From Polytrichum commune (Eukaryota; Streptophyta; Polytrichopsida; Polytrichales; Polytrichaceae), in contig OX485804.1 of assembly GCA_950295325.1 (NCBI GenBank), forward strand, positions 40,362,001-40,426,000: a DNA stretch of 64,000 nucleotides, in the 5' to 3' direction. The translations under genes were made by a program, and so were the position numbers. Below, in pieces: positions 1 through 64,000 of the stretch (its first letter is position 1; each line of letters begins with the position of its first letter). The notes under the pieces are model-generated. The model made no database searches, was not told the DNA's origin, and saw only the letters and a list, made by a program, of their open reading frames with translations.

Positions 1-236
1 GTGCAAAACAGAAAGTCTCCATGTTAGCTCCAATTACTATGTACACAAAGAGATCTACACATCAAATTCGTTTGAAAGGCAAGTTCCAAGGAAGCAACCC
101 TTAACACGCGCACTGTTGGCTCTGCAACCAATTCTCGGGCAGTATCTTATCCATTGTCAACTGGAGACCAATCTCTTTCTTCTTTAACGGTCGTATAGAT
201 CCCCCGCAATTATGTTGACTACTGGGCCCATAATGG

Positions 237-3103
237 TTAACAAATTTTCAACACACGATCCCATCTCTCTGTGGTGTTCGTGCACAACAATCAAAGTGAG
301 TAGGCGAATTAGTCCTGGGTACTTTACCTCAAAACACGCTAGACGAAACATACACGATTGGCAGAAGAGTTTCTAAAGATTTACCTGCAGCGTAGTGAAG
401 GATGAAGCCCGCCGACTCTGGTTGGGGACTTCTACCACCATGCGAGTTAAAGTGTATGTTGGCCTCATCTCCAAAGACTGTCACCTTTATGTTCTTCCCA
501 AACCCAGTCAGCGTCTCCTGCACATCATTCTCGTGGCCCACTTTGATAAAATCCAGCTCGTCGTAGGTTAGTGCAACCGTTTCGAAGTAGAGGGTGATGG
601 ACTTCGCACCCCGCACCAGAATTTTCCATTTGCAGCTCTGGCCAGGGGCGTAGACTTGCAACCCGACTCCGCCGAAGAACAAGCCTTTCTGGATGGTTCC
701 CTTGGGTTTATGCAGCACCACGGTGTTGGCAGCACAATTCTCTGTATAACATTACACATACGAGATCCATGAAGCTTATTATATCATGTGGACCTTATGT
801 GGTTGGCGCACTACCGTTCCGAGACGCTCCCCGTTGGCGCGGGAAGATAACGGCACAGGTCAAACTAGGACGCAAATCTGAAACATGCCAGGATCTCTGA
901 CTCGTTGAAACCTAGAATGGATTGAGCTACTCATACTGCGGGACTTCGAAACAACAACAACTTGCAAACGTTGATAATATCGCCATTTCAAACACTAAGC
1001 AAGGGACAGTAATTACAACGTTGTAAATCTATGATGCCCAAATTCACTTTTACAAGGAATGACAAGGAATGTTCAACCGCTGACACTAAGTATAATTGTT
1101 AGTGTAGATATGTTACATGGCAACCACTATACATTGTCATGTGAATCTGAAAGACTCACCAACAGGTTGAGTAGCGCATCCCTTGATCTCCAAGCTCCAG
1201 ATCTTCTGAATTAGAAACTGGGATCCATGTTCACCGTAAACATTGAACAATGCGTTGGATTTAGGCTCAACCAACGCATGCAGGAAGTTGTAGCATTCCG
1301 AATTGTTGGTAGGGAAATCGGGGTAAATGCTCGGCACATAACAGTACCACCAATCTCCCGCGGCGAAATTGAACTCACACAAATCCTCGACCTCGCTATT
1401 CTCCGTGACATTATACAACCACGCAGTTCCATATGGATCCACAATCGTCTCCAGAAGCTCATGAATGTAAACGTTCGTCATAGCATCAAGCCCTCCGTCG
1501 GGTGAAACCTTCTTGTTCGGAGCCCGTCTAACATCCAAACCATGGTTAAATACAGGTGGTGCATTGAACGCACTGCAGTGATAGATAAGGTCGTTGGTCT
1601 CGGACGGGAGGGGGACAAAAGCGTAGATGAAGTTATTGTTTGACCAGTCGGAGCAATTATTCGTGGTTGTTACATTGCAATTGGAATAGTGGTAGCCGCA
1701 GTAACTTGTCACTCTGAATGTGACGTCCCCGGAGGTGAAGAGGAAGTAAATTCCTTGCTCGTAGTCCTCCGGAAGGCTATAATTAGCGATGTGGTTACCG
1801 ATGATGAGCACGGGGTCGATGCCGGCGTCGATTGTCTGACCGAACGAGTATGCGTCGTCAATTTCACCGGCTATGGTGACGCTCTTGCTTGCATACTTTC
1901 GTGATTCTCCAGGAAGTTCTTGGTAATACTCCGTCACGAGCTTGTACATGTTGCTTAAGTTCGGCCATTGTGGGATCGGGTGCTTTGGAGTGAGGGAATT
2001 TGTGGCCGTTCGAACCACATTCTTCTGTTGCTCTGTCCATGTGCCGTACCACACGAAGTAGATGTGTACCGGTTTCCACATGATCTGCACATTGCTGTGA
2101 TGATGTTAAAAATGCGGAGTGAAACATGAAGTCTCCATGACACATTCTTCGTTTAAGGAAGAAGATGTGTAGAGGTTCTTGAAGAAGGCGGGGACCATGC
2201 AAAAATCCTAAATACGAGAATCTTCAAAGTTTGTCTATACCTTGTACCCCATTAGAATATCAACGGTTTCTAAATCACTTCTCATGCTTCTAATGTACTG
2301 ATGGTTTGTTGTTTCGCAAAAAGAAGTAACATAGCTGGAAAGACGGAATTATCCATTAAGAGGAATTCATTGAGACCATGTTTGTGTCTAAAGCAGAAGA
2401 GGTTGACATTGTCAGAGTCAATGGTCAATCAGAACCAATCAGAAGTTAGTCAACATCCACATTCCCAGGTATTTATGAAATTTCTTGGAATTTGTAGTGT
2501 TCTTGATGCTTGCATTAATACAAAAGCAGTTCCAAAATAGGTCAATGTTAAATCTGAAGGTTCATATATTCATTGCGAAAAACATCTTTATACTGAGACA
2601 AGTCGATAAGGAAACTTCAAGGTTTTACAATGTCATAGTCTACCTATTGAAAAAAATTCCTAAGACAACACAAGAAGGGCACCAATCAAGGAGGGCACCA
2701 AGCAGCATTACTGTTGATGGTAATTATTCAGTCCCGCTTATACACAAGAAACTGTTTCCAACACTAGAGACAATGGATTAATGGAAACAACTTACGATTA
2801 ACTGCTGCTCGATAGGCATGATATAGAGACTCAAGATTGACTGACCTTGCACTATTTAGAAAAACTGAGATTGGTACTTACCCTTCCTCCTTGATACTTG
2901 AAGTTGACAATCGGTGGCCGGTATGTCACGCCCTTCGGAGTCCTAGAGGGCAACAAGGAAGCTGCCCCAGGTTCACTGCTATCATGTAACGAACTCCAAC
3001 GTTTCCGTGCATGTCTTGCTGCCTCACAGGTCTGTACGCTGATATGCACCAAAACCAGGACCAAAGCCACTACACAATATGCCTTGACTGAGATCTTCGT
3101 CAT
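237..3103 (-). CDS. EXORDIUM-like secreted protein with C-terminal CUB-like domain (left copy)
   Basis: Four exons on the minus strand are proposed: 2882-3103, 1160-2084, 385-741 and 237-268, giving 511 aa. Exon 1 encodes a signal peptide (hydrophobic core around residues 9-23, cleavage near the CEA/AR junction) and the start of the EXORDIUM/PHI-1 domain (PPIVNFKYQGG). Exon 2 holds the bulk of that domain, with VWYGTW near its start, a HELLETIVDP motif and several N-glycosylation sequons (NVT, NYS, NCS, NNS). Exon 3 adds about 119 residues that look like a CUB domain: a CKW motif, a hydrophobic-acidic core, then GFILHY at the end. EXORDIUM proteins are apoplastic and linked to cell expansion; the CUB part would be extracellular too. 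Exon 4 is short; reading through its intron instead gives an 18-residue tail. The gene is identical to the copy at 24621-27487. Confidence 0.85.
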
Positions 3104-4671
3104 CTGCAGGCCAATGAGGACATCAGGAACTAGTTATTGTGACAATCATTTATGCAGGTTCAATGTGAAACCATGTCAGGCGTGAGACATGGAAACGATT
3201 CATTTACCCACTTCTAGATCTGTTTTTGGGGAAACAAACGAATTTCTACTGCACAGAGAAACACAAGTACAACAAGGACGATAGGAATCTAGGAACAACA
3301 AGAAAGAGTTTGTGCTCAAAGGTGCTCAAAAGGAGGAGACACGAACCGGACCGAAGAACCAAATGACCAAGTAGATCTGTGACACTTGTGATTACAACTA
3401 TATGCATGCACTTGTAGGACATCCATATCACAAGATGCAATGCATGCAGCTCCTCATATTCATTTAACGTTGTGATGATCCATGCTATTGAAGGCAGCAT
3501 CTGTATTTGATATACTTGTTTTGTTATCCATTGGCATCTTCTTCTATATGCCACGAATTGCTAACCATTGACAGGAGACGGCCACTAAACCTGAAAAACA
3601 TATCCACTTGCAGCAAGACCTCCAAAACCCGAACCTCACGGATGCTCCCAATAATTTGAAATGCAACCTTTTCGACCCAAGCTTTTGAAGATTATATGTA
3701 ACTCGCTAACCATTCACAGAAGATTGTCAGTAAAATTATATTGATTTGCCTTCGCATGCGAATGCGGCATGCTTCCAATATTCATGCAACCAGATGTTTC
3801 ATCAAAGCTATTCAAGGCAACATGATCTCCAGCTTACATACATACATTACATATATATACATGACTTCTCAAACATTGAGACTGTTTCTAAACTGAGAAC
3901 ATAATATGTATGAGTGCACTTCAAGATCCTCAGTACTGATGCAACATTTGTGGTCCAAGTATTTGAAGGCATACAAATGATCTTCTCATACATAAGACGT
4001 GTTAACCATTAACATTAGACCAGCAGACTGTCACTAAGCTGAGATAGAATACAAGTCTTGCAGGGCGTCCAATACACAAACTAAACTGAATTCTCCCAAT
4101 ACTCGCACAACCTGATTAAATGAAAACACTTTTGAGATTACAGCAAAAGAATCGCTAACAGAAGACATCATGACAGGCTCCGAGGAATAGGTCGATCGGA
4201 TTAAACACAATATACAGCAATTGACAATTACTTCACATCACCTACTCCAAGTAACTTCCAAACGTGATGATCCGAGTGAGGATCATGTGCTAATGAATTG
4301 CTACCTTGACTAACCGCAGGAAGAACTGCAGAAGCCGGAGGAGGCAAATGGATCTGCATGCTTCAACCTACTCGGTGTGATGAGGGATCCTTTTGTAAGC
4401 ATCAGTGACTAGTGTGGATTGACTTGACGGTTGCCAGATCGCAGATCACCACACGTGAATTACCTTTCAAAATGTGAGCAAGGATCTATATTTGCATGTC
4501 CACAATTTCGGAGGAGCGCGGGTGAGATCACCCATTTCCGAAAACGTGTTCAATATACTTAATGTAGTTTTACACATTCGCCAACATGTCGAAGGTGGAA
4601 GCTGGGGAGGGTATGTAAAGCGATAATGTAAGTAAAATGAAACATGTAACTCTGAATGGTACCCACCCTAA
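3104..4671. other. Upstream flank of the left EXORDIUM-CUB gene
   Basis: This stretch has no convincing coding content. It is the 5' side of the minus-strand gene and is duplicated exactly at 23053-24620. It probably contains the promoter and 5' leader. The open frames in it are short, unconserved in style and start in unlikely places. Confidence 0.5.
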
Positions 4672-4674
4672 TTA

Positions 4675-5212
4675 GGGCCAAGTTCCATGTGCCGGTCATT
4701 GTCCGTTTTTTAGATGGGTGAGAAACGGGTGACATCATCCAAAAAATGGGTGATGTCACCCATTTTATGGAGGGGTACTTCTATGTGGGGTGCCGGTTTT
4801 TTTCAATTTCCTACTTTCTAACTAAATTTGGTGAGTGATAAGACATGACACTTTATGAAGGTCACCTAGATTCTAAAAACATCATAAAATACATGTTCCC
4901 TAGGAGTACTCCTCAAAAGAAGGGATTAGAAGAACAAAGTGGCCTTTAGTATCCAAGGGTGTACCCTAGGTGACCGGACGATCCGGTCACCGGAGCTTTC
5001 TAACCGGCACATGTCCCTCTCGTTACCGTTAGGACCGCCGGTCCTTTGGCACCCGTTCTTGCACAACACAAAATGTGGGACACCCATCCGTGGGGGGCAC
5101 CGGTCCTTGGGTGAGAAGGATGGGCACATGGCACCACCCTCTTTTCACCGGCCCACCCATTTATTTTGAAAAAAACGGACCGGGACCGGCACCGGCACAT
5201 GGAACTTGGCCC
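4675..5212. mobile_element. PIF/Harbinger-type MITE, complete, TTA target duplication
   Basis: The element has terminal inverted repeats starting GGGCCAAGTTCCATGTGCCG and is flanked by TTA on both sides (4672-4674 and 5213-5215). It is 538 bp long and GC-rich towards its ends, with internal palindromic stretches such as GGTGACATCATCC-like blocks. The boundary of the inverted duplication (4894) lies inside it. The element at 62018-62969 is a longer, inverted relative that keeps the sequence found on both sides of position 4894, which shows that this copy is the uninterrupted form. Confidence 0.85.
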
Positions 5213-5421
5213 TTAGATGAACTGATCTACTTCGGAAACTTGAATTTAAGGTGGTATAAGATATACAAAAGGGCAAGATGACAACGCTCAAGTTGCGGTG
5301 AACGCCATTTCAGTGTGAAACAATTAATAATACAAAGCGTCAGTTGTCACCTATATATAGCGAGTATCCTGAAAACTTTAGAGGCTCAAATTGGCAGGTT
5401 CCTTATAAGTGTATATATTGA

Positions 5422-5768
5422 GGGGCACTTCACACACGAGCCAAGAGCCGTGACCATGGAATTGTGAGAGCCCAAAGAAAGTGTGCAAAGGCCGTCCAAA
5501 GGCCGCCCAAGACACCTCCAAAACCATGTAAGGTGGTCACGGACTCTCAAGTGTAGTGTGAAGTCATATGTGACCGGGTCCTCAACCAAATGCTCTTTCA
5601 ATGAATTTCTATTCATGCGGATCCTCACATATGATAAAATAGAATAGATCAACGGTTGTGAGCGTTCGGAGTGCCATGGTCTTCCGGTCTTGTGTTAGGC
5701 CTAACTCCAAGAGGTGGTTTTTGAGAATAGTTCAAGTGACCATGAAATATGATCCATTTGATGCCATG
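5422..5768. mobile_element. Half of a second MITE family, cut by a CACTA-like end
   Basis: It starts with GGGGCACTTCACACACGAG after TGA and matches, in reverse orientation, roughly the right two thirds of the complete MITE at 17450-17943. The match stops at GATGCCATG, immediately followed by CACTAGAAGG at 5769. The missing remainder of the MITE corresponds to 17947-18086, which also ends at a CACTAGAAGG sequence. Confidence 0.75.
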
Positions 5769-7000
5769 CACTAGAAGGAATCGTGTCCAAATCAACCCTC
5801 CTCTGCGGTGATGGTAGGGTCTGTGTCCACTGCCATTCTGACTGTAACCCGCTGTCTGACTGCCGCCGCGACTGCAATTTGGGTATATGCCACCAAAAGT
5901 TGGGTGTAACTTGGCTTACTTGGGTGACAGTTGCCATGTCAACCCGTTCGGGTGGCCGCCACCGTTTTGGTAGCCTTTGGGTGGCGTTTTTTGGGTGTGG
6001 GGTTTGGGTTTTGGGCATACGGTTGCAAGCGGGTTGGCGTTCATGGGTTGCACAATGCAATGCCAAGGGTGGCCACCATATGTGGGTGGCTTGGCACCTG
6101 TCTTGGATGGCTTGGCACCCATGTTGGGTGTCATTGGTGCCCCCCGGGGCACTATTATTTTGGTCATTTCCTCTCTTTTCCTTTGATGGGTTTGTACTCT
6201 CCTAGGGTGTCTGCTACCCAAGCATAACGAAGAGGGAGGGGGCGTTATGGAGGAAGGCTTTGCTGTGCAACAACCAAACACCTACGAGGCCGAGCGCAAC
6301 AAACGTGTGGCAAAGGTTCAAGATCGACTCCAACTATTATTGAGTGCAAAATCTAGCATGTGGATTAGATCAATTTCTTGGGTTTTGTTATTCTTGGGTT
6401 GTGGGTGTTCTCTCTTTCCGTCCGCCCGAACTGGAACCATGGCATGTGGTAAATGGTCACCCGCACAGTCACACCTGCCTGTTCTCCTCCAAACCCTAGA
6501 CCTAAAAACCTAATTCTCCCTTATGCAACTTGTTTTGACGCCATGTTTTGGAGGAGCAGCAGGTTGGGAGCCCCCATTCCACTATTTTGTGTGCGGTGCA
6601 GCCGATGCTTGCATTGTTGTTTGTGTGTCAAGTTAGAATTTGCTTGTGGGAGGAAATTGTGGGTTCTTCGGGTACAAAACCAGACAACCTCCTCAAACCC
6701 TTATTTGTTGTCCACCTTTCGTGATGTTTGGCTCTGAGGGTGACAAGATTAAGCATGAGATTGTGGTTGGAGGGGGAGGGTTTGAAGGTGGTGGAGGTGG
6801 AGAATGAAGGAGATGTTGGTGTCCCAGTCAATGGTCCACATTATCACTCTGTAGAGTAGTTTTGAGAGGGAGATTTGAGGCTTTGTGTTCCTTTCGAGCA
6901 ATTATCAGAGTGCATGATTATCATGTGGATGAGGGAGTGACCGTTCTGGAGGAGAGAATGCAAATTTGTCCTTGAAGATGTCCAATTTTAGGTTTATGCT

Positions 7001-7364
7001 TAGAGAAGACCCCCTTGGAGGCGAAGTGTTAGTAATGGTTAGAAACCCAATGCCCCTCACACCAGATTACGAATTCATACCTTTGTGGACATGTTTGATG
7101 TTTGATGGGTAATGTTTTGGTTGCCCACATATGACATGTAGGTATTGATGTTGGGTTATCAGAGAAGTTTGTTTTAAACTTAAGTTTCTGTTAAGAGACG
7201 AGCCCCATCGAGGCTAAAGTGTTAGAAACCCAATGCTCTTTTCTATCTCCTGCACTCTTGCACCAGTCACACTTCGAATTTCCAACCTCTTGCGGACTTG
7301 TTTGATAGATAGATATTGTTTTGGTTGCCCATATGTGCCATGTAGTGATTGATGTTGGCTTATC
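7001..7364. repeat. Tandem duplication of about 190 bp
   Basis: Positions 7001-7160 and 7192-7364 are diverged direct copies. They share a TTAGAAACCCAATGC block and a TGTTTTGGTTGCCCA block in the same order. No coding function is apparent. Confidence 0.7.
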
Positions 7365-7535
7365 TTGACGGAATTCCCATTGTTTGTTCATGTAGGCGAC
7401 ATGCAATACTGGAGTAGATGGAGATGACGATGCAACCAGGAGTCCAGGGTGTTCCGGCTATAACAAAGGAATTCCCGGAGAATTGCAAGATTAAGATGAG
7501 GATGAAGACGAAGAACCAATGTTGGTAGAGGTCAA

Positions 7536-8276
7536 TTGAACCAACTAAGTGGAGTAATCATCATCATCATGGGGATGATGAGTATTCTACCGGATTGGGG
7601 TGTTCCAGAGCACATGGGGAGCATGCTGCAAAACGTCTTCGCCGAATACATGGACATGTGGGATGAAGGTGATGAACTCTTCTATGGAATCATGGAGGTC
7701 ACGGAGTCATCAACAGTAGATGAATTGTGGAGCACAGATGGTGACACCACAGACATCGTCAACTTTGAGATCGAGGCCGATGTGTGCTTGACTTCCTTGG
7801 CAGCCAATTTCGCAGACTCCATCAACAAAGCACAACAACAAGCCTCCCCATCATCAACATCAACATCAACAGCTATGGACAACACTCTTGGGGTTGACAT
7901 CTGCCCATCTTCTGCTGACATCATCTGTGATGAAATGGGAAATTCAAAAGGACTAGGGGAAGTGAGAGAAATGCAACTTCATCTTCAAGCTTGCACAGAC
8001 ATCACCCCATATGACCCTCCATTGTTGTCATGTGATGTGGATTTCACGGATGAGCTCGACCTAATTGGGCTAGATGTCAATGGACATATGGGCAGTGACC
8101 TCCTGTTGCGTGCAACCACCATGATGCAAGGCTGGGATGACCTTGAATATGAGACAAATGCAAGTCATGCGGAAATTAGCAATAATATGGATACTGATGT
8201 ATCGTTGTACACTGGATGGCCGGGGATTCGTGGCACTCAAGTAAAATCATCCGTAGAAGCTCATTCATCTTATTGA
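7536..8276 (+). CDS. Hypothetical acidic protein, 246 aa, probably element-encoded
   Basis: This is an uninterrupted frame rich in D, E, S and T, with a serine/threonine run near residues 104-112 and methionine-rich patches. No known domain was recognised. The last 20-25 residues (WPGIRGTQVKSS) recur, in frame, at 18516-18556, where a decayed relative follows another CACTA-like terminus. That link suggests it belongs to the mobile element starting at 5769 rather than to a host gene. It could also be part of a spliced gene; the start codon is the first in-frame ATG only. Confidence 0.4.
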   Translation: MNQLSGVIIIIMGMMSILPDWGVPEHMGSMLQNVFAEYMDMWDEGDELFYGIMEVTESSTVDELWSTDGDTTDIVNFEIEADVCLTSLAANFADSINKAQQQASPSSTSTSTAMDNTLGVDICPSSADIICDEMGNSKGLGEVREMQLHLQACTDITPYDPPLLSCDVDFTDELDLIGLDVNGHMGSDLLLRATTMMQGWDDLEYETNASHAEISNNMDTDVSLYTGWPGIRGTQVKSSVEAHSSY

Positions 8277-8426
8277 ATGAGATCAACCACTTTAGAATGA
8301 CCCTTATGGTGTCGGCTCCTTGTCTCAAGGTGACTAAACTTTTGTGTCTAAAACCATCTCAACCTAATTAAAAGGGTGTTGATAAATACAAAGTTTTGTG
8401 CACCTAAAATTGAGTGCCTAGTGTAG

Positions 8427-8541
8427 AGCAAGTGGATGAATCATGGGTTGGCAACCCATCACTATTAGTTGGGATATTTTTAAGAGCAAGTGGGTGCATC
8501 ATGGGTTGCCAACCCATCACTACTCATGCGGTTATTTTTAA
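8427..8541. repeat. Two tandem 58-bp units with an internal palindrome
   Basis: Units 8427-8484 and 8485-8541 both begin GAGCAAGTGG and end TATTTTTAA. Each contains the palindrome ATGGGTTGGCAACCCAT (one base differs in unit 2), which could form a small hairpin. Confidence 0.8.
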
Positions 8542-10227
8542 GAGATTAGCATGTCATTTTATTAAGCCATTTAAGGCTCCTTGCCCCCTCATCCTCTCAT
8601 CTTTGTGTGAGCGGCTCTTCCCCCAACCTCCCGGGTTCTTCTCCCCCCTCTTCATTATTTCTCTTACACTCACTTTTGTCATACTCTCACATTCTCTCTC
8701 ACATCACTCACCTTGCATTCATTTTGGCAATGTATTGTTTAGTGTATCATAGCTTAGCAATTGCAAAGTTGAAATGTAGGGAGAAAATGTTAGCACTCAA
8801 CTTTTTTGAAATCTTGCAACTTGTATTTTGATCTATGAAATCATTTTTCTTCTTGTATATATAATGTTGTGCATTTGCTTAGACTAGGTGCTCAATGTAT
8901 TAGACCTTGGCCTTGGAATTGTTGTAGTGCTAAATGGATGTAGTAATTTTTACCTTTGTTGGTAAAAATTGACATGTACAATAAACAGTTATAGCGTTGT
9001 GAAATTCCAAATGGTAAGTGACATGTGGTAAACATCATATTTAGTGTAGCAGTCGGCTCTCCCAGTTCATAGGTGTAAGATGTGAAAAACAAGAAAGGGG
9101 AGGGGTGGCTCGTTATTTAAGTACTTCAAAATATAGGCAATCTGGCAGTGGCCCTGTCACTCACTAGCTTACTTCATAGCTCTATGCAGACAGATTAGCA
9201 CATACACAAAAAAAAACACCAAACAGCTTCCCATTCGCTCTTTCCTCGAGAGCCCAGTTTCCTGCCTGCCTCCAGGTAGTCGTCACAAGTAGCTGCGCAA
9301 TCTGTGTATAGTCCCCTTTTTAGTTCCTCCACGCTTTCTGCACATGTGAGTGGTGAGGAGTAGTAGTAAGTTGTTGTCATATTGTTGTTGCTCATAGTAC
9401 TCACAGTATTAGCTTTAGAGTTCGACGTTCTGACATTCGGGCTGGTGACGAGGAGCAGAGTGTGAGATAATTGTTGGACCAAGAGCAGCAAGCTTCTAGT
9501 CCTTGTTGTTGTTTCGTTCTTTGTGGTTTCGCTGCACCCCATAGGTATTTTGGAAGTGTCCATATTATGCCCAACTCACATTTTAGTCTTTAGTTTGACA
9601 CTCTTTCAACCAGGTAGTATCCCGCACGAAGTCGGAGAGTTTCTGATTCGTTTGTCAGGTCCTCTCTGTACATGTTATACATCTATCCAAGCTTGCGGGG
9701 TTACTACATTTTACTGTCTTAGAATGTAGCCCATGTGGATGTAGACATTCGTTCATTTCTCATGCTATCTATCTTCTTCTGCTTCTGTGAATTCAAACTG
9801 CTATGTGTCACACGTGCAGAAAGGTCACTCATACTTTGGACATACTTGATTCTTAAATTCAACCTGCTCATCTGTAACTAATCTCTGGTTCATCTGTAAC
9901 TAATCTCTGGTAGAGCTCATCATGCATTGCCTATCTCACTGCTGGATGAGGGTCAGGTTCTTATAAGCATGGTGGATATTAAGTTTAATAGACTAAGTTG
10001 TGAGGTTTAGTCCCGTCATCACCAACCAGAAGACATTCTGATGACGACTCAAGCTTATGTGTGGAGTCTTAACTCTTTACGTTGGGTTGGTGCTGCTTAA
10101 TTTCAGTTGAAGTTACTCATATGTTGCAACCATTTCAACCGCCTACTTTAACTAATTACTTTGAGCAGTAGGTCCTTGTGCAGTCACCCCAGATTTCATA
10201 TTAGTTATCGAAACCTGATAGCGGGAG
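8542..10227. other. Non-coding stretch with a pyrimidine-rich tract and a small tandem repeat
   Basis: I see no supported gene here. Positions 8575-8720 are strongly pyrimidine-rich on the plus strand, resembling a plant 5' leader. A 22-bp unit (CATCTGTAACTAATCTCTGG plus two bases) is repeated twice at 9869-9911. A 122-codon minus-strand frame at 9195-9563 is low complexity and lacks any recognisable domain. Confidence 0.4.
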
Positions 10228-10625
<398 letters not shown>

Positions 10626-10888
10626 TCATGGTATTTATGTTACTATAGCAATATTTTGGATGATATCACTTTATGAATAAGTAAACAAATGTTATCATGG
10701 ATGATGGATGAAATCATATCTTCTCATAACTTGTGATGAAATAGTGTTATGGATGACTGAAATTTGGATGAAAAGTCATTTGATAAAATACAGTTTACAA
10801 CAAGTAACAACAAATGTTGGGCTCACTAGTGGTTAGTTTATTCATTTATTGACTCGATGTGATTTTTTTGGGATTTTGGTACAGAATT

Positions 10889-12235
10889 ATGGCAAATATT
10901 CCAACTATTGTCACTCCACTAACCACAGAAATTCGGATGGCTCTTAACATTGAACCGTTTCTCCCAACAATAGTGGATATTGCCCTTTCGGACTGTACCA
11001 TTGCAACCCATTCACAAGGTAATGTTTTAACCATAGATGGTTAAAACAAAGGTAATGTTTTAACCAAAGATGGTTTTTTTTGCATTTTTTCTTTTACAAT
11101 ACCCTATCCCGTTAATTGTTTGTAATAATCCATGAAATTGAAAACTAACAATACCTTATCTTATTTGATTTTTGTAGATGTTCCACCCATTCATTTGGGA
11201 TTGGCTTCACCATCATCTTTTGTTGAGGCAACGGGAGAAAATAATGCAATGGATGATGAAGAACAAACAAATTACATCCCAATGGATGAAGATGAAGTTT
11301 CCGAAGGTTTACCGCATCTACGGGAAAGTGAGCTCCCCGTCGACGGGGTTGCTCAATTGGATGTACATTGGGCTATTCGAGGAGAAGGCGCTCGGAAGAA
11401 ATTTCATTGTCTTTGGGTGGAATGCAAAAGGAATTATGTAAGTAAACAAAAACTAAAAAAACATTTAATTAATGATCATTGTTTTCTTGATGTCGAAGGA
11501 GGTCGTAAATGAGGAAGACCACGAATGCCGGGGCCCACGAGGACGCGTTCAACCACGGTGGAGGAGAATTGTATGAATAATCTTCGGGCTTTATCCAATC
11601 CGGTTGCCCGACTAAAACGTCAAGACGCGAAGGCCAAATCTAGATGGGCCATCGCCGCCGAACGACAATGGGAGAATATGCTTCGAGATGCAGCTGAGAA
11701 TCCCTTGCCAGATGAATTGTCCCCCCTCGCCATGTTTTTCATCCGGTCAGTAAAAATTAATTTTAACTTTGCCATGTGGGGTGATGCTCTTTTTGATCCT
11801 GCCACATGGACGGCCTTCAAACGAAGCAAATCAATTCGGAACCGGATTGCGAAATTAAGATTGTCATACATGTCTACGCTTGCATCTGCGTTTTCCCGGG
11901 AACGATATGAATTGAAGGAATCCGCAAACATTCGTGAACTCGCTTTTCGTGAGCTCGCGGAATATAACACCGTAGCGCATGTCCATAAAAAAATGGAGTT
12001 TTTTGGAAATTTTGAGGCATTTCTTGAGCATTATGTTATATTAAGAGCCCGTCTTCGCACATCTTCTTCGAGCATTCGCGCACTCAAAGCAGAACGGGCC
12101 GCGGCATTGGCTCGTGAAACGCAATCCCGAGCAAGCGACGATGACATTGACTGGAGAACGCCAAGTCCCGAAAATAGTGACGAAGCTAATTCGGTGGACG
12201 ACGAAGAAAAAGAAGAAGTAACATTAGAAAACTAG
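10889..12235 (+). pseudogene. C2H2 zinc-finger / AT-hook-like protein broken by one in-frame TGA
   Basis: Two exons are proposed: 10889-11018 and 11178-12235, joined at a phase-1 GT-AG intron. Exon 1 starts MANIPTIVTPL. Exon 2 has an acidic stretch, then a single C2H2 finger (FHCLWVECKRNYV, C-x4-C-x12-H-x4-H type). The frame is then interrupted by TGA at 11510-11512. Beyond the stop the same frame runs on for 240 codons, starting GRPRMPGPTRTRS. If the TGA was CGA, the junction would read KRGRPR, an AT-hook-like core. The C-terminal part is basic, then acidic, with helical segments. I do not recognise the family; it may be host-derived or from a transposon. One point mutation separates it from an intact frame of about 395 codons. 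Confidence 0.6.
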
Positions 12236-13513
12236 GATTTGTGGTATTTTCAAGCATATATGTATTGTTTTAAAATATAAATAAATAAATTTATATTATT
12301 TCTAAATAAATATTCATTTTTTCATTGTTTCCCATATAATTTATAAAATATAACATAACAATACCTTATCCATCATTATTATCATTTTGCATTTCTGAAG
12401 ATAAACATATGGATAAGGTATCGATAACAAATATCGTATGATTGACGTTTCCAATGATTTGTATAATTTGAAGAATTAGTAGGAAGGACATCTTGTGGAT
12501 CTTGAGTTGTTTGCATATTGATTTTGACGAAGTTTCCTTACCTAATGATATGTATAGTGATTTAATAAGGAGATCAACCCATTTCATGATATTCCATAAT
12601 ACCTAGGGTGTATGTATGGATTTTAAAAAACAACTTTAAAAGACTTGGAAGTTTTTAGCAATTCCAACACATATGATATGATATGATTGGATTCCTCTCA
12701 ATTTGGCTCTCTTATCACATCGATGATGATGGAATTCTAAGGGCAACAACAATTAGGAGTTCTACACATAGTAGTAAAACAATTAGGAATTCTCTACAAT
12801 AACTAAAATTCTTATTGAATCTTCTTAGTCTTTGATGAAGGTAATTAAAAGGGTGACAACACTTGTCCCTTTCCAATTTGTATTTCAAGGGTTTATGGTT
12901 CCCATGAATATGCATTTATAACAAATAATAGTACTTTTTTCTATGTTTATCTATCTATTTCTCGACGAGAGTGTCTTTAGTATATTGAATTTGAACTTTG
13001 TTGCCGACAAGGTTGAATTGCCTTTTGACACTTCGATTCTTGGAACAAGCTCAATTAATATGAGTTCTTGGTTATTTGTTAATAGTCATGCCTCTCCTAC
13101 TAGTGCATGGTTCTAGTTGAATGCCCAAAATCATGACAAACTTAAGTTCTAATTTTCCATTATTTATTGATAACTTACAACACATGACGTTTTAGTAACA
13201 TCCGAATGGATGGGCACCCATTATGTGCAATTCCTCCCCATTTAAAGACATTGAAACCTTTGTATTTTTCCCACCGAAAAGTTATAACTTTCCCACTAAT
13301 GTTATCATTTCCAAAACCTCAAGAGCATTCACTGCTCTTTAATTCATCATCACGAGTCTTTCACCTTTCGATTTCTCGTAGGACAAACATTTGAGACCAA
13401 AATGTCATATTACCAATAATAAGCCATTAAGATAGTATGACCCTCTCTTGCGTGACCAAATGTGTTTTAATGAAGATGAAGGACAATACAACACGTACAC
13501 TGTAAATATGCTC
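12236..13513. other. AT-rich spacer without genes
   Basis: This sequence is AT-rich with only short frames on either strand. No repeat termini or RNA genes were recognised. Confidence 0.5.
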
Positions 13514-14328
13514 TTAAGAGCCGAAGTCCTAAGTCCCAAGTCACATGAGGTCAATCCATGCAATCTCAACCGTTGAGAGCATGGAAGTTGGAACTTACCA
13601 TTTTACACAGGGTCCGAAGTCCTAAGTCCCAACTATGACATGGATGCCTACATGGCAACACTTTTTGGAGGTGACGCTTGGGACTTGTGCTACAAGTTGG
13701 GTTAAGAAATAGAAAAAAAACTAGACCCAACCCTCAACCCAAGTCCCTTGAATATACGTGCATAAAATAATCAAGATCCAACTTTAATGATATTTAATGA
13801 TATTTAGTGATAACTTGAGGCTCACAAGTTGGGACTTGCTAACATAAGGGGTGGTTTACACTATGGACCATGAAGTCGTCCCACGGCCGTCTAAGCGATG
13901 TGATTGGACGTTGAAGTCGTCCCGGGACGACTTGGGTTTACACCAAGGAAAAAATGGCAGAGTGACCATGGAGGTTGAGGTCCACAAAATATTTTTTTTA
14001 AGCCTACTCTATCTACTGCCATGGTCCAACGGGTTTTCCGTTGGGACAAGCAAAAGAGGTGGTATGGGAAAAACAGCAAGGACCCCTGTCATAAAAATGC
14101 CGTTTTAATGATTTTTTTATTTTTAATGATTTTTTATTTACTTAATTAATGATTTTCTTCGGCTACAGTTAGAAGGTTGTAATACTGTAAATACATATTT
14201 CCGTTATGGTTGAACGCACAGTAGAAAATGCCCGTTGTTTTGCAAGAAATAAATCGTTTGTATTTGTTCATTTCATCACTGTTTTGGTGTACTTCAACTA
14301 GTAGTGTGTGATATTTTTGAGGTAGAAA

Positions 14329-15629
14329 ATGGAGGGTTATGGCGGTGATGGGGGATCACAAAGAGAGTCACAAGGAGAGTGGTCACAAAATTCTGAGTGG
14401 ATGCAAGAAATGGCAGCTCCAATTTTCAGACCTCATTATTCAATTTCAGAAATGCTACAGAGACCTATTTTGTTTCCATCTTCTTTTAGTGTATTTCCTC
14501 CTCCTCCTCTTCTTTCCACTATTGAAGTTGGAATTTTTGAAGGCAAGGAAGAAGTAGGAAAAAAATGAATGGTTAGAAAGAAGAGGGGGCGCACAACAAA
14601 AGAAGGATCAAAGAACGTGAGGAAAGCGAATGTTATAGAAGTTGGAGAATCAGATGAAGATGAAATGGGAAGAGTGACGTGGAAGGACTTTGAGGTTCAT
14701 CAGCTCATTGCTATTCGAGGAGAAATGAAAGAAGACTTTGCAAAATTGGCAAACAAACAAGCTAAATTTTCAGAGAAGTACAATTTGTTTGAGCAAAAAC
14801 TAAAACCTTGAAAACCTTAAATGTTTTAAATGTTTTGTATGATTCTGTATGATGGGCCCTAGAAGGGCTTGGCCCCTATGCCCCCCTCCCCCAATACAGG
14901 GTCGGTTGCTGCCGCATGGGCATTCAGGATTCCACGATTTGCGTGTGCCTCGCGTGCGGGAGGAATCGAACCCGACTCACTTTCGATTAAAACCTTCCGT
15001 CCCTCACTCACCTACCACTACTCCAATCCAATTCATTCGACATTGCTTTCAATTACTTCGTTCATATACATCATTTACTTACCTAGTTTATGTTGATTTG
15101 ATATTTTAATTTGACATTCTTCTTTGACATTTCTGATTGGATTTTTACAGGTGTTAACGCATGACTCAAACTACAAATATGGCAGGTAACTGCAATCAAA
15201 GGGTTCAACAGGTCTTGGCTGTCATGTAAGAAAAAATACAAATCCATTCTAAGTGATTACAGAAATGATAAAAGGGCTAATGAAATTTCAGGTGTAGACA
15301 AACATCAAGAATGCAAGTGGTTCACTGAAATGGATGAGTGGCATGACAATACTGCAAGTGTACGCAACCAGATTCCAGCAAATGCTACATAAACAACTCT
15401 TGCAGATGTCATTACATCTACTCCACCATCTCAGACAACAACTACTACAACACCAAAGTCGACAAGAAGTTCCATATAAGACAAGAAGAAGAAAACTCAA
15501 GAGAAGATAGAACTTTTGCTAGAACAGGTTGTTGGTAATTTAGGGGCTCCTTTTTCTTAATTCAAGGAATCTACAAATATTCTTAAGAACATGGACAGAA
15601 ATTTTGCTGTCCTCCTAGAAAAATTCTAA
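14329..15629 (+). pseudogene. Harbinger Myb/SANT-like (trihelix-type) DNA-binding protein, degraded
   Basis: The first part starts MEGYGGDGGSQ and is stopped by TGA at 14566-14568. The same frame continues with a basic RKKRGRTTKE motif and an acidic EVGESDEDEMGR linker, then opens the SANT-like fold (VTWKDFEVHQLIAIRGEMKE). The rest of that fold is found at 15166-15390: IWQVTAIKGFNRSWLSCKKK, then a YKSILSDYRND segment and WFTEMDEWH. A SINE-like insertion and other sequence lie between the two parts, perhaps within an intron. Several further stops occur before a C-terminal coiled-coil-like tail ending near 15629. In this superfamily the Myb-like protein works with the transposase to bind element ends. 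Confidence 0.75.
14849..15066 (-). mobile_element. Probable tRNA-derived SINE
   Basis: On the minus strand, GGGTTCGATTCCTCCC fits a pol III B box (GGTTCRANNCC), and about 45 bases upstream AGTGGTAGGTGAGTG resembles an A box. The flanking GC-rich body is unlike its AT-rich surroundings. It separates the two halves of the Harbinger Myb-like domain. Ends and a target duplication were not established. Confidence 0.5.
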
Positions 15630-15961
15630 CTAATCAATTTCACTATCACTATCACTATCTACTATAGTTGATTTTTGCCTGAGTTTGTATTGCCACAAAT
15701 TTTCTGCCATTAATTCGTGGATTACTGTGGCTTCCCGCAGAAGGTCATTTGCCTTCTCGTTTTCTTTTAATAAAAAAAAATTGTTTCTTCATCATTTAGT
15801 TTATATGTAATTGGAGCATCTTCGGTGGCTAACATCCTCCTCTTCACTTTAGCAATTCCAACCCTTTTGTCCCATAATTCACTACCTTCTCGTATTTCTC
15901 CCTCACCAATCATTCTATTCAATTTATTTTTTGCCTCCACTATCCAATCTTTTTCTATGCA

Positions 15962-17098
15962 TTATTTGTTCACAATGCACAAATTATGCAACACTATACA
16001 AGTGGCTACAATATCCAGCATATTCCGCAAAGACAATTCGCATCGCTTCATTATCACCCTCCACCTATCCTTCAATATCCCAAATGCCCTCTCTACACAT
16101 ATCCTAGTTGAAGATTGAATAAAATTCCAATTAGCCTCTTTCTCGGATAGTATTTTTTTTCCGTCCTTAAACGGACAATACCTCCATGGCTGAACCGGAT
16201 ATACCGCATCCCCTATAAGTTTATATGGTTGGAATTTACCTTCTATACATTCATGTCCGATTCTTGTAACTTCAAATACGCTCCAATCGTGAAGACTTCA
16301 TGCCCACCCAAACTCATAATCCCAAAACATACAATCTGGTCCGACTATTCCTTGCAAAATTGTTGAATGAAATGACTTCCTGCAGTAATAATCTTGTCTG
16401 CCAATTAGAGGGCCTAAAACAAGAATATGTGATCCATCTATTGCACCTATAATATAAGGAATACCGTATAATTTTTCAAACCTCAAAGCTAAAATTCTAA
16501 ACTGTGATTCGTTTGGAGTTTGTACAAAAACTGGTTGTAGATGTTTTCTAACCGCTTTACTAAACTCCCTCACTACTATTGATAATGTATTTTTGTGCAC
16601 TCCATACAAGTCGCCTATAGTTTGCAATCCATCACCACTTCCCAACCGATGCAATGACATTGCTATCATATTTTGCACCGGCACCGTAATCCTAAATTGA
16701 ATTTTTTTTTTCAAATACGGACCCAACCTCTCACACAAAAATCTGAATGTATTGTGTGTCATTCGAGTTCGCTTTCTAAATTCATTCTCCGTCCATAAAC
16801 CCAACAATAAGCGGTCTACGAATCCAATCATCCGTTCTTGACTCCATATACTGCTCTCTCTATACCCCATATTCTCATAAACCAAGCTCAAAATTGCTAA
16901 CTTCTCCCATTTTCCTTGCAAGATCAGCGCTTGAATATCTACCACATGCTTTACGAGCATGTACAAAAACATGTACAATCCTAAAAGCAAAACAAATGTC
17001 CTCCTCCTCTCCTCCATTGCTTGCTGAAATTTTAGGTTCATGCAAGCGAAAACTACAAGACAAATGAAGAGAAAAGAAGTAAAGAGAAGAGAAGTCAA
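15962..17098 (-). pseudogene. PIF/Harbinger DDE transposase with an in-frame TGA
   Basis: The frame begins upstream of MNLKFQQAMEERRRTF (a likely start at 17041) and includes a helix-turn-helix-like stretch around TIGDLYGVHKNTLSIVVREF. The catalytic core follows: the first aspartate in GAIDGSHI, the second in FWDYEFGWA, then a TGA at 16298-16300. In the same frame it resumes SLHDWSVFEVTRIG and carries the third acidic residue in RICVERAFGILKDRW, ending HNLCIVNK at 15962. All three catalytic residues survive, so the single TGA is the main visible lesion. Length fits the family (about 360-380 aa). Confidence 0.88.
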
Positions 17099-17449
17099 TA
17101 GAAGTAAAGAGAATGGTCAAACTTTATTTTTTCCAAAAACTGCATTTTTTTTAATTATTAAAAAAATTAGCACCTCCACTTTTTGGTGCATGGTCATTCT
17201 TCATGGTCCACATTCGGTTTACACCTAGTGAAGGGCCCATAAACCATGAAAACTAATATTTTAGTAACTCGGACCATGGAAGTCGTCCCACGCAAAATAG
17301 GCCTCTTACGTGGGACGACTTCATGGTCCATAGTGTAAACCGCCCCTTAGTGGGATTTGGGACTTGGGACCCGTGTGAACCGGCCCATTAGAATCTACTT
17401 TATGCCAAGCCATGTGACATGTCCATTGATATATAATGTTCTTAATTGA

Positions 17450-17943
17450 GGGCCACTTCACACACGAGACTGAGAGCATGTGACCATTGCACTTCAAGCA
17501 ATCTCATTGGTGGAAAAGGCGGAGCCAGTCCAAATTCGCTTCACACTACACTTGAGGGACCAACTTGAAGGGAGATGGATGTAAAGTCTACATGGATCCT
17601 ACATGGCATCAAATGGATCATGTTTCATGGTCACTTGGATTATTCTCAAAAAGCACCTCTTGGAGGTAGGCCTAACACAAAACCGGGAGACCATGGCATT
17701 CCGAATGCTCACAATCGTTGATTTATTCTATTTTATCATGTGTGAGGAACCACACGAATAAAAATTCATTGAAATAGCATTTGGTTGAGGGCCCAGTCAC
17801 ATATGACTTCACACCACACTTGAGGATCCGTGACCACCTTACATGATGATTTTGGAGGTGTGTTGGGACGGCCTTTGGACACTTTCTTCTGGGCTCTCAC
17901 AATTACATGGTCACATGTTGTTGGCTCGTGTGTGAAGTGGCCC
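17450..17943. mobile_element. Complete 494-bp MITE, GGGCCACTTCACAC family
   Basis: Terminal inverted repeats GGGCCACTTCACACACGAG bound the element. The right flank is TTA, the left TGA, so the target duplication is imperfect. It is the reference copy for the two half elements at 5422-5768 and 17947-18086; a diverged relative lies at about 51290-51655. Confidence 0.85.
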
Positions 17944-17946
17944 TTA

Positions 17947-18086
17947 GTGCTCATGACCATTACACTTCAAGCACTCTCATTGGTGGAATAGGCGGACCTA
18001 GTTCAAGATCGCTTCACACTACGCTTGAGGGACCAACAGAGTAAGTGAATGCAAGATGGATGTAAAGTCTACAAGGATTCCTACAT
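17947..18086. mobile_element. Other half of a GGGCCACTTCACAC-family MITE
   Basis: It matches about 17469-17608 of the adjacent complete MITE (shared CATTGGTGGAA and GAGGGACCAAC blocks) but stops at CCTACAT, directly before CACTAGAAGG at 18087. It contains just the part missing from 5422-5768, and the two overlap by three bases (ATG on one strand, CAT on the other). Confidence 0.75.
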
Positions 18087-18600
18087 CACTAGAAGGAATC
18101 CTGTCCAAATCAACCCTGCAGGGTAGCAGGAATTTTACTGTAAAAAGGCACCGGTATGGGTGGGTAGTAGTATGTCGGTGCAGTCTTGATGGCCTAGTTA
18201 AAAGCCGGGTGATGCACCCAATAATGCTCTTTTCAACCCCTTGGGGCTTCGGTGGGTGACAATCACCATCCCAAGGGTGACACATACCCTTTGCCCATTC
18301 TACCATAATGGGTGGGGTGGAGTGGGTTTTGGGTGACATTAGTTTGGTGCCTTCTTGGTGACATGCGCCGGAATTGGGTCCTCTTCTACCGAACCCAATC
18401 GTCTCGTCTGAAGATTATTGCAATGGATGGAAGAAAGTTCTTTTGAAGTTGATGCCCCTTGTGCCAAGTCGCTGATGGAGTTGAAATTAACCCTTTCATC
18501 ATCTTCATATCCAGTGTGGCCGGGGATTCGTGGCACTCAAGTAAAGTCATCCGGTACAAAAATCGGATGAGTCCATCAAGGAGCTTGGATGGAGCTTACT
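18087..18600 (+). mobile_element. Short CACTA-like terminus with a decayed coding tail
   Basis: It begins CACTAGAAGGAATCCTGTCC, differing by one base from the terminus at 5769. After about 30 bp the two diverge. Near 18516-18556 a block encoding WPGIRGTQVKSS in frame is shared with the end of the ORF at 7536-8276. It looks like an internally deleted or rearranged relative. Confidence 0.5.
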
Positions 18601-18679
18601 TTAGTGAAACACCTACGAGTTGGCACGTAAGAGCCCCTTGTTCCCTCATAGCTATTATGAACTACTAGCTATTTTATAA

Positions 18680-18790
18680 ATATCAATTAGTTGGCAAGGG
18701 GCCATGATGTGGCTTTGGATGCTCTAAGCCTATTTTTTAACTTCTCATGAGTTGTTACCAAAGCCATGATGTGGCTTTGGATTCCACGTG
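18680..18790. repeat. Short direct repeat
   Basis: The block GCCATGATGTGGCTTTGGAT occurs twice, at about 18702 and 18763, in otherwise non-coding sequence. Confidence 0.7.
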
Positions 18791-19109
18791 GTTATATTGA
18801 TAAATATTGCAAGTTGTCAACGTGTGCAACATGTGATAAATGGTTACGACGTGTCGTCATAGCCATTTTTTTATAAAAAAAACTACAACTTTTCTTTTTT
18901 GCACGGGTGTCATTCCTCAAATATTTGTTAACTTTATAAAAGACATGTATTTTTATGATAAATTGGTTAACTCTAAAAATCAATTCAAGATAATAAATAC
19001 TTTCATTTCTCTATTATCTAAACATATATATTGAGAGAAATATAATATAATTTATTTAAAAAGATATAATATAAATCATATTATTTTAGAGATAATATGA
19101 TATTGGATG

Positions 19110-20530
19110 ATGATAAATGTTTACAATGCATCGGATAGACTATAGTCAGAACTTAGGATTTTCTGAGTATACCCCATCTATAATGTTATCCCACAAGTCT
19201 ATTTTCAATTAAGATATCATTTATTTACACATTATATTATATTTTTTATAAAATAAAATTTATCTTTGCATAGTATTTTTTGATATATTTTATTTTTGAT
19301 CTTCATTGTTCCACTTTGGTAATTTAATGAACATATACACTCATCTATAATTTTTGTCTTTTATACCTTATCTAAGTGTTATTACAAGAAAACCTCATCT
19401 CAACTCCTTCTACATATAATAGATGATACAATAATATAATATTTGATGATGATCAATTTTTACACACGGGTAGATCACTCCATTGTCAAGTTGAAAACCA
19501 CGTGCGACCAAAAAAAATCTTCTTTTGGTAAGTTGCACCACCAAAATGGGTTAAAATTTTATCAATTTTTTTTCATGAGTAGATATACACAGTACCTATG
19601 ACATAGTCAAAAGTGGTAACTAAATTCGATGATTTCTTCTTTTTCATAAAACATACCGTTTCTAACTAGAGTGACATAAAATTGAACTAAAACAAAAACT
19701 AAAAAAAATAAAGATGACTAAAAATTTCAAAAAGTTATACAAAAGATACTATCAATGGTTATGTATATGTAGAAAAAATATCATAAATTTTAAAATTATG
19801 TATGGCATGTAATATAGGGGTAGCAAACTTTGTCCGCACGTGGTGTCAACTTGACAATGAAGTGACCTCCCCGTGTTTTTACAATGCATAGGATAGATTA
19901 TAGTCAGAACTTAGGATTTTATAAGTATACCCCATTTATAATGTTATCCCACAAGTCTATTTTCAATTAAGATATCATTTATTTCCACATTATATTATAT
20001 ATTTTTAAAGATAACATTTATCTTTGCATAGTATTTTTTGATATATTTTATATTTTATCTTCTGAATCATTGTTTGACTTTGGTAATTTGATGAACGTTT
20101 ACACTCATCTATAATTTTTGTCTTTTATACCTTATCTAAGTTTCATTAGATGAAAACCTCATCTCAATTCCTTCTACATATAATAGATGATACAATAATA
20201 TAATATTTGATGATGATCAATTTTTACAATGCATCGGATAGACTATAGTCAGAACTTAGGATTTTTTGAGTATACCCCATCTATAATGTTATCCCACAAT
20301 TCTAATTCCAATTAAAATATCATTTATTTTTATGTTATATTATATTATTTAAAGATATAATTTATCTTTGCATATTATTATATTATTATATTTTATCTTC
20401 GTTATTTCACTTTGGTAATTTTATGAATATTTACACTCATCAATTATTATTTTTTATACCTTATCTTAGTTTCAATCCAAAAAAACATCATCTCAACTCC
20501 TTTTACATATAACAGATGATACAATATATT
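19110..20530. repeat. Three AT-rich tandem units of about 310-345 bp
   Basis: Units start near 19119, 19876 and 20221. Each contains GCATCGGATAGACTATAGTC-like and ATAATGTTATCCCACAA blocks, a poly-AT middle and a TAATAGATGATACAAT end. A 411-bp MITE separates units 1 and 2; units 2 and 3 are adjacent. No coding capacity is visible. Confidence 0.9.
19465..19875. mobile_element. MITE with 41-bp inverted repeats and 8-bp target duplication (hAT-like)
   Basis: The ends are CACGGGTAGATCACTCCATT and, in reverse complement, CACGGGGAGGTCACTTCATT, continuing in near-identity to CCACGTGCG. TTTTTACA flanks the element on both sides (19457-19464 and 19876-19883). The junction of tandem units 2 and 3 shows the same TTTTTACA once, giving the empty site. 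An 8-bp duplication and CA-starting ends fit the hAT superfamily. Confidence 0.88.
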
Positions 20531-22829
20531 GTTGGATTTCTTTAGATACCTTATCTTGTAATTTGTATGTTTATGATTAATCCTAAATCTTGTGTAACTT
20601 ATAGTTTTGAAACTTTTGCTACCACTACAAATAAATAAATAATAAATGTATTACAAATAGACCCACAATGACCATATTTTGGTGTATATATTTTTTTAAT
20701 TAATTACTTAATTAAAAATATATATTCTCTATCTTACAACCCATCAAACATATCCAATTAAAAGAAACTTAAATAATCTAGTACAAATTCACTTCTAGAA
20801 TATAGTTTAGGGTCACCAATTGATGAGGATAAAAATTTGCTTTGATAATGATTATTATATTTATATGTGTTTCAAACATTATAAAGAAAGTCGCTATAGC
20901 CTTAATTCGGATTTGCTAGAAACCTTGAACTGGTCGCGTGTTTTATATCCTAAGAGAGGTGGGCTAGTAGAAAGTTTAAACAATTAAGACCAATGTACAA
21001 TAGTGCTAGTAATGGATCAACTTCTAATAAGGTATCCCACAAACTAACCATCCCAAGAGTATTATTTAGTTTATATCAATAACCTTTGTGAAAATGAAAT
21101 ATTGTTGTCTTCAAATATAAGAAGCTAAAAGGCTTATGTCACCAGGTATACATCAAGATGTTGTAAAAAAATTAATTTCCTAAAGTAATGAAGTGTAGTA
21201 CCATTTGGTACATATAATAATATATTCTAGAAGATACACCATATTATATCAATTCGATGGTCTATTTGGAAGTGACATTTGAAACAACCTAATACATCAT
21301 TATTAAATAGGAAAATAAATATATCTCTAATGGAGTTCTAGAGGGAACATTCCAACACAAAATATGTGTCATTGTCAACTGCATTTGGTAATCATAATTT
21401 TAATGTTGTAACCTTAAAGGATTGAAATAGAAAACAACATGATCAAGCATCATTCACATACTTCATAGACTTCAAACTTGATTTCGATTTGTCAACCATC
21501 TCGTACTAATTGTGTGTTTCATATCCTAAAATATACATCTTTGTTGAAAAATCAAGCCATTTACATTAGGGTTTAGGGTTTCACATATGATCCCAAGTCC
21601 CACTCATATTGGTTTTTGGCTTGTCCCAACTCGCAACACAAGTCCCAAACCTTACCTCTAAAAATTGCTGCAATGTGCAATGTCAAAATTTGGACTTAAG
21701 TCTTGGTACCCCAAATGAAGTGGTAGGTTTGAATTTCCATGCTCTCAACGGTTGATATTGCATGAATTAACGTCATGTGACTTTGGGACTTAGGAGTAGG
21801 GACATGTCTTAACCGACCATTACATAGAAAATAGTTTTTCAAACAAGAAAACACAAACACCAATATGATATCTTATTATATAATGATATATTAATATTAA
21901 ACTTTAAGTATTATATCTTAAATATTATCATTTTGGAACCTTAGTAATTTAGGCTTTATGTTTTTTTCAATATTTAAACTTAATATATTTTATGCTCTAG
22001 AAATTATGTTTTCAGGTTGACCGTTAGTTTATATGATATAATTTATTGCAAAGTTTGAACATTATGTCTTCAAAAATTAAGGTCAACCTTCAAATTTAAA
22101 GGACCTACCTAACCATTTGATGAACTGCCATATTGGATTAACAATAGATATATAATTTACGATCACTGTATTTTATAGAAAGAAATATAACATTATAGTG
22201 TGATTTATTATGGATTCCCTATCTTATAACTCATTATGTATATCTGATCAACACTTTACAAGGTGGTATAACTTAGCAAGATAGTCTATCTTGTATTCAT
22301 TATCATGTATATCTTATATCGTTTAGATTATATATAATATTTATGAATTTCTATTAATATGTTAATATTATTTATTATTAAAAATTTATTATTAAAAATT
22401 TAATTTACAATTTTTTTTATTATCTTAAAGGTTTTATCGTAAGTTTGTAAAATGATAGACATAGTATGTTTAAGTCCACATAATTAATATCATATGATGT
22501 TATATAATAATATAATCTATATGCATGGTGCATAGTTATAGGATTTAGGGTTTAAGGTAATGAAGATTATCATTCTACATTTCATTTGCTAATCACTTTC
22601 TCATCCAATGTGCCCACTACATAAACTTCATTTTAGGGTTTTTAAGGTCTTTTTCTTTTGCACTACTTCCAAGGTATGTGTTCTTTCTACATTTTGTTTT
22701 GTGTTGGGATATGATGTCATTCGATAAGGTATATTGGGAATATATTTTTAGTTACATACATATTGGACTTTAAGACTATTTATATTTTATTATATTTTAT
22801 AGATTGCATGTCAAAAATATATTTAATAG
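20531..22829. other. AT-rich gene-free stretch with repeat fragments
   Basis: Nothing coding is supported. It contains two fragments of a dispersed repeat near 20880-20950 and 21440-21535, a two-unit telomere-like TTAGGGTTTAGGGTTT at about 21567, and a MITE relative at 21590-21832 that matches the outer element at 13514. It ends exactly where the right inverted arm begins. Confidence 0.6.
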
Positions 22830-23049
22830 ATGTATTTTATGATGTTTTTAGAATCTAGGTGACCTTCATAAAGTGTCATGTCTTATCACTCACCAAATTT
22901 AGTTAGAAAGTAGGAAATTGAAAAAAACCGGCACCCCACATAGAAGTACCCCTCCATAAAATGGGTGACATCACCCATTTTTTGGATGATGTCACCCGTT
23001 TCTCACCCATCTAAAAAACGGACAATGACCGGCACATGGAACTTGGCCC
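22830..23049. mobile_element. Truncated copy of the 538-bp MITE at the duplication edge
   Basis: It matches 4675-4894 in reverse complement, ends at the intact GGGCC terminus by 23049 and is cut at 22830. The missing half is present only at 4895-5212. This marks the right arm as the derived copy. Confidence 0.9.
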
Positions 23050-24620
23050 TAATTAGGGTGGGTACCATTCAGAGTTACATGTTTCATTTTACTTACATTA
23101 TCGCTTTACATACCCTCCCCAGCTTCCACCTTCGACATGTTGGCGAATGTGTAAAACTACATTAAGTATATTGAACACGTTTTCGGAAATGGGTGATCTC
23201 ACCCGCGCTCCTCCGAAATTGTGGACATGCAAATATAGATCCTTGCTCACATTTTGAAAGGTAATTCACGTGTGGTGATCTGCGATCTGGCAACCGTCAA
23301 GTCAATCCACACTAGTCACTGATGCTTACAAAAGGATCCCTCATCACACCGAGTAGGTTGAAGCATGCAGATCCATTTGCCTCCTCCGGCTTCTGCAGTT
23401 CTTCCTGCGGTTAGTCAAGGTAGCAATTCATTAGCACATGATCCTCACTCGGATCATCACGTTTGGAAGTTACTTGGAGTAGGTGATGTGAAGTAATTGT
23501 CAATTGCTGTATATTGTGTTTAATCCGATCGACCTATTCCTCGGAGCCTGTCATGATGTCTTCTGTTAGCGATTCTTTTGCTGTAATCTCAAAAGTGTTT
23601 TCATTTAATCAGGTTGTGCGAGTATTGGGAGAATTCAGTTTAGTTTGTGTATTGGACGCCCTGCAAGACTTGTATTCTATCTCAGCTTAGTGACAGTCTG
23701 CTGGTCTAATGTTAATGGTTAACACGTCTTATGTATGAGAAGATCATTTGTATGCCTTCAAATACTTGGACCACAAATGTTGCATCAGTACTGAGGATCT
23801 TGAAGTGCACTCATACATATTATGTTCTCAGTTTAGAAACAGTCTCAATGTTTGAGAAGTCATGTATATATATGTAATGTATGTATGTAAGCTGGAGATC
23901 ATGTTGCCTTGAATAGCTTTGATGAAACATCTGGTTGCATGAATATTGGAAGCATGCCGCATTCGCATGCGAAGGCAAATCAATATAATTTTACTGACAA
24001 TCTTCTGTGAATGGTTAGCGAGTTACATATAATCTTCAAAAGCTTGGGTCGAAAAGGTTGCATTTCAAATTATTGGGAGCATCCGTGAGGTTCGGGTTTT
24101 GGAGGTCTTGCTGCAAGTGGATATGTTTTTCAGGTTTAGTGGCCGTCTCCTGTCAATGGTTAGCAATTCGTGGCATATAGAAGAAGATGCCAATGGATAA
24201 CAAAACAAGTATATCAAATACAGATGCTGCCTTCAATAGCATGGATCATCACAACGTTAAATGAATATGAGGAGCTGCATGCATTGCATCTTGTGATATG
24301 GATGTCCTACAAGTGCATGCATATAGTTGTAATCACAAGTGTCACAGATCTACTTGGTCATTTGGTTCTTCGGTCCGGTTCGTGTCTCCTCCTTTTGAGC
24401 ACCTTTGAGCACAAACTCTTTCTTGTTGTTCCTAGATTCCTATCGTCCTTGTTGTACTTGTGTTTCTCTGTGCAGTAGAAATTCGTTTGTTTCCCCAAAA
24501 ACAGATCTAGAAGTGGGTAAATGAATCGTTTCCATGTCTCACGCCTGACATGGTTTCACATTGAACCTGCATAAATGATTGTCACAATAACTAGTTCCTG
24601 ATGTCCTCATTGGCCTGCAG

Positions 24621-27487
24621 ATGACGAAGATCTCAGTCAAGGCATATTGTGTAGTGGCTTTGGTCCTGGTTTTGGTGCATATCAGCGTACAGACCTGTGA
24701 GGCAGCAAGACATGCACGGAAACGTTGGAGTTCGTTACATGATAGCAGTGAACCTGGGGCAGCTTCCTTGTTGCCCTCTAGGACTCCGAAGGGCGTGACA
24801 TACCGGCCACCGATTGTCAACTTCAAGTATCAAGGAGGAAGGGTAAGTACCAATCTCAGTTTTTCTAAATAGTGCAAGGTCAGTCAATCTTGAGTCTCTA
24901 TATCATGCCTATCGAGCAGCAGTTAATCGTAAGTTGTTTCCATTAATCCATTGTCTCTAGTGTTGGAAACAGTTTCTTGTGTATAAGCGGGACTGAATAA
25001 TTACCATCAACAGTAATGCTGCTTGGTGCCCTCCTTGATTGGTGCCCTTCTTGTGTTGTCTTAGGAATTTTTTTCAATAGGTAGACTATGACATTGTAAA
25101 ACCTTGAAGTTTCCTTATCGACTTGTCTCAGTATAAAGATGTTTTTCGCAATGAATATATGAACCTTCAGATTTAACATTGACCTATTTTGGAACTGCTT
25201 TTGTATTAATGCAAGCATCAAGAACACTACAAATTCCAAGAAATTTCATAAATACCTGGGAATGTGGATGTTGACTAACTTCTGATTGGTTCTGATTGAC
25301 CATTGACTCTGACAATGTCAACCTCTTCTGCTTTAGACACAAACATGGTCTCAATGAATTCCTCTTAATGGATAATTCCGTCTTTCCAGCTATGTTACTT
25401 CTTTTTGCGAAACAACAAACCATCAGTACATTAGAAGCATGAGAAGTGATTTAGAAACCGTTGATATTCTAATGGGGTACAAGGTATAGACAAACTTTGA
25501 AGATTCTCGTATTTAGGATTTTTGCATGGTCCCCGCCTTCTTCAAGAACCTCTACACATCTTCTTCCTTAAACGAAGAATGTGTCATGGAGACTTCATGT
25601 TTCACTCCGCATTTTTAACATCATCACAGCAATGTGCAGATCATGTGGAAACCGGTACACATCTACTTCGTGTGGTACGGCACATGGACAGAGCAACAGA
25701 AGAATGTGGTTCGAACGGCCACAAATTCCCTCACTCCAAAGCACCCGATCCCACAATGGCCGAACTTAAGCAACATGTACAAGCTCGTGACGGAGTATTA
25801 CCAAGAACTTCCTGGAGAATCACGAAAGTATGCAAGCAAGAGCGTCACCATAGCCGGTGAAATTGACGACGCATACTCGTTCGGTCAGACAATCGACGCC
25901 GGCATCGACCCCGTGCTCATCATCGGTAACCACATCGCTAATTATAGCCTTCCGGAGGACTACGAGCAAGGAATTTACTTCCTCTTCACCTCCGGGGACG
26001 TCACATTCAGAGTGACAAGTTACTGCGGCTACCACTATTCCAATTGCAATGTAACAACCACGAATAATTGCTCCGACTGGTCAAACAATAACTTCATCTA
26101 CGCTTTTGTCCCCCTCCCGTCCGAGACCAACGACCTTATCTATCACTGCAGTGCGTTCAATGCACCACCTGTATTTAACCATGGTTTGGATGTTAGACGG
26201 GCTCCGAACAAGAAGGTTTCACCCGACGGAGGGCTTGATGCTATGACGAACGTTTACATTCATGAGCTTCTGGAGACGATTGTGGATCCATATGGAACTG
26301 CGTGGTTGTATAATGTCACGGAGAATAGCGAGGTCGAGGATTTGTGTGAGTTCAATTTCGCCGCGGGAGATTGGTGGTACTGTTATGTGCCGAGCATTTA
26401 CCCCGATTTCCCTACCAACAATTCGGAATGCTACAACTTCCTGCATGCGTTGGTTGAGCCTAAATCCAACGCATTGTTCAATGTTTACGGTGAACATGGA
26501 TCCCAGTTTCTAATTCAGAAGATCTGGAGCTTGGAGATCAAGGGATGCGCTACTCAACCTGTTGGTGAGTCTTTCAGATTCACATGACAATGTATAGTGG
26601 TTGCCATGTAACATATCTACACTAACAATTATACTTAGTGTCAGCGGTTGAACATTCCTTGTCATTCCTTGTAAAAGTGAATTTGGGCATCATAGATTTA
26701 CAACGTTGTAATTACTGTCCCTTGCTTAGTGTTTGAAATGGCGATATTATCAACGTTTGCAAGTTGTTGTTGTTTCGAAGTCCCGCAGTATGAGTAGCTC
26801 AATCCATTCTAGGTTTCAACGAGTCAGAGATCCTGGCATGTTTCAGATTTGCGTCCTAGTTTGACCTGTGCCGTTATCTTCCCGCGCCAACGGGGAGCGT
26901 CTCGGAACGGTAGTGCGCCAACCACATAAGGTCCACATGATATAATAAGCTTCATGGATCTCGTATGTGTAATGTTATACAGAGAATTGTGCTGCCAACA
27001 CCGTGGTGCTGCATAAACCCAAGGGAACCATCCAGAAAGGCTTGTTCTTCGGCGGAGTCGGGTTGCAAGTCTACGCCCCTGGCCAGAGCTGCAAATGGAA
27101 AATTCTGGTGCGGGGTGCGAAGTCCATCACCCTCTACTTCGAAACGGTTGCACTAACCTACGACGAGCTGGATTTTATCAAAGTGGGCCACGAGAATGAT
27201 GTGCAGGAGACGCTGACTGGGTTTGGGAAGAACATAAAGGTGACAGTCTTTGGAGATGAGGCCAACATACACTTTAACTCGCATGGTGGTAGAAGTCCCC
27301 AACCAGAGTCGGCGGGCTTCATCCTTCACTACGCTGCAGGTAAATCTTTAGAAACTCTTCTGCCAATCGTGTATGTTTCGTCTAGCGTGTTTTGAGGTAA
27401 AGTACCCAGGACTAATTCGCCTACTCACTTTGATTGTTGTGCACGAACACCACAGAGAGATGGGATCGTGTGTTGAAAATTTGTTAA
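24621..27487 (+). CDS. EXORDIUM-like secreted protein with C-terminal CUB-like domain (right copy)
   Basis: Exons are 24621-24842, 25640-26564, 26983-27339 and 27456-27487, with GTAAGT, GTGAGT and GTAAAT donors and AG acceptors. Lengths sum to 1,536 nt, that is 511 aa plus stop. Intron phases are 0, 1 and 1. The N-terminal signal peptide is followed by the EXORDIUM domain (about residues 62-380) and the CUB-like domain (about 384-501). Canonical EXORDIUM proteins end shortly after the position where exon 2 stops (IWSLEIKGCAT), so exon 3 is the added module. Expected location is the cell wall or apoplast. The copy is complete and identical to 237-3103, with at least 1.5 kb of identical upstream DNA, so both may be expressed. 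Exon 4 is the weakest part of the model. Confidence 0.85.
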
Positions 27488-27723
27488 CCATTATGGGCCC
27501 AGTAGTCAACATAATTGCGGGGGATCTATACGACCGTTAAAGAAGAAAGAGATTGGTCTCCAGTTGACAATGGATAAGATACTGCCCGAGAATTGGTTGC
27601 AGAGCCAACAGTGCGCGTGTTAAGGGTTGCTTCCTTGGAACTTGCCTTTCAAACGAATTTGATGTGTAGATCTCTTTGTGTACATAGTAATTGGAGCTAA
27701 CATGGAGACTTTCTGTTTTGCAC

Positions 27724-29500
27724 CCTCCCAGTGTATCAAACATGGAATTAATTACAAGATTGTTAGCAAATTTTCATCATCAAAGTGAAGATTCTTTTGT
27801 CCTTCTAAACAATCGTGTTTTTAGTCCATGATGTTTTTAGCGTATGTCCTTTTAAACTTGCGTGTCAAACAATCAAGGTTTCACCAACCAAATCCTCAGC
27901 GAAGCAATGGAAGTATTTGTAGTGGCCAAACATGTATCTTTTCAATGTTATTCATGATGTGGGTTGTGTTATATTGTGGCAGGTTATTCGTTGTAACTTC
28001 CATTTCATCATTCAAGCGGTCCATTCGTTCAAGTTCTCCATGTTATGGCGTATGAGGTGGAGTGATGAACATGTCAGCTTCCAAGTAATAGACACCATCA
28101 AGTTCCATTGCTTTACAAACTAGCATTTGTGAGAATCCGATTACTTAAGAGCAATGGTGTTATTGCAATTTGAGACATGTGGAAAAAATTGTTAGGAATT
28201 GAGAGCAAGAGCTCAACAAATTTGATTCTTTACCAACTTATCATGCTTCCAGTTTCGGTGAATAGTCTTTCTCACATGCATCTGTTTCTTAAAGGGTGTG
28301 CTCATGTCAAGTATCATTGTTGTAAGCTGTGAACACCCTCTTGTAATGATGGGTCCCCTCCCATTTCACTTGTATGCCTTGATGTTTATGAGAATGTTGG
28401 TGCAACACGGACCAAACTAGTACCTTGGACAAATTCAGCACTTATTAGCATGTCGATTTTGAAAGTGCCGAAATATATGCGTGGAAATTTTGAGATTGAG
28501 TTGGAGTTGTCACTATCCTCATTTATTTTTAGATGTGTCCATGTATTATGGTCTTGATGTTTTTGGTTTGCCCATTATCATGGAAAGAACCATGAAGGGG
28601 ATTGCGTTGGAAGTGCTTCATAATTCATATGCATGGGTACAATAGAGTAGGACGAAGCATGTATTGCCTAGTTACATTACATGAATCAAGGGTTCCCTTA
28701 AAATACTTGTACCAAAATGGTTACAAGAAGAATTCTCTCTTGATTAGATCATGGGTATGGCAAGCATGAAGTATCTCAATACTTGCACAACAAAGCTGAG
28801 TAACTTGGACGTTGTGTGTCTTCCTTGTTAATCATACCCATATTGTATAAGTGGGAGTGATATTTGTTAATCGCCACGGTTGACTCGAGATGCCAACTCA
28901 GTAGTTTATCTTGAATTAGTGTTTCCCGCCTCTCTAAGTTGAAGTTAGTGATTTCCTGCCCATATTTGGGAATGTGTGTCAACATTCTTAGTATAAAACT
29001 TCTATATATGCAAAGAAAGGGTTTGTAGGACAGTTTAGAAACGAGGAGGGGAGAAAAATATGTAAATACTCTAATATTCAACTAACAAAATATTGAAGTG
29101 CATCAAAGTTTAATTTCCTTTGACAATCAAGACTACTGCCCTAACAATCATATCAACTTTTGGACCTTGAATAATGTACATATTCAAACCGGGGAGTCCA
29201 ATCGCATTGTGGCACGTGTCCTTCTAGTGTTCGTGATGGAAAAAGTTGTGAAGTTTCACAAATGTCATTATCACATTTGATGTGTTGGGCCATACCCAGT
29301 ATCCCATCATAAGTAACAATGAAAATTTCCTTTGTATTTTGAACGGCCTTCAAGCGTGTAACTCGCCTAGAGCTTCTGTGGGAGTGGATTATGATTCATT
29401 GTGAGAATTTTAGAGCATATGGCATCCACCAACCTCACAACACTGAATATCCTAATTAGTGTGTGTGGTTTTAATTCCCGGTACACAAGCTATTTTGCCA
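27724..29500. other. Non-coding stretch
   Basis: No supported gene. A short block TCATCATCAAAGTGAAGATTC at about 27776 belongs to the dispersed repeat seen again near 49240 and 52180. Other frames are short and featureless. Confidence 0.45.
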
Positions 29501-29504
29501 AGTC

Positions 29505-30712
29505 GTTAAACTAGTGACGGCTCACACAAGCAACTTCCAACCGTTTCCCATGGGAAGAACATGGGACATACCTCTTAAATCCCATGGGTCACAATGTTAT
29601 AGATGGGAAGTTTGCATGTCCCATGATAGAGGGGAATCATCATGGGACAAACCAAAGTGAGATGCATCAAATATGAGAATTTGTTTCATCTCACAATTGT
29701 CCCTCTCAATCAAAGGAACAATTTTAATTTTTTGATAATGAGAATACAAATTTTTTATTTCAAAACATGATGGCCCCTCCACACTTGGCTCTATCTCCGC
29801 CAATTTATGGTTTTTATTTTGACAATGAATAACGTATCATTGTGAGCTCCAAAAATCATCGGAAAAGTGACTACGACTTCAATTTGGATTTGCTAATCAT
29901 CTCATACTAATCACAAGTTTATTATTGAATGTCCATGAAAAAAAGTTTTATTTTGTTTCATTTTAGAGATATTGTAGATCTAGTCTAGATATGGATGTGA
30001 CTCACCTATATAAGTATTTACCTATGTGTGTGAGAGAGAGAGAGAGGGAATTACCGCCTACAAGTGTTTTTCATTCATCCAACAAGAAGCCTTGAAATAG
30101 TAAACAAGCCTCAACTTACTATTTCTAGTCATTTAGACATTGGGTTTAGGCTCACAAATCCCAAATTAGTTCAATCCAATTTGTTTAAATGAATCCGCCA
30201 AAAATCTATAAGGGACAAGTTTTTATGTTGGATGGAGGAGAGGTGTTTTAATTTCTACATTCTTACATCACAAGGTAAATGCCAACTTTACATATTAACT
30301 ACTTAAAAGCCCTTCAAATGCAATGAGGCAGTGGCTAAGGTGTTGGAGTAGGGTTGTGAGGTCCAAGGTTCAAATCCATTCACCAACACCCCTAGAGCTC
30401 ATCTATAAGTGGGAGGAGCCTACCTATAGGTTAGACCAAGTTTATGGAATGTATATAATTATCTTCTTTTTTTCAAATTTCCCTTTGAAAAAACTTCCAA
30501 GTAGCATATTCCCATCATCCATACAAAATGTCCCATCTACACAATTTCCCATGTACAATTGAACATTCCCATTAGCAATTAAGGGACATGAGAAAAATTC
30601 CCACTCTTTCCACATTCCCTTCCAAGCCTTATGAACCACGGGACATGAAAGAGATTTTTGGGAATTTTTCCCATTGGGACACAAGTGCAAGTTCCATGTG
30701 TGAATTTTTTAC
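29505..30712. repeat. Possible diverged terminal-inverted-repeat element
   Basis: The left side (CACACAAGCAACTTCCAACC, then TTTCCCATGGGAA) resembles the reverse complement of the right side (CACACATGGAACTTGCACTT, then CCCAATGGGAA). Many CCCATGGG-type palindromes occur at both ends. Internal sequence includes a dispersed-repeat fragment (29815-29940), a GA microsatellite near 30030 and a SINE. The ends are too diverged to fix precisely. Confidence 0.3.
30318..30480 (+). mobile_element. tRNA-derived SINE
   Basis: An A-box-like CAGTGGCTAAGGTGTTGGA lies about 30 bases upstream of GGTTCAAATCC, a perfect B box (GGTTCRANYCC). The body continues with CACCAACACCCCTAGAGCTC and ends in a T-rich stretch. 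Spacing of the boxes matches tRNA-type pol III promoters. No intact tRNA cloverleaf is present. Confidence 0.7.
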
Positions 30713-31259
30713 TAAGTGGTGCTAAATTCATGAATACATGTTCATTTATCATGCATTTTAAGAAAATTACCGCATGCTCTAAGGTGTTTGTAGAGTGATG
30801 TTTTTTTAATTAAAAAAGTGAATAGTGCTTGGATGAATAGTGTGGTTACTATATGAGAAATGTGTTGCTATGAATAGATTCTCAATGAACATTGGTTCCT
30901 AGATCGTTTGGTGGCACTGATTTCATAGCGCAAGAAATTTAGTATCACCTGTACTAATTTCCCACACTCGCTTTTAGCCCTCCTTCACTAATTGGGATAA
31001 TCGTTGTAGTACGGACCTGTATCATTTCAGCCCGTTCCACTTGTGCATAGGAATCTATGCCTAGACTTTCTATTCAACATGTTTCATCAATACCGACAAC
31101 ATTATGGTAGCCTCACCACCGCCAACACCACTGTGTCCCTCATAATCTCTTGCAATAGTACATTGTGTTGGTATTATGGTCAATGTTGGTTTGGGATTAT
31201 ACATACATGACTTGGGTTTACCAACAACGGTGACGTTTCCGGAAGCTTAATGATCCTAT

Positions 31260-33070
31260 TAGTGTGGGTCATAATTTCTAATGAACATCCCACATTAATT
31301 TTAGGCAACACCTTGTAAAATTGACCACACAACCATAAGTTGTTAGAGAAACAAATAGGATGCACAAGCTTATGGGGTAAAAAACAAATTAGTGAAATAA
31401 TTAAAGGTAAAGCAACATACACATTTGGACATTCACATGTATATCATATAGCTTTCATTTTAGTGTGTTCCGTCGCCAATCCTTGGTATTTCTCCATAAA
31501 AATATAACATTTCCGCAAAACAATGTCATCCACAAGAATATTTGTCAACAAAATTTGTGTCAATGCATCAAGTGCTCCAATTTCAAGCTAGCTCGCAATG
31601 GCTCTTGGTCAAGTTTTGCTTGGACAAACCTGTCTCACATTATTGTACTAGAAGGGCGTCACTTTGCCAAAGTCTATGTAAGCCATGCCAATTGGCGGAC
31701 CACTAAAAAGTTATGGTTGCATGAGATTTCCCAAGACGTGTTTGGTAAATCTATTCCATATTATTTACACCATCTTAAAGTACTTGCATCAACATCTATC
31801 AAACTTATTATTAGAGAATTTGAAGTTGATACAATTTATATTTTAAATGCTCAACCATTATGGAGTTGCATGCGTCTTCTCCTCATCACCTCTAGGAGCA
31901 TCAAATAGGAATAAACAACTTACATGCATCGTTTGTATGGAGGTCAAGAAACCCATCAAATAAGCAATCCATTGTTCTTTGCACATGATACTCTACTTCA
32001 ATTATCTAGCACCTTTCTATAGTCCCAAAGCAATCACAAAGATGATAAATGTACCACATTTATGCATTTTAAGCATCCAAATTTCTCATTGTAGTATATA
32101 ATGTTGCTTTTGGATTGAATACTTTCCTTGCTTGGGCTTACCATCACGGGCCATTTATTAGAAGTTGCTATCATGGTTTGTAGAGATGTTGGATAAAAAA
32201 TAAAGTAAACAAAAAATTGCTCATAGGACATGTCATTTTCTAAATGGAATTTAGAACATGTGAAATTAAATAGGAATGTGTATACTAAACAATTGCCGGA
32301 TGCTTGAGTTTTATTTAAACAAGTTGCCCAATGCAAGTATCTTCACAACTTTCATAGATTTACCTTCATGACATACCAAGATCGCATTAAAACTTCAAGA
32401 ACTATACTGATCGACATTCACATGTCCATATGGTATCTTGCAAAATTGAGCACACAACCTCGAGTTGTTAGTAAAAACGCATGTGTACAAGCTTGTGGTG
32501 ATAAATATAAAATATGGTAGATAATTAATGGTAGAACAACACATCATGAACATGAATGCCATATAACTCTCATTCACGAGGGTTGACCCTCAGTTCCTCA
32601 TGTTTGTTCATAACAATATAACATTGTCTAATCAATATCATTCATTGTATCGTTTGGTAAAATAATTGGTGTTAATGCATCAAATGCTTCCAATTTCTAA
32701 CTAGTTTGCAAGTGGCTCTTGGTCAATGGTTTGCTTGGCTAAATCTCTCTCAAGCATTGTTATGCTAGAAGGGAATTACTTTGCTAGAGTTTGTGTAGTA
32801 AGCCAAGTCAATTGGTGAACCTCTAAGAAATTGTGGTTGCATAAACTCATGACACCTCCCAAAGGGACTTGTTTGGAACTATCGTTGTAACTTTACACCA
32901 TCTAGAAGCACTTGCCTTGGAATCTATCTTGCCCATTATGGGGGACTTCAAACTTGATTTTAAAAAAATCCTTCTCTATCATTTTTGAGTTCCATGAGTC
33001 TTCTTCTCAACATCTCTAGGATAATAAAATATGGCTAAACAATTATATCCATTCATTGTATAGAGGTCAA
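31260..33070. repeat. Degenerate direct duplication, period about 1.1 kb
   Basis: Positions about 31280-31930 and 32400-33040 are diverged copies in the same order: a GACCACACAACC/GAGCACACAACC block, a TGTCAATGCATCAA block, a GGCTCTTGGTCAA block and a CTCTAGGA block. A 147-codon frame in the first copy (31465-31908) is destroyed in the second, so I do not call it a gene. Confidence 0.65.
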
Positions 33071-33086
33071 GAAACGTAGCAATTAA

Positions 33087-33530
33087 CACTAGAAGGAATC
33101 GTGTCCAAATCAACCTTGCTCTGCAATGATGGCAACCACTATGTCCACTGCCATTCTGACTAAAATCCACATTCTAACTACCACCGTGACTGCACTTTGG
33201 GTATATGTCAGCAAATGTTGGGTGTAACCTGGTTTAGATGGGTGACGGTTGTGATGTCAACCCGATCAGTTGACCACCACTGTTTTGGTAGCCTTTGGGT
33301 GGCGTTCTTTGTGTCTCAGGTTTGGGTTTTGGGCATAGAGTTGCAAGTGGGTTGGCGTTCATGAATTGCACGATGAATTGGCGAGGGTGGCCGCCATATG
33401 TGGGTGGTTTGGCACCTATGTCGGGTGTCATTGGCGCACCCCCGCGCCATTTGTATTTTGGTCATTTCCTCTCCTTTCCTTTGATGGGCTTGTACTCTCT
33501 CAGGGTGTTTGCTACCCAAGCATAAACTAA
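33087..33530 (+). mobile_element. Third CACTA-like terminus
   Basis: It starts CACTAGAAGGAATCGTGTCC and is alignable over its length to 5769-6226, up to the shared GCTACCCAAGCATAA block. Beyond that the two diverge. No matching opposite end was found. Confidence 0.6.
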
Positions 33531-36500
33531 TTCTCCCATATGAAAGAGCTTTTGCACATACAAGAAGTATTGTTCCATGCAAAATCCTAAGGTGGGAGGG
33601 AACAACATTTGCCTTTACATGCAAAAACTTTGTTTTTTACCCTAGTTGCTTCATATTTGTTGTCGCGCACCTCTCCATGAGGAGTGCCCAAAACACCATG
33701 GCCACAAGGGGGACCCCGGAGTGACACCCGGGACTTATGGCACTGTTGGTGAGAGGGCCCAAGTGATCCTAGTGTGGGTGAGGGCCCCAAGCGTTCGGAA
33801 GGCCTCCCACCCACAGAGACTAGGAGTCACGAGGGTAAGGCCATAAGTGATGCGTAGATTATGGCGTGCGAATAATATAATGCTTAAGAACACCTCAATC
33901 AGAGGTGTGAGCTAGGAGATATGGCAATTTGAGTGGGGCGTTGTCGCCCTAGTACAGCAGTGGCCTAGGAGTGGCTCCCATAACTGCCAAGGTTTGAGCG
34001 GGCATAACTTCCTCAATAATAAATCAAATGGAGCTAGTAAGGAATTTATTGGCATCTACATGAAAGGTAGATGATGATGGAGTGGTCACATGTGAGCATC
34101 AAAGTTCATACAAGGAAGTTATGTTGTTTTGAAGTTGTTAGGGGCTTCCAGCCCCAACGGCTAAGGGAAAATGACTACTTGTCCCCAACTCTTGGTAATG
34201 AGACAAAAGGTTTCTTGACAGTGGGGTAGGGGCCCTGCCTAGAGTCCTAGAGGTTTATATGGGTGAGGCGATGTGGCCACCAAACCCACCCAAGGCTGAA
34301 CGGCACGGCCTCAACGGTCATTGGCCCAACATTAGGGCATAGTTGCCTAGTATGGTTCAAGTTGTCATGATGTTGCTCTGGCAACATGATGATCAACTGA
34401 AGATTGGACTTTCATGGATGAAGTCCACATCTTACCATTGGTTACCAATTAAGCAGTGAGTCTTGAATGCAACGTAGGAGGGTTGGTCCCCCTCCTATGA
34501 ACTAAAAGGTCCGCAGTATGGGAAGCTAACCATTCACATGGCAAAATGCAAAGGAATAGCGCTCGTGACCCTTGCTAGAATTAGAAAATGACCAAGATTA
34601 TTAAGGGGCGTTATCAAGGGTTGCGATATTTATGGATCTAGACCACAATAAGAGATGGCGACCATAAACCCCCCGGTAAGTGCAATTGCCATGAACATGT
34701 GGGGGACTCACATCCGCAATCCACCTCCTCAACATTGAGAACCATGCTCAATGTGCAGGTCCGTGGTTTTGAGGTGTTCCTTGCACACGCAGAGGTCACT
34801 CGCACAATGCTTCCCTACGCAACATATGTGGAATTGAGCCACATAGGCGTGCGATTGCTACAAGTGCGGCGAATACAGGTGGAGTTTCTATGGTTTAGGG
34901 CTCTTCATGTGGGTTTACCGCAACTTCAATTCAGAATTGAACCGTGGATTTTTTTTTGGGCCCGTGTGGGTCATGTGTTTTTATGTTGTATGGCGGTTTA
35001 AGTATGTGGGATTTTGCACATGTTCCATACCCGTGCTCAAATGTGTGCAACACCTTTAATTCTTGAACACCAACATTTTTGGATGTTTTTGTGATTGTCA
35101 ATCATGGTTACATTGCACATCCGTCCATAGAATGTTGTCGGAATTATGATTTGGCTTCAATCATATGTCATCCATCTCCTCCCATGCTCGTACAACATTG
35201 TGGATTGTCCAATCCGTCCCTGGCCATCGTACCTTTGGCACAAAAAAATTCCCATCAAAACACGGCATTTCAATTAAGCCAATATGTTTTCAAAGTCGAC
35301 ATATGCGGGATGGGCGGCTAGGTCCCCACGTTGCGCTCATGCATGAATATCAACACATAATCCTTGCCTTGGTGTTTGGCAGAACATTGTAAAAGAAAAC
35401 AATAGCACCAAAAGAGTTCACATGTTGCACATGTTGTGGTTTGTAATCCGTGGCCAGTGCAATGTGATGGGTACACAGTGGAGGCACACATTGGAGGCTT
35501 CCCGCCCACCGTGTCCACGGACGTTAGGTCTAGATGCATGGATCTCCCTCAACAAAGATGTCCATTGTTCTTGGGTGAAGGGAGCAAGTGTGCCCAAAAT
35601 GATGGCGAACCCATCTAGGGATCATTGGCACATGCCAATGAGTTAGTCCTACAATTAACTTATTGCAAGCTCCTTTGGTACAACCTGCCTTTGCAACAAT
35701 TCCAAGTGTGCATGTCATTGCTCAATCTCATGTGGTGGATGTCAAGGGGGGAAATGATGATAACAATGAAGGAGATTCCTCCGGTTTACTACAATACTTT
35801 GGACCACAACAACCGGCGGTTGCACACATACCATCACTAGAATTGCATGGGAGTCGTTGCCCATCCCTCAATTTGTTGCGTTGGATGGTTGTTGTGCACC
35901 TATGCTTGGTCATGCACATGGGACATGCTCATAGGGTGGCGGCAACAATGCGGCAAACCATGTGTGTGGAGAATTTCATGGATCTGCGAGCGGATATTTT
36001 TAGGCAATCAAAATACGGGCCACGAAACTTGTATTTGTGAACCAACCTGTGTTGGCCACACGTGCAGAGACTTGGGTGGTTGGACATGTTTTGGAAAACT
36101 ACATTTGCTTGTTGTTTGGGAGAGACCTCTATGATGCGGAGTTTGGGGATTCATATGGTCATCAAACTATTCTTGTTGGTGATTATGAATTATGGTGAAA
36201 CATAGAAGAACCCTTTCTGGTCTCCGAAACACTTTTGCAACCTCTTTTTGAAAGGTGACCTCGAAGGTGATGAAATGACCTTCCCCAATTTATGGTTTGC
36301 GAGGCGTGATACACCACCGCTTCTTGATGGATATAGATTGTGCGGCGACCACCAAATTTTGGATTGTTCTTTCTATGTTGTAATTTTATGTGTGCAGCCT
36401 CTCATATATATTCTTTGTCATGCCATTCTCCTTTGGGATGAAAGTTTTTTTTTGTATGTTGATCGTGGAAATATGCTCTAGTGTTGCCTGCCACGTGTGT

Positions 36501-38504
36501 GGTTCTAGTGTTTCTGGATTTCCATGTCTCCGCTTCTTCTCCTCAAGAGAAGCTCACAAACATATCTAGGGGCATCAATATACAAGTTCTTTTGAATGTG
36601 CATGATGGTTGTAGCTAAGGTTGGTTGCGTCAGAGTTGTTGGCACTCATTATCTCCCATATTTGTATAAGGGTTTCATGTTGAACTCTTGTTTCCAGTAT
36701 GTCCTTGCAAACATGGACTGCAAGTCAATTATACGTCCATTTTGGGTATCTTTTCTTTACCCATTCCACATGCGCATTACCCTCCCCCCCAATTGACGCT
36801 CACATATACATGTATCCATAACAATCAATTGTCATTTTTAATATGTATTAATATAGGAAGCATACAAAACATACAATGTGTCTAAGCCCCCAAATTTGGG
36901 AATTAAAACCCTATTTGTGCCTTCTCTTATCACTGTTTGTGCCCCATGGACTACATGGTTCTGCCCATAGGGGGTTCAACACAATCTGCACGTTGATGTG
37001 TGTGTTTAGTGTTGTGCATGTGCAAGTACCTTTCCCCCAAGTTGACATATTCTTCTGTTTGTTACTACTAGTGGACAAGTGACCACCTATCAAGGAGTCG
37101 ATAGTCAAGAGCCAATGCATACATCATGTATCAACAATTTATTGCCCTTGCCATATGTGGGAGATACAACATGCACTGCAACAAGTTTTTCATTTTCATT
37201 TCTGTCTTGTTGGTGTTGTTTCCACCCTCAAACGGTGGCCTGGTTGCACTCAATCTTCATAAGATACGTTGCCAAAATCACCCCTAAACAAAGGTGCCCT
37301 ACGTCTCTCTCGTGTTATTATAGCACCCACCATGTTATGAATGTTTGATGTGGGGTGCATCAAGGCTTAAGCCTCTAAGGCTGGAACACACACCCATGTG
37401 TTTATGACCTCCTCGTAGTCAGAGACTTGAGACCTTCTAGACCTTGGCTCGCTATGTAGCACAACGTACCAAGGTCCAATGTTGTCTGCGTTGGCGTAGA
37501 AAACCTGCTAGATGTGAAATAACGGCACGAAAGAATTATGCGGATGTTCTACCATGCATAAAAAATTGGCCAACAAAAAATTTGATTTGTCTCTTTTATA
37601 TGTGGGTTCTCCCATGTCGTCCACGTCATGCCTCACCCAATCGCACTTCATAAAGGCAATGCGTGTAGCAACTTTTATGTAGTCCATTACTCGTATGTGC
37701 TTTAAAACATCGACATAGTATATTTAGCCAACACTTCTCCAATATCAGAACCTTGCACATTCCATGTAGATGTCGAACCGCAATCACAACTCACCATTCC
37801 AACCGAGGATCCATCGGTCAAACCGATAACGATTTCCTTACGCCTCCATTATGGAATATAAATTTATCATCAATTTTCGGGGCATTGAGAGTTTTTTCAT
37901 ATCTACGTCTCTCATGACTTTTCCCGTTTTTTCCAACTTCCGCAAAACCTCCCTCACCCACACAAACAAACTTGGAAATATAGTAATCGGGGCTTCCAAA
38001 TGCACTGCAGCCTCGAACTCTGCTCGAGCTTCACTACTACCCTGTATTAATATAATCTTCCATGATAAGATAAACATTTTTATGGCATTTGGATTTTGAA
38101 TATGGCTAGAAAACAAGTTCTATTATGGATATGGTTTTTTATAAACGGTTATGAATGATTGTGCGTACTAGTTAGAATGATACATGTGTAGTGATTGGAA
38201 CGATGTACGGTTTAAAAACACATACTCATTGGCAATATCTCTTATGTAGGGTATAATAATGAATGTGGTTGCAGCTCCTTATGGTACCTCCCTAATAATT
38301 CTTGTAACAGTATTTTTTGTCCAAATTTTGCGATGTAGTGGCTCATATTTTTTAGCCATGAATTATGCCACTAGTCTGATTACCTCGTCCAACATATGCG
38401 ACTTCGTCATGCATATCTTTGGCCTAGCTATGTTGCTCACATACACTTTTAATAACTTATTCATTCTTTATGCGTTGTACATTCACCGTGTGTACACGGG
38501 TCTG
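33531..38504. other. Long stretch without a recognisable gene
   Basis: Many short frames occur on both strands, but none has a recognisable domain, consistent codon style or exon chain. The sequence is likely decayed transposon DNA. I could not assign it to a family. Confidence 0.4.
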
Positions 38505-41500
38505 TACAATTCCACCCATATGGATCTAAATTCAGATCATTATCCAATCACCCTGCATATACCACATAACGCATTACTAGCAAGACCCATACCCCAAAAC
38601 AACAATACGCATACTAGGATTCTAAACCCGATACCACCTGACAACTTGGGAAAGTTTAATATTAAGTTTTTTGAAGAAAACACCACGCAAATTGACACCC
38701 TAACCACTCTCCTTGAAAATCACGACCACCTCACATACACCCAATGGAAAGAGGCATGCGCTACATTAGACAACATAATAGAAAAATTTTCAAAAACCAT
38801 AGAAGAAACATATAGTGCAACCCCAATACAACAACTTACAAATCGCACAGCCCAACAAGGTGGCTTCCTACCGCGCAAACTAGCCAAACAATGGAAAAAA
38901 CACCTAGCTACATACCATCTTATAAAAAAACTATATACATTACAAAAAATGTCTCGAACTGGCAAACGCACCCAATACTAACTGAAATACGTAACCACCA
39001 ACATGTACAAATCCCCCATCTTCCAACAACGAACACCTTGCTAAACGTATGGATAGATGAAATAGCAACTATCGCGAAAACCGCCAACAAACAAGCTAGT
39101 AACATAACCACCAAATACACTAAAAATTGCATACTAAAAGCAATATCCAAATATAGACAACTCTACGAAAAGAGCCCTAAGAAAATAAATTGGAAAGTAT
39201 TTAAAAACTCCGAAACCTCACCGCTTGACTCCATCATGGATAGACAAAACAACATCCTCACCAACCCTGAAGACATCGCAAAAGAAATTTACATACAACA
39301 ATCCATTAGTAACCGCCCCACAGTTCCCACTTGCCACCACCAATCAAGACACCTATAGCATTGTACGTGTTGTGTAAGACAATACCCATAGCACGACATT
39401 GACGGCTTTACCATAGACCAACGAGGAGAACCTCAAATCGTATTCCATACATACTTTGATCAAACAATATATGATCTATGCCTAAAAAACCTTGGTAATA
39501 ATAAAACCCGTGGTCCTGACAAAATTCCCAACTCAATCCTAAAAAACATGCCACCACGTTTTTACAAACTTTTTTATTTATTTTTCAAACACTGCTATAA
39601 AAATAAACAAATCCCTGCATCATGGAAAACTAGCCTCTCAGTTCTACTTTACAAACAAGGGGATCCATCACAACTAACGAACCATAGACCTATCACTCTA
39701 GCTAACACTATATACAAACTTTACACAAGCACATTCACATCTATCTTCTCTACGGAGAAAAACACCAAACACTACATGATAGTCAAGAAGGATTTCGAGC
39801 AGAAAGAGGAACATCCAGACAACTCCAAGTACTTATTGCTGCATTAGAAGATGTGATATTCATAAACTAAGACATCTATATTCTCTACATAGACTTAAAA
39901 AATGCCTTTGGATCCATTGACCACACAAGACTCCTAGTCATAATGAAAAACCTCGGATACCCAAATGATGCCATAAAACTAATTGGGAACATATACTCAC
40001 AATCCACTATTATATTCACTGGAGTACATTTTGGTAAAACACAGCCTATCCTCATACAAAGAAGAACAATACAAGAATATATCCTAAGCCCATACATATT
40101 CCTCATATTTCTAGAACTCCTCCTCAGATGGTTACAATAAGGAAATAACGCATACACATTCGGAACCTCTAAAGTAAAAATCTCCTCAGCAGCATATGCC
40201 GACGATTTAGCAATCATTGTTAACAAACTAAAATCCTTACAAGTACAACTCAACAAACTTGACAAATTTTGTGAATGAGCCAGCATGGACCTTGGAATCT
40301 CCAAATGCGCAGTAACTAGATGCCCAAACAAATCCAAAATGAGCCCCATAGCATTCAAAGTTCATATTCAAGCCGTCAATATACACTACAGAAACGAACC
40401 TATTCCAGTGTTAAATCAAAACGAGCCATATACATATCTTGGAATAAACCTAGCCCCCTCACTAAAATGGAAAACACAAATACACACCACCACCACCAAA
40501 GTCGTAAAACAATGCAAAGAACTAATAGCTTGCCCAACCACTATGCAACAAAAAATTAATATGGCGGACACAGTCATTCGGGCTGGAATTGCATACAGCT
40601 TCTACGCCGTACCATATTCCTTACCTGCCATCAAGAAACTAGACAAAAAGATTATCGCCCTCCACAAAACAATATGCGGGATTCCAAAATGCACATCAAA
40701 GATAGCCACGCAACTCCCTCACAATCTATTTGGAATAGAAGCTTTCTCACTTAAAAACGCCTACCTACGATGTATCGGTGAACAACTACAAAATGCCCTT
40801 TATGATACAGGAAGATTAGGGAAAATTTACAATGGACTACTACAATCTATATTACCAAAATTTGGTGGCTCTGAAGTAATACCTCGCATCAAATATCACC
40901 ATTGTGTTCGCTCACCTATAACTAGAACACTATTCCTACTTAAAAAAGAAGCCGGAGTCAACTTAAAAAGTACAATGGACAATTTCCTATTAAATACTTC
41001 CCCACTCGAAAATGTTTGGATGAAAGAAGCACAAAACATCCACGGCCTAAACCCTCAAACATCGCTTAAATTACTACAAAAGTTACTAACGCACAATATA
41101 CTTAGGCTAGAGCAAATCACCCTACCCAATGGCCTTAATATGATGAGTCCAACCGATTTTAGAAACTATCATTCTAGCCCCACCAAACTAATTAAAAGTG
41201 CACTAAATATTGCTCAACAACTATTCTGCCACCCATCCTGTCCCCCGCAATGCCGACAACCGTGCCCTCATCACCGTCCCCCAAGAACACTAAAAGACAA
41301 ATACATTATAATAAATCACAACATTCTTCCTAGACAACCCGAACCCCCAGTACACCCCCCAAATCCACCCCACCCGCACCAACCCCCCCCTTCACCAAGA
41401 AACGTTTTTAATAACCCTAGACAATTCCCTATCTACATCATCCTTGATCATAAACAACGACACTACACTGACTCCAATGGGATAAAAATAAATGATACAT

Positions 41501-41640
41501 CATATCTATGCCAATGGATAATAAGAAACAATAACACATACAAAAAATGGCGAACCCAAAGAGACCTATTCCCCTGGTACGACACTAATGCATGTACCCA
41601 TAATACTAAACTATTAACTCAATACTATACCAAAAAATAA
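38505..41640 (+). pseudogene. LINE reverse transcriptase with endonuclease remnant
   Basis: After the SDH motif of an APE-type endonuclease, the linker and RT follow in several frames. RT fingers: NKTRGPDKIPN and HRPITLANTIYK. Motif A: YIDLKNAFGSIDH near 39890. Motif B is weak (RRTIQ then LSPYIFLIF). Motif C is YADDLAI near 40200, with both catalytic aspartates. A TGA at 40276-40278 replaces the expected tryptophan before ASMDLGISKC. The thumb region runs in one long frame (to 41640), with a proline-rich patch near 41350-41400. Stops and shifts at about 38981, 39358, 39847 and 40138 show it is inactive. Confidence 0.85.
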
Positions 41641-43440
41641 CACAAACATTTCTCAAACCTAATAAATGCCCACTTCGCTATAGAACAACAACGTGATACA
41701 AGATATGTTACCCCCGCTACAATTATACCAATGGCACATATCTCTATCTATGAATGCAACCCCGAGAGTGATATAGAAACCAACGCCAACACTATATAAA
41801 CACATTTTGATGTCGCCCACATATATGAAGATAATGGGTGACACCTCATCACCATTCCCAAAACCAGACTACATTGGTTATGGAAACAATACCAACTCGT
41901 AAAAAACACCCCACATGGACTAGAACCACCCACACAATCATTTGAAACTGAAATCGTATGGCTATACCAACGATACAAATACCGCATCCCAAAGAATGAC
42001 CCTTTGAAACTGGCCCAATACACACTACCAACACCAATATTAAACTTCCTCACCACATCATTTAATGTTAATCACTCATACTTTTCATCTCCAGTCACAT
42101 GCCCTATACACCTCAACCAATTCTACTCACCATTCCCAATAGACAAGATATTTGGATCCATAGGGAAAGCCTTCGATCATAAATGGAAAGGAATAGGCTA
42201 CGCCCACCCAAATAATGCAACAGACCTACTACAGGCCATACATTGGGCTCGTCTTGCCGCCAAAATAGATCCATATACCATCACAATAATCATATCACCA
42301 GATACCAACTGGTACCAAAACTCTGACCCACATTCCAATCCATATCCAGACACACATATCATCGCCCACTTTGCCGCAGATACCATTACATACGAAGAAC
42401 CCACTATACCACCAGAATTAAACATACCTAGAAAAGAACCTTCCTCGATACAAATATTCTGCATACACCACCAAAATAACACTATAGGAACCCATGACCA
42501 ATTAAACCAACTCACCTATATAGCAAACAATCTCTCAATACAACAACTACACACCCAAATTGCCACACACACTCCCCCAAGCACCCCTGTCAATGCTAGT
42601 AAAAAATGGTCCAAACTCAATTACCCAAATACCCCTCTATTCAATGAAATACCTATACCTCAACTACCTAACTATCAAACTAATTTACCACTAAAATTCC
42701 ATCCACAATTTAGCTACTACACCGATGGCTCATTCAAAAAACCTAAAGAAATCCTCCCAGGAACATGGAGAAGAGAAAAAGCAGGATATGGCATCTATAG
42801 CCCTAAAGGGCTTAGCATCTCCAAAAGACTACATGGTCATCAAAATATCCTACGTGCAGAAATGATTGCTATCCATGAAACACTACGAATCATTAATAAC
42901 CAATACCCAAATGAACCCGCATACATATTTACTGATAGTCTAAACGTACTATATCTACTAAACACACAAATTAAACACCCCACTCTACACAATAGTTACC
43001 CCGACCAAGTCACACTCGCCTCCATGGTCCGACTGCTTCAAAACCGATCCCAACCTATCACACTATACAAAATAAGGGCACATATCAACATAGACGGTAA
43101 TGAACAAGCGGATAAACTAGCAAAAGAAGGCCTAGGCCTACCTCATGAAAACGCTATACATCCATTCGAACATGCCCACGCTATACCATTCTACTATCAA
43201 AAAGACGAATGGCCCTCCATGATAGACACACCAGACAAAGGCCCCGTTAGATTCCTAGAAAAACAAATTATAAAATACGATAGAATAAAAAACCTAGAAC
43301 CTATGGCCACACACACCCCTAATATCCATAAATATAATGGACAGGAAATGCAAACATCGACAAAGAACTCTTCAATGAATTTTGGAACAACCCTAATATT
43401 ACAGACAAACAAAAATCTTGCCTCATCAAATTTCGTACGG
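41641..43440 (+). pseudogene. LINE middle domain and RNase H
   Basis: The first part (about 41641-42600) has a domain I cannot name. It includes FGSIGKAFDHKWKGIGYAHP, then an AIHWARLAAK helix and TIIISPDTNW, an arrangement loosely like an adenine-methyltransferase fold, but the diagnostic NPPF-type motif is not clear. The RNase H domain follows at about 42710-43130. All active-site positions are visible: YYTDGSF, ILRAEMIAIHETL, AYIFTDSLNVL, and AHINIDGNEQADKLA. Two stops lie before 42004 and a frameshift near 43340 disconnects the C-terminal part. Confidence 0.75.
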
Positions 43441-44180
43441 GAACTCACATGGGCCACGCCAGAAAACAACTCTTCTTTGGCAGGCAAAGATACCCTACCA
43501 TTACTTGTCCTATCTGTAACTCATATGAACCAGACACATGGCTACACGTACTACTTACATGTAGACAACAACATATACACTCACTTCACGTTAAAAGACA
43601 TAACAAAGCTGTATGGGAAGTAAGAAAAATGCTAATATCGTCCGAAAAATCCAGATGTTACACTCTCATGAACGCTGGTACATTCAATAACAACCCCCAA
43701 GAAAACACCGTCCCTAATTGGCTATTACCATGTACATGTGGAACCCAAAGATGCCATTGTAACGCCCGATTTAGACCCGACATCCTCTGCGTTAAAGGGT
43801 TGCCATACCAAAACGAACCACCCACAAATATTGACCAAAATCTTATCATACAATTCATCGAATTCACATACTGTAACGACAGATTCTCACCGGAAACACT
43901 CGAAGCTAAAGCTAACAAATATAGACCCTTAATAGAAAACATAGCTGCTAAAGGTTGGAAAATTGACCCGATCATCGTTATTACGGCAAGCGCTAGAGCT
44001 GCAACACACACCCCATCAATGAAAATACTTGAAGACAAATTCAAACTACCTATGCCAGCCATTCGAAACACCTTTAAAAACATAAACACCATTGCCATAC
44101 AATATGCCATGTCCATCCTCCTCCACAAAAGAAGATTAGAAAATAATCAACCTCTACCTCAATTACAAGACCCCCCCTAG
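43340..44180 (+). pseudogene. LINE C-terminal zinc knuckle and PD-(D/E)XK-like endonuclease
   Basis: After the frameshift the frame reads KFRTGTHMGHARKQLFFG, then a CPIC-x9-H-x4-C knuckle near 43520. A cysteine-rich CTCGTQRCHC patch follows. The segment RFRPDILCVKG, then IIQFIEFTYCNDRF and LEAKANKY, fits the RPD / E-x-T / helix arrangement of restriction-like endonucleases seen at the C terminus of several non-LTR lineages. The frame closes at 44178-44180. The nuclease call rests on motif shape only. Confidence 0.55.
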
Positions 44181-44552
44181 CCAACAAATAAATAAATACT
44201 AAATACTAAATACTAAAAATATAATAATTAAAACCACATTAGTATATATTGGCAACGGGCACAATTCCCCCTGCCACGCGAAAGATGGATTGCTAGGTGA
44301 CATAAACATCACACTCCCAATACTTACGCAAACACACTCACTAGAATCTAAAACGCCAAGAGTTAAAACCTTACACCAAACAAATCCAAGACTAACCAGT
44401 CCTTACTGGGTACTGGTTCTATCGGTTACTGGTTACTTGTGACTATAGTGTCTACTCTCGAAAGGGGGAAGTAGTTCTATACCTCTATTTCTTTGCCCAG
44501 TGGGCTTAGGTCTAGGTGTGGAACGAACAAACACTTCATTCACGTCGGCCTC

Positions 44553-45045
44553 CTAACGGAGACCGAAGTTTCTCTTCTTCTTCTTCTTCTTCATTGTTTG
44601 TTGAACATGTTGCGGTTGTACATGCTTTCCATATGTTATCCAACACCAGGACCTACCATTGGAATTAAACATGTTTATCTTCATCTCATCATTGAAAATA
44701 ATGCGTTTCCAATCATGAACGGTCCAATTTGCATACCTATGAGCAAACCTCACCTGTGCATGAACATGTCTTCTTGTCAACAACAACTTCTTATGTTGCA
44801 CATGTGCAGTGAAACCTTCCCATCGCAAAGCATGTGTCACAGTTACATCATACACATTTTTACCTAATTCATTTTGAATCTCTGCTGCCACCTTTGATGC
44901 AACTCCCAAACGCGCTTCTGTAAGCAAGGCCACACATCTCCGCCTCTTTCTCTCGCAGTATGGTGTCTTGGGCGTCCTCCTTTTTGCCTCTCAAGCTCCC
45001 GCGCCATCTCTTTTCTAAGCCTAACTACCCAAGATTGACTATCCC
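44553..45045 (-). pseudogene. Tc1/mariner-type transposase fragment
   Basis: On the minus strand two frames join through a shift near 44930: a basic GGRPRHHTARER segment followed by LLTEARLGVASKVAAEI, typical of the second helix-turn-helix. Then come HVHAQVRFAHRYANWTVHDW and FNDEMKINMF, the region with the first catalytic aspartate. It stops soon after a lysine run near 44575. The second and third catalytic residues are absent, so this is a truncated relic lying next to the LINE 3' end. Confidence 0.75.
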
Positions 45046-46080
45046 AACTGCATCCGCAACTTTTCGTGTTGAATTGCCATTCCGAAGTTGCTCCAACGCT
45101 TGGAGCTTTTGCGACGCACATGAACAAGGCATACAAAAGCAATTGCATGAATGCTCACTACTACATAATTTCCAATTGCAGAGCGTCACAATGCACTAAT
45201 GATCTAACGAAATTGACCACAAATCAGTATGCAAATGAAAATTGAAGTTCGGCTAGTGGCTCCAAACAAAACTGAGTTTGTGAACCCTAGCTGCTTTGAC
45301 ATGGCTATTGTTAGAAACCCTAGTTTAAAAAAAAAATCTCTTTTTACATACATAAAGAAGAATACTTTGCACACACACTTTGCTTAATTACTTCAATGAT
45401 ATCAAATTTCAATCGCCAAAGATTGCTTGCCGAAATTGAAGTTCTCAGTTGAGTACTCAATTTTGTTCTTCACTGTAGACACACAGAAACAAAACTTGCG
45501 GCCTAGAATTTTCTTTGTAGTTATTATTAATGTTTTACACAAATGAGTTGATAAGAAGCTTTGTGTAATTTTTTGACAAGAGGTGGCCAATTCACTATTA
45601 CTCTGCTCAATGATGGGTTTTTTTTGTTGTTGTACGATAACATAAAGCATACTTGGGTTTGTAGACTTCAAAAGCTCATGTTCATATCGATTATTGTTTG
45701 AAATAGGTATTTGATCTAAATAACTTTCTGACAACTTCATAAATAGCAACGCTTTTTTATTTTGTTTGGAATAGAAGAAGTGCTTTACCACCTGGCTAGT
45801 TTCCGTCAAGTGGAGAGACAATTTCACGGCCAGGAATCGAACCGCCAACCATTGACAATGTGTTTTTCAATAGGAGTTGGGCTTAACATTTGTGCTTGTT
45901 TAATAAGTACTACTGTCTGAACCGAATTGAGCGAAAGCGGCTACGTGACGATATTTAGAGCGCCAGTTCTAGTTTTAAGCTTGGCTACCACAAACTCCTT
46001 GTTTTCCACAGCCTTCAACTGAGCCGCAGGCCCTCGAGAGCAGGGTTCGCGCCCATCTCCAGGCGCTAGCACGGTGGAGA
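45046..46080. other. Intergenic region upstream of RPB5
   Basis: No gene is supported. A 148-codon minus-strand frame (45402-45848) has no recognised domain and biased composition. The last 100 bases are GC-rich and probably include the RPB5 promoter. Confidence 0.4.
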
Positions 46081-46093
46081 GGTTAGTTAAGAA

Positions 46094-46110
46094 TTAGGGT
46101 TTTAGGGTTT
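46094..46110 (+). promoter_or_regulatory. Telo-box-like motif upstream of RPB5
   Basis: TTAGGGTTTTAGGGTTT lies about 60 bases before the RPB5 start codon. Such AAACCCTA-type boxes are common in promoters and leaders of plant genes for transcription and translation machinery, so the placement fits. Confidence 0.6.
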
Positions 46111-46167
46111 CGAGGAATTGGGGTGTGAGAAGTTTTGGGAGCCGAGGTCGGGAGGGAGGCGGACAAG

Positions 46168-48100
46168 ATGGCGAGTCACGCATTTGATGAGCAGAGCACG
46201 AGGTTGTATCGGATTCGGAGGACGGTGATGGAGATGCTCCGGGACCGCGACTACGTCGTGGCGGAATTCGAGCTTAGCTTCACCAAGGAGCAATTCCGGG
46301 AGAAATACGGCGATGAACCGAAGCGGGAAGATCTCGTCATTCAGAAACCCAAGCGCTCTAACAATGCGGAACATGTTAGTGGTTTAACCTTAACAACTTT
46401 TGGTGACGTCTTCTTTTATGTTAGTGGAATGTGACACCGTGTGGTGACATCTAATTATCATGAACGGCAGTGTTGTCTTGGGAAAGAATATCATGCCATC
46501 GTCTTCTTATATAATTTCCTCATTTAATTTCCAAATTGTCTGCAAAGACTGCACAAACCAAGATTTCTGTGCTTGGGAGGTAATGTGAGAAGGGGCATGA
46601 TCGAGTGTGAACTCTGGCATCACTCTTACAATCACTTTACTACAATTCTTGCAACCCAGTTCATAACCAGATTACACTTAACATCTGATTTTGTGCGGTT
46701 GACTCTAAATTGTTTTGCAATCACTGAGTGGCAACTAGAGAGGGTGTCATATGACACTTGGTGCTACTTGACAAGTTATGGAGACCACTTCAATCAACAT
46801 GGTGTGTGGTTCAGAGCTTGGAAAGAGTACGTATAGTCTTTTGTGTCATTCATGAAAGAGTACTGTCATTCATGCTGGTCATGAGGGTCTAGGGTTTGAT
46901 CATTTTTCTCAGCTGATAACAATAAATGTTGTGGGTGATTCAGATTTTTGTGTTTTTCCCAGACGAAGCGAAAGTGGGGGTGAAGACAATAAAAACATAT
47001 GTAGATCGCATGAAGACTGAAAATGTTCACCGGGCACTTCTTGTCGTTCAGCAGAATCTTACTCCCTTTGCAAGGCAATGTGTCAGCGAGATGTCAAGCA
47101 AATATCATCTTGAAGTTTTTCAGGTGCTCCGCCTCAGCTCTAGTATATTTGTGAACGTGTTATACTTAAATGGAGGGTTACCTTTATTCTTTGGTGCATT
47201 GATATGCATCAATTTCTACGGACCTCAAGGACTCTGCACAATTTTTGTTTGTTTGTATTTGGTTAGATTAAAATGAATGATTGTTGCATGCAGGAGGCAG
47301 AGTTGCTTGTAAACATTAAGGATCATGTACTTGTACCTCAGCATGAGGTTTTAACTCCAGAGGAAAAGAAGACCTTGCTAGAGCGCTACACCGTCAAAGA
47401 GACCCAGGTTTGTTGTCATTACCACTTGGCATTGTTCACCTTTAAAAATTTTGGACCCAGATTTTCTTTGCTATTCCACAACTGGATGCTTAAACCCTAC
47501 TTTCCTCCAATGACTTGAACTTCAGTGAAAGTCATGTTTAGCTTGGCATTTTCACCTTCAATTTTTGGACCCAGATTTTCTTTGGTAATTCAAGACTGGA
47601 TGCTTGAACCCTACTCTACCTCATTTGACTTGGTCTTCAGTGAAACCCATGTTCAGAAAACAAGTAGTGTGACCTGGGACCTAACCTGTAAGAAATAGTT
47701 TGTTAAAATTGAGAATCATCAAAGTCCTACTCCTATCCTGTCATATTTGTTACATGAAGTTCTTGGATCAATAGAGTTATTTGGACTCAATTTTCCTTTT
47801 GACATTGTGTTAAAAGTTCAACGCCTTTCTGTCATAGGGCTGGGGTTTATGATCCCAATTGAAGCATCTAAATTGCATTAGATATGTGCTCGCACAACTT
47901 TAATCAACTTTAATGGATTAAAAAATGAGGTTCTTGTTGCCATGTTATGATTGACAAAGTGAGTGGTGTTGCAGCTTCCACGTATGCAAGAGAATGATCC
48001 TGTATCACGCTATTACGGATTAAAGCGAGGACAAGTTGTGAAGATCATTCGACCCAGTGAGACTGCTGGTCGTTATGTTACTTACCGGTTTGTTGTGTGA
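46168..48100 (+). CDS. NRPB5: DNA-directed RNA polymerase subunit RPB5 (RPABC1)
   Basis: Four exons (46168-46374, 46944-47123, 47294-47407, 47975-48100) join in phase 0 with GT-AG introns to give 208 aa, the usual length. The N-terminal part ([18 protein letters not shown]) is the eukaryote-specific jaw domain. The C-terminal assembly domain, shared with archaeal RpoH, has [39 protein letters not shown] and [11 protein letters not shown], all strongly conserved. RPB5 is a common subunit of nuclear RNA polymerases and sits at the jaw near downstream DNA. The ATG at 46168 is chosen because the upstream in-frame start would be a TTG. Introns are 569, 170 and 567 bp. The gene faces the cystinosin gene, with 2.4 kb between their stops. 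Confidence 0.97.
47425..47655. repeat. Tandem duplication inside RPB5 intron 3
   Basis: Two copies of about 115 bp share TTTTGGACCCAGATTTTCTTTG, AACCCTACT and CTTCAGTGAAA blocks in order. The duplication is confined to the intron and does not touch the splice sites. Confidence 0.85.
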
Positions 48101-50472
48101 CAGAGACTGCACCCAACATCAAATTTTACAGGGACAAACTTAAAATTACGCCTATAAAAGGGAAAGAGCTGTGTACCTTCATTTTCATAGTCTTTTGCAG
48201 AGATAGGCGCCTGCATGATTCTATTCCAAGACAAATAGATACAATCAAGGATGTACAGGTCAAATAGGTGGTGGTGTTGCTCTGGATTGGATTGAAGTCC
48301 AATCGGTGCCACAGGATGCAATGAGCTATTTTGCCATACTACACAACATGTGCATGTATCATCATTCACTTTGTTTATTACCTGCCTTGCATCATGTCAT
48401 TTTGAGCTGCTTGAATCGGCATTATTTTCCTCAAACTCTTGGAGTCTAGATTTTGAAGTAAATTTTGAAGAATGTAAGTTTTTATTGGTCTACTGTGTTG
48501 CAAATTACCTCCACCACTCGTGGAACCAGACCAAGTATGGTACCCAGATATGCCTGTGATACTGGGTGTTTCTATGACAAGAGTGACAAGTCTGCTCAGG
48601 AGATTTCTTTTTGAAATTCAACATTGGCTTCATAAGAGGTAGGACTTGCAATATGGTTTTGTGTGTGTGTTAAGCAGTCTACCTTGTCCAGGGTCCAAAC
48701 ACTGCTATTTGTTAACGTGTGAATGATAAAATCAATAGAATACTGTATTTACGGTGTAGTAACTTACAAATCCAATACTACCGAATATCAGAATATTTTG
48801 AATGAAGGATTTCTGTGCAGGATAAAATTGCGGCGTCAAAAGTCTTATTCTAGACGCCCATTTCATTTGAGTATGCATATGGGAGTACTTAGAACTTGTG
48901 ATGTAACATGATGTGTTGCAGCTAGGATGTTGTCAGTCAATTTTCTTTTGTCACTACTGTACCTCATGTCATCGGAACTTGGAATGTAGAATACATATGT
49001 TGAATTACTAGAGGAATAATGTGGAGGCATTAAGGCAGACATGCTTAATTTGGTGACTTCTCTTAATTGGGGACATATAAAATTTGAATGGTATGCGGTT
49101 TGGTGACTGGCTCCAAGGATAGATACCAAAAAGACATGTGTTCAAAAGAAATTGGATTGTGCACTCAATATGATAACCATCCTAGGCTCAACAATTAACA
49201 TAATTGAGGGGACTTGTGTGATCATTTAATAAGCATGAGATTCTTCACTTTGATAATGAATAAGATATGCATGTGAACTCCAAAATTATGAGGAAAGTGA
49301 CTATGACCTCAATTTGGATATGCCAACCATCTTGTACAAATTGTGTGTTTCATGTCCCAGGACTAGTCAAAAAAGGAAATCATTTTAGACCCATCTATCT
49401 TAACCCCTAACTTCCCAAGCCAGTTCATATCACTTGAAATTGGTTGTGGAATTTTCATGGACAAGTTTTGAAGTTAAAATGGGATTTATCTGTAGGATCT
49501 TGAGACATGGGATATGAGCTATTTCGAGGGGGAAAAAATGGGCATGAATAACCTTTGGACTTTTAAATTATAACAATTGAAGGAAGGGATGCACGAGTTA
49601 ACGCCATGTTTTATCCCCCAAAAAGGCCTTTGACTAATCAAACTCACTTGGAAAATTAGTGGAAGGCTTGTGTGATCCACTAGATGGGAACAAATCAATA
49701 GTTAAGCACCTCCAACACTCAATCAATGCTATTTCATTCATGTGGGCCTCTCATCACAATACATTATAATAAAATCAAGAATTGTGAGATTTTGAATGTC
49801 ATGGTGTCCAAATTTTGTGGAAGACCATTGTCTATTTGAGGTGGACTTGACACAAAATACAGAAGACCACAAAACATTATCCAATGCATGCCATGTAGAG
49901 CTCCATTTAGGTTCTTTATCCATTCAAACATCCTTGGTCCCTGCCTTAGGCCTTCAAGCTCTGGCATAAAGTGAAGTGGGGAGAGCTCAGAAATTTCCAT
50001 CAACTAGAGAGAATTCCAATTTCAATGGTCAAGGGCCCTTGAGCTCCATTGTAAAGTGCCCCTTAGCAGTCTCCTTATCATTGAGACGCCTTATGAAGAA
50101 GTGCAAATCTCCAATCAAAGCTGATCGAGCTTCAATTGAAGGCTTTCCCTTGGAATTCGGTGGCAATTCATTTTCTTAGGTTCAAAAAGTATTCCAAAGC
50201 ATTGAAAAGCTTCTGTATCATAAACCTTACATTATTAAATACATGGATAAATATAGAACCGTTATAAGTTAAAAAGGAAAAAATTGTTTCAAGTCTTTGG
50301 ATAAATAAACTACACTGAAAATACATGTCCAGATGGATTGCAACTCTCTGGAAGAACCAATCTGCATCTAAAACAAAATCAATGTAATCAATCCTAGAAT
50401 CCATAGAGGTTGTAGAATAAGTGTACAATCTTTTCTACATAATAATAAAATTTGCATCTTGGTCTATACAAA
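48101..50472. other. Intergenic region between the convergent RPB5 and cystinosin genes
   Basis: It holds the 3' flanks of both genes and one arm of a diverged inverted repeat (49025-49425). No further gene was recognised. Confidence 0.5.
49025..49425. repeat. Diverged inverted repeat, arm 1
   Basis: The arm pairs with the reverse complement of 52015-52415. Shared blocks in order include AGACATGC, TCTTAATTGG, GGTTTGGT, CATCCTAGG, ATAATTGAGGGG, GCATGAGA, TCTTCACTTTGAT, CCTCAATTTGGAT, GCCAACCAT and TTTTAGACCCATCTA. By eye roughly three quarters of bases agree. Confidence 0.8.
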
Positions 50473-53400
50473 TCACTTGGTTTCAATTGGGGCACTGCCA
50501 AGCTCTGGGTCAACAGATGGAATAACCTGGTATTCCCCAACTTGAACAGGTTCTTCTGGAAGTGCAACTGCTTGTCCCTTGTAGAGGAAGAAATGTTGGA
50601 AAGTGAAAACAAGGTCAAAGAATATTGATAGCTGCACCCATCCACAACAAGCTCATCATACATTTGAGGTTGAATAATACACACCTAGCTGATATAAACA
50701 AGGAGACCCACGGTAGAATATGACAGTCTTAGAGCCACTTTTTACTAGATCTTGAGGGCCTGTGACCATTGAAATCTAGAATCTTTCATGGGTTGAAAAT
50801 GCTGAGACCGGCCCACTTTACCTTACACTACACCATTTAAGGTATTTAATGTCATGCACAATATTGGCGAACAGTCTAAACTGGGTTGTTGGAGGCCTAG
50901 AAGTGTCACGTCGCTGATTGTTGTCATGACATTATTTGTCAACATTGATAACTTTTTGAAGTGAATAATTATTTCCGTTTTGATATTCAACATAACACAT
51001 TGGAGTACTTGACATGAGGTTTTACGTTTTAGTATGCAAGAGGAAGATACTATCGAACATACTAATGCCAAGGTCATGTGTTTACACTTCTGATCAACTT
51101 ATTCACTATTGTATAACCTAGGTAGTAGGCATATACCTCAAAATACTATTGACCATACTAATGCCAAGTGTCATGTGATTAAACTAATGGTCAAAATGAC
51201 ACTAGTGTAACCTACACATAGACCTCATAATATGGTAAGTGACACTATTAGGGCAGTGACACTAAATAAAATAAACAATGTAGAGATTAAGGATCTATGG
51301 GACCACGGAAATTTGAATAGATAAACAAAGCTGCATGGAGTCCTACATGGCATGAAGTAGATAATATTTGATGGTCTACCAGGTTTTGCGTCAAGCCCAT
51401 TCGAGGTGGATCTAACACAAAACCTGGAGACCAGGACAGTACAATCTCACAACCATTGATTTATAGAACCTTGTTGTGTGGAAGGCCCCACATGAATAGG
51501 ATGTTAACAAAATAGCATTCAGTTGGATGCCTGGTTGTGTATGCCTTTACAATATATCGAAGGCCCATGACCACACAAAAATCAATTTCAAATTTTCATG
51601 GTACGGTCTTTGGATGTGTTTCAAGGGCCCTCAGTGTAAAGTGGCCAAATACAATATATTTTCCATCCTTGAAGCAGAATGGGTACAAGCTCGTCAACAA
51701 TGAACACCAGTAATGAAAAAACTTACGAGACACTATGCAAACAGGCATTTGATGAGAAACTATGATTGTGGTTACTTTGAATACTTACCAGTGATAGTCC
51801 CACTTTGCCGACATTCCCCGAGAAATTTACAAATGAGTCTGTATCACACAAATAGAAACATACCTTGTCTGTCAATTGAGGTTCTTGATGTGAGAAGCAA
51901 GTAAGTATTGTACATAATTGCATTCAATAACCTTCAACTGCATCTAGGGTATGCAGACCATCTACTAAATCTATTTACTACAAATATTCAATGGGAACTT
52001 TCTCATTACAGCATCTAAGGTAGATGGGTCTTAAAAGGTTATTTTTCCCGACTAGCCCATTTCTCCTAGGATAAGACACACAAGATTAGTACAACATGGT
52101 TGGCAAATCCAAATTGAGGCCCTAGTCACTTCCTCGTAATTTTCGAAATTCATAGGAATATTTTATTCATCATCAAAGTGAAGATTCTCATGCTCATTGA
52201 ATGGTTGTATAGGACCCCTCAATTATATTGACTATTGAACCTAGGATGATTTTCATATTCTGAGCATGGAGTCCAATGTCTTCTGAGCACATGTATTTTT
52301 GGTATCTGTTCTTGAACATACCAAACCACATACCAGACAAATGTAGGTGGCCAATTAAGATAAGTTACTAAATTAGGCATGTCTTAATTCATCTGCTACC
52401 TTTGTTCAAAACCAAATTATGTGACGTTCAAATATATTATAGTAAGTCTCTTGCATTGCCATGGGGATTGTGCTAGTGAAATTATAAGCAGAAATCATTA
52501 CTCTACAATGAACCTAACTTGTTACAAGGGGCGTAGAGTGCACATCTAACCCTGTTACCCGAGTCCTTATCAAAGTAACCAACTTGCAGAAATTTCGAAT
52601 CTCCAGGAAGATGATTATACCTTCTAAGATGGACTGCCTCCATTTTCCAATTCAAACGAGTCATAATTGACCACAAACAGAATGAGAAGCTCATGAATTA
52701 ATCCTGCTAACGAAGTCTAATACCTAACAAAACGCCATGTACCATGAGAAGAATACGAGAGGAAAAACATACTCTGGTCAATGGATTGTGTAAACATTTG
52801 GAGCAGGTTGGCAACGCCGCCAGACAAGTCGAGAATGAAGTTGAGCTTAGACCATCCATCTGTGCTTTTTCTTCTGTAGTTCAAATATACCTACAATTGA
52901 CACATAGAAGATTTAGACCTGTTTTGGCAAAAGTAAAGGGCACGAGGTTTGGAGAACACATTTTTACTTTTAATACTTCAAGCATTTCATACACAAGAAA
53001 ATCAGATGAAAATATATACATTGCACGACACCAGTTTGACTGTCATACACTCCCTAAGGTACATGATCGAACCATCCAGCTATGAGATGTACTGCAACAC
53101 AGATATTCGTAAGGGGAGTGCATCAAGTTGAGCATTTAGATTCAAATTCTTGATCCTTCATTGTCTTCTTTGTTCCAGAAATTACACTTTGGGAAGAAGA
53201 AACTCACCTGTGGAATGTACTTAATTCCAGTCATGAACAGTTGAATGTTGCTGCACATCACATCAATAAGATCTATAAGTTTCCTAGCCTTCACCTTTTA
53301 AAACACCAACGAGAGAAGGGTTTCAAGGTGATAAGGGTGCGTAATAGCTCCACAATATCTGGAGAGGTACATTCAGATTTGATATCCTAAATAAGCAAAT

Positions 53401-55597
53401 AGACTTACTGAGGAAGTGTGGAAGGAATAAGAGGAGCCCAAGCTCATCAAAAGTGCACAACTGTAACTGTGCAAAATCTTAACAGTACAAAGAACCTCAC
53501 TTGAAGTTTTGAAATACTGAAAGCCAATCCCCCTGCCCCCCGGAGTAGACAAGAATTATGAGGATTTGTGTCCATACGATGCTTGAAATGAGCTTGCACA
53601 CACCTGAAAGTTTCTGACCTCCTTTCTGCAAATCCGAGCATCAACAAAATAAATGCAACTCAATCTGCATCACTGAATCTAGTTGAACTTCATCATGTAA
53701 CAACAAGCAAAGATTGATATGTTACATCATCATTAAGAGTGGCTTAGGGTAGCAACATAGCAACATTGGAGTCATCTCTCCTATTCTTCTTACATCGTTG
53801 AAGAGAATCAGTGCACCTAAAATAGTTTCGTTACTAAGCAAGTACAATCAAAGGGCAACCTTTCAGGTGGAAGGGCCGTCGACTCACGTAATATATACAG
53901 AGTTGGAAGGCCATGGTTGCGGTGAGAATGGTGGCATGCGTAGAGAATGCCACGTCACTTGGTGCCACTGGTATCAGCTGCAACAAAATTTTATATTTTT
54001 TTAAAAGAAAAACCCCACAAAAATTGTTATCAGCTAAAAAGTAAGTCAAACAGTCATCATTCATTCATTCACTGTCCACTATTCTCTCTGATTCAAAGGA
54101 GGTCAGAGAAACTTCACTCATGCACCTCAGTCAGGTGTATAAAGGTTACTTCAATTTGGCCTCTAACCCTTAAAACGTCTGAGAGGCCACTGGGCCTCTC
54201 TATGCACAAAGGCATGTTTGAGCTACATATTCCTTTTTTAAGCTAGTTATGTCAAAAATAGTCCTATCCAAAATCTACTTATTCTTCAAATACACTATTT
54301 AAATTGGTTGAATATCTTGATGTTGTTGAACATTGAAGCTCAGATATGCAGCTTGGGTGCCCTTTAAATATAAATACATACGTTGTATTTTGATCATCAA
54401 TGTCAAGTATGAGTAGATTTTTTATTTTCTCCTTGGCATAGGACAAAACGGTTTCAAACCTATAAACATAGAAAATATGATTTCTAAACTTGGTGAGCTC
54501 TGTATATATTGTGTATATGGCTGTATATTGAGACCCTGCATCCTTTAAGGCTAAACAACACAAAATACAACGATTCACAAATCCCCAGAAACCTAACTTA
54601 TAGATATGAAATGCTCATTTTAACAGACACAATCGTTTACCTTGAAGGAAATCAGCCATCAGCCTAACATTGTAGCAGACTCTGAATTTTTAGCCTCATT
54701 TCCTGATTGCTTGTTTTGCATTAGAGATACTAGAGTTATCCTCTAACTCAACTTGATTTTTGGTTGGGAGTTGATTGTTTTGCATATAACACCTTCCATG
54801 TTCGTTAATTTTTTGGTGCATGCTTGGAGATAGTGGGGAGGTTTGGACAAAGAGCATTCTATATTGGTTCATTGAGGGTCAAACTCGAATTGACTTGGCA
54901 TGCCAAGAGGTGCTGAAAAGAGTTTAGCCCTCAATTTACCAAAATAGGTTGCTCCTTATTCAATTCAAACACTTCTTCCGAGCATGCACCACAAGTGGAA
55001 AGAAATTATGTTATTGTATCCAAAACAAACAATGGATAATCATAGGGGATCGACTCCCGAAGAAAAGTCCCATTGAGTTAATGGATAACTCTATTCCCCC
55101 CACACTCATCCTCCAGACTATTTTGAGGCACATATCATGTAAAAAACAGAGTGTACAGCAACCAAGTATAAGAATATCCTTTTAACTTTTATTCCTGAAG
55201 TACCTCATCAAAGCCATATTTCTCATGGTATTGGTATTGAACATATGGGCTGAAGTAGAGGGCTGCATTGTAGATCCAGTACGAAAAGTGCTTTGTGAGG
55301 TTGAAGATGACGTAGTCAAAATGCAATCCAACTACACTGCAATGCAAGTACTCACACAAGTCAATTTTCCAAATCCACCGCATCGCCAAAAATGTGCCAA
55401 GAATGATGCATTGCAGCTTTTGCATTACCAAAAATCCCCATCATTCAACTCCAAAAGTAATCGACAGACCTTTTCCGTTGGTAGTTCAGGGTAACCTGAG
55501 GCCAGAAACTGATGGACCATACTGTGAATGCAAGCCATCCCAGACCCTGGTACAAAATATACAATCCTGCCGAATTCCATGCTGCATCATCCCCCAT
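50473..55597 (-). CDS. Cystinosin homologue (PQ-loop lysosomal/vacuolar cystine transporter)
   Basis: Eight coding exons on the minus strand: 55470-55597, 55204-55336, 53888-53977, 53501-53625, 53208-53250, 52773-52890, 51789-51838 and 50473-50631. They total 846 nt, giving 281 aa with phases consistent at every junction. The two PQ-loop repeats are clear: WSISFWPQVTLNYQRKS then VVGLHFDYVIFNLTKHFSYW, and FMTGIKYIPQVYLNYRRKST then GWSKLNFILDLSGGVANLLQ. Seven hydrophobic segments are expected. Family members export cystine from lysosomes or vacuoles with protons. The tail contains GEYQVI, a Y-x-x-hydrophobic sorting motif like the one used by human cystinosin. The start at 55597 gives MGDDAAWNSAG, close in layout to plant homologues. 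A non-coding 5' exon near 57097-57400 (donor GTAAGT) spliced to about 55616 is possible. Confidence 0.93.
50700..51660. mobile_element. Diverged MITE remnants in a cystinosin intron
   Basis: The stretch 51290-51655 keeps the order of blocks of the MITE at 17450-17943: GTCCTACATGGCAT, TTTGATGGTC, AACACAAAACC, GGAGACCA, ATAGCATT. Its right end reads GTGTAAAGTGGCC. The stretch from about 50725 (GAGCCACTTTTTACTAG) may be another degraded end. It lies wholly in the intron 50632-51788. Confidence 0.6.
52015..52415. repeat. Diverged inverted repeat, arm 2, inside a cystinosin intron
   Basis: This is the partner of 49025-49425 in opposite orientation. It lies in the intron 51839-52772. Shorter fragments of the same repeat occur near 20880, 21440, 27776 and 29815, so it belongs to a dispersed family. 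Confidence 0.8.
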
Positions 55598-58500
55598 CTT
55601 GGCAGCTTTGAATTTCCTGAAATTTCCAAAGTAGGTCCAACAATCACCACATGTAAATATCCACTTCTTTTTCATCCTTCAGATACAGCACTCGCACTTT
55701 ACAACTCTACCAAACTCCCCAAAGATCACATTAGATGCTCATTAAGATGAAGACCAGTAGAAATAAGCTACAGAAATTAGCTCAGTTTTGATGCACATTG
55801 CCAGGGTGGCTAAAACCCAAGGCTGTAACCCGGATCCCATGGGAACTTCCAAGGTCAAAGCCGCCTAAGGTTGGAATAGTGTTGGATGGATGACCCTCCT
55901 AACACTTGATTTTCCGGTGCACCCTACCACTATAGCCCACCCGATCATATTGGGGATATGTTGGTGAAGCATAACTTTTTAACCAACCATGTGGGAACCC
56001 AAGGGCTTGCCCTTGTGGGAGATGGATGCAGCCTTGGCTTGTCCACACCCGTTCAAGGTGTTCACTTTTGAAAGGAGATAGTATTCTTCAAGGGCCCTCT
56101 AATTCTCGTGATGCCTGTTTCAGGATTACATATAGAGTTAGACCAACTCAAAGCTGAAGCAACACCATAATTCCCGCCGTTGGCAATAGTGGAGTCCTCT
56201 CTCTATATATATATATATCACATTGCCAACCTTTGGGGCAATGTAGGGACAATCAAGCTTCAGCGTCCTAAATCATGATACTCATGCTGGTCCACACAGC
56301 AATTACAACAGGCTGCAGAAAACTCTAAACCTAAATGTTTCAATCATCATGGTAATCTGACACCTTACATTTAACTAGCGAATAATCGTCAGACCAAGTC
56401 AGACTCATCCCAAGTGAACTGCTCAAAACTTTCTTTTTTACTAAATCAGAGGTCAGCTTTCAGCGCCACGTTAATGATGTCCGACTTCCACAAGACCCAT
56501 CAAATTTGAGCACTGAGTTGATTTCAGGATATGTAGGGGTTTGACAAGAAAATAGAAATTATATGAGCACATTAACAAATCCAAATGAGGAACATGAAAA
56601 GTTGAGCTTGCTATAGTTGGGAGTCCATGTGAGTATATCTTATAAATTCTTAGAAGTGAAACACATAGATGATCGGTTATGATTCGCTTTCGGATGTGTA
56701 AATTCCAGACTTGGATATGTGGGTATCCATTAGGAACCATTATACGTCTCTCTCCACATAAAAACTGACCCAGTTCTGGGTTTTGCAAGAACTGAGGTTC
56801 AAATTCAGCACTCGCATCCAGAGACCCCACACAAGTACTCAAATTACGATCCTAAGCTTTTATGTAAGTTCTCATTCTCACTTTCACTGCCACAACCAAA
56901 ATCGAAACTCTCCGGATATGGAACACCAAAGACAGTAATTATGAAGAGATGAAAACCCAAAACTGAAAATCCCAAGAAACTCCCTCCATAAGACTTGAAT
57001 TAAACAAAGCTCATCACATCATTCATTCTGCCAGAAAAGAACGTCTTGCGTTTTCGGTGTCTGAGTCCACCAAACCTGCCATGTTGGAGCACTTACTGCG
57101 AATCAAATTGCGGCCGACCTGTTACAAATTGCAAAGCTCCACCAAGATCTGCAACCTCTGGTGCTCCCTTCAACAATGCAGCTCGTGGGGATGCGGCGGT
57201 CTCATCTTGTTTAAGAAGTTAAACGGAAAACATGAGCACTTTTGGAATTCTCCGTGCTTCCTCTCCTCCTTCGCGCTCCGTCACGCTTCCTGCTTCTGTG
57301 AAGTTCCCTTCGCGTTCTCTACGTTCCCTATCATAGTGAACCGCACCCACTTTGGTCATGACCAGCCCGTCAACTCTTCAATGTTGAGAAACTAAAAAAA
57401 CAAAAACAAAAACAAAAGAAAGCCAACGTGGCTAGAAGTCTCTCCACAGTATGTGTTTTTGAAATGAAACCAACTCTTGGATTTATTTTTTTATTTTTTT
57501 ATTTTTAATATTTACTTGTTTGGGTGGCTCCCATATTTATGTGGGAGATTGAGGCAAGAGGCTACATGTAAAACTAAGTGTTATAACCCTATAGGTGATG
57601 CACAACAATACTCAACAGTCAAACGATGGTCTCTTTTCCAAAAAAACGAGGTTGTGATTCAAAAAACTATGATAAATTATAGTTTCTTGTCATAAGATTC
57701 TACAATGCACAGTTTGAATGCTTCCTATCACCAAGAAATCCTAGAATCAAAGGAAAATTTATGTTCATCCAACAACTGGTCCCTTTGGAACGCAACCAAG
57801 GAGCTGAGTAATGTTATGTGGGATTTCCTTAATACTAATAGCTTTTCAAAACCTAAATTATCTAGCCATTGCTACAAAGTGCCTAATATATGTTTTTGTA
57901 AATTTGCAACTTTATGGCCTAAGTCCAAACCTCCTCCTCAATAAGTGAAGATTGGCGCATCAATTGTATGTAGGATATAATTCTATGACCATGAAAGGAT
58001 ATCGTGGGCAACAACTTTACTTTTAGAATGATTCAAGGAAATAAATCATCAAATCTAATGGTTTTGATGAATTGACAAGTTTTTAGTTCACAAAGAGGCG
58101 TGGGCATGTTTAGGCAAAGGGAGTCTTGTAATTGGTCATGGGCACCGTGTAAGGATGATAGAGAACATACTATGAAGTGGCGGCTAGGTGGCGCCATGTA
58201 GGCATGGCTTGAGTGCCACATGGCCACCCATATTTTGAAGTTTCCACCCCTCTTTCGTTAGTTTTAAGCACACTCCCAGTAATTCTTTGCAGTGATCTGG
58301 TTTGTTTGGACGAATTATTAAGAGGGTTGGTTTATGGCAGTTCACTTCAAAGGGGGTCTTCTCGACCCTATAACCGTCCCAAAATGGGACCCTCAAACTC
58401 AAATGAATAAACTCTTGCTTAAAGAAGAAAGGTAATTTTCATCAATTTGTAACGTGTAGCTATAATTGAAGTTGTTTGTCACGTCTCAAACTCGATCACA

Positions 58501-59403
58501 GAAATTTTGTCACTAACTATTTGTGATGGCTCATGAAGTGTTCACATTTGACATGACGTTTTGATAAACATGAACATGCAATGGTTGCAACTTTCCCCCC
58601 ACTCTATGATATTACTGATTTTGGTCAAAAAATTTCAGCAAACGAATGAGAGGTTTGTTTATGATGAGGGTTTTGAAGCTATTATTTCGAAATCCAATCT
58701 AAGAGGATCAAAGCTTTATTGCAAGAGTGCTATGTCCTAGTATTACCTTACACACGTGGCTAGTTCAGGTTGGACATTTGACCAAGACCAACATTTGGCT
58801 CAATTTCGAGACCGCTTTACATCAACAATCACCTTGCAACTGGAATCCACTTGGAGAACTTATTACTAACACCATATGTGGCCAATTAGTTCCAGTTGGC
58901 AGCCAAACTTTGGTCCAATCCATAGACCACCCCATGTCTCTTTCCACATGGCAAAGCCGATGAAATTGTGTTTTTAACAGCATGATTGTGATTAGGAAAT
59001 ACATGACAACATGTTACTTTAGCAAGGCTCATTAACTATGGTGTTGCACGACTTCTCTATTGTGATGAGTCCCAAAATACCCATATCACATGCTTTTATA
59101 AAACACATCTTTGAATATGCAATACCCCATTGTCCTCGTGTTCATGAGAGATAAGACGAACCAAATTGTAACGACTTTGTTTATTATAAAGTCATTAAAA
59201 TACATTGTTATGATGATTAATTGTTAGGGGTTGGAGGTATGTTGTTGTCGTCCTTGTTACAAGTTTGTATTGCTATTGGGAACTTGGGTGTGTGATGCCC
59301 TAAATAACTTGTGCTCTTTCCTCACTTTGTGACCAGGTGCATGCATCTGTACCCAAGATACATTGGACTTGGACTACATTTGAGTGAGTTTTGGCTTCGC
59401 GAC
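55598..59403. other. Upstream of cystinosin; no further gene recognised
   Basis: The GC-rich segment 57050-57400 probably holds the promoter and a non-coding first exon of the minus-strand cystinosin gene, with a consensus donor at 57096. A TA microsatellite lies near 56205. The remainder up to 59403 shows no supported gene. Confidence 0.4.
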
Positions 59404-59406
59404 TTA

Positions 59407-61254
59407 GGGCCACTTTATACTTGGGGCCGGATTGAGGGCCGGCCGGAACTCTCAAAATTTGAACCAACAGGATCGCTCGATTTCATCAAATTGGGCCCAA
59501 GGGCTTTATACTTGGGGCCGGCCTGAACACTCACCTATCCCATGTGGCGTCTTAGGTGGCACAATTTTGGCGCCAAACCATCGGGCCCTAGATGAGATTT
59601 CGGGACGAGCTTTTCCTCGTCCCGAACTCCCATCTAGGGCCGGATGGGGCTCCTCCGTTGGATTGTTCCAATCTTGTCCGTCAATCAATAGGAGGGGTAA
59701 AAACATTTCCTCTCCTCCTTACTACTCTCCCCTCCACCTTCCCCTTCTCTTCTTCCTCTCCAGCTTCCTCTCATCGCTTCTCTACTCCTCTCCCTTCCAC
59801 CTTCCTCTCCGAAGCCTCTCTGAAACACTTCGTGCGTCGCTCAAATCGCAATTTTGTCACGTAGGTGAGATCCGTGAGTTGCAGGTGCGTCCTTCGAAAC
59901 CCCCTCTTGCTGCTTCTTCACTACATACTCAACTTGTGAAAAAATTCTGTATTTCCAAGAATTTCTGTATCTCCAAGAATATTGTTCGCCTTCTTCTACC
60001 ACACCCCTAATTTGTACTCTCTTAATTCTCACAAACAACAGTAGTTCATGGGAGGAGCGAGTTCCACAATAAAATCAAATATTGGCTTTTTCATTTTAGA
60101 AACAACTTGGCCGCGAGACAGTCTTCTCTGTCTTCGAAATAAGCTGAATTCTTTCATAATTAGTGTTAGACATAAATGCGTTGCCACCTTCCGTACTAAC
60201 ATGTCCCTTCTCCTTTAAAAATTGTTAATTATTTTTTCATAGAATTAGTGTTAGACATAAATGCGCCACCACCTTCCCTACTACCATGTCCCTTCTCTTT
60301 TTCTCATTGTTAATTTTTTTTCATATCCTTCCTAACACTAAATTCGTGCATGTAACTTTCACATATTACCATGGATGATATTTAGTGTTTGATTTTACAT
60401 TTAATGTTACTTACTTTCATAGGGTTAGTGATATTTAGTCTAGTGATCGTATTTATAGTATCTCACACTAAATATCATGTTTAGTGTAGTAACTCCACAA
60501 TTTTAACCATAACAAACACATTCCAAAAATAAGCCAAAGATAGTTTCCAAGTGGAACCATGCTCAAAAGTTTACACGCACTTAGATCCAACAATAATGTA
60601 AACTTATACTATGGTTAGAATTATTATTTTTTAAATAAAATCTCTTATCTATAAAGAGAAAGTTAATTGAGGCTTTAGAAAGGTTGATTAAGTCTATAAA
60701 TTTATGTAGCTTGAAAAATAAAAAGCACGACAACAATGTTGGCGCAATGCCTACTTACAATCAGTAACCCACACCAAAATATATGCTCAATGTCGTCATG
60801 TTCCCGAACGGAACGAAGCCAATTAATATCTACAAACATAGATTACTCTATAATGAATATTGTATCATTGCAACTCTGGTTTTTTTTTGTTACCGGGTAC
60901 ATCGGTTATTCCATTGTACATGGTGGGTGAATTTATATGAGCATTTTGACACCGGAATTAGATTCAAAGGGCTCGATATAGTCTAATGGGACCCAAGGTT
61001 GACCCCCTAACCATAAGCCTATAGAGATCATCCCCCATAGTAAAAGCCGTGTAACTAATGCTCAAGAGCACCGGGCATTGACCACGGTAAGTTCCATGAA
61101 ACTTAACCCTCAAGACCATCGGGCCCTAGAATCGGGCCTCACCACTTTATATGCGACAAGGTTGGGCAGGAAAAAAGTTCATAAAGTGCGTCCCGATTGA
61201 GGCCTCAATCGGGCCGGTGCTCCGGCCGGCCCCAGGCCGTGTATAAAGTGGCCC
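59407..61254. mobile_element. 1.85-kb terminal-inverted-repeat element with TTA target duplication
   Basis: The left end GGGCCACTTTATACTTGGGG and the reverse complement of the right end (GGGCCACTTTATACACGGCC) are flanked by TTA on both sides (59404-59406, 61255-61257). A second end-like copy (GGGCTTTATACTTGGGGCCGG) begins near 59500. The body has a long pyrimidine-rich tract at 59700-59830 followed by GC-richer sequence, like a plant 5' leader. No transposase is present. It fits a non-autonomous Harbinger element, perhaps one that captured host DNA. Confidence 0.75.
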
Positions 61255-62017
61255 TTAGTAAGGGCAAAACACGTGTTATAACTTACCGTAGTTCTCTAGC
61301 AGCTTGGGCTGAAAATAATCAATTTTAAAGGTGCCTAAATTTATGGGAAATTAATTTCGTTGAGTGTTCAAAAAGAAGAAGAAATAACATTCAATGAGTG
61401 CGTAGAATCATAATAATGTCTGAAACCCTAACATACAAGTAATGGACAACCTTTAGGGTAAGGAATGTTGGTTAAGGGAAGTGTTTAGGTTAATCGTAGC
61501 CGACATAGATGAAATGAGGATAACCATCCTTGAATTATAGAGAATGACTTAGATGAATGTCTAACTTATTTTAAATTGTCTTTTTAATCTACCCAATTTT
61601 AGGATATACTTTTATGGGTTGCCTAACTTACTTTTGCACTTTAATTAATTATCAAGCAAAAAGGTGCCCAAGCTGCTAGAGAGCTACGGTACCTCCCCCA
61701 AAAATCTCCACCCAGGGTTTGCTCAATATGTACGTACTTGGTTATAAGTTATGAGGGATGCTTGTTTTTGTGTAAAGGAGGTTGAAAATACTCCATTACC
61801 GCACGTGACCCTTTAAATTATAATCGAGTCACATCCCATTCATGTTGGAGGATGAATAATTTGATTGGTGTTTTAGTTGTTGATGTGTTGTGCATGACCT
61901 CAGGAGAAAAAAACAACAAATACATACTCCACCTGGAATTTTATTTTATTTTATTTTATTTAAAAAATAAAATTTATGTCACCAATGATCTAACATAATA
62001 ATGGCCGACACCTCTTA

Positions 62018-62969
62018 GGGCGAGGTTCCATGTACTAGTTCCGGTCCATTTTTTGAAAAATAAATGGGTGGGCGGGTGGGAAAAGGGTGGTTCCATAAGC
62101 CCGTCCCCCCTCACCCATGAACCAGTACCCCCAAAGGATGGGTGTCCCACATTGTACGTTGTGCAAGGACCGGTGCCAAAGGACCGGTAGTCCTAAGGGT
62201 CACAAGAAGGACACGTGCCGGTTAGAGAGTTCCGGTGACCGGATCGGCCGGTCACCTTGGGTACTAAAGGCCATATTGTTATTCGAGTCCTTTCTTTTGG
62301 GGTACTCCTAGGGCTCTTTGCTTTTGCATCATGCACTCTCTATACACTCAAAGCCTAGTTGTGAGAAGAAATGAAAAGGAAAGAAGAGATAGAACATGAT
62401 TGTATGTTATATCGTTGGAGTTCTCATTAGGAACTCATGGGAACATGTATCTCATGATGTTTTCAAGAACTTTGATCTTAATAACAAATATTATACACAT
62501 AAAATGCAATGTGATAGTAAGTGTTGGGTTTGATAAATAAAAATAAAAATAAGATAAAAATAGAAGGATATTCAAATGTATAAAAATCACTTATAAACAA
62601 TGTATTATCATGATTTCAACTCAAAGTTAAATATAAAAATATTTATATATTCCCATAGATGACATCCGTACCAACCTATGGACACCAAGAACACATAATT
62701 TTAAATTCATTCAATATGTAAGGGAATTCTTATACAAGTCAAATATCAAAAGTTGAATGGTGATGACCCTCATTAGTGGTCATCTTCATTAAGTGTGACA
62801 TCTTATTATTCACCAAATTTGGTAAGAAAGTAAGAAATCAAAATAAACCGGCACCCCACATAGAAGTACCCCTTCATTAAATGGGTGACATCACTCATTT
62901 TTTGGATGATGTCATCAGTTTTTCACCCACTTAAAAAATGGACTGACACTGACACATGGAACTTGGCCC
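62018..62969. mobile_element. 952-bp relative of the MITE at 4675-5212
   Basis: TTA flanks both sides. Ends start GGGCGAGGTTCCATGTA and, in reverse complement, GGGCCAAGTTCCATGTG. Orientation is opposite to the copy at 4675. About 400 bp of extra AT-rich DNA lies in the middle. Near 62450 it keeps GGGAACATGTATCTCATGATG, equivalent to the sequence spanning position 4894. Confidence 0.85.
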
Positions 62970-63240
62970 TTATATTGCAAATAGTGAATTCTATGGAATT
63001 TCACCTTGATCCAAGTTATGTGGAAATCCAAGAAGGACCTTGAATCTGGTACAAGTACATAAGGACATGTATGAACCGCCAGTTAAGGAGGTCACTAAAT
63101 ATCGGTTTTACTGTCACCAATTCTCTTTGTTGGGCTTAATACTAATTGTAAACGGCCCATGTAGTGTCACGAACACTATATGTACAACTCACATTATTTG
63201 TCATTCCTTGTAAAAAAACAATTTGATCATTATAGACTTA

Positions 63241-63732
63241 GGGCCACTTCACACTATGGCCAAAGGTTGAGAGGCCATTGATTTCCACCACTCAGATTGC
63301 GAGAAACCAAGAATTCAGCCACTTGACCCTTCATACTAGAGGCCAAAGGCCGTCACAATTTTAAATGCTTACATGGCAGTATTTTTTTAACCAAGCCGAC
63401 GGACTTTCGAAGGAAGTTCAGGTTGGACATGAATGGAAACCCAAACTATGGTCAAGAGGCCGTCAATTATTTTTCATGAAAAAATTAAAAAACTAACAAG
63501 ATCTTGGCCGTTATATTGGAGGGGTTGTTTTGGGCATGGAGTAAAGTGGGATGCTCCTTCTTCCTTTGGACTTTGGGCTTGGCCTTTGGAGGTTTTACAC
63601 TATGCCCGGCCGAAGGCTCCAATTTCTATATTTTATTGGTAATTTTCAACCCATTTCTTTGAATTCTCAACAAAGTTTGGCCATTCAATCCCATGGCCTC
63701 TTGACTTGGATGGCCATAGTGTGAACCAACCA
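63241..63732. mobile_element. 492-bp TTA-flanked MITE
   Basis: The left end GGGCCACTTCACACTATGGCC pairs with the right end GGCCATAGTGTGAACC. TTA is present at 63238-63240 and 63733-63735. The ACACTATGG core is shared with the Harbinger termini at 13848 and 17346. Confidence 0.85.
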
Positions 63733-63735
63733 TTA

Positions 63736-64000
63736 AAAAGTGGCAATTATTGTCACTAACTAAGAGAAGATAGTATTCGTGAAAACATCACATTCACTTG
63801 TGACATTTTTTTTTTTTTCTAATTTTTTTTTCTTTCAGGGCCGACTCAATTTTTAGTCTTGTGGAGTGCACTTGAATTTCTATTATCTCAAATACTTGTA
63901 AGTGGAACTGCTATTTTTTTTTATAGCAGAAAGTTTATATTTGCGTAATAATAAAATTAAGTTTAAATTTTCTTCTACAAAATTTTTTTTTCAAATAAGA
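63736..64000. other. AT-rich tail of the window
   Basis: No gene is seen. Several long T runs occur near 63807-63830. Confidence 0.5.

Follow-up and report, generated by a model that had tools for sequence, protein, structure and literature searches.

CUB domains have been described chiefly in the extracellular proteins of animals. A symmetric 1-1 exon is the usual form for the exon of a mobile module. Two disulphides are common, though not universal, among CUBs, and the Glu-Asp-Asp calcium site is confined to a calcium-binding subset. In tolloid and ADAMTS13, CUBs steer a metalloprotease.

EXORDIUM proteins, which carry the Phi_1 domain, promote brassinosteroid-dependent growth, their biochemical function being unknown (PMC13103426). 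The canonical Arabidopsis member EXO is apoplastic, growth-promoting and needed for leaf cell expansion, and its biochemical function is likewise unknown (PMC2661892, PMC13103426). In the 2009 literature, a single Solibacter protein was noted as a bacterial EXORDIUM homologue. A clade V of EXOs from P. patens and S. moellendorffii is described in PMC8481617. Among the matches listed we found no relevant paper on an EXORDIUM/PHI-1 protein with a CUB domain, bearing in mind that absence from the literature is not absence from protein databases; in the matches looked into, 'CUB' was either the short form of a journal name or, in polyphenol oxidases, the copper-B site.

Here we analyse a gene in a 64,000-nucleotide stretch of the Polytrichum commune genome (the window). 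We propose, with a probability of roughly 0.6, that this gene belongs to a plant EXORDIUM–CUB (EXO-CUB) family of secreted two-domain proteins, in which a CUB was joined to the end of an EXORDIUM through a phase-1 intron before the family expanded. Four elements of this explanation come from computation: that both domains are present, that the junction is conserved, that the genes form one clade and that the CUB is under selection.

The window gene and its two domains

The gene, on the plus strand, comprises four exons separated by GT-AG introns, and its spliced translation is a single 511-residue frame that ends at a TAA stop at 27485-27487 (Table 1). Exon 1 encodes a hydrophobic N-terminal segment resembling a signal peptide (MTKISVKAYCVVALVLVLVHISVQTCEA) as well as YRPPIVNFKYQGGR, which leads into Phi_1. 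Hydropathy of the protein peaks at 3.2 over residues 10-21 (12-residue window), and a sequence scan found six N-glycosylation sequons. From its hydropathy, the EXO-CUB protein is predicted to be secreted to the wall space. The weakest piece of the gene model is the 10-residue exon 4, since the exon 3 frame could instead be read through as far as a stop codon at 27395; a tail is also seen in the close paralogues L038–L040.

Table 1. Coordinates of the EXO-CUB gene, its second copy and the inverted duplication within the window
Feature	Position	Strand	Description and basis
Exon 1	24621-24842	+	Open frame, GTAAGT donor; conserved in paralogues
Exon 2	25640-26564	+	Divergent Phi_1/EXORDIUM domain with HELLETIVDP; PF04674 E 3.6e-25, paralogue and bacterial alignments
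Intron 2	26565-26982	+	Phase 1; exactly between EXORDIUM end (KGCATQPV) and CUB
Exon 3	26983-27339	+	CUB domain, residues 384-501; Pfam, PDB profile, fold matches, purifying selection
Exon 4 (tentative)	27456-27487	+	Tail ERWDRVLKIC and stop; acceptor CACAG, open frame
Second identical gene copy	237-3103; exons 2882-3103, 1160-2084, 385-741, 237-268	-	Inverted repeat, 100%
Right arm, perfect inverted duplication	22830-38414		15,585 bases identical to left arm

The PF04674 match spans residues 69-379 and nearly the whole profile (positions 2-275 of 276), with 89.3 bits against a gathering cut-off of 25. Like EXORDIUM/PHI-1 proteins, the window gene has Phi_1 over nearly its full length, an N-terminal hydrophobic segment and the same conserved Cys at the end of the domain. 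Unlike them, EXO-CUB proteins are divergent, most scoring about 46-133 bits per exon match where canonical copies in the same genome score over 300, and they differ further in keeping HExxE and in having extra introns and a C-terminal CUB.

The sequence-only reading had described a CUB-like pattern in exon 3 (CKW, alternating hydrophobic stretches and GFILHY), and the pattern is present as described. When the protein was searched against Pfam for the EXORDIUM and CUB domains that had been proposed, both were matched, the CUB profiles passing their cut-offs with exon 3 alone: 24.6 bits for CUB_2 (PF02408; E 2.2e-5, cut-off 23) and 24.3 bits for CUB (PF00431; E 4.1e-5, cut-off 21.4). With the full 511-residue protein the scores were 21.8 bits for CUB_2 and 21.0 bits for CUB, both slightly under the cut-offs, and two paralogues scored 31.3 and 28.7 bits for CUB. 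Searched against the PDB, a profile built from the exon 3 sequences of 13 paralogues retrieved cubilin (2.4e-12), procollagen C-endopeptidase enhancer 1 (PCPE-1; 8.3e-10) and MASP-1 (1.8e-5). The AlphaFold single-sequence model of exon 3 was all-beta with eight strands and of low confidence (mean pLDDT 48.5). Nearly everything that this low-confidence model matched was a CUB jelly-roll, in line with the fold suggested at the outset: CUB-containing chains made up the best 33 matches in Foldseek, and CUB proteins the best 50 rows in VIA (Z up to 9.7, 105 residues, 2.8 Å). With so low a pLDDT the fold match calls for care, though the independent sequence profile points the same way.

Invariant positions in the 13-paralogue alignment of exon 3 are C2, G14, Y30, G33, C36, F52, D60, D63, P105 and GF111-112, presumably the set expected of a CUB having the first disulphide only; C2 and C36 form that first pair, and the second pair is absent. 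With the CUBs of cubilin, PCPE-1, MASP-1 and Kremen (PF00431, PF02408), exon 3 shares the first disulphide pair, C-x-W, F, YD, GF and the terminal Tyr, as well as a predicted eight-strand all-beta fold that matches CUB structures and a symmetric 1-1 exon, here of 357 bases. It differs from them in lacking the second disulphide, in a first-loop insertion that places 34 residues between the first two Cys, in being fused to Phi_1 in a plant and in missing most of the calcium-site residues: as aligned by eye, the Asp of YD is invariant (D60), the third Asp (TDG) occurs in some paralogues and the Glu is not evident. Judging from the profiles and the predicted fold, exon 3 is a CUB domain. Points that count against our explanation are the pLDDT of 48.5 for the exon 3 model, the missing second disulphide, the loss of most of the calcium site and the loss of the Phi_1 motif in some paralogues.

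The EXO-CUB family and its junction

Profile searches of the P. commune assembly (408 Mb, seven large chromosomes), on which all genome-wide counts are based, revealed about 18 chromosomal loci in which a divergent Phi_1 exon is followed by a CUB exon, besides one identical extra contig and several fragments. Taken by itself, exon 3 has about 18 genomic homologues that are intact or nearly so, far beyond what chance would give, and most of them are just downstream of a Phi_1 exon. The earlier picture of a single odd gene was therefore too narrow, as the gene belongs to a multigene clade of about 18 loci. Except for fragments, no CUB exon was found in the genome away from a Phi_1 copy, and none near the eleven canonical Phi_1 genes in this genome that score over 300 bits. 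The CUB profile also found no relatives in viral contigs. The extra contig, C46, probably represents an assembly duplicate: its locus (L045, C46:3500-12500) and L044 (C3:42496500-42503500) are identical over 7,001 bases.

In every locus with a resolved join, a phase-1 GT-AG intron lies just past the last conserved Phi_1 Cys, which is the point at which canonical EXORDIUM proteins end; the claim that the CUB-like exon sits where ordinary EXORDIUM proteins stop was thereby confirmed in all resolved paralogues. Purifying selection acts on the CUB exon, with omega of about 0.16-0.4 in informative pairs and 0.16-0.29 in most of them, for example 0.16 for L046 and L047 (dS 0.65) and 0.29 for the window gene and L039 (dS 0.09). 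More distant, near-saturated pairs gave 0.17-0.27, and very close pairs such as L039 and L040 have too few changes for an informative value. Pairwise identities of the Phi_1 and CUB exons correlate (r 0.79, with 0 of 10,000 permutations as high). In a Phi_1 tree that included eight CUB-less canonical EXORDIUMs, the EXO-CUB sequences form one clade (support 99), the canonical copies another (95), and the bacterial sequences stand apart (98).

These results bear on a rival view in which exon 3 belongs to a downstream gene of its own, or is a pseudo-exon that is never spliced in, and in which translation actually stops within intron 2 to give an EXORDIUM without a CUB. We consider this view highly improbable. 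Retention of intron 2 would indeed end the protein after seven extra residues (GESFRFT), near the ordinary EXORDIUM length, and in paralogues it adds 2 to 54 residues before a stop; splicing could give forms with and without the CUB, and the early stop in intron 2 could be chance. However, the phase-1 junction is identical in every resolved paralogue, exon 3 has neither its own start codon nor a signal peptide, and no CUB other than fragments was found in the genome away from Phi_1. A chance downstream exon is disfavoured because phase-1 splicing is conserved, the CUB exon evolves under purifying selection and the two domains co-diverge. On the sequence evidence, EXORDIUM and CUB are paired throughout an established family rather than by accident in one gene; one fusion with duplications afterwards would be the simplest account.

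Inverted duplication around the window gene

The window gene lies within a large inverted duplication (Table 1), and its identical minus-strand copy had gone unremarked in the sequence-only reading. Positions 1-4894 of the window are the reverse complement of 22830-27723 at 100% identity; from 4894 the left arm extends past the left end of the window by about 10.7 kb (to about 40351310 on C2), and the inner ends, at 4894 and 22830, enclose a spacer of 17.9 kb. Possible origins are a real palindrome with gene conversion between its arms, a very recent duplication or an assembly artefact. The spacer contains a minus-strand ORF resembling a PIF/Harbinger-type transposase (16298-17116; IGAIDGSHI), which has no Pfam match at E 0.01, and several repeats of about 350 bases each that are 86-92% identical (19092-20529). 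Elsewhere in the window, at 41842-43620, a retroelement-like ORF with an RNase H match (4.1e-13) is preceded by a PCIF1_WW match (2.6e-11), an odd pairing.

A second inverted EXO-CUB pair, likewise in divergent orientation and with similar spacing, is found on C7, at 41.55 and 41.58 Mb (L038, C7:41546500-41554500; L039, C7:41578500-41583500), with a CUB fragment beside it at 41547712. Its arms share 99.6% identity over the 4.7 kb compared, and identity to the window pair is about 90%; conceivably, gene conversion has kept the arms of an ancestral palindrome uniform. Exon 2 of L038, L039 and L040 has lost HExxE, reading YELLS or YELLA in its place (YELLS in L039). Between L039 and the window gene, omega is 0.91 for the Phi_1 exon and 0.29 for the CUB exon, which suggests that Phi_1 may be relaxed or changed there while the CUB is conserved.

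The conserved HExxE site of Phi_1

One scan found 79 bacterial loci with Phi_1 homologues, many more than the one Solibacter protein of the 2009 literature. These (L056-L134) come from Acidobacteriota, Myxococcota, Pseudomonadota, Verrucomicrobiota, Actinomycetota and Elusimicrobiota, and nearly all have HELEE..TDP. Bacterial Phi_1 proteins resemble EXO-CUB in this motif-bearing domain and differ in that no CUB is present in any of the ORFs found; the CUB profile also matched none of 12 bacterial genomes holding Phi_1, in a search that had no positive control. We aligned exon 2 with 10 paralogues and with 67 bacterial homologues. Near-invariant in the bacteria (exon 2 numbering) are H208, E209, E212, D216, W222, E231, D234 and C236, the HExxExxxDP motif being kept at H in 66, at the first E in 67, at the second E in 65 and at D in 67 of the 67. 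The window gene retains the bacterially conserved residues (HELLETIVDP...EVEDLC; H282, E283, E286 and D290 of the motif in protein numbering), and HExxE is kept in about 11 of the 15 EXO-CUB copies read. Two of the eight canonical EXORDIUMs checked keep HELAEISSNP or HEIAEISSNP, and the other six have LAG there instead.

One interpretation is that Phi_1 has a zincin-type fold and would bind a metal through its HExxE helix, with the CUB presenting substrates in the manner of tolloid, PCPE-assisted or ADAMTS systems. Besides the bacterial conservation of H208, E209, E212, D216, E231 and D234, it draws on a model of exon 2 built with the bacterial alignment (pLDDT 74, pTM 0.79), in which a single predicted helix (198-215) has H208-E212 in its C-terminal half. 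The matches of this model are mainly metzincins, weak in score but consistent: of the top 39 rows in Foldseek nearly all are adamalysin/ADAM-type enzymes or one archaemetzincin (best E 0.012, probability 0.97), and VIA gave a metzincin match with Z 8.9 (149 residues, 3.9 Å). However, the best Foldseek E lies above 0.001, a PDB sequence search with Phi_1 returned no relative up to E 5, and NCBIfam gave no match. Comparison of Phi_1 profiles with M43 and Reprolysin_4 by hhalign gave no support, with sets of 3-4 sequences that are too small to count against the relation. The HExxHxxGxxH/D zinc motif is absent, the window gene having HELLETIVDP and the bacteria HExxE(x)3D, and six of the eight canonical EXORDIUMs have lost even the shorter motif. 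We therefore regard a metalloprotease as unlikely on balance, and a zincin-like Phi_1, as predicted by the model, as a lead that merits testing but falls short of a finding. Less likely still is the broader proposal that the EXORDIUM Phi_1 derives from widespread bacterial HExxE zincin-like metalloenzymes, that the plant lineage independently built a metalloprotease-plus-CUB design and that ordinary EXORDIUMs mostly lost the active site.

Alternatively, EXO-CUB may be a non-enzymatic wall or signalling protein with two binding modules, its HExxE being structural or a remnant. This possibility, which we hold tentatively, is in keeping with Arabidopsis EXO, an apoplastic, growth-promoting protein with no established biochemistry (PMC2661892, PMC13103426), and with the absence of the motif from most canonical copies here and from some EXO-CUB copies. 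Against it stand the near-perfect motif in distant bacteria and its retention in the majority of EXO-CUB copies read.

Under the EXO-CUB explanation that we prefer, Phi_1 would perform chemistry or binding through the conserved HExxExxxDP site, and the CUB would be a docking module that places Phi_1 on a wall protein, a glycan or a partner, by analogy with CUBs that lie beside enzymes in animal extracellular proteins. The safer statement is that a secreted domain, binding or catalytic, is probably combined with a CUB as its docking module. In being predicted to be extracellular and in having a putative zincin-like domain followed by a CUB, EXO-CUB resembles tolloid/BMP1, ADAMTS13 and other animal metzincin–CUB proteins; unlike them, it has HExxE instead of HExxHxxGxxH, no detectable sequence relation and no known activity. 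If the zincin reading were true, the EXO-CUB architecture would parallel that of tolloid and ADAMTS13. The family is a further, plant example of a CUB module that sits, as in animals, on a symmetric phase-1 exon, and a clade that combines a motif conserved in bacteria with a recognizable docking domain offers a concrete handle on the biochemistry of EXORDIUM proteins.
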